Part shown: in pieces, positions 1 through 37,222 of the stretch
How positions within the stretch are numbered: position 1 is the first letter of the stretch
How the letters are laid out: each line of letters opens with the position of its first letter
Virus record (IMG/VR): IMGVR_UViG_3300046714_000526
Coordinates: 1 to 37,222 of that record
DNA length: 37,222 bases
Source: a virus
Direction: 5' to 3' (one strand)
Translations under genes and position numbers: made by a program
Notes under the pieces: generated by a model
What the model was told of the DNA's origin: nothing
The model's database searches: none
What the model saw: only the letters and a program-made list of their open reading frames with translations

Positions 1-781
1 CACCGAGCTGCTGCACCAGGCTCACGATCTTCTGCATTTGTGAAGTGACCAAGTCCTGCAGCTCGGAGCTGATGGCGGGGAGCTCGGCCAGGATCGCCAC
101 GATGTCGTCCAGCGCCTTGTTCAGCAAGTCCTTGGCGCCGGCAGCGGTGGCGTCGTTGGCGAACCCCGAGGGCCCGGTGGGCTCGCCGCGCGAGGTCCAC
201 TCGAACTGCATCTCCCACTCGAGGTCCTTGGTGTTGTGCCAGATCTTCTTGAAGCTGATCATGTGCCCGCGCCGGACCTGGCCGCCCCAGGCGACCTGCA
301 ACAGCTGGCCCTCGCGCAGGATGCCGTCGATCTTCTCGGCGGCGTCGAACACGGACTTCACGGCGCTGCCGTCGAGCTCGATCGCGGAGCCCCCACTCGA
401 CTTCGGGCCGAAGCCGCCGGTCAACGAGCTGGACACCGATTGCAGACCCGCTGCGGCCTGGCCGAGGAGGTCGCCTGGTGCTTGGCTCGCAGGGTCCGGA
501 CCGACGTACTTGTCCTTCCAGTACCCGTTGATCGTGGTCGGCTCCTCCTTGGCGCCGAGCAGGGTGGCCGTGGCCTCGGCGTAGCCTGGCAGCCACGTCG
601 TGGTCAGCCGCATGGAGGTCGTCAACTCGAAGGGCTGGTACGGCAATGCGCGGCCGGTGAGCCTGATCTGGCGCTTCTTGCCGGTCAGCTCGAAGATCGT
701 GAACGCGCCGCCGGTGTCGTTCGTGGCCTGCTTGCCGGCCGCGATGCCCAAGGCGAGGTCTGCGAGGCCGCCGAGGCTCAT
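1..781 (-). CDS. Tail hub / baseplate-associated protein, 3' end outside window
   Basis: An open frame starts at ATG 781 and runs off the left edge (260 codons visible). It begins two bases after the tape-measure stop, the usual place of the first baseplate or hub gene in contractile-tail phages. The visible protein has an N-terminal beta-rich part. This includes a WLPGYAEATATLLGAKEEPT stretch followed by INGYWKDKYV, which resembles my recollection of tail-hub proteins that follow tape measures in several myoviruses. A Gly/Ser-rich linker comes next, then a second globular part with ILREGQLLQVAWGGQVRRG. The last visible segment is helical. The role is inferred from position and general resemblance. 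It could also be a LysM-type or DNA-circulation-like protein; the missing C-terminus would decide. Confidence 0.7.
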   Translation of the reverse strand, partial: MSLGGLADLALGIAAGKQATNDTGGAFTIFELTGKKRQIRLTGRALPYQPFELTTSMRLTTTWLPGYAEATATLLGAKEEPTTINGYWKDKYVGPDPASQAPGDLLGQAAAGLQSVSSSLTGGFGPKSSGGSAIELDGSAVKSVFDAAEKIDGILREGQLLQVAWGGQVRRGHMISFKKIWHNTKDLEWEMQFEWTSRGEPTGPSGFANDATAAGAKDLLNKALDDIVAILAELPAISSELQDLVTSQMQKIVSLVQQLG

Positions 782-782
782 G

Positions 783-2666
783 TCAGCTCACCCCGAAGAT
801 GGGTGAAAAACCGCTACTTTGGCGCCTTTGCTCTGCTGCCCGCTCCAGATCTTTCGTGAAAGCGACCACAATGCGGTCCGGATCAAAGTTTTGAGCGAAA
901 TCTTGTTGTATGCTAAACCGACTACCCCTGAAATCTTGGACCACCTTGGCGCCGGCGCGGACCGCGGGCGTCTTCAGGTTCTTGCCAGCGCCAGCGATCG
1001 CGGCGTTGTAGTCCGGCATCTTCAAGTTCGCCAGCTTGTCGATGAAGTCAGACAGCGGACCGCGCTCCTTCGCTGCTGCCCCACCGATGCCGCGCTCACC
1101 CTGCACGGTGGGGCCGACGCCGAACACCTTGGCAGCGAGACCAAGCTTGTCGCCGATCCACGCCAGCAGCTTGCCCAGCGCCGTGACGACACCGAGGATC
1201 GTCAGCGTGAAAGATTGAAGCACCGGGATCAAGATCGGTGCCAGCATGCTGAGCAATGGGCCGACGATGCTGACGATCCCGGACACCAATTGCCCGAAGG
1301 CGTCGGCGAGCATGCCGAGCTGCTTGCCGAGCGGGGCGAAGCCGGTGCCGAACAGGTCGCTGAAGAACGCGGAGACCGCGGTGATCAGCACGTTCAGACC
1401 TGTGGCGAGGCTGCTGATCATGTCTACGAGCGCAGTACCAACCACGACACCAATCGGGGCGAGCGCAGACACGACGTTCATCAGGGTCGTGACGAACACG
1501 TCCAGCGCCTTCACCACGTTGTCAAACCCCACGGTTGCACCGATCATGGCCCCGAGCGGGCCAGCGACCAGGCCACCAAGCCCGGCGCCGGCCGCAGCGT
1601 TGCCCATGGTGGTGGGCTTGCCCGAGGCCGCACCCATGACGCCTTGGACCATGCTGGCGCCGCGGGACAGCACCTTGTCCATCAGGCTGATCACTGGGTT
1701 GTCGCGGAGCCGCATCAACACGGCCGAGATGTTGGCGCCCATGCTGCCGAGCCCGGCAACGACGCGCTCCAGGGCGCCACCGATGTGCTTGCTGATGGTC
1801 TGGCCGACAGCCGCCACGGTCTCGCCGAACCGAGTCAAGTGGCCCTGGCTGTCCAGGATCAGGTCAGCGACGCCGCCCATGCTCTTCTTCATCGACTCGA
1901 ACAGCGGGCTGGTGGCCTGGCGGAACAGCAAGCGGCCCGCCGACGTCATGGCACCGCTGACGGCATCCCACGACGTCTGCATGTGGTCGACCATGGGGCC
2001 CATCTTGGCCAGCGTCTTGTCCAGCAGCTCGGTGCGCATGCTCTGTGACATCTTGTTGAACGACGCCGTGGTCAGGTTCGCGTACCCCGGGATCGTCCGC
2101 ATGTAGTTGCTGAGCTGCCGGAACGCCGGGGACCTGCTCTCCGCCATGCCCTGGCCCTGCCCAAGCAAGCGCTGCAGGTTCATCGCAGCCTCACCGGTGT
2201 CGATGCCCATCGACTTCATCACGGCCGTGTAGCGGTTCGCGTAGGCCGTGGCGCCAGCGAGACCACCCTTGACGTTGTTCAGGACGGGCAGCGCCGAGGT
2301 GAAGACCTCGATGTAGTCCTCGGTCTCGCCGGGCAGCTTGGCCGCCGCGGCGTACAGCGAGTCCATGACACCCTTGGCCTGCTGCAGGCCCGAGGTGAAG
2401 TCCGGGGCGAAGTCCAGGGCGGATAGGGTACCGGCCAACCTGGTCTGCACGTTCTCGAACTCGGCACCGACCTTGCCGATGCCGTGCGCGGTTGCGCCGC
2501 TCACGAGCCCCGCCAAGCCGACCTTCAGCAGGTTGGTGCCGCTGAGCAGGCCCGACATGGAGCGGGACACCGAGCCCGCCACGGAGCCCAAGCCGCCGAG
2601 GACGCGCGAGTAGCCAGACGCCGAAGAGGCATCGAACTCCGCCTTGACCTTCTCGGTGACCGCCAC
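783..2666 (-). CDS. Tail tape measure protein
   Basis: 627 aa, GTG start, with GGAGG about ten bases upstream. It lies directly after the tail chaperone frames and before the hub gene, the canonical tape-measure position. The N-terminus is helical with many Gly/Ser residues (GLGSVAGSVSRSMSGLLSG). The middle and C-terminal parts carry long hydrophobic Gly/Ala/Val stretches, at about residues 355-400 and 400-500 (for example AIGVVVGTALVDMISSLATG), typical of tape measures that insert into the host membrane. The protein sets tail length and is ejected ahead of DNA. At the roughly 0.15 nm per residue rule the tail would be near 95 nm (inference). No lysozyme or peptidase motif was seen. Confidence 0.88.
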   Translation of the reverse strand: MAVTEKVKAEFDASSASGYSRVLGGLGSVAGSVSRSMSGLLSGTNLLKVGLAGLVSGATAHGIGKVGAEFENVQTRLAGTLSALDFAPDFTSGLQQAKGVMDSLYAAAAKLPGETEDYIEVFTSALPVLNNVKGGLAGATAYANRYTAVMKSMGIDTGEAAMNLQRLLGQGQGMAESRSPAFRQLSNYMRTIPGYANLTTASFNKMSQSMRTELLDKTLAKMGPMVDHMQTSWDAVSGAMTSAGRLLFRQATSPLFESMKKSMGGVADLILDSQGHLTRFGETVAAVGQTISKHIGGALERVVAGLGSMGANISAVLMRLRDNPVISLMDKVLSRGASMVQGVMGAASGKPTTMGNAAAGAGLGGLVAGPLGAMIGATVGFDNVVKALDVFVTTLMNVVSALAPIGVVVGTALVDMISSLATGLNVLITAVSAFFSDLFGTGFAPLGKQLGMLADAFGQLVSGIVSIVGPLLSMLAPILIPVLQSFTLTILGVVTALGKLLAWIGDKLGLAAKVFGVGPTVQGERGIGGAAAKERGPLSDFIDKLANLKMPDYNAAIAGAGKNLKTPAVRAGAKVVQDFRGSRFSIQQDFAQNFDPDRIVVAFTKDLERAAEQRRQSSGFSPIFGVS

Positions 2667-2668
2667 GG

Positions 2669-2902
2669 CTATCTATCCTCCTGCCTGAAGCTGTCGTTCT
2701 CCTCGCGCACCAGGTCGGCGACCTCGGTGGCGAGCATGCCCAAGTCGCGCAGCGGCATGTTCAAGGTGACGCTGGCATCCTGCCTGCCGTAGCGGCCCAG
2801 GAACGCGACCATCTTCCAGGTGTCCTTCACCGCTTGTTGGGGGTCGACCGCGGCGCACAGCGCCGATAGGGTCAGCCGACCACCACCCTCCGGCTGGCGC
2901 GA
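2669..2902 (-). CDS. Tail assembly chaperone, downstream (-1 frame) segment
   Basis: The frame overlaps the end of the upstream chaperone gene and continues to a TAG three bases before the tape measure. It has no good start of its own: the first in-frame start after the overlap is an internal ATG at MVAFLG, and before it only CTG is available. It reads SRQPEGGGRLTLSALCAAVD followed by a helical tail ending in SFRQEDR. This is the arrangement of lambda G/GT and P2 E/E', where the second frame is made only as a frameshift fusion. A slippery GCU-UUU-CGC at 2907..2899 would let tRNA-Phe re-pair perfectly on UUU in the -1 frame. Expression by frameshift is inferred. Confidence 0.62.
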   Translation of the reverse strand, partial: SRQPEGGGRLTLSALCAAVDPQQAVKDTWKMVAFLGRYGRQDASVTLNMPLRDLGMLATEVADLVREENDSFRQEDR

Positions 2903-3222
2903 AAAGCCTCGAACTCGCCCTCCTGCGGGTTGTGCAGGTCGCCGTACGCCGCCACGATCAGCTCGCGCAGCGCGGGCGAGCACTTCGCCCAAGCCTTCTC
3001 CACGCTGCCGTCGCCCATGTTCAGCTTGGTGCCGTCCATGCTGCGCAGGCTGCAGTAGATGTACTCGATCGCGGTCTTCGCAGCCTTGCCCTGAGCGCGG
3101 TCGATAGCATCGAGCTGCTCCCTGGCGGTGAGCTGGGACATGCCGATCTCCTTCACGCCGCACTCCGCAGCGATCCGGGTCGGGACGTCGAACAGGTATA
3201 CCGGTCTCTCGTCTGCCATCAC
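2872..3222 (-). CDS. Tail assembly chaperone, upstream frame
   Basis: 116 aa. The start is GTG 3222 or ATG 3219, with AAGGAG at 3235..3230, whose spacing favours the GTG. The protein is small and helical, with a conserved-looking AREQLDAIDRAQGKAAKTAI segment. It sits between tail tube and tape measure, which is where tail chaperones that coat the tape measure lie. The C-terminus (EAFRASRRVVVG) overlaps a -1 frame that stays open to 2669, suggesting a longer frameshift product. There is no sequence motif beyond size, helicity and order, so the call rests on synteny. Confidence 0.72.
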   Translation of the reverse strand: MMADERPVYLFDVPTRIAAECGVKEIGMSQLTAREQLDAIDRAQGKAAKTAIEYIYCSLRSMDGTKLNMGDGSVEKAWAKCSPALRELIVAAYGDLHNPQEGEFEAFRASRRVVVG

Positions 3223-3326
3223 GGTTTTCTCCTTGTCATTTTCGCGTAAGCTGAAAACCCTACGCGGCCCCTAGCGTCGCACGGCCTCGCGAGTCTTCGC
3301 GAAGCGCAGCACACCAAAGCAACGCA

Positions 3327-3761
3327 TTATGCAATGATCTGGAACTCCGATGCTTCAAATTCCAAAGTGACCAGACCGTAGTCGGAGCGGGAGCCGAAGT
3401 TCAACGGCAGCTCTCCGAACTCGCAGTCCGGGATCAGGACGCGGGGCCGGTCGCCGTTCGGGAACGCCAGGGTGGCCTTGATGTTCACCTTAGTGCCGGC
3501 GCTGCGCTTGCGGGCCTTGTCCACGACGGCCTGCTGCAGGTCGAAAATGTCGTCGTTCTCGAGGTGGAGCTCGATCCGGCCCCGCATGCCGCGGAAGATC
3601 GAGTCCTTGCGGTTCGTGGTCTCGCCGAGATACTGCTCCGACAAGATCTCGAGCTGGGTCGTCAGCTCCAGCGACCGCACCGTGCTGATCGTGCGCTTTG
3701 GTGCGCCGTCCACGATGATCACGACCGAGACTTCTTGACCCTTAATTCTGGGACTAGCCAC
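3327..3761 (-). CDS. Tail tube protein
   Basis: 144 aa, starting at GTG 3761 with an AGGAGCAGGA ribosome site just upstream. The protein is compact and beta-rich: VSVVIIVDGAPKRTISTVRS at the N-terminus and SRSDYGLVTLEFEASEFQIIA at the C-terminus. This fits the small beta-barrel tube subunit polymerised inside a contractile sheath. It follows the sheath gene and precedes the chaperones. A strong hairpin with a T-run lies 36 bases before its start codon, so its mRNA is probably attenuated, processed or separately initiated. Confidence 0.82.
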   Translation of the reverse strand: MASPRIKGQEVSVVIIVDGAPKRTISTVRSLELTTQLEILSEQYLGETTNRKDSIFRGMRGRIELHLENDDIFDLQQAVVDKARKRSAGTKVNIKATLAFPNGDRPRVLIPDCEFGELPLNFGSRSDYGLVTLEFEASEFQIIA

Positions 3762-3791
3762 GTTGTTCCTGCTCCTGCGGCCAGAAAGAAC

Positions 3792-3832
3792 GAAAAAGGG
3801 CCGGCCCCCGGGGTGGGTGGGGAGCCGGCCCT
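3792..3832 (-). terminator. Rho-independent terminator / attenuator before the tail tube
   Basis: On the minus strand, AGGGCCGGC (3832..3824) pairs perfectly with GCCGGCCCT (3805..3797) around a C-rich loop. It is followed by TTTTCG. The nine-base GC stem plus T-run is a classical intrinsic terminator. It lies only 36 bases before the tail tube start, so it could act as an attenuator or as a 5' stabilising hairpin on processed mRNA. Confidence 0.8.
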
Positions 3833-4009
3833 ATCCTCAGCGTAGCCTTCGCGGGGCTGAGTGCGACCGCTAAGCTAGATGTTGGCCCGGATGTTGCTTG
3901 CCGGCAAGCGTGCTAGCTTTCCAGGGCACCACCTGGCAATCACGGGCCTGGGAAAGCAAGGGAAGGCGGGGGGTTCGGGCAACCGGATCCCTCGCCGTCT
4001 CGTTTCAGA

Positions 4010-4037
4010 AACAACAACGGCCACCGAAGTGGCCGTT
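4010..4037 (-). terminator. UUCG-loop terminator after the tail sheath gene
   Basis: On the minus strand AACGGCCAC (4037..4029) and GTGGCCGTT (4024..4016) form a nine-base stem closed by a TTCG tetraloop, followed by GTTGTTTC. It starts about 40 bases after the sheath stop codon and is well placed to end the sheath transcript. The T-run is interrupted, so termination may be incomplete. Confidence 0.7.
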
Positions 4038-4077
4038 GGATCTGCCGCCTAGGAGCCGAGGCCCCTAGTTCGGCCTA

Positions 4078-6138
4078 TTACCCGTTAAGGCTGGTGACGT
4101 TGACTGCCTCACCCACTTGACAGGTGAGCACGATGAAGTCCGCGGTGGCCAAGGTGCGGACCTTGACGATGATCACGAACACGCCCTGGGCTTCCAGGTT
4201 CGGGGTGTTGCCGGACTTGTCATCGACGATGAATCCGCTGATCCGCTGCGCCGCCGGGTTGTTGGCGCTGAGCAGGTCGCTCAGGAACGCGGTGACCTCG
4301 CCGACGGCGCTGTCCTTGAAGTCCGCAGTCAACGGCTGCTTCACGAACCCGACGAGGGCCTGGGCTAGGCTGTCCTCGATGAAATCCGCCATGCGGCGCC
4401 GGTTGATGTTCTTCGTGGCCGCGGTCAGCGAGGTCGTGACGCCGGACTGGAAGATCGGGCCCGAGGTCCGATCGATCTTGAGTCCGACGACGCCCTTCTG
4501 GCGGAGCAGGGTGTACTCGCCCAAGCCGAGCCCGGAAACACCGCGCTGCAGGCCTAGGATGCCAGCCATGGCAGCGGTGACGGGAGGGCCGGCCTGACCC
4601 GGGTTCCGCTCCGGGGGCAGGGTAGACAGGTTGCCGGCCAGCCAGTGGTCGGAGCTGTCGTCGAGCAAGCCGTCCGAGGTCACGGAGCCGTCAGCGGTAC
4701 CAAGCAGGAAGCCCACGGCCTCGGGGACCGAGGTCAGGGCACCGGGCCAGCAGTAGTCCACGCGCTCGTCACGGTTGGCACCGACGCCGGGATCGCTGTC
4801 CCCCGTGGCGGTGGCGATCGAGACCGTGGTCAGCGCCGGGGCGATCAGCGCGGTGCGGCCTACGCCGGTGGCCGAGCTGGTCAAAACATGCTGCTTCAGC
4901 TTGCTGCGGATCGAGCTCGACTTCCGAGCCGCCACGATGATGTTCACGTCGCGTGCCGGAAGGTCATCGCTGAGCATGGCGTCGATCGCCGTGCTGTACA
5001 GGGCATCGAGCCCCGAAGCCGCAGCGGCGTTGATGCCTTGGACCGCAGCCGTGAACTGCGTGGCCGTGGTGGGGTGCAGCGCAGCACCAAGACCCGACAG
5101 CGGGTCGGCGGAGCTGCCGGTCAGCGCGGGTGGCGTCACCGCCGGTGAGATCAAGGTGCCCGCCGTGAAGGTGCCGTCAGACTGGGCACCACTGGCGTTG
5201 GTGATCGGGCGGATCGGCACGACGTAACCACCGTTGTCGCCGAAGGCGTAGCCGCCAGGCGAGGCCGAGCCGGACACCCGCTCCGGCGCGCTATCAGCGT
5301 CGGTGCTGTGGTGGAGGCTCCACGGCACCGCGGTCTGCGCCGTGAACGCGAAGTTGGCACCGTCCATGCGCTGCAAAGTGATCGCGATGCCGCTTGCTGG
5401 GTCGGTCTGCACCCGGTACGTGCCGGCCTCGCCAGTAGGCTGCACGGCCCCGGCGTTGTTGTTGCCGATCACCAGGACATCACCCTTGCGGGCGCCGAGG
5501 GTACCGTCGCCGCGGTTGACCAGGGTCCAGTCGAAGCCGGTGTCGGCGTCGAAGACCTGCACAGCCGCGGAGGCGCCGGCCACGGTCACCCCAGCGATGC
5601 CGGTGGCGAGCGGGAGCCTAGCGGTGAAGCTGATCTTCGCGCCAGCGCGGAGCCTGGCGGTGGCGTTGCGGAACTCGAGCCCGGCCGGCACCGTGGCGCC
5701 CTGGACCGGGACCACCGGGGTGGCGTCGGTCTGCGACTTGGCCAGCGGGAGGTAGCGCCAGAACCTGGAGCCCTGGGCGCTGGCCAGGTTGATCGCGGTG
5801 ACCACGAGGCGGCTGAAGCCCTTGTTGCGGAGCGCGCAAAACCCGTTGCCGAGGCTGGCACCGAAGGCGCCGATCGTCTCGTCGAAGCCGCCGAACTTGG
5901 TGATCAGGTCCGCGGCGCTGAACACCTCGGTGGGCTGGGCGTTGGTGCTGATCACGCCCGCGCTGGAGGCCGAGGTCGCGAAGGACATGTCGCTGAACTC
6001 GCCGACCATGCCCACGGTACCGACGCCGACGCCGGAGATGTTTCCGGGCGGCGCCAGATCGACCACGACCACGCCCTCTATGGCGCGGATGAACTCAAGC
6101 CCAGGACTGACCCCCGTCCTCCGGATGAAGCCCGCCAT
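4078..6138 (-). CDS. Contractile tail sheath protein
   Basis: 686 aa from ATG 6138 (MAGFIRRTGVSPGLEFIRAI), with GAGGTAGG just upstream; an in-frame TTG/ATG-like start further up lies inside the preceding HNH gene. The N-terminal VSPGLEFIRAIEG...VVDLAPPGNISGVG and later NRGFS-type segment (CALRNKGFSRLVVTAIN) look like a sheath N-terminal domain. The C-terminal part (TSLTAATKNINRRRMADFIE ... LAQALVGFVKQPLT) matches the conserved sheath core that interlocks around the tube. At 686 aa it is longer than many sheaths. A central Gly/Ala-rich beta region, about residues 130-330, probably forms an extra surface domain. The tube gene follows after two terminator-like hairpins. Confidence 0.9.
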   Translation of the reverse strand: MAGFIRRTGVSPGLEFIRAIEGVVVVDLAPPGNISGVGVGTVGMVGEFSDMSFATSASSAGVISTNAQPTEVFSAADLITKFGGFDETIGAFGASLGNGFCALRNKGFSRLVVTAINLASAQGSRFWRYLPLAKSQTDATPVVPVQGATVPAGLEFRNATARLRAGAKISFTARLPLATGIAGVTVAGASAAVQVFDADTGFDWTLVNRGDGTLGARKGDVLVIGNNNAGAVQPTGEAGTYRVQTDPASGIAITLQRMDGANFAFTAQTAVPWSLHHSTDADSAPERVSGSASPGGYAFGDNGGYVVPIRPITNASGAQSDGTFTAGTLISPAVTPPALTGSSADPLSGLGAALHPTTATQFTAAVQGINAAAASGLDALYSTAIDAMLSDDLPARDVNIIVAARKSSSIRSKLKQHVLTSSATGVGRTALIAPALTTVSIATATGDSDPGVGANRDERVDYCWPGALTSVPEAVGFLLGTADGSVTSDGLLDDSSDHWLAGNLSTLPPERNPGQAGPPVTAAMAGILGLQRGVSGLGLGEYTLLRQKGVVGLKIDRTSGPIFQSGVTTSLTAATKNINRRRMADFIEDSLAQALVGFVKQPLTADFKDSAVGEVTAFLSDLLSANNPAAQRISGFIVDDKSGNTPNLEAQGVFVIIVKVRTLATADFIVLTCQVGEAVNVTSLNG

Positions 6139-6143
6139 ATTTC

Positions 6144-6875
6144 CTACCTCTCCAAACTTTCCTGGCTCTTGGAGAGCCACTCATGTGGGGTCTTGTCGTG
6201 CTTCGCGAAATTGCAGCCACGGCACGCCGGGACGAGGTTGCTCACCTCGTGCTGACCGCCTCGAGATAACGGGGTCATGTGGTCAACAGTATCCGCCAAA
6301 TTCGGGCAGTACGCACACCGGCCTTCGAACAAGGCCATCACCGCTCGATATTGCTTCACCGAGATGCCGGGCCCACTCATCTCCTGGCCATGGCGTCGGC
6401 GCTGCGCTGCGTTCTTGATCTCACGAAATCGATCATGGTGTTTCACCTGCCAGCGTCGAACCGCAGCAATTCGAGCATCACGATTCGTGGCATAGGCGGC
6501 ACGACCTGCACACGTTGTACAAAGGTTCCGGCGACCGCCTGTACATGTCGCATGCTTTGGAAAACGGGTCAGGATCTGCCATACAGCGCACTTGGCGCAT
6601 ACTTTACCTTCAACCCCATCGACCGTCGAAACAGGAAACTTCGCGTAACCCTTCCGAATCGGGTTGGCCTTCATCTTGGCGCTAAGCAAAAGCTTCTGCT
6701 CATCTGTGCAGCGCACCTCACGCTTCACACCAAGCCGAAGCGCACGGTGCCTGATTCCCGTCTTGTTTCGGTGTGGCAGCGCTGCCAAAATGGTGGCCCA
6801 CTCAGCACGCGGATAAAGCTCACGCACTACGCCGTCTTGCGCATCAGTCCACGGAAACGCAGAGGCTCCCAGCAT
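6144..6875 (-). CDS. HNH endonuclease (copy 1 of 3), upstream of the sheath
   Basis: 243 aa, ATG 6875 without a clear ribosome site. The N-terminal 50 residues look helix-turn-helix-like (WATILAALPHRNKTGIRHRA). CAKC and CTTC pairs follow near residues 91-120, then a basic linker. The C-terminal HNH nuclease domain shows CAYC, a VDHMTPLSRGG catalytic segment, an Asn (SNLVPAC), CRGCN and a PHEWL end. It probably cuts DNA as a free-standing homing nuclease. It stops five bases before the sheath start. The CxxC-F-CxxC plus HNH architecture is shared with the genes at 9226 and 10576, so the three look like one family spread through the neck module. It has an extra N-terminal DNA-binding-like part the others lack. 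Confidence 0.88.
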   Translation of the reverse strand: MLGASAFPWTDAQDGVVRELYPRAEWATILAALPHRNKTGIRHRALRLGVKREVRCTDEQKLLLSAKMKANPIRKGYAKFPVSTVDGVEGKVCAKCAVWQILTRFPKHATCTGGRRNLCTTCAGRAAYATNRDARIAAVRRWQVKHHDRFREIKNAAQRRRHGQEMSGPGISVKQYRAVMALFEGRCAYCPNLADTVDHMTPLSRGGQHEVSNLVPACRGCNFAKHDKTPHEWLSKSQESLER

Positions 6876-6896
6876 CAGTGTACCATAGCCCCCTGG

Positions 6897-7571
6897 CTAC
6901 CGGGCGTCCACGTCACCGTCGACCTCGAAGTTCAGCCTGACGTCGATGGGCGGGACCTCGCCGAGGAAGCGGAGCTGGCTGACCTGACCGGCGAGCAGGA
7001 AGGCGGCGTTGCGCCAGCGCCGCCGGTTGACCTCGGGGCTGTCCACGTACGAACTCTGCAGCTTCTCGAACACGGCGCGGCTGCCGTGGTAGTGGGGCAG
7101 CTCCAGCACGAACCCGGTCATCTCGTCCACGGGGTCGAAAGCATCCTCGAGCATGGCCACCAAAGCCACGCGATCAGCCTGCGCCGCGGCCCAGACCTCC
7201 ACGGTGAACTGGACCTTCAACTCGGCAACCTTCCGCAAAGCGCGAGCGGTGCCGTCGGGCAGGTAGACCGTGGCCGGGCTGAAATCGCTGGCCTCGTAGT
7301 CAGCTGGTTCCCCAGCGTAGACCACGGCGCTCGGGAACTCCGCGGCCTCCTCGCTCTCGCCCCAGGACTCCAGGACCTGCTTGAAGCGGACCTCGCGGCC
7401 GTCCACGGTCCTGATGCTGAGTTGCTCCAGGTACTCGCGGAGCCCGCGGGACATCGCGGTCCTGCAATCCGTTTCCCGGCGCGCGGTCAGCGCCTCCTGG
7501 TCACCGCGGGCCGTGATCAGCCTGGTGGCGCCCTGCGGGATGGGTTGCAACGAAAGATCGGGCTCAGCCAC
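6897..7571 (-). CDS. Neck / tail terminator-like structural protein
   Basis: 224 aa from GTG 7571, which overlaps the stop of the preceding gp10-like gene by eight bases. A longer start adds only an Arg-rich stretch from the other frame. The protein is beta-rich: RALRKVAELKVQFTVEVWAA, then RVALVAMLEDAFDPVDEMTG. Such segments are frequent in tail-terminator or tail-completion proteins that cap the tube at the neck. It sits just before the sheath, apart from the inserted HNH gene. No family was recognised with certainty; the role is inferred from order. Confidence 0.6.
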   Translation of the reverse strand: MAEPDLSLQPIPQGATRLITARGDQEALTARRETDCRTAMSRGLREYLEQLSIRTVDGREVRFKQVLESWGESEEAAEFPSAVVYAGEPADYEASDFSPATVYLPDGTARALRKVAELKVQFTVEVWAAAQADRVALVAMLEDAFDPVDEMTGFVLELPHYHGSRAVFEKLQSSYVDSPEVNRRRWRNAAFLLAGQVSQLRFLGEVPPIDVRLNFEVDGDVDAR

Positions 7572-8046
7572 GGCTCGCCGCCTTCGTCGCGATATCAAGT
7601 TCGCGCTGGATCGCGGACATCATCCTGCGCGCCATGTGCTGGCCGAAGCCGGGCCGGGTCAGCAGCGGGGTCGGCTTGATGCCGCGGCGCCCTATCGCGC
7701 GGGCCACGGGGAACGCGAGGCGGCGGTCACCGAGCTTTCGCGTGGCCCAGCCCTCCAGCGCCGTGCTCGGCGGTGGCTTGCCGGGCCTGCGGCCGCGCTC
7801 GACGTAGACGTGGTGCGGGGCCGCGTTGTCGATCGTGAGCTTCAGGCCTTGCTGACGGGAGCGCCAACCCTGGAGCACGGCGCGAGTGTCAAACTTGCCG
7901 GCGCTGACAGTCCAGCGCCTGAGGTCAGCGAGGATGGTCTTTGCGCCCTCAGCCTCGCCGCGACGGATCGCGGGCCCGGCCGCGGCACCGAGCCGAGCGT
8001 AGAACTTGCCGAAGTTCTGGACCGGCGTGGTGAAGGTGTGGTTCAC
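7564..8046 (-). CDS. HK97 gp10-like neck protein
   Basis: 160 aa from GTG 8046, in a GTGA overlap with the previous stop. The segment HHVYVERGRRPGKPPPSTAL, with downstream WATRKLG...AFPVARAIGRRGIKPTPLL, is typical of HK97 gp10-like / tail-completion proteins. These have a YVE-RGT-type loop before a Gly/Pro-rich turn, then a conserved 'AI...RGi' helix. These proteins join head and tail at the neck. The context (between connector-like genes and the terminator-like protein) agrees. Confidence 0.75.
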   Translation of the reverse strand: MNHTFTTPVQNFGKFYARLGAAAGPAIRRGEAEGAKTILADLRRWTVSAGKFDTRAVLQGWRSRQQGLKLTIDNAAPHHVYVERGRRPGKPPPSTALEGWATRKLGDRRLAFPVARAIGRRGIKPTPLLTRPGFGQHMARRMMSAIQRELDIATKAASRG

Positions 8047-8216
8047 GACAAAGCCTTCTTCAAAACGCCGATCAGTGCTGCACACACCGGGCATTCTTCG
8101 CGGCCTGCTCCGGCCTGGTACCAGTCAAATGCCAGGCATTGCAGATCGTCATCGCCGGCCGTTACCGCGGCATCGTGCAGGTCTCGGGCCAGCTCTCGAA
8201 GCTGCTCGTCCGTCAC
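8043..8216 (-). CDS. Small hypothetical protein with CPVC pair
   Basis: 57 aa from GTG 8216, in a GTGA overlap with the previous stop; it ends in a GTGA overlap with the next gene. Acidic helical N-terminus (TDEQLRELARDLHDAAVTAG), one CPVC pair and a basic C-terminal helix. Tight coupling on both sides supports a real gene. Function not recognised. Confidence 0.6.
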   Translation of the reverse strand: MTDEQLRELARDLHDAAVTAGDDDLQCLAFDWYQAGAGREECPVCAALIGVLKKALS

Positions 8217-8779
8217 CGCGGGTCCCCGTTCCGGCCCCGGTCCTCGACGGCCTTGTCCAACTCGATCGACCACTGCACGTTCATCATGTTCAGGTTCGGC
8301 GCCGACTTCGGCACGAACCTGCGCTTCCGCTCGCTGCCGTCGGGGAACAACACGGTGATCTCCCAGTAGAAGTTCTCGTCGGCCGGGATGGTGGCACCGC
8401 CGTCGCCGAGCCCGAGCAGCATGTCCTCGGTGAAGCGCGCCGAGATCTGGTCCACCTTCAGGGTGCCGTCCTCGACGGTGCCGGCGGCGCGGAGGTCCTG
8501 CTCCAAGGCCGTGAGGTCCGCGATCCTGGGCGTAGGCAGCAGCAGCCTGACGTCGGTGACGACCTCGACGCCGGCGCCGCGTTCCCCCCCGGACCACCGG
8601 GTTCGGACCAGCGACACCTTGTAGCTCCGGGTGCCAAGGCAAGTGTACAGGTCCCGGATCTGGTCCACGCAGGGCACCAGGCTCCGCATCAGCGTGCGGG
8701 AGAGGTCCTGCACGTCGGGGTTGGTGAAACCGCACCCGCACCGGCAAGGGTCGAAGTTGCAACCCACGCAGCAGGACAT
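8213..8779 (-). CDS. Hypothetical neck protein with Cys-rich N-terminus
   Basis: 188 aa, ATG 8779, one base after the previous stop. The first 20 residues contain seven cysteines (MSCCVGCNFDPCRCGCGFTN), which could bind metal or form disulphides. The rest is a beta-rich domain of about 165 residues with WSIELDKAVEDRG at the end. It lies in the neck module between capsid and gp10-like genes, so a head-tail connector or adaptor role is plausible but unproven. Confidence 0.68.
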   Translation of the reverse strand: MSCCVGCNFDPCRCGCGFTNPDVQDLSRTLMRSLVPCVDQIRDLYTCLGTRSYKVSLVRTRWSGGERGAGVEVVTDVRLLLPTPRIADLTALEQDLRAAGTVEDGTLKVDQISARFTEDMLLGLGDGGATIPADENFYWEITVLFPDGSERKRRFVPKSAPNLNMMNVQWSIELDKAVEDRGRNGDPR

Positions 8780-8780
8780 T

Positions 8781-9224
8781 TCAGCTCACCCCGACGTTGC
8801 GGACCGTCCCTGCTCCCGGCCGTAGCTTCTCGCTGAACGGGTACAGCGGGACGCCGAGGTGGTCGGCCAAGCGCTGGGCCCAGCGCCGGTACTCACGTTC
8901 CAGCAGGTCCGGGTAGGTCTCCCCGGCCTTGGCACCGCGCAGCGTGATCTCGCCGACCTTCTCCGCGACCAACACGCAGCCCGCGGCGGCCAAGCGCTGC
9001 TCGATGTCGTCCAGCGTTTTCAGAATCCTGCGGGCCCGATCCACCGCGTACGGGTTGGTCAGCAGGACCTGGATCGCCTCCTCGAGCAGGAAAGCGGTCT
9101 GGAGCGGGATCGAGATGCCGAACGCGATGCCAGCCGCGGCCTGCTCACCCCCAAACGTCGTGCCGGGGTATCCCAAGGCAAAACGCACCCTTTCCTTTTC
9201 TTCCTCAGTTAGTGGAGTTGACAT
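8781..9224 (-). CDS. Head-tail connector-like helical protein
   Basis: 147 aa from ATG 9224, two bases after the stop of the upstream HNH gene. AGGA lies at the end of the HNH frame, which decides this start; an in-frame extension upstream would lie inside the HNH gene. The protein is almost entirely helical: TEEEKERVRFALGYPG at the N-terminus, then AVDRARRILKTLDDIEQRLA, and a long C-terminal helical part with YPDLLEREYRRWAQRLADHL. Helical proteins of this size between capsid and gp10-like genes are often gp6/connector adaptors. The role is inferred from order. Confidence 0.65.
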   Translation of the reverse strand: MSTPLTEEEKERVRFALGYPGTTFGGEQAAAGIAFGISIPLQTAFLLEEAIQVLLTNPYAVDRARRILKTLDDIEQRLAAAGCVLVAEKVGEITLRGAKAGETYPDLLEREYRRWAQRLADHLGVPLYPFSEKLRPGAGTVRNVGVS

Positions 9225-9225
9225 A

Positions 9226-9858
9226 TTATCCTGTTTCTCTCCACTCTTCAGGAGTCCGGTTTCGCTTTGACGCGTTACACCCACGACAGGCCGGCGCTAG
9301 GTTTTCTAAAGCATTAGACCCACCTTTTGAAACGGGGATGACATGGTCAATTTCTACGGCAAGACCGGAACAGTACGCACACGGTCGCTTCAACAATGCC
9401 AGCAAGGTGTCCACCGGCGGCAATTCACCGGCAGCGCGCCGTGCGTGCCGATACCGCGCCTTGAGCAAGTTGTCACGCTCACGGTTTTCGGCTCGCCACT
9501 TCACCATGTACACACGCTGATACTCATTCACGGCAGCACTGTTCTCACGACGCCACCGCTTTTTCCGCATCCTATCTAGCTCTGGGTGTGCGAGCGCGTA
9601 GCGCTTCCCAGCAGCCAAACGCGAAGCCCTTGCCTCTTCCTCAGTCTGAACCCGCACAGGTGTCTCCAACCCCGCCTGACGGCGCTTGTACCGTTGCTGA
9701 TAAGCCGCGACTTTTTTGCGATTCGCCGCGCGGTAAGCGTACGTCTTCACCTTCGAACACTTCTTACAGATCGATTCATGACCATCGGCGGCGCGCTTGT
9801 GCGGATAAAACTGCTCCAACGGCAGCTCCAGCAGGCAGTGCTTGCACGCCTTGACCAT
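9226..9858 (-). CDS. HNH endonuclease (copy 2 of 3)
   Basis: 210 aa, ATG 9858. The N-terminal zinc-finger-like module has CKHC, then LEQFYPHKRAADG, then CKKC. A long Arg/Lys/Ala-rich helical linker of about 110 residues follows. The HNH nuclease domain has CAYC, IDHVIPVSKGG, ENLAPACRGCN and PEEWRE. It has the same architecture as the gene at 10576. It sits between two structural genes and overlaps nothing, as expected of a free-standing homing endonuclease that moved into the neck operon. Confidence 0.88.
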   Translation of the reverse strand: MVKACKHCLLELPLEQFYPHKRAADGHESICKKCSKVKTYAYRAANRKKVAAYQQRYKRRQAGLETPVRVQTEEEARASRLAAGKRYALAHPELDRMRKKRWRRENSAAVNEYQRVYMVKWRAENRERDNLLKARYRHARRAAGELPPVDTLLALLKRPCAYCSGLAVEIDHVIPVSKGGSNALENLAPACRGCNASKRNRTPEEWRETG

Positions 9859-9889
9859 GCTCTATCGTGGCCCGCTGCCCGTGGCAGCG

Positions 9890-10207
9890 CTACGCGACGG
9901 GTTCCAGGTCGACGCCCTGGTTGCGGAGGTCGTCGATGGCGCCGGGGCCGTACCCGGAGTCGGAGATGACGTCGTCGGCCTGGAGCGTAATGAACCTGCC
10001 ATCCCAGCGGCAGGTTACCTTGCGCTTGACCTTGAAGCGGGGAGGCCGCGCCGGCTCCTCGGCTAGCACCACGGGCTGCGCCTTGGGCGCCTTCGCTTTC
10101 GCCTTGCCTTGGTCCTTGGCGCCTTGCGGGGCGGCCTGGGGCGCCGCAGCCGGCGCCACCGAGCCCTTCAGGGCCTCCAACGGATCCTTCTCGTCGGTCA
10201 TGCTCAT
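9890..10207 (-). CDS. Hypothetical structural protein with Ala/Pro-rich N-terminus
   Basis: 105 aa, ATG 10207, with GGAG five bases upstream. Residues 10-55 are low complexity (Ala, Pro, Lys, Gln) and probably disordered. The C-terminal 50 residues form a compact domain (FKVKRKVTCRWDGRFITLQA) ending in DLRNQGVDLEPV. Its position, after capsid and before connector genes, suggests a small head or neck accessory. No family recognised. Confidence 0.65.
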   Translation of the reverse strand: MSMTDEKDPLEALKGSVAPAAAPQAAPQGAKDQGKAKAKAPKAQPVVLAEEPARPPRFKVKRKVTCRWDGRFITLQADDVISDSGYGPGAIDDLRNQGVDLEPVA

Positions 10208-10575
10208 GGTGTCTCCATGGTTAGAAAACGCGGCGGGCGCACGCGATGGTCAACGGGACCCAATGTTAGCGACTGGATTAACGAGCCGTCGGAGCTCGCA
10301 GGGTCGAGATCGCAAGGGTGGCCCAGGCCGAAGCCCAACGACGAGGCGAACGAACACGATGGTTCGATGCCGTTCGTGCCGCAACGATCAAGGGCGGGGC
10401 CGAGACTTTGGGTCAAGGCTTGCCCAGGATCAAGGTGGGTCCGAAGACCCGCGAACCCGGCCGAAGCCGGAAAGTTGCCCGAAGGCAACGCACAGATCAA
10501 AGCGTCCGCGCACGAAGCGCGAAGCAGATCACTGTGGAATGTGGCCGCAAGGCGCACCCTGGTAGTGTGCCGGAC
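10208..10575 (-). ncRNA. Structured non-coding stretch with UUCG-hairpin array
   Basis: 368 bases between the HNH gene and the next structural gene. It has a 117-aa frame, but that has no ribosome site and an unconvincing composition. On the minus strand it encodes perfect hairpins closed by C(UUCG)G tetraloops. These are 10474-10489 (six-base stem), 10457-10470 (five), 10437-10450 (five), and a weaker one at 10325-10336. A fifth hairpin at 10507-10521 has a UUCGU loop. Three are nearly contiguous. TTGATC recurs three times around them. The stretch could be an RNA gene, a long leader for the downstream structural gene, or a relic of an intron associated with the adjacent HNH gene. The structure is visible; the function is unknown. 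Confidence 0.45.
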
Positions 10576-11250
10576 CTAACACGCCAGGGCAAACACCCGA
10601 GGCAGGAACGCCGATATGGCCAAGTCCCGGATCGCCTCGATGTCCACGCCTGACTTCCGGGCCCAGGCCTCGGGGGACCGGGCATGTTTTCGGCAGTTGC
10701 ACCGCTTGCAGGCCGGCACCACGTTCCCGGGAGAGTGGAACCCGCCGAGGACGATCGGTGTCAGGTGGTCGATGGTCATCTTCTCGTCGCAGCGGCAATA
10801 CGCGCAGCGCTGCCCGAACTCGGCCAGCACGACCTCCCAGTGCTCCTGCCTGAAACCGCCGTCCTGGTCCCGCTCCCGGGCCATGCGGACCTGCTGGCGC
10901 ATGCGCTTCATGGCCTTGCCATGCTCGGTCTGCTGGTATGCCTTGCGGCGTGCCTTGATCCGCTCCGGGTGCTTGGCTTGGTAGCGCTGCACCGTGGCGA
11001 TCATGGCTTCCGGGTCCTCAGCGTATCGCCGACGTACGTATTCACGCGCGTCAGCGCGGCGTTTATCACGGTTCCGTTCCCGACCACGATCCTGCCAAAC
11101 CTTAACTTTTTCAGGATTCGCCTTCGCGTATGCTCGCGTCGCCGCGATGTGGCACCGTTTGCACGCGTGCTGGTACCCACTTGGCTGGGCCCTGTTGGTG
11201 TAGAAATCGCCGATCGGCTTGCTCACCTTACATGTCGTGCACAGCTTCAT
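10576..11250 (-). CDS. HNH endonuclease (copy 3 of 3), downstream of capsid
   Basis: 224 aa from ATG 11250 (MKLCTTCKVSKPIGDFYTNR); an upstream in-frame start would lie in the capsid terminator. The zinc-finger-like module has CTTC and CKRC with FYTN between. A highly basic linker follows, then the HNH domain: CAYC, IDHLTPIVLGGFHS, GNVVPACKRCN, PEAWARK. It lies behind the capsid terminator and in front of the hairpin-rich non-coding stretch, which suggests a mobile insertion. Closest relatives in the window are the genes at 9226 and 6144. Confidence 0.88.
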   Translation of the reverse strand: MKLCTTCKVSKPIGDFYTNRAQPSGYQHACKRCHIAATRAYAKANPEKVKVWQDRGRERNRDKRRADAREYVRRRYAEDPEAMIATVQRYQAKHPERIKARRKAYQQTEHGKAMKRMRQQVRMARERDQDGGFRQEHWEVVLAEFGQRCAYCRCDEKMTIDHLTPIVLGGFHSPGNVVPACKRCNCRKHARSPEAWARKSGVDIEAIRDLAISAFLPRVFALAC

Positions 11251-11283
11251 AGCCCGTGCTGCAAGCTTACGCCGAAGTCCATA

Positions 11284-11320
11284 AAGCAAAGCCCCAACCC
11301 GGGGACACCAGGTTGGGGCT
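11284..11320 (-). terminator. Intrinsic terminator after the capsid gene
   Basis: AGCCCCAACC (minus strand 11320..11311) pairs perfectly with GGTTGGGGCT (11299..11290) across an 11-base loop and is followed by TTGCTTTAT. It begins 23 bases past the capsid stop. On the plus strand the same hairpin is followed by CAAGTTTTG, so it may work in both directions. It would separate abundant capsid mRNA from the HNH and neck genes. Confidence 0.85.
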
Positions 11321-11342
11321 CAAGTTTTGTCAGGTCAGGGTA

Positions 11343-12707
11343 TTAACTACCCGAAACCACGCTGTAAAACCGCTTGTAACGAGCTGCGCCACCAGTGGCG
11401 GCGTCGGTTGGCGTGCTCCAAGAACCCACGAAACGCCACGATACGGACACGAGGTCCTGCATGCGGTTCAGGGGGGCGCGGATGATGAGCTGGATCCGGT
11501 CGCTGAAGACCTCGATCCCGTTGTTGACGATGCGTGGGTCCGCCACTTTGCCGACCATGCCGGCGTCGGTGAGCAAATTCGACATGTCGGAGAAGTACTC
11601 CTGGATGCCGCCCTGCGCCGTGAAGATCATGCGGTGCAGCGGGGTGCCGGTGACCAACCCGTTGGCGAAGAGCTCCGGCGCGAAGGGGTCGCGGAGGTCG
11701 AAGCTGGCCGTCGAGCCGCCAACCACGTTGTCCGAGCGCGGGCATTCACTGTTCCGGAAGAACACGGTGCCAAGCAACTCGCCGAGCACGAACTGGCGGT
11801 ACATGTAGAAGTCCGGCAACGCCGTGTTGAGGCGCTGGAACTCGTCGTCCTCGAAGAGCTGGCTCTGCGAGGTCGGGTCCATGTGGCAGTGGAAGCGGCC
11901 GTCCGGGTGCTCCGGCACGTTGTTCTGCTGCATGCTGGACACCGCGGCGCGGACATCCTTGAGGGTCGCGATGTCGGTGTTGCCGACCGCGTCCACGGAG
12001 TTACCGCCGCCGACGAAGTCGATCGCGCTGCGATCCGAGCTGATGATGTAGTCGCGGTCCGTGACGCCGATCGCGACGCTGAGCGTCACGGTGCCGGGGC
12101 CGATCTCGTCGCCGGGGTTGTCCGGCGTGAAGCCGACAACGTTGCGCGAGGTGCCGTTGACCGAGACGGCCAGCGGGTTGGTCGAGCTGACCAGGTCGAA
12201 GCGGACCTTGCTGCCGCTGTCGGACCGGGCCCGCGTGAAGCCGTTGAGGCGCTTGACGCGGATCGTGGTCGAGGAGCCCTGGGTGCCGTCGGCGACGGTC
12301 CAGCCGGATTCCGCGGCGTTGTACATCGTGTCGCGCACGATGCTGTTCATGCCGCGCGCGGCCTGCAAGCCGAGTTGGTGCGCGTTGCGCAGGAACAGGT
12401 CCGCGATGGCCTGCATGCTCGAGGGCATGTGAGTGTCGATCGTGCCGTGGTATTGCTGGAGCTGCGCCGTCCACTGCTCGATCGGGTACGACTTCGGCAG
12501 AGGGTCCGTGCCCGGGGTCGCCGGCGTCATGTCGATGTCGATCAGACCCGGCTTCGAGAACACCATGGTGTCGCCGATGCCCGCGGGCCAAGCCTGAGGC
12601 TGGACCTCGCCGCGGAACAGCAGGCGGGGGTGGAGGGCGTCGTGGAACGCGCGCTCCAGCAAGTTTTGCTGAACGACGGAGCGGATCTCCGGGGATTGAA
12701 GGATCAC
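11343..12707 (-). CDS. Major capsid protein
   Basis: 454 aa from GTG 12707. The protein follows a scaffold-like gene and is followed by a strong terminator, the usual setting for a highly expressed capsid gene. The N-terminal SPEIRSVVQQNLLERAFHDA helix, the later YPIEQWTAQLQQYHGTIDTH and MPSSMQAIADLFLRNAHQLG, and a C-terminal P-domain-like part (ADPRIVNNGIEVFSDRIQLI) fit an HK97-fold capsid, although I cannot name the exact family. No protease gene or N-terminal delta domain is obvious. The frame is open for about 25 codons before the GTG and reads plausibly (SAAADQDEGTEIPDFS) but has no ATG, GTG or TTG. The true start is therefore uncertain. Confidence 0.86.
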   Translation of the reverse strand: MILQSPEIRSVVQQNLLERAFHDALHPRLLFRGEVQPQAWPAGIGDTMVFSKPGLIDIDMTPATPGTDPLPKSYPIEQWTAQLQQYHGTIDTHMPSSMQAIADLFLRNAHQLGLQAARGMNSIVRDTMYNAAESGWTVADGTQGSSTTIRVKRLNGFTRARSDSGSKVRFDLVSSTNPLAVSVNGTSRNVVGFTPDNPGDEIGPGTVTLSVAIGVTDRDYIISSDRSAIDFVGGGNSVDAVGNTDIATLKDVRAAVSSMQQNNVPEHPDGRFHCHMDPTSQSQLFEDDEFQRLNTALPDFYMYRQFVLGELLGTVFFRNSECPRSDNVVGGSTASFDLRDPFAPELFANGLVTGTPLHRMIFTAQGGIQEYFSDMSNLLTDAGMVGKVADPRIVNNGIEVFSDRIQLIIRAPLNRMQDLVSVSWRFVGSWSTPTDAATGGAARYKRFYSVVSGS

Positions 12708-12865
12708 GCTAAAATCAGGAATTTCTGTACCCTCGTCTTGGTCCGCCGCGGCGGAGACTGAACCTTGTCGTTGATGCTTTGGTCAAAGCACCTTTCCGGG
12801 GTTCACGGGCCCGATTTCACTTTCAGCGTAGCACGCCAGGGCCGAAGCCCAAGCGAAGTCAAGTC
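12708..12865 (-). promoter_or_regulatory. Scaffold-capsid intergenic leader with hairpins
   Basis: 158 bases without a gene. On the minus strand it holds a GGGC-UUCG-GCCC hairpin (12850..12839) just after the scaffold stop and a near-perfect GCTTTG-AC-CAAAGC palindrome (12789..12776). A TTGACC with GTTCAG 17 bases later is a poor promoter match. The region may tune capsid over scaffold expression. Confidence 0.4.
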
Positions 12866-13669
12866 TTAGTACGTGGAGGCGATGCTGTCCGCGGGGTGAC
12901 GGAGGCCGGCCTTCTTCAACAGTTCGCGATACTCAGCCTCGGGCATGTTCCGGGCATCCTTAGGCGCTGCCGCGTCAGCGGCAGCCTTGGCCGTGTCCGC
13001 CGGCTTCGGCTCCGAGGCCGATTCCTTGACAGCCGGGGTCGTCGTCGCCGCGGTGCTGGTGGCCTGGTACAGGTGGGCATGCGTGCGGCGGAGTTCCTTG
13101 CCGAAGTAGGAATCCTCGTTGAACGCCTTGAGCTCGTCCTGCGAGGCTGAGCTCAGCTTGCGCTGCAGCATGTGCACGGCGTAGTCGACGTCCTTGACGC
13201 CGTGGCGCGTTGCGGCAACGCGGAGCTCCATCTCGGCCATGGTGTCGCGGCGGGCGCGGATCGCGCGCTTCGCATCCTTGGTCAGGCGGGCGCAGCGCTG
13301 CAGGAGGCGCTTGTTGGCTTCCTTGAGCGAGCTGACCTCGCCGCGCAGAGCCTCGACGTCGGCTTGCGCCTTCGCCTCGACCTTGGGGCTGGTTGCCGGT
13401 GCCTCCGCGGACTTGCCACGGCGGGCCAGCTTGGCCTTCTCGACCATGTCGTTGTGGTCGCGGAAGCCCGCGGCCTTGGCGTCGCGGTCCAAGGCTTGAC
13501 GCGCAGCACGGCGGCCCCGCTCCTGGGCTTCCTTGCGGAGGTTGGCGATCGCCTGGTTGGACAGCACCTTGCCGCCGGCTTGCTGTGCACCGGCGGGCTC
13601 GGGCTTCGTTTCTGGCTCCGGCGCGGGCTCGGTGCCCGGCTCGATCACGGTCTCTTCTTCGGTGGCCAT
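12866..13669 (-). CDS. Scaffold-like coiled-coil protein
   Basis: 267 aa, ATG 13669, with GAGGA four bases upstream. The N-terminal 35 residues are acidic and Pro-rich. A long charged helical or coiled-coil middle follows (about residues 35-180, with EALRGEVSSLKEANKRLLQR). A disordered Ala/Thr/Pro stretch comes next, then a short C-terminal helix (MPEAEYRELLKKAGLRHP). Composition, length and position immediately before the capsid gene are those of a phage scaffolding protein. Such proteins shape the procapsid and usually contact capsid through a C-terminal helix. No protease motif was seen, so release rather than self-cleavage is expected. Confidence 0.75.
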   Translation of the reverse strand: MATEEETVIEPGTEPAPEPETKPEPAGAQQAGGKVLSNQAIANLRKEAQERGRRAARQALDRDAKAAGFRDHNDMVEKAKLARRGKSAEAPATSPKVEAKAQADVEALRGEVSSLKEANKRLLQRCARLTKDAKRAIRARRDTMAEMELRVAATRHGVKDVDYAVHMLQRKLSSASQDELKAFNEDSYFGKELRRTHAHLYQATSTAATTTPAVKESASEPKPADTAKAAADAAAPKDARNMPEAEYRELLKKAGLRHPADSIASTY

Positions 13670-13689
13670 GGATCCTCAGTCTTGGGGTT

Positions 13690-14172
13690 TTAGACGCCGG
13701 ACGCGAACGACGCGCTGAGGTCGTTGGCAGGCATCGGCTCGTACTCGATCACGAACGCGGTGACGTCGGCCGACGCGAAGGTCAGCGTCTTGCCGTCGTC
13801 GGAAAGCTTGGCCAGGCCGACAGCCGAACTCGTCGCCGGGGAGACCACGGTGCCGGAAGCATCGGTGATGGCGTAGCTGCCAACCACGGTGCCCGTGGTG
13901 GCCGCCGTCACGCGGAGGCTGCGGACGAGGCGTGCCGGTGGGAGGTTCTCACCGGTGGCCAGCGTGATGCCGCTGATCGTGGCGAGCGCCTTCATGGCCG
14001 CCGTGGTGATGTCGTAGGTCGCGGCACCGGTCACGCCGGTGAACACGGCCTTCACCGTGCTGGCCATGACGGCGAGACCGAGCTTGCGGATAGCATCCGC
14101 GAGGTCTTGCGGGTTGGCGCGCTTCAGCACCTCGTACAGGGACAGGGTCTTGGTCGTGGTGACGTCGCTCAT
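13690..14172 (-). CDS. Hypothetical head decoration-like protein
   Basis: 160 aa, ATG 14172, with GAGGAG upstream. An N-terminal helix (TLSLYEVLKRANPQDLADAI) is followed by a Thr/Ala/Gly-rich beta domain ending in VTAFVIEYEPMPANDLSASF. The beta part resembles small decoration or fibre domains. It sits between tiny proteins and the scaffold in the head module. The role is inferred; no family recognised. Confidence 0.65.
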   Translation of the reverse strand: MSDVTTTKTLSLYEVLKRANPQDLADAIRKLGLAVMASTVKAVFTGVTGAATYDITTAAMKALATISGITLATGENLPPARLVRSLRVTAATTGTVVGSYAITDASGTVVSPATSSAVGLAKLSDDGKTLTFASADVTAFVIEYEPMPANDLSASFASGV

Positions 14173-14185
14173 CTTCGGGGTCTCC

Positions 14186-14566
14186 TCAAGGCGCCTTCTC
14201 GGCTAGGAATATTCTCGCAGTTGTCGGGGTGCCCGGCAACCTGGTCAGGTCGATCGCCGTGTAGCCCACGGCCTTGGCGATCAGGATCAGAACGCCATCG
14301 ACAGGAACGGCCTGCGTGGCGCCGTCGGTCGAGGTCAACCTGGCCTTCACCTTCTGGTCGGTCTTGATGACCACGACGGCGGCCTCGCCGAGGTTGGACA
14401 TGTCCACGCTCACAGCGGTGTCGACGTCGAGTTCCAAGGTCTGCACGGCCTTGGCCGCGATGGCCAAGCGCTCGTCGATCCGGGACCGGACCTCGGGGTC
14501 GATCGAGCGCGAGCCCGAACCGGGCTGCGTCTCGAAGTCGCCGTGCAGCGTGAAGACGTCGGTCAA
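14186..14566 (-). CDS. Hypothetical beta-rich head protein
   Basis: 126 aa from TTG 14566, chosen because GAGGT lies six bases upstream and it starts nine bases after the previous stop. After a short N-terminal helix (SRIDERLAIAAKAVQTLELD) the rest is beta-strand-rich (AAVVVIKTDQKVKARLTSTD). It lies in the head/virion cassette and probably is a small virion component. Not recognised. Confidence 0.6.
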   Translation of the reverse strand: MTDVFTLHGDFETQPGSGSRSIDPEVRSRIDERLAIAAKAVQTLELDVDTAVSVDMSNLGEAAVVVIKTDQKVKARLTSTDGATQAVPVDGVLILIAKAVGYTAIDLTRLPGTPTTARIFLAEKAP

Positions 14567-14575
14567 CCGCTGACC

Positions 14576-14746
14576 TCAGTACGGCTTCGGCGCCGGACCG
14601 CGCGGCATGACCTGGTCAAGGCCGTCACCCAACGGGAGGTCCGCTGCGGGATCGTGATACTTGCCCTCTTCAGCCTCGACGGCGTCTTGGGGGTTCTGGT
14701 AGGTCTTCTCGCTACCGATGTTCGCTGCGTCCGGCTTGCCTGCCAT
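14576..14746 (-). CDS. Tiny protein ending in PAPKPY
   Basis: 56 aa, ATG 14746, with a GGGAG ribosome site seven bases upstream. Acidic and probably disordered: N-terminal MAGKPDAANIGSEKTYQNPQ and a C-terminus in PAPKPY. Two upstream neighbours also end in a KP-aromatic motif (VKPF and PKPYK). Unknown function. Confidence 0.6.
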   Translation of the reverse strand: MAGKPDAANIGSEKTYQNPQDAVEAEEGKYHDPAADLPLGDGLDQVMPRGPAPKPY

Positions 14747-14766
14747 GATCGTCTCCCTTTGGAAGC

Positions 14767-14937
14767 CTAGAACGGCTTCACCGTGCTCTTGCGGGTATCT
14801 TGCCCCGTCATGCCCTCGCCGGGCACGCGCTGCTCGTAGCGACCATGCTCGGAAGCATCACACTCGTTGATGTCGTGCTCCGGCCCGTCCTGGTGGATCT
14901 TGGCGGCGCGCTCGTCGTTCTTGGTCTGCTCAGCCAT
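14767..14937 (-). CDS. Tiny protein ending in VKPF
   Basis: 56 aa, ATG 14937, with AGGAGCG upstream. Polar and acidic throughout (MAEQTKNDERAAKIHQDGPE, then HDINECDASEHG), with one Cys. It ends in STVKPF, similar to the KPY ends of the flanking tiny genes. Spacing and ribosome site support translation. Unknown function. Confidence 0.6.
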   Translation of the reverse strand: MAEQTKNDERAAKIHQDGPEHDINECDASEHGRYEQRVPGEGMTGQDTRKSTVKPF

Positions 14938-14948
14938 GGGGGTCGCTC

Positions 14949-15188
14949 CTACTTGTACGGCTTCGGCTTGTCGAGCCGCTTCGCGCCGGCGCCCTGCGGC
15001 GCGGCCTGGTCGGCGTGGTCCGCGAAGCGCTGCCCTGCACCACCGCCGGGGTAGCCCATCGGGACGCCGGCCACGGGATCAATCTCCATGCCGGGATCGC
15101 GGCCCGCGGGGGCGCTGCCCTTGTCCTCGGCGATCGTGCGGAGCGTGCGGGGTTGGCCCTTGGGTCGGGCCGCCTTGAAGTTCGGCAT
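14949..15188 (-). CDS. Small Gly/Pro-rich protein ending in PKPYK
   Basis: 79 aa, ATG 15188, starting one base after the previous TAA. Basic N-terminus (MPNFKAARPKGQPRTLRTIA), a Gly/Pro-rich centre (MGYPGGGAGQ) and a C-terminus in DKPKPYK. Probably disordered. It is the first of three adjacent tiny genes with similar C-termini. Confidence 0.58.
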   Translation of the reverse strand: MPNFKAARPKGQPRTLRTIAEDKGSAPAGRDPGMEIDPVAGVPMGYPGGGAGQRFADHADQAAPQGAGAKRLDKPKPYK

Positions 15189-15189
15189 C

Positions 15190-15462
15190 TTAGAAGTTCC
15201 TCTTCAGCAAATCACGCAGCTTGGCCGGCAGCTTCTTGGCCGCAGCCTTCGCCCAGGGCGCCTTCTCTTCCAGGCCGACGGGGCGCGGGATCTCGGCGAT
15301 CCTGCGGTTGCCCTTCTCGGCGTCCAGCTCCTCAGACTCGGGCCCGCGGCCGTGCTGGCTCCAGGCGTGGCACGCGGACTCGGGCTGGATCGGCTCATCA
15401 CCGCCGGGGCCAGGAGCGCGATCGACGGGCATGGAACCGGACGTGAACACGGCCTTGGCCAT
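15190..15462 (-). CDS. Small hypothetical protein with basic C-terminus
   Basis: 90 aa from ATG 15462; an alternative ATG at 15498 would add 12 residues and neither has a clear ribosome site. The N-terminus is Gly/Pro-rich. The C-terminus is a basic helix (PWAKAAAKKLPAKLRDLLKR) ending in NF. It follows two fibre-like genes. The helix may bind nucleic acid or virion partners, but nothing is recognised. Confidence 0.5.
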   Translation of the reverse strand: MAKAVFTSGSMPVDRAPGPGGDEPIQPESACHAWSQHGRGPESEELDAEKGNRRIAEIPRPVGLEEKAPWAKAAAKKLPAKLRDLLKRNF

Positions 15463-15506
15463 GCCACTAGGGTACAGCGGATGCAAGGATCGCGCCATGC
15501 CAAGGC

Positions 15507-16010
15507 TCAGAGCTGGATCGCGAGGCCAGAAGAGCCGAGCAGGATCGTGGTGGTCCCGGCGCTGCGCTGCGCGCGTAGCGTCAGCGTACCCGGCGTGGAC
15601 ACCGTGATGGACCCGGCCAGCCTGGTCGGGAACGGGCCACCGGTGGCCCGGTTGGCACTGTCCACCATGGCCGTGTTGATGGCCTGGTTGGACCGGAAGC
15701 TAGCGGACGTCGCGGTCGATGCCAACACCGCGCTCTGGGCCACCCTGGTCACGGTCCCGGTGTAGTTCACCGACACGCCCACGATCCCGTTAGAGCCGGC
15801 CTGGGTGATCAGCAGATCGAAGCTGAAAGCGTAGGTGCCAACCTTGAGCACGAACGACAGCCCGGCGACGTCCGCCAAGGTCGTCCCCGCCACCGTGGCC
15901 GTGGCGGCCAGCTCAGCGACGAGATCGTCCTGGCCGGTGAACAACCGGTCGGTCGCGGCGAGCTGGGAAAGCTTCGCGCCGTCCTCGACCAGCGGCTTCT
16001 GGATCGCCAC
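15507..16010 (-). CDS. Fibre-like / decoration protein
   Basis: 167 aa from GTG 16010, five bases after the previous stop; a longer frame upstream lies inside the neighbour. A short N-terminal helix (AKLSQLAATDRLFTGQDDLV) precedes a Thr/Ser/Gly-rich beta domain. This domain has the FVLKVGTYAFSFDLLIT type of strand pattern seen in small trimeric fibre or decoration domains. It lies in the surface cassette next to another fibre-like gene. Exact family not recognised. Confidence 0.6.
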   Translation of the reverse strand: MAIQKPLVEDGAKLSQLAATDRLFTGQDDLVAELAATATVAGTTLADVAGLSFVLKVGTYAFSFDLLITQAGSNGIVGVSVNYTGTVTRVAQSAVLASTATSASFRSNQAINTAMVDSANRATGGPFPTRLAGSITVSTPGTLTLRAQRSAGTTTILLGSSGLAIQL

Positions 16011-16015
16011 TGAGG

Positions 16016-16603
16016 TTAGGCCAGGGTGACCGGGGTTTGGATCATCGCGCTGATGCTCGTCGCCGAGGTGGCGACGCCGAGGCGCTGCAGGAGGTGACCC
16101 GCCGTCACGGGCTGGGTCTCCTGGCTGGCACCGGGGGTGACATCGCTGAGGTACTGCGTGGCCCCCGGGGTCTTTCCGCTGACAGCGGTGTCGACGCCCT
16201 CCAGGTACACGGTGCATGGCGCCCCGGAGCCGGCGCCGAGCAGGGTGAAGCCGTGGGCCTCGCGGCTGTTGCTGGCGTCGGCGTTCCGCGCCTTGGCCCC
16301 GCTCGAGTTGAAGATGTTGACCCAGGCTCCCGCGGCGATGACCTCGGACGTGGTGATCACGGCGGTGTCGGCAGCAACGCCCACGGGCATCATCGTGCTG
16401 TCCAGGCGCCCAGACGAGTCCAAGGCGGCGAGCTGGCCCGAGCTGGGAGCGCCAGCGCTGGTCTGCACCGCGTTGGTTACGGTCCGGTCCAGCACGCCGG
16501 CAGCGTTCACGTTGGGGATCTTACCGGCGTCGGCGACCCCGGCGCTGACCTCGACGGTTCGCTCGAAGTTCTGCGGATCCTTCAAGAATGTTCGATTAGC
16601 CAT
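16016..16603 (-). CDS. Fibre/spike-like virion protein
   Basis: 195 aa, ATG 16603. The N-terminal half contains GKIPNVNAAGVLDRTVTNAV and GQLAALDSSGRLDSTMMPVG, repeats of a 'G.L.A.D..GRLD.TM.P' type seen in phage tail fibres and decoration proteins. The C-terminal half is beta-rich, with QYLSDVTPGASQETQPVTAG. Probably a trimeric surface protein. The neighbouring genes (collagen-like, glycosyltransferase) support a virion-surface role. Confidence 0.68.
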   Translation of the reverse strand: MANRTFLKDPQNFERTVEVSAGVADAGKIPNVNAAGVLDRTVTNAVQTSAGAPSSGQLAALDSSGRLDSTMMPVGVAADTAVITTSEVIAAGAWVNIFNSSGAKARNADASNSREAHGFTLLGAGSGAPCTVYLEGVDTAVSGKTPGATQYLSDVTPGASQETQPVTAGHLLQRLGVATSATSISAMIQTPVTLA

Positions 16604-16618
16604 ATATGTATGTCTACC

Positions 16619-17047
16619 CTAGGCCAATTTGACCGGTTGTTCCACGCGGACCAACACGCGAGTTGCTGTCAATGCCACGCCGATCACCACGAAGTAAGCG
16701 CCGCTGTAACCGCCCTGTGTCAAGCGGGCATCATCGCCGAGCCACACGGATTGACCCGGCGCCCACGACCACGACGCGTCCTCGACCTCGTCGCCAGGCA
16801 CAGCGACGTTGATCTCGGTGCCTGGTGCGCCGGCTTGCCGCGCGATCCCGATCGGCCATGCCCAACCCGGAACGGGGTTCAACGCCGGCACCACGGCGCC
16901 GGTGCCTATCGTCATGAGCACGTCCAAAGCCCGGATCGTGGAGGCCGCGATCCGGGACGATCCCGGCGTTGACGGGACCTGCGCCGTGAACGACACGCTG
17001 GCGCGCAGCGCGCGGAGCTCGTTGAGCAGGTCGTTCTGCACGCCCAT
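16619..17047 (-). CDS. Virion surface protein with MGVxNDxLNELR tag
   Basis: 142 aa from ATG 17047; upstream in-frame codons belong to the glycosyltransferase gene. The N-terminus MGVQNDLLNELRALRAS is nearly identical to that of the collagen-like protein at 19772. A beta-rich domain follows, with aromatic clusters (WAWPIG, SWSWAPGQSVWLGDD) and a C-terminal YFVVIGVALTATRVLVRVEQ. The shared tag suggests both proteins dock on the same virion site. The C-terminal domain could be a receptor-binding or decoration domain; family not recognised. Confidence 0.65.
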   Translation of the reverse strand: MGVQNDLLNELRALRASVSFTAQVPSTPGSSRIAASTIRALDVLMTIGTGAVVPALNPVPGWAWPIGIARQAGAPGTEINVAVPGDEVEDASWSWAPGQSVWLGDDARLTQGGYSGAYFVVIGVALTATRVLVRVEQPVKLA

Positions 17048-17064
17048 ATGCGTGCAGGATACCG

Positions 17065-18955
17065 CTAATCCAGGCACTTGGCCGCGGCCAGCTTCTCTTC
17101 GGCCAGGCGTTGATTCTCGCGGATGCGGGCGCGCTGGTCCGGCGGCGCAACATCGAGCAGCCGAAAGCACTCCGCCGCGCACAGCTCATAGTTCCCGACC
17201 CAGTACGCCGCGATGGCTAGCTCGTCCGCGGCCTGCCACTCGTACACCGAGGCCTCGACGCATAGCCGATCCGGTGGCCGCGGGATGCAGGCCGCGTGCT
17301 GGGCGTACAGGTACGCCAAGGCATAGTCGCCGCGAAAGCGATGCCACCGGGCCAGCGCGACCAACGGCTCGGCGCGCTGTGGCCTGGCCTGCCAGGCCCG
17401 CAAGAACGCCGCCGGGACACGATCGTCAGCCACTCCGGAGCGCTCGTAGATCCTGGCGATCCGCAGCAAGGCTAGCCAGGCCTCCTCGTCGAACCCGCCC
17501 GGCAGCGCGGCGCGGCGCTCGTACGCCGTCACGGCGTCGCGGGTCAAGCCAGCCAGCTCCAAGCTCTGCGCCAAGTAATGCCACGCCCTGGCGTCTGTCG
17601 GGTCCTTCTCCAGCCTGGCCACAAGCTGCTTGGCCTCGCGAGCGTAGCGCTCCGTTGGTGGCTCCTTGCTCGCGGCACCATCGCGCAGGTTTCGGATCGC
17701 GGCCTGCTTGGCCAGGCTGCCAACGCTCGCCGCCGAAGTGTCAAGCAATTCGTGGACATCCCCGTTGTATTTCCACGGCAGGCCGAGGCGGACTACACGC
17801 ACCTTAGGGTACCGGAGTTCGCCCATGCGCTCTTCAACTTCCCAGACGTCGCTGGTCTCGATGCCGACGAAAGCCCCGGGCAAGACATCCTCCAGCACCT
17901 CGTCAGCGTCCAGGATCAGGCCATAGGTGCCATACGGCGCGGCCAGCGCCAAAGCTTCGCCGCGGTTGTGCCCGTAGCTCATCCACGGCCGGCGGTGCAA
18001 GGCGCCGGGCAGGTGGCCGAGCTTCTCCTGGATGATCCTTGGCGTGGTGGCGCCACGCCCGTTGAAGCTGATCGACCATGCACCGATATGTGGCAGCGCG
18101 GAATCGATGGCCCTGCCGATCGTGGCGTCCTCGTCCTGGCAAACCATGACCAGCACCAAGCGTGGTCTCCCCAGCGCCGCCGCGATCGTGGCGGTCATGC
18201 TCGGCACAGGCTCGCAGTGGTCCACGGCCGACTGCAGGTAGGCATCGTCACAGAGCTGTGCGCACCAATCCGCGAGGGCTTCGTACCCGCTCAGCACGGC
18301 CCCGGCATCGAATGCAACGTTGTCCTCGTCGCCAGCGCTGAACTCCGACACAACACGCCAGCCGTTGTGCAGGGCCCACAGCACGCGAGGGGCCTCAAAG
18401 ATCGCGGCGTCGTAGTAATGCACGTTCAGCGCGACCTTGGCACTCGCCATCAAGGCGTCACGCTCGGCGCCGTACACCCCGAAAGGCACGCGCAACACCT
18501 TGAGGCCACGGGTCTCAAGCCCATTCAGCACGGCCTCACGGCGTGCGTTGAGGGCACCAGCGAACGCGACGTCGTAGTTCGGGGTGAGAACCCGTGGCAT
18601 CTTGAGCTGGCTAGGGTGGAACCCCACGTGGACGATCGCCGCGGGCGGGCGCAACCCGACCTCGCCGTAACGGCTGGCGTTGATCGCGCTGTATTCCCAG
18701 ACCTCATGTCGGTTGAACAGCTCGACCACGTCCGGCGGGAACCACCCGGACCCGACCTGCTCCAGGTTGTAGACGATGGCGTCCGGCGGCAATTCCCAGC
18801 CCAGCGCCACGGCGTGCTGGGCCCCGAGCACGATCGCCCTGCGGCCTACCGGCGGCCGGCCAAGCACCACCAGCGAGTCATGGCCGAGCTCGCGCAGGCT
18901 GGCGTCGATCGACTCCGCCACCTCCCGGAACGCCTCGACGTGAGGGTTGGTGCCG

Positions 18956-18984
<29 letters not shown>
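17065..18984 (-). CDS. Two-domain glycosyltransferase with TPR-like tail
   Basis: 639 aa from ATG 18984, overlapping the methyltransferase gene by 29 bases. Residues 1-270 resemble a CgeB-like/GT1-type fold: YDVAFAGALNARREAVLNGL near 137-156, then ALNVHYYDAAIFEAPRVLWA near 185-204. Residues 275-415 resemble a GT2 domain, with a CQDED start, a DADE metal-binding motif near 359-362 and a VHE near 410-412. Residues 440-639 are helical and repeat-like (TPR-type), with ARAWHYLAQSLELAGLTRDA. Such fusions transfer sugars to proteins or polysaccharides. Neighbours are a methyltransferase and collagen-like and fibre-like virion genes, so virion glycosylation is plausible. Host-surface modification is the alternative. 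Donor and acceptor cannot be read from sequence. Confidence 0.8.
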
Positions 18985-20276
<1,292 letters not shown>

Positions 20277-20317
20277 AGTTGCCTTGTACGGTATGTGGGG
20301 TCGCCGCGCAACCTCGG

Positions 20318-21220
20318 TCAGCTCCGGCGGTACTTCCGGGCGCCGCGAAGCTCATATCCCAACACCCCTTGTCCGGGCAGCCACGGGACCAACACGGCTC
20401 TATCGTGCGGGCGGTTTGGGGGGTGATCCCAGGACCCGATCATCAGCGCCGAGCTGAACTTGCCGATCGCTGACGACGGCATGCGGAACTTGCCGCCAGG
20501 CTTGGCGAGCTGACCGTGCATCACCATGGAATCCGGAGCGACGCGGTTGTCCAGCGGGCGCCCCGTGGCGTCGTCCACCAGCTCGGTCCATCGCTTCATC
20601 AGGCCGGGCTCGCCAGCCCACAGGATGCTCATGCCGACGTCCTGGGCAGAATTAAAGGCCGCAGACGCCTCGGTGGCAGCAACTCGCTCGACCTTCCACC
20701 ACTGGTCCCCGGCAGCTTCCACGGCGGCATCGATCGCCTGGCCGACCCTAGCTTCGTCCACGGGAACCAAGGCCAAGCGCTCCCGGATCAGCGCCGCGGC
20801 ATCCGTGGCGTTCGTGATCATCACGCGGCGCCGCATCCCCTCGAAGTATGCCCGCTTGGCGGCCAAGGCCTGCGCCGCCGTCCTGGCGTCCTCAAGCACC
20901 GCCACGTTCAAGCCGAGGCGCCCGGCGGCACCGGCAACGACGCCCAACCCGTCGGCCAGGGTGTCAGCGGTGGACGCCACGATGACCTGGCCGACGCCAT
21001 GGAACACGCGGGTAACGGCGTGCTGGGCCGCGGTCACGATCTGGCCCAAGGTGGCCCGCGTCACGGGATCACGACCACCAGCGCGCACCGCGCGGGACAC
21101 CGCGCGGCCCATGGCCCCGATCCCGGCGTCGAAGGCCTGGCGGGCCGGCGCGATGTTTCGGCGCTCCGACCGGGACAGCGCTGCCAGCATCTCGCGCGGG
21201 CTGATCGGCTTGTTAGCCAC
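20318..21220 (-). CDS. Mu F-like minor head protein
   Basis: 300 aa from GTG 21220. The N-terminal 120 residues are helical. The C-terminal part shows the pattern of phage Mu F / SPP1 gp7 head-morphogenesis proteins. This comprises RVAATEASAAFNSAQDVGMS (the 'R-T/A-E-...-N' helix), KRWTELVDDATGRPLDNRVA, DSMVMHGQLAKPGGKF, and a PPNRPHDRAVLVPW end in place of the usual 'HPNCRC'. These proteins bind portal and capsid early in head assembly. Here the gene lies about 9.7 kb from the portal gene instead of next to it. Confidence 0.82.
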   Translation of the reverse strand: MANKPISPREMLAALSRSERRNIAPARQAFDAGIGAMGRAVSRAVRAGGRDPVTRATLGQIVTAAQHAVTRVFHGVGQVIVASTADTLADGLGVVAGAAGRLGLNVAVLEDARTAAQALAAKRAYFEGMRRRVMITNATDAAALIRERLALVPVDEARVGQAIDAAVEAAGDQWWKVERVAATEASAAFNSAQDVGMSILWAGEPGLMKRWTELVDDATGRPLDNRVAPDSMVMHGQLAKPGGKFRMPSSAIGKFSSALMIGSWDHPPNRPHDRAVLVPWLPGQGVLGYELRGARKYRRS

Positions 21221-21413
21221 GCCGTATCATGGCACGCGGGAAGCCTACGAAGCAGCGCCAGACCAACCACAACCCCAAGCGCCAAGCCAAACCACGCGAG
21301 ACCACGAAGCGAGTGATCTCGCGGCGGCCATGATAGACCGTGAAGCCACCGAGGTCGTTCTCGATGGCTGTCAGCTCGCGGAGGTCGTGCTCAACTTGGC
21401 GGAAACCACGCAC
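21213..21413 (-). CDS. Small membrane-anchored hypothetical protein
   Basis: 66 aa from GTG 21413, overlapping the minor head gene start by eight bases. The N-terminal helix is charged (FRQVEHDLRELTAIENDLGG). Residues about 42-60 form a hydrophobic stretch rich in Trp/Leu/Val (AWRLGLWLVWRCFVGFP), probably membrane-spanning. No ribosome site is clear. The protein is plausible but could be chance. Confidence 0.45.
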   Translation of the reverse strand: MRGFRQVEHDLRELTAIENDLGGFTVYHGRREITRFVVSRGLAWRLGLWLVWRCFVGFPRAMIRRG

Positions 21414-21438
21414 TAAACGCTAGCTTACGCGAACAGGT

Positions 21439-22203
21439 TTACAGCGCCTGGACCAATGCGAGGTCGGCGCCGCTCAGTTCGCGTTCGAACACACCCATAC
21501 CGGCAAGGTGGCCGCCGAACGGGAAGCCGCCGCCATCGAAGTCACCTAGGATGAGCGAGGTGTTGCCGAGCGCGAGGGCGCCGGCCGTCACCAGGTCCGG
21601 CGCTCCGATCGCCGTCGCTCCGCGATAGAGGCGCCACGTGTTCGCGTAACCACCGCCAACTGGCTTGGTCATCACCCACGTATTCCAGACATCCAGGCCC
21701 GTCAGGGCCGACCACTGCAGCGACGCGGAGCCTTCGAAGTTCCCCGTGTCCAGTGCGCCGGTTTCAAACGACACGCTCATTTCAGGGTCTCCCGAGGTGC
21801 CCATACTCAGTAGCGTGGGAAACGTGCTCAGGTCCGCCGTGCACTTCATCTTCCACACGATCGTCAGCGCCGGGTCCGCGGCGAGTCCCAGCGCATCACC
21901 GCGCGCAAAGGTGTTCGGTACGAGCGGATCGAGCACGAGCGCGATGTCGCTGCCCTCGAACGTGGTGCCAACGGGAGCACCGCTGAGCAGGTTCTTGCCG
22001 GCGCCGCTCTGGTCGTAGAGGTGGGTGGCGTCGTAGGGCAAGCCCGTGAACGTGGCCAGCTTCTGACGCGTCCACCAAAACGCACGCAGCGAGGCCTTCG
22101 CCGGAGCGCTCAGCCCATCGAGCGCAGCAACATGCACCGGAGCCAAGCCGCCCAAGCTCAACGGGAAGCCGTCGACGCCGACGATCGGGCCGAAGCCAGC
22201 CAT
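21439..22203 (-). CDS. LamG/concanavalin-like lectin-fold protein
   Basis: 254 aa from ATG 22203, in a TGATG overlap with the previous stop. The segments AFWWTRQKLATFTGLPYDAT, then HLYDQSGAGKNLL, TIVWKMKCTADLS and WNTWVMTKPVGGGYANTWRL fit a LamG / concanavalin A-like beta sandwich as found in phage tail and capsid adhesion proteins. LYDQSG with later DFDGGGFPFGGHLAGMGVFE matches the typical final strands. Such domains bind glycans. It probably is a virion adhesin encoded in the cargo region. Confidence 0.72.
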   Translation of the reverse strand: MAGFGPIVGVDGFPLSLGGLAPVHVAALDGLSAPAKASLRAFWWTRQKLATFTGLPYDATHLYDQSGAGKNLLSGAPVGTTFEGSDIALVLDPLVPNTFARGDALGLAADPALTIVWKMKCTADLSTFPTLLSMGTSGDPEMSVSFETGALDTGNFEGSASLQWSALTGLDVWNTWVMTKPVGGGYANTWRLYRGATAIGAPDLVTAGALALGNTSLILGDFDGGGFPFGGHLAGMGVFERELSGADLALVQAL

Positions 22204-22694
22204 CAATCCAGCTCCGCGGCCCAGATCTCGACCACGCTGCCGGAGGCCAGGTTGCCGCCCTGCGGCACCAGGTGGAACGCCATGTCCTGCAGCGGCAGAT
22301 CGAACGGCGCCGTCGTGAAGTCCTCGCCGTCACCGATGTCGCGCGCCGCGGGGGGCGTAGGCGGGGAGGGCCCTACAGGCTCCTGCCAATCAGTGCGGAC
22401 GTCCCCGTTGGCGTCGTGCTTGGCGTAGGCCAGCACGAGCCGGAGGTCGAAGCGACGCGAACTATCAGCGCCGGTGACCCGCATGATTCCGCTGAAGCCC
22501 TTGGTGCGGGCCTCAGAACCATCGCCCTCCGGGCGCAGCTTGGCATGCGCGATCGGGCTTCCGACCTCAACGTTGGGGGCTGAGGCCGGCTTCGGCGCGT
22601 TCGCCGCGGCGTCGCCATCCCACACCGTGCCGTCCCCGGCCCAACCACCGGCACCCGCCGTCACCGACCTGATCAATCGTAGGTTCCTGCTCAC
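22203..22694 (-). CDS. Hypothetical protein paired with LamG-like gene
   Basis: 163 aa from GTG 22694, in a GTGA overlap with the previous gene. Gly/Ala-rich N-terminus, then a beta-rich domain with RFDLRLVLAYAKHDANGDVR and a C-terminal AFHLVPQGGNLASGSVVEIW. Coupled by TGATG to the LamG-like gene, so the two are probably one functional unit on the virion. No family recognised. Confidence 0.62.
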   Translation of the reverse strand: MSRNLRLIRSVTAGAGGWAGDGTVWDGDAAANAPKPASAPNVEVGSPIAHAKLRPEGDGSEARTKGFSGIMRVTGADSSRRFDLRLVLAYAKHDANGDVRTDWQEPVGPSPPTPPAARDIGDGEDFTTAPFDLPLQDMAFHLVPQGGNLASGSVVEIWAAELD

Positions 22695-23185
22695 GGTGCG
22701 AGTGTAGCAGGCTGCGCCGCCGGGGGCGAAACCACGGCCCTGGCGCGCGCGATCGCTATCGCCGCTGTGTTCACGACCCCGGTCTGGCCCCAGATCTCAG
22801 GGTCGGTGTGGTCCTTGTCGCCGCCATTGCCGATGACCGTGGCGCCGCGGATCGCGTGGCTGAGCTCGTGGCACACCAGCCAAGGCTGGTCGGCACCGTA
22901 AGCCAGCATGACGTTGATCCGGGTGCCGTCGTCGTCCATTGTGGTGCAGCCCGTCAGCGGGGTGCCGCCGTGGCAGCGCTCGGTCACCTGGCGCGAGGAT
23001 CCGAAGGTCACCGTGGCGTTGCGCACGGCCTCGACGTTGCCCGGAGCGCCCTTGATCGCGGTCCAAGCGTCCAAGGTGGCCTGCAGCTCGTCGGGGTACA
23101 GGTCGGCGACGTGGGGCAGGCTGCCGATGGGCTCCGCCACGCAGCCGGCGGCCAGCGTTGCCAGGATCAGGGTCAGCGCTTTCAC
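22691..23185 (-). CDS. Zincin-like lipoprotein (HExxH)
   Basis: 164 aa from GTG 23185, in a GTGA overlap with its neighbour. Residues 1-15 form a lipoprotein signal (LTLILATLAAGC, lipobox LAAG-C). The mature part contains HELSH (HExxH zinc motif) with a candidate third ligand His 16 residues later (GDKDHTDPEIWG). A CHGGTPLTGC pair may form a disulphide. It is predicted to be exported and lipid-anchored and to act as a metalloprotease in the cell envelope. This is unusual phage cargo; it may alter the host surface or exclude other phages (inference). The zinc motif is clear, but catalytic activity is not shown. Confidence 0.75.
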   Translation of the reverse strand: MKALTLILATLAAGCVAEPIGSLPHVADLYPDELQATLDAWTAIKGAPGNVEAVRNATVTFGSSRQVTERCHGGTPLTGCTTMDDDGTRINVMLAYGADQPWLVCHELSHAIRGATVIGNGGDKDHTDPEIWGQTGVVNTAAIAIARARAVVSPPAAQPATLAP

Positions 23186-23514
23186 GACTTCACCTCGAGC
23201 CCGCTCAGGATGTCGTCGACGCGCTTGGCCATGTTCGCCTTGGCGACGTGGCGCTCGCCGATCCGGCAGAGCTCGGCCGCGGGATCCTTGCTGGGCAAGT
23301 CCTCGTCCACCGCTGCGAGCAAGGCGCCGGCACGGCGTCCGGCGTCCACGATGCCGGCAAGGTCGTCGGCATCGGCACCGAGGCCGATCAGGCGGATGAT
23401 CCGCATGTCCAGGGCTTCGCTGCGGTCGCTGCCGCCGAGGCGGATGGCAAGCTCCGCGGTCTCCGCGCTGACGATCAGCATCGCGATCTCGCGCACCAGT
23501 TGCTTGGTTTCCAT
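23182..23514 (-). CDS. Hypothetical helical protein
   Basis: 110 aa, ATG 23514, starting one base after the previous stop. Almost wholly helical: METKQLVREIAMLIVSAETA, then ADADDLAGIVDAGRRAGALL, and a C-terminal AKANMAKRVDDILSGLEVKS. Its C-terminal ERHVAKANMAKRVDDILSGL resembles the IARRNMARTLEGLK end of the upstream neighbour (23516), hinting at a common origin or shared interaction. Function unknown. Confidence 0.62.
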   Translation of the reverse strand: METKQLVREIAMLIVSAETAELAIRLGGSDRSEALDMRIIRLIGLGADADDLAGIVDAGRRAGALLAAVDEDLPSKDPAAELCRIGERHVAKANMAKRVDDILSGLEVKS

Positions 23515-23515
23515 G

Positions 23516-23791
23516 TTACTTCAGTCCTTCCAGGGTTCGGGCCATGTTGCGGCGCGCGATCTGCGCGCAGACTTCTGCGAGACGGTGGTGACCGAGCTGC
23601 TTCAGCGCCGCCACGCGGTCCATGTCGCGGTCGCCCAAGCGGGCGTCGATGATCACGGCGCGCGGGTCGTAGAAGGCGCCGCAGTCGCAGCGCTCCGGTA
23701 CTCGGTCGCCGTCGAGGACGCTCAGCCTGGCTTCGCAGTCCGGACACTCGCAGGTCGCGATCACGAACTCGGCGGCGTCTGGTCTGTCCAT
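23516..23791 (-). CDS. Zinc-ribbon hypothetical protein, first gene of minus operon
   Basis: 91 aa, ATG 23791. CECPDC near residue 14 and CDCG near 35 form a likely zinc ribbon. The C-terminal helix (AEVCAQIARRNMARTLEGLK) resembles that of the next gene. A sigma-54-like element lies 12 bases before the start codon and should drive this gene and the operon behind it (lipoprotein and LamG genes). Unknown function. Confidence 0.68.
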   Translation of the reverse strand: MDRPDAAEFVIATCECPDCEARLSVLDGDRVPERCDCGAFYDPRAVIIDARLGDRDMDRVAALKQLGHHRLAEVCAQIARRNMARTLEGLK

Positions 23792-23802
23792 GACTCTGGT
23801 AC

Positions 23803-23821
23803 TTGCACGTGGTGTGCCAAG
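23803..23821 (-). promoter_or_regulatory. Sigma-54-like element P1
   Basis: Minus strand CTTGGCACACCACGTGCAA. GG and GC dinucleotides are 12 bases apart, as in TGGCAC-N5-TTGCA (-24/-12). It ends 12 bases before the ATG at 23791 and matches P2, 215 bases away on the other strand, at 18 of 19 positions. Confidence 0.6.
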
Positions 23822-23979
23822 TCACGGTGCTTGGTTTATAGCCAATTTACCGCGGTTTACGCGGATCCGGGTATAGATCCTGACCCGAAAGTGCCGGTTT
23901 TCGTCACTATCGGTGCGCAAAACGTCACCGGGCAAGCCTGCGGAACTGCTAGCGATCCGGCTTGCGTACACTTCACGGC

Positions 23980-23995
23980 ATGACTCGATTGTCAT
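23980..23995. promoter_or_regulatory. Dyad operator/enhancer candidate
   Basis: ATGAC-N6-GTCAT inverted repeat. Its core, TGAC-N6-GTCA, ends exactly 42 bases before element P2. The equivalent TGAC-N6-GTCA in the other divergent region (33728..33741) is also 42 bases behind its promoter P3. It is a plausible site for an activator or repressor. Confidence 0.5.
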
Positions 23996-24036
23996 AGCAG
24001 CGCCGATCAGTGCTGCCGATCCTGGCTCAAGGCCGG

Positions 24037-24055
24037 CTTGGCACAGCACGTGCAA
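24037..24055 (+). promoter_or_regulatory. Sigma-54-like element P2
   Basis: CTTGGCACAGCACGTGCAA on the plus strand, 13 bases before the ATG at 24068. An AAGAGG ribosome site lies in between. Same spacing as P1, P3 and P4. Confidence 0.6.
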
Positions 24056-24067
24056 CAAGAGGCAGGC

Positions 24068-24328
24068 ATGACCAACACAATCAAGACCGCCCGATCGATC
24101 AAGATGGCCGAGAAGCGCGCCGCCAAGGCCGCCAGCAAGGCCCGCATCGAAGCCGCTCACGCCGAGGCCCAGGCCGTGGCAACCTCGGGCAAGTGCCCGC
24201 AGTGCGGCGCCGGCATTCGGCACAACCTGGCCCTGACCGGCTGGATCCAGTGCAAGCAGTACGGCGCGGTCGGGTTCCGCGCGGACGGCAACAAGGTTGA
24301 CTGCAGCTACCAAGGGTTCACCCAGTGA
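24068..24328 (+). CDS. Zinc-ribbon protein with basic helical N-terminus
   Basis: 86 aa from ATG 24068; a longer frame would start inside element P2. Residues 1-45 are a Lys/Arg/Ala-rich helix (KMAEKRAAKAASKARIEAAH). A zinc ribbon follows with CPQCG near 43, then a Cys at WIQCKQ and DCSYQG. It could bind nucleic acid. It is the first gene of the plus-strand group. Its stop overlaps the next start by GTGA. Function unknown. Confidence 0.72.
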   Translation: MTNTIKTARSIKMAEKRAAKAASKARIEAAHAEAQAVATSGKCPQCGAGIRHNLALTGWIQCKQYGAVGFRADGNKVDCSYQGFTQ

Positions 24329-24777
24329 TCATCACGGACTGCCTGGGCCGGGAGCGCGAGGTCACCCGGACCTGGCCCGATGGCTCCTACAACTGCCCGT
24401 TCTGTGACTACGCCGTGCCAGCAGCCGGCCTCGAGTTCGACCACGGGGTCAAAGACCTAGTGCCGGTCCACGTCGGCTGCCAGAACCCGGCATGCTTCGC
24501 CCGCGTCAACCCACCCTACCCGGCCGACAGGGCTCGTGAGGACCTCCGCTGCCACGAGGCCCAGCTCGCCGAGGAAGTCCGGCGGAAGCGCGAGGTCGAG
24601 TGGGTCAGGCAGGCTCAAAAGCAGCGCACCGAGGAGCACGCGGTGTGGCAAGCCTCACAGCGCGCGGAGTGTGTGACCCGGGGATGCTGCCTGAATTGCC
24701 TGTTCCAGCCCGGCTGGCAGCGCGTGAAGTTCGTCAAGCACAGGAAGGTGTGCCCAAGGCAGACCCGTGGCTTTTGA
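24325..24777 (+). CDS. Multi-cysteine zinc-binding hypothetical protein
   Basis: 150 aa from GTG 24325, in a GTGA overlap. CPFCD near residue 24 and CQNPAC near 52 form a first zinc knuckle. The middle is a charged coiled coil (AQLAEEVRRKREVEWVRQAQ). The C-terminus has RGCCLNC and a final CPR. An inverted repeat lies at the stop codon. Translational coupling with the previous zinc ribbon suggests joint action. Not recognised. Confidence 0.7.
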   Translation: MIITDCLGREREVTRTWPDGSYNCPFCDYAVPAAGLEFDHGVKDLVPVHVGCQNPACFARVNPPYPADRAREDLRCHEAQLAEEVRRKREVEWVRQAQKQRTEEHAVWQASQRAECVTRGCCLNCLFQPGWQRVKFVKHRKVCPRQTRGF

Positions 24778-25100
24778 ATTGGATCCTTCAATTCATCACC
24801 CCAACCACCCTGACTTCCCAATCCAACCAGGCTCCAGAAGATCAACAGGGAGTTACTCAAGGCCAATCCGTTCCTATCGGAACGTCTTGTCCTGCTGTGA
24901 TTTGGAAAACTTTTCTGTCAAGTACGCAAACTTTGCATAGCAAATCCTGCGAAGAAACCATGAATTCAGTGATCGAAGTTATGTCCCTAACTAATGGGGT
25001 ATGAAAAGTTTGCATAGGTGTGCGACTCTCCTCTACATGACTCGGCGATCTGGAAAGATAAGTGGAGTCCCGCTAAAGCAGTTAGTTTAGAATCATAGGC
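24778..25100. promoter_or_regulatory. AT-richer intergenic region with repeats
   Basis: 323 bases without a convincing gene and visibly richer in A and T than the rest. It includes a TTTGCATAG direct repeat at 24932..24940 and 25009..25017. A perfect CGTTCC-TATC-GGAACG hairpin lies near 24869..24884. At the upstream gene end, GAATTG-GATCCTT-CAATTC spans the left edge. A TTGCAT at 25010 followed 17 bases later by CTACAT is a possible weak promoter for the 25101 gene. It could hold regulator sites or an origin. Confidence 0.5.
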
Positions 25101-25514
25101 ATGTCCATGAAAAGAAAGTACATTACCGAAGACGGCAAGATCTGTGCGTACTGCGTGAAGTTCAAGATGTGTGATCCGCCGAGCGAGGTCGGCCGCGAGA
25201 TCACCGGCGTGTGCCTGGAGCGCAACGAGACACAGATCCGTGACGGGTGCTGCTACCGGTGGGCGAACCGGCTGCCACATGGCGTCACCATCGAAGACTT
25301 GGCAGCTGCCTACAAGGCGAACCCAAGGCCTGCGCCTGTACCGGTGCCGACGGCGCCACCGCGCGTTTCCTTGCCGGTCCTGAACCAGGGCGGCGTGACG
25401 GTCACCAAGCTGGCCTACATCGAGCCGGAGTGGGCCCGGACCTACGACGGCGGAGTATGGAGAGGTTCGGCCAAGCGCCGCGGCAAGGCCTCGCGCAAGG
25501 GCAAGCGGTCCTAG
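25101..25514 (+). CDS. Cysteine-rich hypothetical protein
   Basis: 137 aa from ATG 25101 (ATG 25107 is also possible: MSMKRKY). CAYC near residue 16, then CDPP, CLER and DGCCYRW: several cysteines suggest a metal site. The C-terminal half is Pro-rich, then ends in a basic tail (KRRGKASRKGKRS) that may bind nucleic acid. It converges with the HNH gene, overlapping it by four bases. Function unknown. Confidence 0.66.
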   Translation: MSMKRKYITEDGKICAYCVKFKMCDPPSEVGREITGVCLERNETQIRDGCCYRWANRLPHGVTIEDLAAAYKANPRPAPVPVPTAPPRVSLPVLNQGGVTVTKLAYIEPEWARTYDGGVWRGSAKRRGKASRKGKRS

Positions 25515-25972
25515 CGGGCCTTGATCGAACCATCGCCGCCGACGACCTTGTCCTGGCCGTGGTCGTGCCGGGTGCCTTCGTCGCCGACAGCGAGGACCTG
25601 CTGGGAGTCAACGCCCTCGGCGCGGGCCTCGTCATGCACCTTGTCGTGACACTTGTGGCAGATCGTCACGATGTTGCCGGGGTCGTTGCTATGCCCCACC
25701 TTGGCGGCCCAGGCCGAGTTCACGATTCCCCCCTTATGATGAACGCTGACGCCGTCCTGCGACCCGCAGCGGGCGCAGCGGTAGCCATCGCGCCGCATGA
25801 CGTGCAGGACCAGGCTGGGTGGCAGGCCGCCCTTGCCACCGGACTCCAGCTTGCTGCCGGCGGCCTTGGCCTCCTGGCGCATCTTGCGTAGGGCCCCGGC
25901 CTCCTCCTTGCAGAGCTGAGGACCGTCGCGGTCCGGGCGCCGGCGCATGGTGCGGGCTAGGGCTTCGCCCAC
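25511..25972 (-). CDS. HNH endonuclease (fourth, unrelated type)
   Basis: 153 aa from GTG 25972 (ATG 25948 is an alternative). After a basic helical N-terminus comes LVLHVMRRDGYRCARCGSQD, then VSVHHKGG, a PGNIVTICHKCHDKVHDE end and an acidic C-terminal tail. This is a compact HNH of the McrA type (CxxC-HH-N-CxxCH). It lacks the N-terminal zinc-finger/linker module of the three neck HNH genes. It could be a homing or defence-type nuclease, or a packaging-related nicking enzyme, although it is far from the terminase. Confidence 0.85.
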   Translation of the reverse strand: MGEALARTMRRRPDRDGPQLCKEEAGALRKMRQEAKAAGSKLESGGKGGLPPSLVLHVMRRDGYRCARCGSQDGVSVHHKGGIVNSAWAAKVGHSNDPGNIVTICHKCHDKVHDEARAEGVDSQQVLAVGDEGTRHDHGQDKVVGGDGSIKAR

Positions 25973-25979
25973 GATGGCC

Positions 25980-26246
25980 TCAGTTCCTGCCGGGGCGCAG
26001 CTTGTAGATCTGGGCCGCCTTGGCCACGAGGTCGGCGTGCAGGATGTCGAACTGGCCGATCAAGCCGGGGATGTCCTCGACGTTCGTGCTGGCCATGAAC
26101 ACGCGGTCCGAGCCCCGGGCCAGCATCGTGAACTCCGTGATCTCGCCGCGCTTGGCAGCCTCGAGCAGGTTCCCGAGCTTCTCCACGCAGTCAGGATCCG
26201 CGGCATCAGCCACGGGCACCAGGTGAACAACTTTGTCGTCAGCCAC
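25980..26246 (-). CDS. Hypothetical protein, VVHLVPVADA type
   Basis: 88 aa from GTG 26246, overlapping the previous gene by eight bases. Two-layer alpha/beta pattern: N-terminal KVVHLVPV strand, helix CVEKLGNLLEAAKRGE, strands TEFTMLARGSDRVFMASTNV, and a C-terminal helix. Similar short phage proteins are known to me only as uncharacterised. Unknown function. Confidence 0.65.
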   Translation of the reverse strand: MADDKVVHLVPVADAADPDCVEKLGNLLEAAKRGEITEFTMLARGSDRVFMASTNVEDIPGLIGQFDILHADLVAKAAQIYKLRPGRN

Positions 26247-26643
26247 TGGTGATCACCTTCGCGTTGGACGGGCCTCTGTTAAGATCCACTACGACGTAGC
26301 TTGGTAATTTGGCCAGGGCGCGCTCGAAGTCGCGCTGGCAGCGCTCGCAGCTGTAGGCAACGCCGAGCCGGACGTGGGGGCGCGGCAGGCCGTCAGGGCC
26401 CTTGAGCTGGACCACGTTCTGGGCCACGAGCTCGGGCAACTTGTGGGCGAGCTGGTCCACGACGAGCTTGGCGCCGTCGGCCTTCAGGAAGTCGTCCCAG
26501 GGCATCATCGTGATCGCGCGGATCATGGGCCGAGCACCGCAGCCCTGGCACTTGGCGTAGGGCGGGAAGGCGTGGGCCTGGTGGTACTCCCGCGGCGTAG
26601 TACGGCCGCCCTGGAACTGCTTCACGTTGCGGTTTCGGGCCAT
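26239..26643 (-). CDS. Zinc-knuckle hypothetical protein
   Basis: 134 aa, ATG 26643. CQGCG near residue 32 and CERCQ near 99 flank a helical domain (WDDFLKADGAKLVVDQLAHK). These are probably one zinc site made of two distant knuckles. The C-terminus reads KLPSYVVVDLNRGPSNAK. Function unknown. Confidence 0.65.
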   Translation of the reverse strand: MARNRNVKQFQGGRTTPREYHQAHAFPPYAKCQGCGARPMIRAITMMPWDDFLKADGAKLVVDQLAHKLPELVAQNVVQLKGPDGLPRPHVRLGVAYSCERCQRDFERALAKLPSYVVVDLNRGPSNAKVITSG

Positions 26644-26655
26644 ATGCCCTCAAGC

Positions 26656-26925
26656 CTAGCCCTCGGCCTCGATCAGGTCCACCAGCCAGGACACCGGCCT
26701 CGGGTTGCCGAGGGCATCGATGACTTGCGTGGACAGCGTGGCTTCCAGGCCATCGATGACGGCGAACGACGCTAAAGCGTTGGCGACGTGCTGCCGGCAC
26801 CGCGGATGCCTACCGATCCAACAGAACGGCGGTTGGTTGCAAGAAAAGAACCGGTGTTTCCCGGTGGCGGGTACGATTCCGGATATCGATTTAGTGCAAC
26901 GCTGGAGCCGCCGTGGCAGGGTCAC
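26656..26925 (-). CDS. Small hypothetical protein with FSCNQPPFCWIGRH motif
   Basis: 89 aa from GTG 26925, in a GTGA overlap with the previous stop. The N-terminal half is basic and contains SCNQPPFCWIGRHPRC, three spaced cysteines plus His that could bind metal. The C-terminal half is hydrophobic helix/strand (ALASFAVIDGLEATLSTQVI). Coupling supports a real gene. Not recognised. Confidence 0.55.
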   Translation of the reverse strand: MTLPRRLQRCTKSISGIVPATGKHRFFSCNQPPFCWIGRHPRCRQHVANALASFAVIDGLEATLSTQVIDALGNPRPVSWLVDLIEAEG

Positions 26926-27101
26926 ATCGGGGCTCGCCAGCCGCAGAGCTTGCAGACCTTCTGGAGGCCCTGCTCGCCGTCACGGGCCGCCGCCAGGAGC
27001 TTCTCGGCGCCACACTTCGGGCACAGGCCATCAACATGCTCGCCAGCCTTCACGGGGCGCGGTGTGGGGTCGTAACCGTATCCTTGCGGTAGCCAGAACA
27101 T
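26922..27101 (-). CDS. Zinc-ribbon miniprotein
   Basis: 59 aa, ATG 27101, with GGAGG six bases upstream. N-terminal MFWLPQGYGYDPTPRPVKAG, then CPKCG and CKLCG 20 residues apart, a classical small zinc ribbon. It starts one base after the upstream stop. Zinc ribbons of this size often bind nucleic acid or a protein partner. Unknown function. Confidence 0.72.
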   Translation of the reverse strand: MFWLPQGYGYDPTPRPVKAGEHVDGLCPKCGAEKLLAAARDGEQGLQKVCKLCGWRAPM

Positions 27102-27102
27102 C

Positions 27103-27561
27103 TCAATCCTCCAGGTCGGTGCCCTCGGGGACGCCGAGGTAGGTCCGCCAGTCCACGTGGCCCAGCGGCGTCAGGAAGCCCCAGGACCGGGTCCGAGGGC
27201 CGGCGATAAACAGGGTCCACGTGTTCGGCAGCACGGCCGCTATGCGGTGGTACGCGTCGGGGTAGAGCCTGTTGGCCATGCCGGCGAAGTGCCAACGATC
27301 GGTCGTTCCGTGCATTTCAAGCCTAGGGAAGTCAACGATCTCGCGATACCCACCCCATAGGATCAGGCTCCAAGCGTTGACCCAAGGGTGGTTGTGCAGG
27401 TCACGGTCCGGGTCGGCGACGTCGACGTGGTGCAGGAACACGCGGAACTTACGGCACCGGAACAGGTGATAGCGATACACGCCACGCCGAGCGCCGTGCT
27501 TGACCACCCAGGCCACGTAGGCAACGAACCCGGCGATCAGCATCAGCCCGGCGATCAGCAT
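27103..27561 (-). CDS. Cupin-like membrane-anchored protein
   Basis: 152 aa, ATG 27561, in a TGATG overlap. Residues 1-20 are a membrane anchor, including a tandem MLIAGLMLIAG repeat. The rest has HNHPWVNAWSLILWGGYREI, then HRIAAVLPNTWTLFIAGPRT and SWGF. This fits a cupin-type small-molecule dioxygenase-like fold known to me from phage and bacterial genomes, with the HNHP histidines as likely metal ligands. Substrate unknown. It is coupled to the HAD phosphatase gene. Confidence 0.7.
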   Translation of the reverse strand: MLIAGLMLIAGFVAYVAWVVKHGARRGVYRYHLFRCRKFRVFLHHVDVADPDRDLHNHPWVNAWSLILWGGYREIVDFPRLEMHGTTDRWHFAGMANRLYPDAYHRIAAVLPNTWTLFIAGPRTRSWGFLTPLGHVDWRTYLGVPEGTDLED

Positions 27562-28025
27562 CAGGCCTCCCTCCGGCGGACTTCCTCGGGATCGCCGTAC
27601 AGCAGCTCGACGTCTCGCCAGGCCCGCCGGGTGTCAACGCGGAACGCACGATCGTCGATGAAGAGATCGACCACGGGCTTACCTTGCAGGCCATCGTCGA
27701 TCGCCAGGAACACGCCGGGCAGTTCAAGCTTGACGAAGCCCACCATCTCGTGGTGCAGGTCCTCGCTCGTGGTGCGCTGCGCCTCCCACTTCGCCTTGTC
27801 GAACTCAACGCCGGGGTTCCGCCACACCGGGTTCAGGGTCCAGTCCTTGCGGTAGGCCACGTTTGACCTCGAGCTGAACAGGATCAGCTTGTGCCCGGCC
27901 CGACGCAGCGCGAGCAGCCCAGCCTTGGCCCCGGGCACGAGCTCCATCGGCTTCGACATGTCGTTGGGTGCTGCGCCGCCGGTGCGGCGAGCGATGGTAT
28001 TGTCGAAGTCGATCGCGATCAGCAT
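27561..28025 (-). CDS. HAD-superfamily phosphatase
   Basis: 154 aa; start ATG 28025 in a TGATG overlap (GTG 28028 also possible). Motif 1 is IDFDNTIA (residues 5-12, nucleophile Asp6), motif 2 is LILFSSRS, a Lys lies in KLELPGV, and the motif 4 acids are in DLFIDDRAF. This is the order of small phage-type HAD nucleotidase or polynucleotide phosphatases. Likely substrates are nucleotides or 3'-phosphate ends; the family is certain, the substrate is not. Confidence 0.85.
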   Translation of the reverse strand: MLIAIDFDNTIARRTGGAAPNDMSKPMELVPGAKAGLLALRRAGHKLILFSSRSNVAYRKDWTLNPVWRNPGVEFDKAKWEAQRTTSEDLHHEMVGFVKLELPGVFLAIDDGLQGKPVVDLFIDDRAFRVDTRRAWRDVELLYGDPEEVRRREA

Positions 28026-28174
28026 CACTTCCCCTTCTTGCGCTTGACCTTGTTGGGGAGCTTGCTGAGCTTCAGGCCCTTGGTGCGGGTGCTGAGCTCC
28101 TTCTTCGTGATCTTGCCCTGGCTGTACAGGCTTCCCAGCTTGCGGGCCTGGGCCTTCGACCTAGCTTTTGGCAT
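28025..28174 (-). CDS. Small basic protein MPKARSKAQ family-like
   Basis: 49 aa, ATG 28174, with a GGAGG ribosome site four bases upstream, so it is well supported though short. It overlaps the preceding gene by 14 bases and ends in a TGATG overlap with the HAD gene. It is strongly basic (MPKARSKAQARKLGSLYSQG, then KLPNKVKRKKGK). Similar small basic phage proteins are common; nucleic-acid binding is likely, but no function is known. Confidence 0.72.
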   Translation of the reverse strand: MPKARSKAQARKLGSLYSQGKITKKELSTRTKGLKLSKLPNKVKRKKGK

Positions 28175-28475
28175 GCTTCCTCCGTGAGACTTCGATCTTG
28201 GCGAGGATCCTGCGCTTCAACGTGGCGTGATGAACCTTGACGTTCACCGCTTTGAGGCCATCGCACCACGGCCCGGAACGCTCATCGTGAACCTTGGCGG
28301 CGCCGAGCACGTAGGGCCAGGGATCGGTACCCTCAGGCTTGTCCAGCAGCACGTTGTAGGCTGCGAACGAGATCATCTGGGCCCGCTTCTCCCAGCGCGT
28401 CGCCGGCGGCAGCATGGACATCGCGAGCAGTGTTGCATCCTCGGGATGGCTGAACTTACTTGGATACCTGCTCAC
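28161..28475 (-). CDS. Hypothetical protein
   Basis: 104 aa from GTG 28475. It overlaps the upstream zinc-knuckle gene by 20 bases and the next small gene by 14. N-terminal MSRYPSKFSHPEDATLLAMS, then EKRAQMISFAAYNVLLDKPE and a basic C-terminus (KRRILAKIEVSRRKHAKS). Overlapping starts and stops on both sides suggest coupling. Function unknown. Confidence 0.6.
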   Translation of the reverse strand: MSRYPSKFSHPEDATLLAMSMLPPATRWEKRAQMISFAAYNVLLDKPEGTDPWPYVLGAAKVHDERSGPWCDGLKAVNVKVHHATLKRRILAKIEVSRRKHAKS

Positions 28476-28998
28476 GCTTCACCTTCTTGTTCCACTCCAC
28501 GAGCCTGAGCTTGGCTTTGCTCGGCGACAGGCAGCGGTAGCGCCGCTCCCCGCTGTCAACACCGATCGCGGCGTCGAAAACGCCGTGCTTGACCAGGTGG
28601 GCGAAGGCCCGCCACGTGCAGCCCAGCTTATCCGCCCAAGTCGCCGACGTCGCCCAGCCCGGCTCGCCGAGCAGGCTGTCCCGCACAACGCGGAACACGA
28701 GGCCATCATCGTCGGTCCAGGGCTGCCCGGACCGCAGCGGGGCATGACCACCAGGCTCGTCGTAGCGCTCCACGGCGCCGGCCTCGATGCCCACCGCCAT
28801 GGCCTTCTGGCAGGGCAGGCAGGGCCTGGCGGGGTCCTGGCTGACCGTGGGGCCGTGCGCGGTCCTGGCCTCGCTGCGCAGGCCCTGGGCCGCCTTGGGC
28901 AGCCCGCAGCTCGGGCATCGTCCTTGCAGCCTGGCGCTTTCGCTGAGGTGGACCCGGCCGGCCACAGCACGGCCATGGATGTACAGGGTACTGCTCAC
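28456..28998 (-). CDS. Zinc-knuckle helix-turn-helix-like protein
   Basis: 180 aa from GTG 28998, in a GTGA overlap with the preceding membrane gene. CPSCG near residue 33 and CLPC near 65 probably form a zinc site. The second half has a winged-helix-like pattern (EPGWATSATWADKLGCTWRA, then FAHLVKHGVFDAAIGVDSGE). A DNA-binding role is plausible. The C-terminus is basic. No family recognised. Confidence 0.6.
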   Translation of the reverse strand: MSSTLYIHGRAVAGRVHLSESARLQGRCPSCGLPKAAQGLRSEARTAHGPTVSQDPARPCLPCQKAMAVGIEAGAVERYDEPGGHAPLRSGQPWTDDDGLVFRVVRDSLLGEPGWATSATWADKLGCTWRAFAHLVKHGVFDAAIGVDSGERRYRCLSPSKAKLRLVEWNKKVKREQVSK

Positions 28999-29153
28999 CA
29001 CCAACCTCGTTCCCGGCCATCGACCGCGGTCATGAGCGCCAGGATCGACACCGGGATGAATGTCCATAACGCGGCGGACGCGAACCACATGGCCGTTGTG
29101 GCCGCGGCGAGATACGCGATCCCGGGCCAGTTCGGGGATCCGTTGAGCTTCAT
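28995..29153 (-). CDS. Small two-helix membrane protein
   Basis: 52 aa, ATG 29153, in an ATGA overlap upstream and a GTGA overlap downstream. Two hydrophobic segments (IAYLAAATTAMWFASAALW and TFIPVSILALMTAV) form a likely membrane hairpin. Could be a holin-like or envelope accessory protein; no lytic enzyme is nearby, so this is open. Confidence 0.62.
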   Translation of the reverse strand: MKLNGSPNWPGIAYLAAATTAMWFASAALWTFIPVSILALMTAVDGRERGWW

Positions 29154-29314
29154 TGGCGCTGCTCCATGACCTCCAGCTTACGCCCGGCCCGGGCTAGGTC
29201 GTTGGCGCAGCGCCCTACTGTCATGCCCCAGGCTACCGCGGCACCGTAGGTGAGGAGGATCCAGGCCCAGCGCCGCCACCGGGGACGACGCGGAGGTACC
29301 TGCTGAAGTCGCAC
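29150..29314 (-). CDS. Small membrane protein
   Basis: 54 aa if started at GTG 29314 (GTG 29323 also possible). It overlaps the preceding zinc-ribbon gene by about 80 bases. A basic Arg-rich N-terminus precedes one membrane segment (RRWAWILLTYGAAVAWGMTV), then a charged tail. The stop is in an ATGA overlap with the next membrane gene, which supports translation. The start is uncertain. Confidence 0.5.
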   Translation of the reverse strand: MRLQQVPPRRPRWRRWAWILLTYGAAVAWGMTVGRCANDLARAGRKLEVMEQRQ

Positions 29315-29391
29315 CTCGCGCACCACAGGTGACGGCTCCCGTCCTTCTCCACGGCTACCCACAGCAGCAGGCCGCATGCCGGGCACGTCAA
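29233..29391 (-). CDS. Zinc-ribbon miniprotein, TTG start
   Basis: 52 aa from TTG 29391, in a TTGA overlap with the secreted-protein stop and with GGGA upstream. CPACG near residue 3 and CARC near 25 form a small zinc ribbon. The C-terminus from about residue 34 is low complexity and overlaps the next frame, so the true end function is unclear. Confidence 0.55.
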   Translation of the reverse strand: MTCPACGLLLWVAVEKDGSRHLWCARCDFSRYLRVVPGGGAGPGSSSPTVPR

Positions 29392-29813
29392 TCGCAGGTC
29401 CCGTAGGCGTAGTTCGTGCAGTTGAAGTTGAAGTCCCAGGCCAGGCACGTGTACGTGAGCCGACCGGCGCGAGCGCCGCCGTCCCAAGACCACGACCAGG
29501 TTCCGGATTGGCCCGGGGTGTAGTGCGCGCTGTGCACCCACCAGTTGTTGCCTGGCACGAACACGACGACGTCGTTGCTACCCAGGGTGGCGATGGTGTA
29601 GGACTCCGAGCCGCGACTGCATGAGACCTGGCTCGGTGATCCGGAGCAGCTGAACGTGCCGTGGCCGAGGTACTGAAAGAAGCCGTCAGCCATGCTGTAG
29701 AGCGGCGACCACGGTCCCGGGGTCAGGTTGCAGGATGTCGAGCAGTTCTCGGCGCGCACGGTGGAGGTGAGCAGCGCCAGGGCTGCGATCGCGGCGAACA
29801 GGATATTCTTCAT
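29388..29813 (-). CDS. Secreted cysteine-rich protein
   Basis: 141 aa from ATG 29813; an upstream in-frame extension lacks a signal. Residues 1-22 (MKNILFAAIAALALLTSTVRA) are a Sec signal peptide with a likely cleavage before ENCSTSC. The mature part has eight or more cysteines and aromatic-rich beta strands (NWWVHSAHYTPGQSGTWSWS), so it is probably disulphide-bonded and works outside the cytoplasm. Unusual phage cargo beside a lipoprotein. Function unknown. Confidence 0.68.
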   Translation of the reverse strand: MKNILFAAIAALALLTSTVRAENCSTSCNLTPGPWSPLYSMADGFFQYLGHGTFSCSGSPSQVSCSRGSESYTIATLGSNDVVVFVPGNNWWVHSAHYTPGQSGTWSWSWDGGARAGRLTYTCLAWDFNFNCTNYAYGTCD

Positions 29814-29853
29814 CGGTTTCTCACTTTCTGGGCGAGCATGGCCCGCGGTCAAT

Positions 29854-30543
29854 CTATGCTCGACGCTTGGCGCCGCGGCCGAGCTGGCTCACGGCTTGCC
29901 GGTACGCGCTCGGTGCTTGAGCGGCGTGCTGGTGCTGGCTCCAACCGGCGTCCGGCGTGTAGGTCTGCCCGTAACCGCCGGACAATATCTCGAGGGGGTG
30001 CTTGATCAAGCCCATCCAGTCCCGCTTCAGCCCGAGCATGCTGGGCATCGGCTCGAAGTAGGGCGGCAGCACGAAGTCCGAGACCATCACCGTGGCGCCC
30101 GAGGCGACGTGGATCGAGTACGCGTAGGACTCGCAGGCGTCGCAGACCTCGTAGGCCCAGACCTGGCCGTCCTCGGCCAACGAGCACCGCGCGACGTTGG
30201 GGTCCGCCAACAGCTCGAGTAACTCGTGGCTGGCGATCGTGGTCCACTTCGTCGCGGGGTCCAGCAGCGGGAACACCTTGGCCAGAGGTTGGCCATGCTG
30301 GGTCTGATCATGGTAGCCAAGCGCCCCGGCTTGGCTTGGTTCGCGGAACAACCCGATCACCCATTCGTGCGGCTTGACGTCGAACGGCCCCGCCGCGGCC
30401 CGCACCATAGCGCCGAAGCCGTACCCAAACGGGGGGTTAAGGCCGAAGTGTTGGGTCGCCTGGATCGTCAGCGCCTGCGCGCAATCGACGACGTCCTTGT
30501 GCGGGATCCCGCAGCCGAAGTCCACGAGCACCACGTTGATCAT
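29854..30543 (-). CDS. Metalloprotease-like protein (HELLE)
   Basis: 229 aa, ATG 30543. The centre has TIASHELLELLADPNVARCS, an HExxE-type zinc-binding pattern with a following DP. Its surrounding strands (KWTTIASH and AYEVCDACES) resemble my recollection of small uncharacterised phage and bacterial metal-dependent proteins. The N-terminus (MINVVLVDFGCGIPHKDVVD) is a beta-alpha unit. The C-terminus is Gln/His-rich. No signal peptide is visible, unlike its neighbours. Activity is inferred from the motif only. Confidence 0.6.
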   Translation of the reverse strand: MINVVLVDFGCGIPHKDVVDCAQALTIQATQHFGLNPPFGYGFGAMVRAAAGPFDVKPHEWVIGLFREPSQAGALGYHDQTQHGQPLAKVFPLLDPATKWTTIASHELLELLADPNVARCSLAEDGQVWAYEVCDACESYAYSIHVASGATVMVSDFVLPPYFEPMPSMLGLKRDWMGLIKHPLEILSGGYGQTYTPDAGWSQHQHAAQAPSAYRQAVSQLGRGAKRRA

Positions 30544-30555
30544 GTCGAACCTCCC

Positions 30556-30900
30556 TCAGCGGACGCAGGCCAGCGCCGCATCGCAGTCTACTGCATCCCG
30601 GACGCATTGTGGGTCCAGCATGCTGTCCACGGCCTCCAGCGTGTTGCCGCAGGCCTGGGTGCAATCACCACCATCGGGCCCGAGCTGGGGGCACCGCGAG
30701 CACAGCACGGCGCAGCCCGGGTCGGCGCTGATCGGCGCTCCGGCGTCCATTGCAGACACCGGTGGCATGACGCTGGGCTCCGGCGGCGGCACGGCTGCAC
30801 AACCAGCAAACAGCGACCCGGCTAGGGCTGCCGCAATCAGGAAGCCGGCGGCGAAGATCAGGCCTATGGCTAGCGCGTCGTCAAGCTTGCGGTCATGCAT
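30556..30900 (-). CDS. Cysteine-rich lipoprotein
   Basis: 114 aa from ATG 30900, in a TGATG overlap with the portal stop, which decides the start over an upstream TTG. Hydrophobic residues about 10-27 (LAIGLIFAAGFLIAAALAGS) end in a lipobox LFAG-C. A Pro-rich spacer follows, then a cysteine-rich domain (CAVLCSRCPQLGPDGGDCTQ). Probably exported and lipid-anchored, forming disulphides. Such genes are more typical of hosts than of phages and may be a moron that modifies the envelope. Function unknown. Confidence 0.66.
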   Translation of the reverse strand: MHDRKLDDALAIGLIFAAGFLIAAALAGSLFAGCAAVPPPEPSVMPPVSAMDAGAPISADPGCAVLCSRCPQLGPDGGDCTQACGNTLEAVDSMLDPQCVRDAVDCDAALACVR

Positions 30901-32504
30901 CACTGCCCCCAAGTCTTGTCGACGGCCGCCTTCAGCTCGTTGGCCATGGCCTTGGCGTCCACCGTGGCTGCCTTAACCTCAGCAGCAACGTCCTCGACCC
31001 CGAACATCGGGGCCACCTTGCGCGCCGCGGTGACCTTGCTGATCAGGCCCGCAGCCGCGGCTTCAGCCGAAGCCTTGACCGTGACGCTGGTGTCTGTCGG
31101 ACTGGTCTGGAAGTAAGGCGGCCACTTCAGCTCGATGATCTGACCCTCGCCGACGTCGCGGTCCTCGACGTCCCCGGGGCCGTTGACCTTTGGCCTGAGC
31201 TTGACCGCGCGGGTCGTCGGCATGCCATCCTCGCCCGGTGCTTCCTCGCCGAGCTTTCGGGCAGCCCGAAGCGCCATGTCCAGCAGGCGCTTGACGAACA
31301 TCTCGCCGTATTGCTCCCGCAAGTCGTTGGCGGCGTTGATCATCTGGCGGAAGTTGCCGGTGACCTCGGCTTCGGTCCGCGCCGGCCCGTCGAAGTTGGT
31401 GTCCAAGACGCACTGCGCGACCTCGAGGGCCTGCTCCCGCAGCTTGTCCACCAGCTTCATGGCCAGCTCGATCGACTTGCCGTCGAGCTCCATGTAGTGA
31501 GCGTCGCCGTTCGTCGGCAGCACCAGCGCGTTGTCAGAACCCTTGCGCAGCGTCGGCGGCACCTCGGTGTCCGACTTGATCAGCGGGGTCGGATCCATGT
31601 TGCTGATCGTGCCCTTGTGGGCCTGGGCCATCAGCATGTCGATCCCGGACGCGGTGTCGAAGATGCCGAGGCAGTCCGGGTCACCGTCGAGGTCGCCCTG
31701 CACCAGGATGTTGTGGACCCAGGCAATGGGGCAGAACCCGAGGCCGTGAGCGACCTCCTTGTGGTCCTCGGCGTCCCAGTCCGGCTCGAGGCCACGCTCC
31801 GCCGGTACTGCTTCCCAGACGACGTCCTTCTCGGCGTCGATCACGCGGCGGTACCAGAAGTCCCCCTTGACGAAGTCGCCCGAGGCCGGGTCCCTGAACT
31901 CCTTGGGGTACAGGTATCGCTTCTCGAAGCGCAGCACTTCATCGTCGTCGCCGCGCTTGACCTCGCACCACCGCGGATCATGGACCTCGATGATCGGCTT
32001 GCCCTTGCGGAAGATCAGCCCGCCGCAGGCCGTCCCCATGGCGCCGCCGTAGTCCCGGGCCAGGCGCATCCTGGACCACAGCCTGGTCTCCTCGGCGAAC
32101 GCGGTCAGCCAGTCCTCGGTGTGCTCAACGTCGTCGGGGCACCCGATCTTAGGGTGGGTCTCGGCGCCGAACAGCAAGCCGGTGAAGGTCTTCACGATCA
32201 CGCGGCAGAGGTGGTACGGGACCGTGGGCTTGCGGAACTTGAGCGGTAGCGTGCTGCCGGCGGGGTCCGTGAAGCCCGGCGGGATGAACTGCTCTCTGGC
32301 GATCGCGGCATGCTCGGCCGTGCCGGTGACCTGGTGCCCGTTCCAGTCCACGGCCCGGCCCTCGTACTGGGCGGCGCGGAAGTAGGACCAGTACGCGCTG
32401 AGCTCCATCTGACGCTCGGAAAGGCCACCGGCACCCTCGACGCCGGCGGGGGCGGCCTGGCTCAGCTGGCTGGCGGCGTTGGGATCGCTCGGGCCTGGGG
32501 GCAT
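30900..32504 (-). CDS. Portal protein
   Basis: 534 aa from ATG 32504; the longer frame upstream lies inside the preceding gene. Features of SPP1-gp6-like portals are visible. The N-terminal part has AYWSYFRAAQYEGRAVDWNG. The core has RDYGGAMGTACGGLIFRKGK, then IIEVHDPRWCEV. After ADGKS-like clip residues comes a stem helix (AMKLVDKLREQALEVAQCVL) with RTEAEVTGNFRQMINAANDL behind it. The C-terminal LISKVTAARKVAPMFGVEDV helix is also typical. The 12-mer forms the DNA gate and packaging-motor dock. Unlike most phages, the next gene is a lipoprotein and not the minor head protein. Confidence 0.88.
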   Translation of the reverse strand: MPPGPSDPNAASQLSQAAPAGVEGAGGLSERQMELSAYWSYFRAAQYEGRAVDWNGHQVTGTAEHAAIAREQFIPPGFTDPAGSTLPLKFRKPTVPYHLCRVIVKTFTGLLFGAETHPKIGCPDDVEHTEDWLTAFAEETRLWSRMRLARDYGGAMGTACGGLIFRKGKPIIEVHDPRWCEVKRGDDDEVLRFEKRYLYPKEFRDPASGDFVKGDFWYRRVIDAEKDVVWEAVPAERGLEPDWDAEDHKEVAHGLGFCPIAWVHNILVQGDLDGDPDCLGIFDTASGIDMLMAQAHKGTISNMDPTPLIKSDTEVPPTLRKGSDNALVLPTNGDAHYMELDGKSIELAMKLVDKLREQALEVAQCVLDTNFDGPARTEAEVTGNFRQMINAANDLREQYGEMFVKRLLDMALRAARKLGEEAPGEDGMPTTRAVKLRPKVNGPGDVEDRDVGEGQIIELKWPPYFQTSPTDTSVTVKASAEAAAAGLISKVTAARKVAPMFGVEDVAAEVKAATVDAKAMANELKAAVDKTWGQ

Positions 32505-32524
32505 AAGCCCAAGCCTAGCACCGG

Positions 32525-33190
32525 CTAGGAATCGAAGCCGAACACCAGCCGGATCTCCTCGGGCTTGCGGAACGGCAGCCCCTGGCAGGAAGTCAACGCG
32601 CGGGCCCACGTCAGGAAGCCTTGGCAGGACTCTGCCAGGGGTTCCATCCACTCATGCTTGGCGTAGTGCCAGTTGAGACCGTCGAGGCAGTGGTGTCGTA
32701 CCGGGCCCATCTCGGCCTCCAGCGCGTCCGAGACCTCGGGGATCTCGCCGTCGCAGCGGTCCAAGATCAGCCGCTTCAGGTCGGCCACCGAGCACGTCAC
32801 GACGCTGCCACCGCTAATGTCGTACCTGTATCTTGATGGCTCATCCGTTTTCTTGCGCATCATGTCCAACACCACCGCGGCGTTGACCCATGCGCTGTTC
32901 GTGACGCGCCACTGATCCCAGTCGTGGTTCAGGACCTCGGCCAGGGTCAACCAGCTCGGGGTGTGGTCTATGCCGTGCTCGGCCCAAGCCTTGGTCTCCT
33001 CGGCCATGTCCTTGGGCAAGCCGCGGGGCGCCGCGATCGGGGCCAAGCCGTAGCTGCGCCGCACGCCGGCCAGGGCGCCGAACACGCTGTAGTTCCGTTC
33101 ACCATACGCGGCCCGCTCGTCGATCACGAGCTCCCACTTGTTGGCGTTGTGGTCGTACGCCTCGACCACCATGTGGATGTCGCAGTCCAA
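32525..33190 (-). CDS. CDIH-family phage protein
   Basis: 221 aa. Start TTG 33190 was chosen because the protein then begins MDCDIHMVVEAY, the N-terminus known from a widespread phage family of unknown function that starts M-x-CDIH. A GTG at 33202 is possible. A centre with KWELVIDERAAYGERNYSVF and later SWLTLAEVLNHDWDQW matches that family (RNY...FA...R and S.L.l.El...dW). It stops 20 bases before the portal start. Role unknown. Confidence 0.75.
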   Translation of the reverse strand: MDCDIHMVVEAYDHNANKWELVIDERAAYGERNYSVFGALAGVRRSYGLAPIAAPRGLPKDMAEETKAWAEHGIDHTPSWLTLAEVLNHDWDQWRVTNSAWVNAAVVLDMMRKKTDEPSRYRYDISGGSVVTCSVADLKRLILDRCDGEIPEVSDALEAEMGPVRHHCLDGLNWHYAKHEWMEPLAESCQGFLTWARALTSCQGLPFRKPEEIRLVFGFDS

Positions 33191-33192
33191 TG

Positions 33193-33378
33193 CTATTCGC
33201 ACCCCGGGCAGCATCCCCGCCGCACGGCCATCCCGCAGCCCAGGCAGCGCGCTGCGGTGGCGTAGGCCGCGATCGCGTCGGCGGCCACGGCGTTCATCCG
33301 CTCCACCGACTGCGGCCTGGTGGCGGCGACCAGGGCGGCCTGGAGGTTGGGGTGCGAGGGTTTTGGTTGGTTGGTCAT
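33193..33378 (-). CDS. Small zinc-knuckle protein
   Basis: 61 aa, ATG 33378, one base after the previous stop. The N-terminal part is helical (NLQAALVAATRPQSVERMNA). The C-terminus has CLGCG and CCPGC ten residues apart, ending CCPGCE, a likely zinc knuckle. It belongs to the operon behind element P3. Function unknown. Confidence 0.62.
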   Translation of the reverse strand: MTNQPKPSHPNLQAALVAATRPQSVERMNAVAADAIAAYATAARCLGCGMAVRRGCCPGCE

Positions 33379-33379
33379 C

Positions 33380-33655
33380 CTAGATCTCTCCGGTCTCGTT
33401 GCAGGCGTTGATGAAGTTGGTCTCGGCGACGTCGCACGCGACCTGCGCGAGCTTGAACGCTGCCTTAGCAGCCAAGAACTCAGCGTCGCCGATCTCGCGG
33501 GCGTGATAGGCCTTGCTGGTCACGGTGTACTTACGCGAGGCAGCGCGGAAGGTCTCCAGCGCGGCGTCGTACGCGACGGCGTGCGCGGTCGGAGCTTTGG
33601 GTGCCACGGCGGGGTCAGCATCGATCGTGCCGTCGAGGTTGATTTGCTTGCTCAT
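33380..33655 (-). CDS. Hypothetical helical protein, first gene after P3
   Basis: 91 aa, ATG 33655. Short Asp-rich N-terminus (MSKQINLDGTIDADPAVAPK), then three helices with AYDAALETFRAASRKYTVTS and FKLAQVACDVAETNFINACN. A sigma-54-like element lies 12 bases before the start. It heads the operon that leads to the portal gene. Unknown function. Confidence 0.66.
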   Translation of the reverse strand: MSKQINLDGTIDADPAVAPKAPTAHAVAYDAALETFRAASRKYTVTSKAYHAREIGDAEFLAAKAAFKLAQVACDVAETNFINACNETGEI

Positions 33656-33666
33656 GCGCCTAGATA

Positions 33667-33685
33667 ATGCACACCGCGTGCCAAG
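33667..33685 (-). promoter_or_regulatory. Sigma-54-like element P3
   Basis: Minus strand CTTGGCACGCGGTGTGCAT, ending 12 bases before the ATG at 33655. It shares CTTGGCAC-N5-RTGCA with P1, P2 and P4. Confidence 0.6.
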
Positions 33686-33727
33686 CCGGGATCAGGCTTG
33701 AAGCCGGCGGCACCGCAACGCCAGCTC

Positions 33728-33741
33728 TGACATCCCTGTCA
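33728..33741. promoter_or_regulatory. Dyad operator/enhancer candidate
   Basis: TGACATCCCTGTCA, an inverted TGAC-N6-GTCA repeat, 42 bases behind element P3. It has the same core and the same distance as the dyad behind P2. Confidence 0.5.
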
Positions 33742-33890
33742 TGGTCAACACTGTGCGCAACCCGAAAGCTTAATGGTTCCGCGGAGCTAGGCGGTGACAA
33801 TTCGCGCGCGCAAGGTGACGGAAAGTGGCACTTTCTGCTTATGGCTGGCAGCGCTCGCGACGAAACCATTGCGGATTCTGGCGCTGAAGG

Positions 33891-33909
33891 CTTGGCACGG
33901 GCTATGCAA
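33891..33909 (+). promoter_or_regulatory. Sigma-54-like element P4
   Basis: CTTGGCACGGGCTATGCAA on the plus strand, ending 12 bases before the ATG at 33921. The following GTACCAG is identical to that after P1, so similarity extends into the leader. Confidence 0.6.
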
Positions 33910-33920
33910 GTACCAGGAAC

Positions 33921-34076
33921 ATGACCAAGCCAACCAAGACCTTCATCGTGTCCGGGCAGCACCGGGTCTCGGGCAAGCTTACAGCCGTGTCCAGGCCTGA
34001 TGCTAAGGCTGCCAACACCGCCGCCAAGCAACTCATGTCCGCCGGCTTCATCAAGCTGCAGGTCGTGTTCGTGTGA
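33921..34076 (+). CDS. 51-aa plus-strand protein under P4
   Basis: ATG 33921 to TGA 34076. Predicted beta-beta-alpha-beta pattern: TFIVSGQH, KLTAVSRP, helix KAANTAAKQLMSAGF and a final KLQVVFV strand. This is the look of a compact small fold. The ribosome site is weak (AGGA two bases before ATG), which fits a very short or leaderless mRNA from P4. It converges with the terminase gene. Function unknown. Confidence 0.55.
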   Translation: MTKPTKTFIVSGQHRVSGKLTAVSRPDAKAANTAAKQLMSAGFIKLQVVFV

Positions 34077-34085
34077 TGGCAGGTA

Positions 34086-34131
34086 TGAACCGGTCCGGTA
34101 GGGTTTGGTACGGTATGGCCGGGCCGGTTCA
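34086..34131. terminator. Bidirectional hairpin between convergent genes
   Basis: TGAACCGGTCCGG (34086..34098) pairs with CCGGGCCGGTTCA (34119..34131) at 12 of 13 positions. It overlaps the terminase stop codon and follows the plus-strand 51-aa gene, so it could end both transcripts. No T-run is visible. Confidence 0.55.
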
Positions 34132-35616
34132 TCTGACTTGCATTCCACCTAAATTGACGATCCTGGCCCGGCCCGGTGCCGGCTCCCCCGTGATCTCGCG
34201 CCAACCCTCGACCGCGAACATCGAGGCCATCAAGCGATCCCCGGGGTGCTGGCCGGGCTGGAACTCGGCGAGGTCGGCCAACCAGCGCTCCATGTCCGGG
34301 CCCACCGAGCCGCCCTTGCTGGCCAGGATCCAACGCCCGCTAGCCATCTCGGCGCCCATGGTCTCTATGCATTGGTCTCGGTTCGCGGCCGTGGTGTAGG
34401 TCCGGATCGGCAACGCCATCCTGGTCCGCGCGAAGGCCTGGGCCAGCATGTTCTGCACCCCGTTGCCCTCGACGAAGATGATCCCGCGGGTACGACGCCA
34501 CGTGCTCTCCAGCCTGGCCATGGTCTCGTCGAGGTCCCAATGCCCGGCCCAGCACTCCAGCGGCTCCCTGTCACCGCCGGGGTGGAACAACGTGGTGTAG
34601 ATCGCGGTCTCGGCGATCTTGCCGCCGGGTCGTGGCTTCTTGCCGCTGGCCGGGTCGACGCCGGTGACGACGAGGTAGCCAGCGGGTGGCGGTTGGTTCC
34701 ACGCGAAAGCCCCTGCGGGTACCACGGTCCGAGAGGCGCCGCGCTCGATCATCTTGGCAACCCAGGCCTGGGCGAAGCGGGATTCGGCGTCGCGGACCTC
34801 CTTGCAGTCCAGGAGCTGCTTGCTGAGCAGTGGCCCCAAGCTGACCCGCTCCGCCTCGACGCGCTCCTTGGGCCAGCGCTTCGGGTCCACGGGTTCGCCA
34901 TCATCCTTCAGCACGGGGACCTTCACCGAGGCCCAGCGCGGGTTCGCGGCGAGCCTGTGGTAGGCATCATCGCTGTGCCAGACGTTGCCCAGGGCCCAGA
35001 TCCTGCCGCCGAAGCCGACGCGGGTGCCGGCAGTGGCCACGATCTCGCTGTGAACTTCGTCGCGCTGCAGCTGGCTCTGCGCGTTCTTCCTTGTTACGAC
35101 GTCGTCCAGGATTAGCAGGTCCCAGCGCGAGCCTAGGTTGTTCGAGCCCACGGCCGCGGCGGTGACAGAGGCGTCGCGGGCCGCCGCGGGCTTCACGACA
35201 TCGAGCTTGTGCCCGGACCACCTGCCCTTGACGTCGCGCTGCAGGTCGGGGAAGACGCGGTGCAGCTCCTCGCTCTCCACGATGTACTTGGCGATCAGCC
35301 CGACGGTCTTGATCGCTAGGTCGTCGGTGGCCGTCATGATCGCCACCAGCAGGTTCGGGTTCTGCCCGAGCTCCCACAGCACGCGACCCACGGATATCAT
35401 CGTGGACTTGCCGCTGTCGTAGTGTGCCCACAGCATCAGGCGGTCCCAGTCCGTGCAGAGCTGGTGCCAGCGGCGGTGCTCGTCGCATAGCGTGATCGGC
35501 TGCCTGGTCTTCTCGTCCCGCAGCACGTACTCGCAGAACGCCGCGGGGTCCCGCCGGGCCATGCTGACCCGCAAGTCGTCAAGCTCGCCGGCCAGCGCGA
35601 TCAGGTGTTGGTCCAC
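34129..35616 (-). CDS. terL: Terminase large subunit
   Basis: 495 aa from GTG 35616, chosen because AAGGAGG lies four bases upstream, inside the end of the methylase frame; the longer frame would overlap the methylase by 85 bases. The ATPase domain has a Walker A-like WAHYDSGKST (63-72) and Walker B DLLILDD (166-172). The nuclease domain starts with VVTGVDPASGKKPRPGGKIA, whose Asp is a metal ligand of the RNase H-like fold. The enzyme pumps DNA into the head through the portal and cuts it. No small-terminase gene was seen in the window; it may lie to the right. Confidence 0.92.
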   Translation of the reverse strand: MDQHLIALAGELDDLRVSMARRDPAAFCEYVLRDEKTRQPITLCDEHRRWHQLCTDWDRLMLWAHYDSGKSTMISVGRVLWELGQNPNLLVAIMTATDDLAIKTVGLIAKYIVESEELHRVFPDLQRDVKGRWSGHKLDVVKPAAARDASVTAAAVGSNNLGSRWDLLILDDVVTRKNAQSQLQRDEVHSEIVATAGTRVGFGGRIWALGNVWHSDDAYHRLAANPRWASVKVPVLKDDGEPVDPKRWPKERVEAERVSLGPLLSKQLLDCKEVRDAESRFAQAWVAKMIERGASRTVVPAGAFAWNQPPPAGYLVVTGVDPASGKKPRPGGKIAETAIYTTLFHPGGDREPLECWAGHWDLDETMARLESTWRRTRGIIFVEGNGVQNMLAQAFARTRMALPIRTYTTAANRDQCIETMGAEMASGRWILASKGGSVGPDMERWLADLAEFQPGQHPGDRLMASMFAVEGWREITGEPAPGRARIVNLGGMQVR

Positions 35617-36314
35617 AGCACCTCCTTCGTGACGCCGTGGGCTATGCTGGCCTGTGTGTGGGCGAACGGTTGGAAAGGCAGCCAATCCGCGCCCTCGTTC
35701 TCACAGACCATGACTTGGCCGCACAGCGACTTGCACCAGCTCGCTAGCGCTGGGTAGTGGATGTTGTGATGCTTGTACGCTGACCCTGCGCTGTTGTTGT
35801 ACGGCGGGTCCACGAACCACGTGGCCTCGCGCGACATCGGGATCTCGCGGTAGCTGCCTTGGTTCGCCTTCCAATGTCGGATGTACTGGAGATCGTTGGC
35901 GATCCTATCCCGAATTGTTTCACGCCAAAAGTATTTACCCCCGTCTCTGTACGTTGGGTTGTTAGGCACACGAGCCTGCGGTCCACCACCGCATGCGGCA
36001 CCTAGCCACCACCCGACCAACCACTTGACCTCCTGCGGCGCCGAGCCGAGGTCATCGACACACTTCACGATCGGGATCGCCTTAACCTCAGCCTCCGTAG
36101 CCTTGATCAGGTACTGCCAAACCCCGACGAGCCTGGGATCGACGTCCCAGAGTTCAACCTTGCGCTGCCAGTGCCGCAACGAGTACCCGGCCCCACCGGC
36201 GAACGGCTCCACGATCGTGTCGTGCTCCGGCGCTGGGTACTTGGGAGCCAGGCGCCACTTCCCGCCGTAGTAATTCAGGAAGGTGTGGGGACCCGACGCC
36301 AGGCTGTTGGTCAC
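35601..36314 (-). CDS. dam: Dam-type DNA adenine methyltransferase (D12 class)
   Basis: 237 aa from GTG 36314, in a GTGA overlap. The order is N6-adenine methylase alpha class (D12). YYGGKWRLAP (15-24) starts the SAM site, VEPFAGGAGYSL (35-46) is motif I, and WFVDPPYNN with DPPY (169-172) is the catalytic motif. It probably methylates phage DNA, protecting it from host restriction or marking it for packaging. GATC as target is not proven. It lies just before the terminase, translationally close to it. Confidence 0.9.
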   Translation of the reverse strand: MTNSLASGPHTFLNYYGGKWRLAPKYPAPEHDTIVEPFAGGAGYSLRHWQRKVELWDVDPRLVGVWQYLIKATEAEVKAIPIVKCVDDLGSAPQEVKWLVGWWLGAACGGGPQARVPNNPTYRDGGKYFWRETIRDRIANDLQYIRHWKANQGSYREIPMSREATWFVDPPYNNSAGSAYKHHNIHYPALASWCKSLCGQVMVCENEGADWLPFQPFAHTQASIAHGVTKEVLWTNT

Positions 36315-36541
36315 AACCGCTCCGTGGCCTTGGCTTCACGAAGCCGTCGAAAGCCAACGACGAACTCTAGGCCGTGCTGCTCGATGTCTCCCGGCATGCC
36401 GTCGAGGCTAAAGACGTTGTTTATGCGGCGTAAGGTTTCGGTGAGGTTGTGCCAAGCCCCGCACAGGCATGGACCCGCCGCCATGTCACACGGCTCACCG
36501 GCGCCGTTGTAGAGCAAGATCCCCGGCGGCATCGGCATCAT
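36311..36541 (-). CDS. Hypothetical protein with CLCGAWH motif
   Basis: 76 aa from ATG 36541 or ATG 36538 in a TGATG overlap. Pro/Met-rich start (MMPMPPGILLYNGAGEPCDM), then a PCLCGAWHNLTETL segment typical of uncharacterised small phage proteins, and a helical C-terminus. CDM and CLC may bind metal together with His. Coupled to the methylase by GTGA. Function unknown. Confidence 0.62.
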   Translation of the reverse strand: MMPMPPGILLYNGAGEPCDMAAGPCLCGAWHNLTETLRRINNVFSLDGMPGDIEQHGLEFVVGFRRLREAKATERL

Positions 36542-36753
36542 TGCTGCCGGCCCCGCAGCGCCTCGAGGTCGCCCCGGGCCAGCTCCAGCTCGGCCTCCAG
36601 CGCCTTGATCCTGAGCTCGGCGCCGCGAGCCGCTTGGCGCCACTCCCGCAGCTTCTCCAGCGTGTCGAGGTTGTCGTTGACGGCCTGGTGCGAGATCCAG
36701 CCCAGGGCCAGGGCGCTGGTCACCCACAGCGCCGCGATGGCGGCCACGATCAT
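36538..36753 (-). CDS. Membrane protein with coiled coil
   Basis: 71 aa from ATG 36753, in a TAATG overlap. Residues 1-20 are a membrane segment (MIVAAIAALWVTSALALGWI). The rest is a charged coiled coil (LDTLEKLREWRQAARGAELR, then KALEAELELARGDLEALRGR). This is the layout of an inner-membrane spanin-like protein, although no outer spanin partner was seen. Could also be a phage membrane adaptor. Confidence 0.62.
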   Translation of the reverse strand: MIVAAIAALWVTSALALGWISHQAVNDNLDTLEKLREWRQAARGAELRIKALEAELELARGDLEALRGRQQ

Positions 36754-36944
36754 TAGGCCACCACCTTGGGGACCGGCAGCCTCAGCACGGTGGCCAAGCA
36801 GCGGCCATCCTTGTGCGGGGCCCGGATGAAGCACTGAACGCAGAGCCGGGCATGGCACCAGCTGCAGCGGAAGTGCCGATCGGCGCGCTCCCTGCACTGC
36901 GCGCAGACCGTCCCGGGCTTGCTCGACCGCCTACCGGCATCCAT
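36753..36944 (-). CDS. Zinc-finger miniprotein with three CxxC pairs
   Basis: 63 aa, ATG 36944. CAQC, CSWC and CVQC pairs with several His residues (RADRHFRCSWCHARLCVQCF) form a compact B-box- or RING-like zinc site. Overlaps the membrane gene by one base. It may mediate protein binding. Function unknown. Confidence 0.65.
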   Translation of the reverse strand: MDAGRRSSKPGTVCAQCRERADRHFRCSWCHARLCVQCFIRAPHKDGRCLATVLRLPVPKVVA

Positions 36945-36956
36945 CGTGGCAAAAGC

Positions 36957-37163
36957 CTAGCACCGCCGTCGTAGGCTGGCCTGCACGGCGTCCTGGAGCG
37001 TGGGCTCTGGCCTCAGCAGCTCGACCTCGGGGGCCTCCTCGTGGTGGCTGTGGAACTCGCGCTGCACGTCGTTGGCCTCGGCCGCGGTGCGGGCGTAGAC
37101 GTATCCGTGCGGGCCCAGGATCTTGTAACGGTGGCCGAGCGCGTACCACTCGTCGTCGGTCAC
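36957..37163 (-). CDS. Hypothetical protein
   Basis: 68 aa from GTG 37163, with GGAGG five bases upstream, which decides the start. N-terminal part TDDEWYALGHRYKILGPHGY, then VYARTAAEANDVQREFHSHH and a basic end (VQASLRRRC). Overlaps the preceding gene by GTGA. Not recognised. Confidence 0.6.
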   Translation of the reverse strand: MTDDEWYALGHRYKILGPHGYVYARTAAEANDVQREFHSHHEEAPEVELLRPEPTLQDAVQASLRRRC

Positions 37164-37222
37164 GCCACCCTCCGGATCGCCGATAGCTCCTCGAGCAGGC
37201 AGCACGCGCACAAGTTCCCACG
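37160..37222 (-). CDS. C-terminal end of a gene entering from the right
   Basis: The last 20 codons (reading NLCACCLLEELSAIRRVA before the stop) are open to the right edge and end in a GTGA overlap with the next gene. CACC suggests a cysteine-rich C-terminus. Identity cannot be judged from so little. Confidence 0.45.
   Translation of the reverse strand, partial: RGNLCACCLLEELSAIRRVA

Follow-up and report, generated by a model that had tools for sequence, protein, structure and literature searches.

Two divergent regions in a phage fragment

The IMG/VR record IMGVR_UViG_3300046714_000526, analysed here over its whole stretch of 37,222 nucleotides (the window), is a 37-kb fragment which carries tape measure, sheath, capsid, portal and terminase genes. 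Two divergent regions of about 270 bp each lie within it, the P1/P2 region (cassette A) and the P3/P4 region (cassette B). Their boxes and the first genes on either side are:

23516..23791, minus strand: first gene on the P1 side, 91 aa, zinc-ribbon-like CxxC pairs, no family
23803..23821, minus strand: P1, -24/-12-like box CTTGGCACACCACGTGCAA, whose TGCA stops 12 nt short of the ATG at 23791
24037..24055, plus strand: P2, -24/-12-like box CTTGGCACAGCACGTGCAA, whose TGCA stops 13 nt short of the ATG at 24068
24068..24328, plus strand: first gene on the P2 side, 86 aa, CPQCG motif, no confident family
33380..33655, minus strand: first gene on the P3 side, 91 aa, no confident family
33667..33685, minus strand: P3, counterpart of P2, box CTTGGCACGCGGTGTGCAT, whose TGCA stops 12 nt short of the ATG at 33655
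33891..33909, plus strand: P4, counterpart of P1, box CTTGGCACGGGCTATGCAA, whose TGCA stops 12 nt short of the ATG at 33921
33921..34076, plus strand: short ORF on the P4 side, 51 aa, no family

The initial annotation had described P1 and P2 as outward-facing 19-mers with 215 bases between them and with GG and GC 12 bases apart in both, and our analysis confirmed these positions and spacings. The distances to the start codons, given there as 12 and 13 bases, differ from the 11 and 12 bases that actually lie between each 19-mer and its start codon by counting convention only. The strongest and longest inverted repeat of the window proved to be a second divergent pair of the motif (33667-33909), which had been missed.

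TGGCAC-N6-TGCA is kept in all four boxes, while the six intervening bases vary (ACCACG, AGCACG, GCGGTG and GGGCTA, in boxes followed by 12, 13, 12 and 12 bases to the ATG, respectively). When up to 3 mismatches to the 19-mers were allowed, P1 and P2 were the only matches in the window; dinucleotide shuffles gave 0.03 on average and never 2. TGGCAC-N6-TGCA occurs five times in the window against 0.09 expected from order-2 Markov simulations, and the box followed by 11-13 nt and an ATG occurs four times against none in 100 simulations. The fifth TGGCAC-N6-TGCA match, which lies inside the terminase coding region, is probably due to chance. Neither the exact P1/P2 19-mer pair nor TTGGCAC-N6-TGCAAGTACCAG was found in IMG/VR. 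One weaker candidate was noted elsewhere:

15482..15497, minus strand: weaker fifth candidate TGGCGCGATCCTTGCA, directly past the stop of gene 15507-16217, in an accessory block

For this candidate the in-frame ATG lies 19 nt on, and around 12-14 nt there is only a GTG. The accessory block (15190-19675, minus strand) that contains this sigma-54-like box, at 15497, also encodes a glycosyltransferase-like protein, nearest to one of a Tunturiibacter phage, and a methyltransferase. Three related endonuclease VII/HNH genes (6144-6875, 9226-9858 and 10576-11289, minus strand), possibly homing endonucleases, stand among the capsid and tail genes of the window.

The gene at 23516..23791 heads a run of minus-strand genes that extends from 23791 to 21439; a homolog search with its protein gave only an 18-residue match. 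This run includes a small predicted lipoprotein (22691-23185, minus strand) with a LATLAAGC signal and a HELSH zinc-protease-like motif, which has no family match. No homolog was found for the protein of 24068..24328, and the genes downstream of it (24325-24777 and 25101-25514) have no confident family. The gene at 33380..33655 is followed by 33193-33378, by 32525-33214 (phrog_10141) and then by the portal gene. No gene for RpoN or for an enhancer-binding protein was found within the 37-kb fragment, and no repressor gene was recognised beside either divergent pair.

The cassette is duplicated and contains conserved inner sites

The DNA between the start codons of cassettes A and B is 60% identical and aligns end to end in one orientation, with a score of 205 against 98.7 +/- 9.2 (maximum 135) for shuffled sequences. 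The inner part alone, without the boxes, scores 131.5 against 68.9 +/- 8.0, and alignment in the wrong orientation reaches only 74. The cassettes stand in opposite orientation in the window, P1 pairing with P4 and P2 with P3: P1 and P4 both read TGCAAGTACCAG, and P2 and P3 both read CCGGCTTGGCAC-N5-GTGCA. The conserved islands of the alignment include the boxes and inner sites. The inner sites of the two cassettes are:

23903..23928, no strand given: two GTCAC direct repeats of cassette A, 21 bp apart, shared central block
23981..23994, no strand given: dyad TGAC-TCGATT-GTCA of cassette A, about 72-87 bp upstream of the predicted P2 start
33728..33741, no strand given: dyad TGACA-TCCC-TGTCA of cassette B, about 71-86 bp upstream of the predicted P3 start
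33794..33819, no strand given: GTGAC/GTCAC repeat pair of cassette B, with the 21-bp spacing of cassette A
33821..33835, no strand given: perfect palindrome GAAAGTGGCACTTTC of cassette B, beside the repeats, degenerate in cassette A

The GTCAC repeats and the TGAC-N6-GTCA dyad are among the best-kept inner stretches of the two cassettes, at equivalent places. In cassette A the predicted P1 start is some 110-137 bp away from the repeats and the predicted P2 start some 138-165 bp; overall, the repeats keep about 100-165 bp to the predicted starts on either side, and all inner dyads and repeats fall at about 70-165 bp. Enhancer sites of sigma-54 promoters usually lie in this range, and the inner repeats and dyads are candidate activator (enhancer) sites.

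The spacers of P1 and P2 have 5 of 6 bases in common and almost none in common with their counterparts in P4 and P3, a likeness that hints at gene conversion between the inverted copies.

Both cassettes lie in accessory gene blocks

The capsid protein has more than 80 relatives in IMG/VR, the best 80 of which are at 51-67% identity. Isolated phages are related to the record only remotely (Komagataeibacter phages phiKX1 and phiKX2, Streptomyces phage Kromp), and comparison of the region with 50,697 phage records by nucleotide similarity found nothing. Within the phage group we scanned 40 records chosen for their capsid protein (51-67% identity, two at 37%), and TTGGCAC-N6-TGCA was absent from all 40. 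The relatives compared have no counterparts of genes 21213-25514 and 32525-34076, beside both cassettes, and the core genes which border those blocks are closer together or adjacent in them; both cassettes are therefore part of accessory gene blocks. The initial annotation had proposed that loss of the motif from relatives which keep the genes would speak against a promoter. In the relatives compared, the flanking genes are absent along with the motif, and the absence of the motif is thus no refutation.

A prophage search for the host gave nothing informative, the sole genome match being a 12.8-kb contig in an Armatimonadetes MAG in which RpoN is present and the motif absent. Across the phylum Armatimonadota, a weak test, the excess of the motif was only mild, and G053 gave no match. 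In one distant relative (L004), a perfect palindrome of about 20 bp, AAGTGAGGTCGACCTCACTT, occurs twice (3679-3699 and 4242-4262, 542 bp apart), each time shortly before the start of an ORF, and is perhaps a control site of that lineage's own.

The same layout recurs in unrelated phages

A scan of IMG/VR for GGCTTGGCAC-N6-TGCA-N11-13-ATG returned 23 stretches, many of which were isolated or palindromic repeats. The full design was found before open reading frames in four contigs, G041, G042, G043 and G044, whose core genes are not related to those of the window phage. G041 is a 62-kb phage with 65-68% GC, and in the 60 kb of it that were read there are 12 exact boxes including the seed, 9 of them with an ATG at 11-13 bases against none for the control pattern (p about 4e-12, or 1e-10 without the seed box); the boxes recur before many small genes. 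Divergent pairs, for which the contigs had not been selected, are carried by G042, which its terminase and portal/Mu-F domains mark as Mu-like, and by G044, where the second box has one mismatch and a 22-bp perfect palindrome lies between the boxes. Inner regions of the unrelated phages have no homology to cassette A or B.

A separate scan for divergent pairs contributed two further cases, G045 and G046, the only matches of that scan which we use as evidence. In G045 (L187, 16091-16307) a divergent -24/-12-like pair encloses three tandem dyads of the GGACACTTGTCCG type, a clear candidate for an enhancer array; its boxes lie 25-27 nt from the ATG, with Shine-Dalgarno-like AAGGAG/CAGGAG in the extra space. 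In G046 one box is 30 bases from the ATG, with AGGAGG between, and the other is 13 bases away. The other divergent-pair matches in IMG/VR were often palindromic repeat arrays and were set aside. Among the contigs from that scan, L008 (3912-4051), L010 (4821-4954), L012 (5667-6037) and L017 (10917-11176) carry palindromes made of two facing sigma-54-like boxes, for example TGGCACACTTATTGCATATGCAAATTCCATGCCA, each repeated several times; these arrays may be decoys for sigma-54 or a form of mobile palindromic repeat.

We collected 22 sites, not independent since several share ancestry and most seeds came from a pattern requiring an ATG at 11-13 nt, and they follow the pattern TGGCAC-R-NNN-Y-R-TGCA with few exceptions. 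The ATG is preceded by C in 19 sites and by T in the other 3, against a genome-wide share of C of about 45%. The start codon is ATG in all 22 close sites, GTG and TTG being frequent among the ORFs of these genomes; as the scan required ATG, only the additional G041 sites, where GTG was also allowed, are an independent test of the start codon.

No activator gene scored above the cut-off in the other motif-bearing phages tested. The motif was absent from the Myxococcus phages Mx4 and Mx8, which the G041 portal had suggested. A cupin gene common to the window and G041 was rejected as a clue to the host, being widespread and not host-informative.

The boxes as probable sigma-54 promoters with predicted, almost leaderless transcripts

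Sigma-54 promoters consist of TGGCAC and TGC separated by 5-7 nt (PMC12316311), and all four boxes of the window have this spacing, with GG and GC 12 bases apart. Among the 22 sites, the base at -15 is G in 18, A in 3, C in 1 and T in none, which departs from the T preferred by sigma-54 (TTGC). Because T is a preference and not an absolute requirement, the mismatch lowers the case for sigma-54 membership without excluding it. Functional E. coli sigma-54 promoters with A at -15 exist. The -15 base is the weightiest counter-argument; the host may have a preference of its own at this position, or another factor may read the boxes.

The position of the boxes also bears on their function. The distance from box to ATG is short where there is no ribosome site (about 12 bases) and longer where there is one (25-30 bases), and since it tracks the presence of a ribosome site the box appears to act like a promoter which starts transcription about 12 bases downstream. 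Indirect signs that would fit leaderless transcription are found at the close sites: the box is 11-13 nt from the start codon, this codon is ATG throughout and a pyrimidine precedes it in 22 of 22. The mapped leaderless mRNAs of S. meliloti all begin with AUG (PMC3616915). The palindrome of G044 and the dyads of G045 would, as expected, fit activator sites. An excess of sigma-70 promoters was not seen, and none is conserved in the divergent regions. Promoter-like distances, sigma-54 geometry and the palindromes and dyads together therefore favour host sigma-54 and nearly leaderless transcripts. We consider it reasonably probable that the boxes are -24/-12 promoters for host sigma-54, activated from shared central enhancer sites and giving leaderless or nearly leaderless mRNAs. 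The proposal of the initial annotation, a sigma-54-like promoter with an almost leaderless mRNA, thus holds in part, as the best fit to the box spacing and to the layout in unrelated phages, and is weakened by the base at -15 and by the failure to find an RpoN or activator gene in the fragment.

We infer sigma-54 binding, an activator, the start sites and leaderless translation, which would combine as follows. Each divergent region would be a control cassette with two outward-facing -24/-12 promoters for the host sigma-54 RNA polymerase. Between the boxes, the dyads and repeats would be bound by an enhancer-binding activator that is driven by ATP, so that one set of sites could fire both directions. 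With the ATG 13-15 nt beyond the conserved C of the -12 element, transcripts are predicted to begin 0-3 nt before the ATG, and their translation would be leaderless or nearly so. The cassette is present twice, through an old duplication, each copy inside an accessory gene block, and the accessory genes, possibly with the minus-strand structural genes beyond, would be tied to whichever host signal feeds the activator.

Alternative explanations

The boxes could be promoter elements of the same geometry that are read by a factor other than host RpoN, for example a phage-specified factor or RNA polymerase which we did not recognise, again with a start at the ATG. The class consensus TGGCACR-NNN-YRTGCA departs from the usual sigma-54 box at -15/-16, an activator gene was found neither in the fragment nor in the other motif-bearing phages tested, and G041 has many such boxes before small genes, all of which speak for this reading. 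That unrelated phages have the box in common could also be taken this way, but points rather to a factor of the host; moreover, TGGCAC and TGC at the sigma-54 distance would then be a coincidence, and the 60 kb of G041 read contain no ORF for a giant virion RNA polymerase. We therefore regard this explanation as rather unlikely.

If the 19-mers were instead operators, a repressor or activator of the phage or the host would bind the imperfect dyad TTG(G)CAC-N5-GTGCAA over both start regions and, much as in a lysis-lysogeny switch, control transcription in both directions. Divergent gene pairs are a usual setting for operators, the partly dyad-symmetric GCAC...GTGC would suit an operator too, and the GCA/TGC pairing is present in 22 of 22 sites, with a fourth pair in 17 of 22. 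The dyad, however, has an extra G on one arm only, and its inner pairs are uncompensated (an A after CAC leaves the partner C, and a partner A leaves the C), so that the 22 sites lack the symmetry of a dyad for a dimeric regulator. The fixed distance to the ATG, longer where a ribosome site is present, better suits a promoter, and neither a repressor gene nor a conserved sigma-70 promoter was recognised beside the pairs. An operator is thus unlikely. Both this alternative and the recombination site also raised in the initial annotation have little support.

The fixed distance to the ATG and the recurrence before many small genes of G041 would be expected too of an element in the mRNA leader, an RNA hairpin or translation control like the start-associated sequences of cluster K mycobacteriophages, which likewise stand directly before start codons (PMC3203893). 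No fold is conserved: the predicted folds of the window's four copies differ from one another, and shuffled sequences fold just as well (z -0.02, -0.67, 0.98 and -1.20). Rfam gave no match, the box is without a ribosome-site consensus, and no conserved upstream promoter was found which would transcribe it; we hold this explanation to be improbable.

Chance likeness, or a recombination or duplication scar with no regulatory role, could draw on the duplication of the cassettes within insertion-prone blocks, but is very improbable given a box frequency far above simulation, conserved islands within diverged cassettes and a layout repeated in unrelated phages. For the arrangement of boxes and start codons, the simulations exclude chance.

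Implications

Phages are generally thought to use sigma-70 promoters or polymerases of their own. Transcription by sigma-54 is fully silent without an activator, and phage genes under sigma-54 would therefore be tied to a stress or nutrient signal of the host. If true, a start fixed at the ATG would couple sigma-54 control with leaderless translation, a pairing in phages that we did not find in the open-access literature. The same literature, with subscription papers outside the search, gave no report of leaderless sigma-54-type promoters or of divergent sigma-54 cassettes in phages. The sigma-54 reading predicts rpoN-dependent expression of phage genes, and the promoter class has a simple signature which can be searched for in any phage genome.

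More broadly, it is conceivable, although on balance doubtful, that many unrelated phages of at least one environmental host clade share a leaderless promoter class, TGGCACR-NNN-YRTGCA-N12-ATG, often divergent around a central enhancer. Such a class would provide enhancer-dependent (sigma-54-like) switching of gene blocks, possibly through a variant of host sigma-54 or a phage factor with its own preference at -15.

Comparison with known systems

The virion RNA polymerases of N4-like phages read hairpin promoters, where a short inverted repeat encloses a small loop some 12 bases ahead of the start, and the boxes resemble them in having a short inverted repeat about 12 bases before the predicted start. 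They differ from the N4 system in that no giant RNA polymerase gene is seen (neither the 60 kb read of G041 nor the 37-kb window, both of which may be incomplete records, shows an ORF of this kind) and in that the stem pairs show no compensating changes, and an N4-like hairpin promoter was dropped on these grounds.

In cluster K mycobacteriophages, SAS/ESAS is a conserved element repeated before the start codons of many small genes (PMC3203893). The boxes are similarly repeated directly before the starts of small phage genes, and some SAS have inverted-repeat extensions; unlike SAS, which has another sequence and is tied to translation initiation sites, the box has promoter spacing, is without a ribosome-site consensus and lies farther from the ATG where a Shine-Dalgarno sequence is present. 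Sigma-54 regulation is also linked to phages by phi1422, which encodes a sigma-54-type regulator (PMC3391216), and by Pectobacterium phage Q19, with a putative sigma-54-like protein (PMC7693777), but those are regulator genes, whereas here there are sites without a recognised regulator gene.

Compared with the usual sigma-54 (RpoN) promoters, the boxes differ in lying within phage genomes, in having G or A at -15 and in standing so close to the ATG, at about +1 to +4, that there is almost no leader, on a fragment that encodes neither a recognised RpoN nor an activator. In common with -24/-12 promoters they have a six-base gap between TGGCAC and TGC, a distance of 12 bases from GG to GC and a variable spacer. 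Dyads that would serve as enhancer sites for a bEBP lie roughly 70-165 bp upstream, where a pair of promoters can share central sites.

Follow-up and report, generated by a model that had tools for sequence, protein, structure and literature searches.

A duplicated divergent cassette of sigma-54-like elements beside cargo genes of a contractile-tailed phage

The two divergent intergenic gaps of phage record IMGVR_UViG_3300046714_000526 are inverted paralogues of each other, each containing an outward-facing pair of elements with the shape of a -24/-12 promoter, and they probably represent a duplicated divergent cassette of the sigma-54 type that serves two islands of cargo genes. The window, by which we mean the whole stretch of DNA analysed, comprises all 37,222 bases of the virus record, which probably covers only part of the phage's genome. 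Matches to PHROGs families for a tail tape measure protein, sheath, major head protein, portal and large terminase mark it as belonging to a contractile-tailed phage. Nearly all its genes lie on the minus strand, and in the gene set called from ORFs and GC3 divergent strand switches occur at the two gaps only, as the first-pass annotation of this DNA had also found. Three genes in the structural cluster (6144-6875, 9226-9858 and 10576-11289, all on the minus strand) resemble HNH endonucleases, the first with a Pfam HNH match; the matches of all three in one relative (G001) overlap, near 42.4-43.0 kb, which suggests that they are homing endonucleases of a single family.

Four elements in two inverted paralogous gaps

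The bipartite element CTTGGCAC-N5-RTGCA, or CTTGGCACNNNNNRTGCA, has exactly four exact matches in the 37,222 bases, arranged as two outward-facing pairs and designated P1 to P4 (Table 1). Shuffled sequences contain on average 0.01 matches, none of 100 shuffles reaches four, and the backwards control pattern gave no match when scanned over the complete record. Since CTTGGCAC alone occurs nine times in the window, it is the full bipartite element that constitutes the specific feature. The first-pass annotation had described four copies only, all within the two divergent gaps, and an exact scan of the full record returned the same four and no others. It had also placed each copy 12 bases before its ATG; counted from the last base of the 18-mer this is correct for P1, P3 and P4, while for P2 the distance is 13. 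The repetition of TGCAAGTACCAG directly after both P1 and P4, likewise described there, was seen again, and P2 and P3 have CCGGCTTGGCAC in common.

Table 1. Coordinates of the control cassettes, their elements and the adjoining genes
Feature	Position	Strand	Remarks
Divergent control cassette 1 (whole gap)	23792..24067		from paralogy alignment
Divergent control cassette 2 (whole gap)	33656..33920		inverted paralogue of cassette 1
P1, sigma-54-like element CTTGGCACACCACGTGCA	23804..23821	-	predicted start 23793; ATG 23791; paralogue of P4
P2, sigma-54-like element CTTGGCACAGCACGTGCA	24037..24054	+	predicted start 24065; ATG 24068; paralogue of P3
P3, sigma-54-like -24/-12 element CTTGGCACGCGGTGTGCA	33668..33685	-	reads left; predicted start 33657; ATG 33655
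P4, sigma-54-like element CTTGGCACGGGCTATGCA	33891..33908	+	reads right; predicted start 33919; ATG 33921
Dyad TGACTCGATTGTCA, candidate activator/regulator site	23981..23994		TGAC-N6-GTCA; cassette 1
Dyad TGACATCCCTGTCA, candidate activator/regulator site	33728..33741		TGAC-N6-GTCA; aligns with dyad of cassette 1
Perfect palindrome GAAAGTGGCACTTTC	33821..33835		cassette 2
First gene after P1	23516..23791	-	91 aa, Cys-rich
Genes leftward of the preceding	23182-23514, 22691-23185, 22203-22694, 21439-22206		P1 side
Genes after P2	24068-24328, 24325-24777, 25101-25514	+	first two Cys-rich; no homologues in relatives
First gene after P3	33380..33655	-	91 aa; no family, no homologue found
Second gene after P3	32525..33214	-	229 aa, phrog_10141; 'CDIH' of first-pass annotation
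Single small gene after P4	33921..34076	+	51 aa; no homologue found

The paralogy of the two whole gaps is new and was absent from the first-pass annotation. In reverse complement, gap 1 can be aligned with gap 2 along its length, with 167 of 290 aligned bases identical (58%). The inner parts of the gaps, without the elements, still give an alignment score of 43, whereas the highest score among 971 random window segments was 32 and none of 500 shuffles reached 43. Because the gaps are inverted paralogues, with CCGGCTTGGCAC and TGCAAGTACCAG shared, P3 corresponds to P2 and P4 to P1. The homology between the cassettes ends at about the start codons, and the flanking genes differ. A profile search for the cassette across the window and all fetched loci recovered these two copies only, and blastn of both cassettes against cultured phages gave no match; a search for close relatives by means of the sequence downstream of P1 and P4 gave six matches, none with a divergent partner element upstream.

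Several blocks between the promoters are kept in both cassettes. The dyad TGAC-N6-GTCA, which occurs in the window only at its two aligned positions in the cassettes (0.44 copies expected), is the best-conserved of them as a candidate activator site. For sigma-54, an upstream activator site is usually a dyad about 80-200 bases away, and the predicted starts place this one about 77-81 bases upstream for P2 and P3 and 180-195 bases upstream for P1 and P4. The other shared blocks are TGTRCGCAA, GTTCCGC and GTGACG.AAA..GGCACTTTC, of which the last, GGCACTTTC with the preceding GTGACG.AAA of cassette 2, is found in cassette 1 around 23887-23910. GAAAGTG, once considered as the sole activator site, was replaced by the dyad after the paralogy alignment, in which GGCACTTTC was also found to be conserved.

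Cargo genes beside the cassettes and their absence from relatives

Alignment of the capsid protein yielded 81 relatives, of which 80 are viral contigs and one is a contig of a bacterial MAG; their fetched flanks reach the portal gene in 28 cases and the terminase gene in seven. Structural genes to either side of the gaps are represented in the relatives by homologues, which always share the strand of the capsid gene; the genes adjoining the gaps themselves (21213-25514 and 32525-34076) have no homologue in any of these 81, which share the structural genes. The distance between terminase and portal is -100 to 671 bases in the relatives against about 1,480 in the window. The 229-aa phrog_10141 protein is distantly homologous to proteins of Caulobacter jumbo phages and others, and its gene at 32525 had no match in 40 whole related records. 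A third block without homologues in the relatives lies at 15190-19675. Among the cargo, the protein encoded at 22691-23185 (minus strand) begins like a lipoprotein (LAAGC) and contains the motif HELSH, with no Pfam or PHROG match, and to judge by these motifs is possibly a secreted zinc metalloprotease. A search for the host by way of prophages produced a capsid homologue (61%) on one contig of an Armatimonadetes MAG, which is insufficient to name the host.

Conservation of the element across the phage family was considered and rejected: TGGCACN6TGCW has two matches in 1.12 Mb of relatives against seven for the reversed control, so that there is no excess, and the exact element has no match in 39 viral records and is present only in the bacterial MAG. 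Conservation upstream of orthologous genes cannot be found, because the orthologues themselves are absent from the relatives. Since both the flanking genes and any excess of the element are lacking there, the cassettes belong to lineage-specific cargo islands, having either arrived with this cargo or being in its service.

This bears on the targets of the presumed switch, among which the first-pass annotation had counted the portal gene. The first genes behind the elements are cargo without homologues in the 81 relatives, and the relatives possess portal, terminase and capsid genes without the elements, leaving read-through as the only possible route to control of the portal. As judged from these comparisons, the cassettes are not a general switch, whether for the portal or for the remaining structural genes. 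Transcription from P1 and P3 may continue into structural genes, which the relatives carry without such elements.

Resemblance to sigma-54 promoters and competing interpretations

Promoters recognised by sigma-54 have GG at -24 and GC at -12 with ten bases between them, and the base before TGC is usually T. They require an AAA+ enhancer-binding protein, and remain silent until this activator senses its signal. The shape of the present element, TTGGCAC-N6-TGCA, is that of such a -24/-12 promoter, and all four copies carry the sigma-54 invariants (TGGCAC, the GC of TGCA and the exact GG-N10-GC spacing) and point into genes. Under a hand-weighted sigma-54 consensus P1 to P4 are the top four sites of the window, at 24-25 of a possible 26. 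With a matrix derived from 32 mapped E. coli sites (PMC4591121), they rank 2, 3, 7 and 8 among about 74,000 window positions. Their scores of 13.2-15.0 fall within the range of the E. coli sites themselves, for which leave-one-out scoring gives 13.5 as the lower quartile and 15.8 as the median. Single sites at this score are not rare, and single matrix scores are not significant, because about 1.3 such sites occur by chance per shuffled genome; on the sequence evidence, the weight of the sigma-54 reading lies in four near-identical copies in the right places and the right orientation. The best single match in the window under the E. coli matrix (16.6) is a different site, ATGGCGCGATCCTTGCA at 15482-15498 on the minus strand, with an in-frame ATG (MAKAVF...) about 20 bases further on, within the 15190-19675 block; it could be a fifth promoter or could be due to chance.

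The elements thus share with RpoN-dependent -24/-12 promoters the TGGCAC-N5-(N)TGC core, the exact spacing and candidate dyads 77-195 bases upstream, but differ from them in three respects. In all four, TGC is preceded by G or A rather than the usual T, which counts against sigma-54. Secondly, in E. coli the sigma-54 start lies 19 bases downstream of the motif centre (PMC4591121), and when this rule is applied to P1-P4 the predicted leaders are 2, 3, 2 and 2 bases, so that the transcripts would be almost leaderless. The listed E. coli sigma-54 promoters mostly have leaders of 18 or more bases (PMC4591121); leaders as short as 2-3 bases are out of the ordinary for this factor and form the main oddity of the reading. 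Bacteria do have leaderless AUG messages, for example 171 in Sinorhizobium meliloti (PMC3616915). Thirdly, no activator has been identified: no sigma-54 activator domain was found in the window, itself probably a genome fragment, and 36 relatives gave three partial matches over some 50 positions, one of them barely above the cut-off and none convincing, which are probably other AAA+ proteins. A sigma-54 DNA-binding domain was found in none of 25 records, while the control genomes did match; the lack of a match to T7-type RNA polymerase in 25 records shows little, since the control likewise gave none. The activator would be either the host's or encoded in the missing phage sequence. The sigma-54 reading is further weakened by the close relatives, in which the element is not in use.

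A rather unlikely alternative, although one with arguments in its favour, is that the element is the site of a phage-encoded regulator or late-transcription factor, whether as operator or as a promoter not of the sigma-54 type, and that its likeness to -24/-12 sequences is convergent. The partial dyad symmetry of the core (GCAC-N5-GTGC in P1-P3), the fixed place beside the ATG and the absence of the element from relatives, as for a phage-specific factor, are all in keeping with this. However, P4 lacks the symmetry but retains the asymmetric TGGCAC...TGCA core, and all four copies are oriented towards the gene, which is unexpected for a symmetric operator; a symmetric repressor operator should have the dyad in every copy and free orientation, and this is not what is found. 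In addition, the sigma-54 spacing match is exact, and no regulator gene was found in the window.

It is less probable again that the cassette is chiefly a recombination boundary, a repeated linker that aids the exchange of cargo blocks, with any promoter role secondary. Two inverted copies do lie in non-conserved islands, and their homology does stop near the start codons, but conservation is strongest in the promoter-like elements and the dyads, and homologous exchange cannot be frequent between copies that have diverged to an overall identity of 58%. Such a role would be compatible with the sigma-54 reading and does not exclude it.

An RNA-level element in the 5' leaders, either a hairpin or a translational operator, is very improbable: a short GCAC/GTGC stem is possible in P1-P3, 12-13 bases ahead of the ATG, but in P4 the stem is not retained (three pairs, then a mismatch) although the sequence is, the four folds differ, and the hairpin was rejected on this ground. 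Least credible of all are promoters of the sigma-70 type with TTGGCA as the -35 hexamer, which agrees with TTGACA at five of six positions: no -10 hexamer occurs at 16-18 bases, the conserved TGCA half is left unexplained, a sigma-70 scan found nothing in the P1/P2 region and a single site near P3/P4, on the plus strand and overlapping the P3 start region, and with -10 hexamers absent and the gaps devoid of sigma-70 promoters for these genes this interpretation was discarded.

Proposed mechanism and parallels in other phages

On the preferred sigma-54 reading, P1-P4 would be -24/-12 core promoters read by the host sigma-54 RNA polymerase, and each gap would act as an enhancer-dependent two-way cassette, in which outward promoters surround a shared activator-binding region with the dyad TGAC-N6-GTCA, and then the further conserved blocks, as candidate activator site. 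The inverted cassette copies, one per cargo island and set among structural genes, would be switched on together by one activator, the host's or one from the missing part of the phage, and transcription would begin 2-3 bases before the ATG to give nearly leaderless messages. The complete scenario, in which the phage duplicated the whole sigma-54 cassette, the accessory genes are co-induced by the activator signal and the nearly leaderless transcripts are translated, is put forward tentatively. The first-pass proposal of one regulator for two pairs of operons is well supported as regards shared control, by the same element, orientation and spacing and by the paralogous gaps; but the element is better read as a sigma-54 core promoter than as the operator of that regulator, which would instead bind the conserved blocks between the promoters.

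Use of sigma-54 by phages is known but rare, and a literature search gave mainly Pseudomonas phage YuA (Mesyanzhinovviridae), described in PMC5053324 as strictly dependent on host sigma-54. The YuA record resembles the window in that three -24/-12 promoters are annotated in the structural region, among structural genes. It differs in that the best consensus matches in the three annotated stretches reach 15.5-19 of 26, against 24-25 in the window; moreover YuA is unrelated and without paired divergent cassettes, and its promoters adjoin core structural genes, whereas those of the window adjoin cargo. The layout of the cassettes recurs in viral contig G008 (65% GC; locus L026, 5776-6081), where outward TTGGCACGGGCCATGCA and GTGGCACGGGCCATGCA, two elements of nearly the same sequence, surround central repeated GGACACTTGTC palindromes of the type CGGACACTTGTCCG, a clean second case of a divergent region that resembles an enhancer arrangement. 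This locus differs in that its genes are not homologous to those of the window, and in that the elements stand about 26-28 bases from the ATG, with a normal ribosome site.

Arrays of near-perfect sigma-54-like TGGCACG-N4-TTGCA motifs were also observed in unrelated viral contigs (L013 418-911, L015 10878-11132, L016 4821-5120, L018 5715-6004 and L023 10960-11384). The motifs often form face-to-face inverted pairs with their -12 ends abutting, for example TTGGCACACTTATTGCATATGCAAATTCCATGCCAA, which is repeated in L018. Such arrays make little sense as promoters, and are possibly sigma-54 decoys or dyad sites of another protein.

Outward element pairs 196-226 bases apart occur in 19 viral-contig stretches, compared with three for the reversed pattern, and this enrichment suggests that sigma-54 use by phages may be commoner than the one literature case found would indicate. 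If the proposal for the present phage is true, it would show how accessory genes can be coupled to the physiology of the host while the core lytic programme is left untouched.
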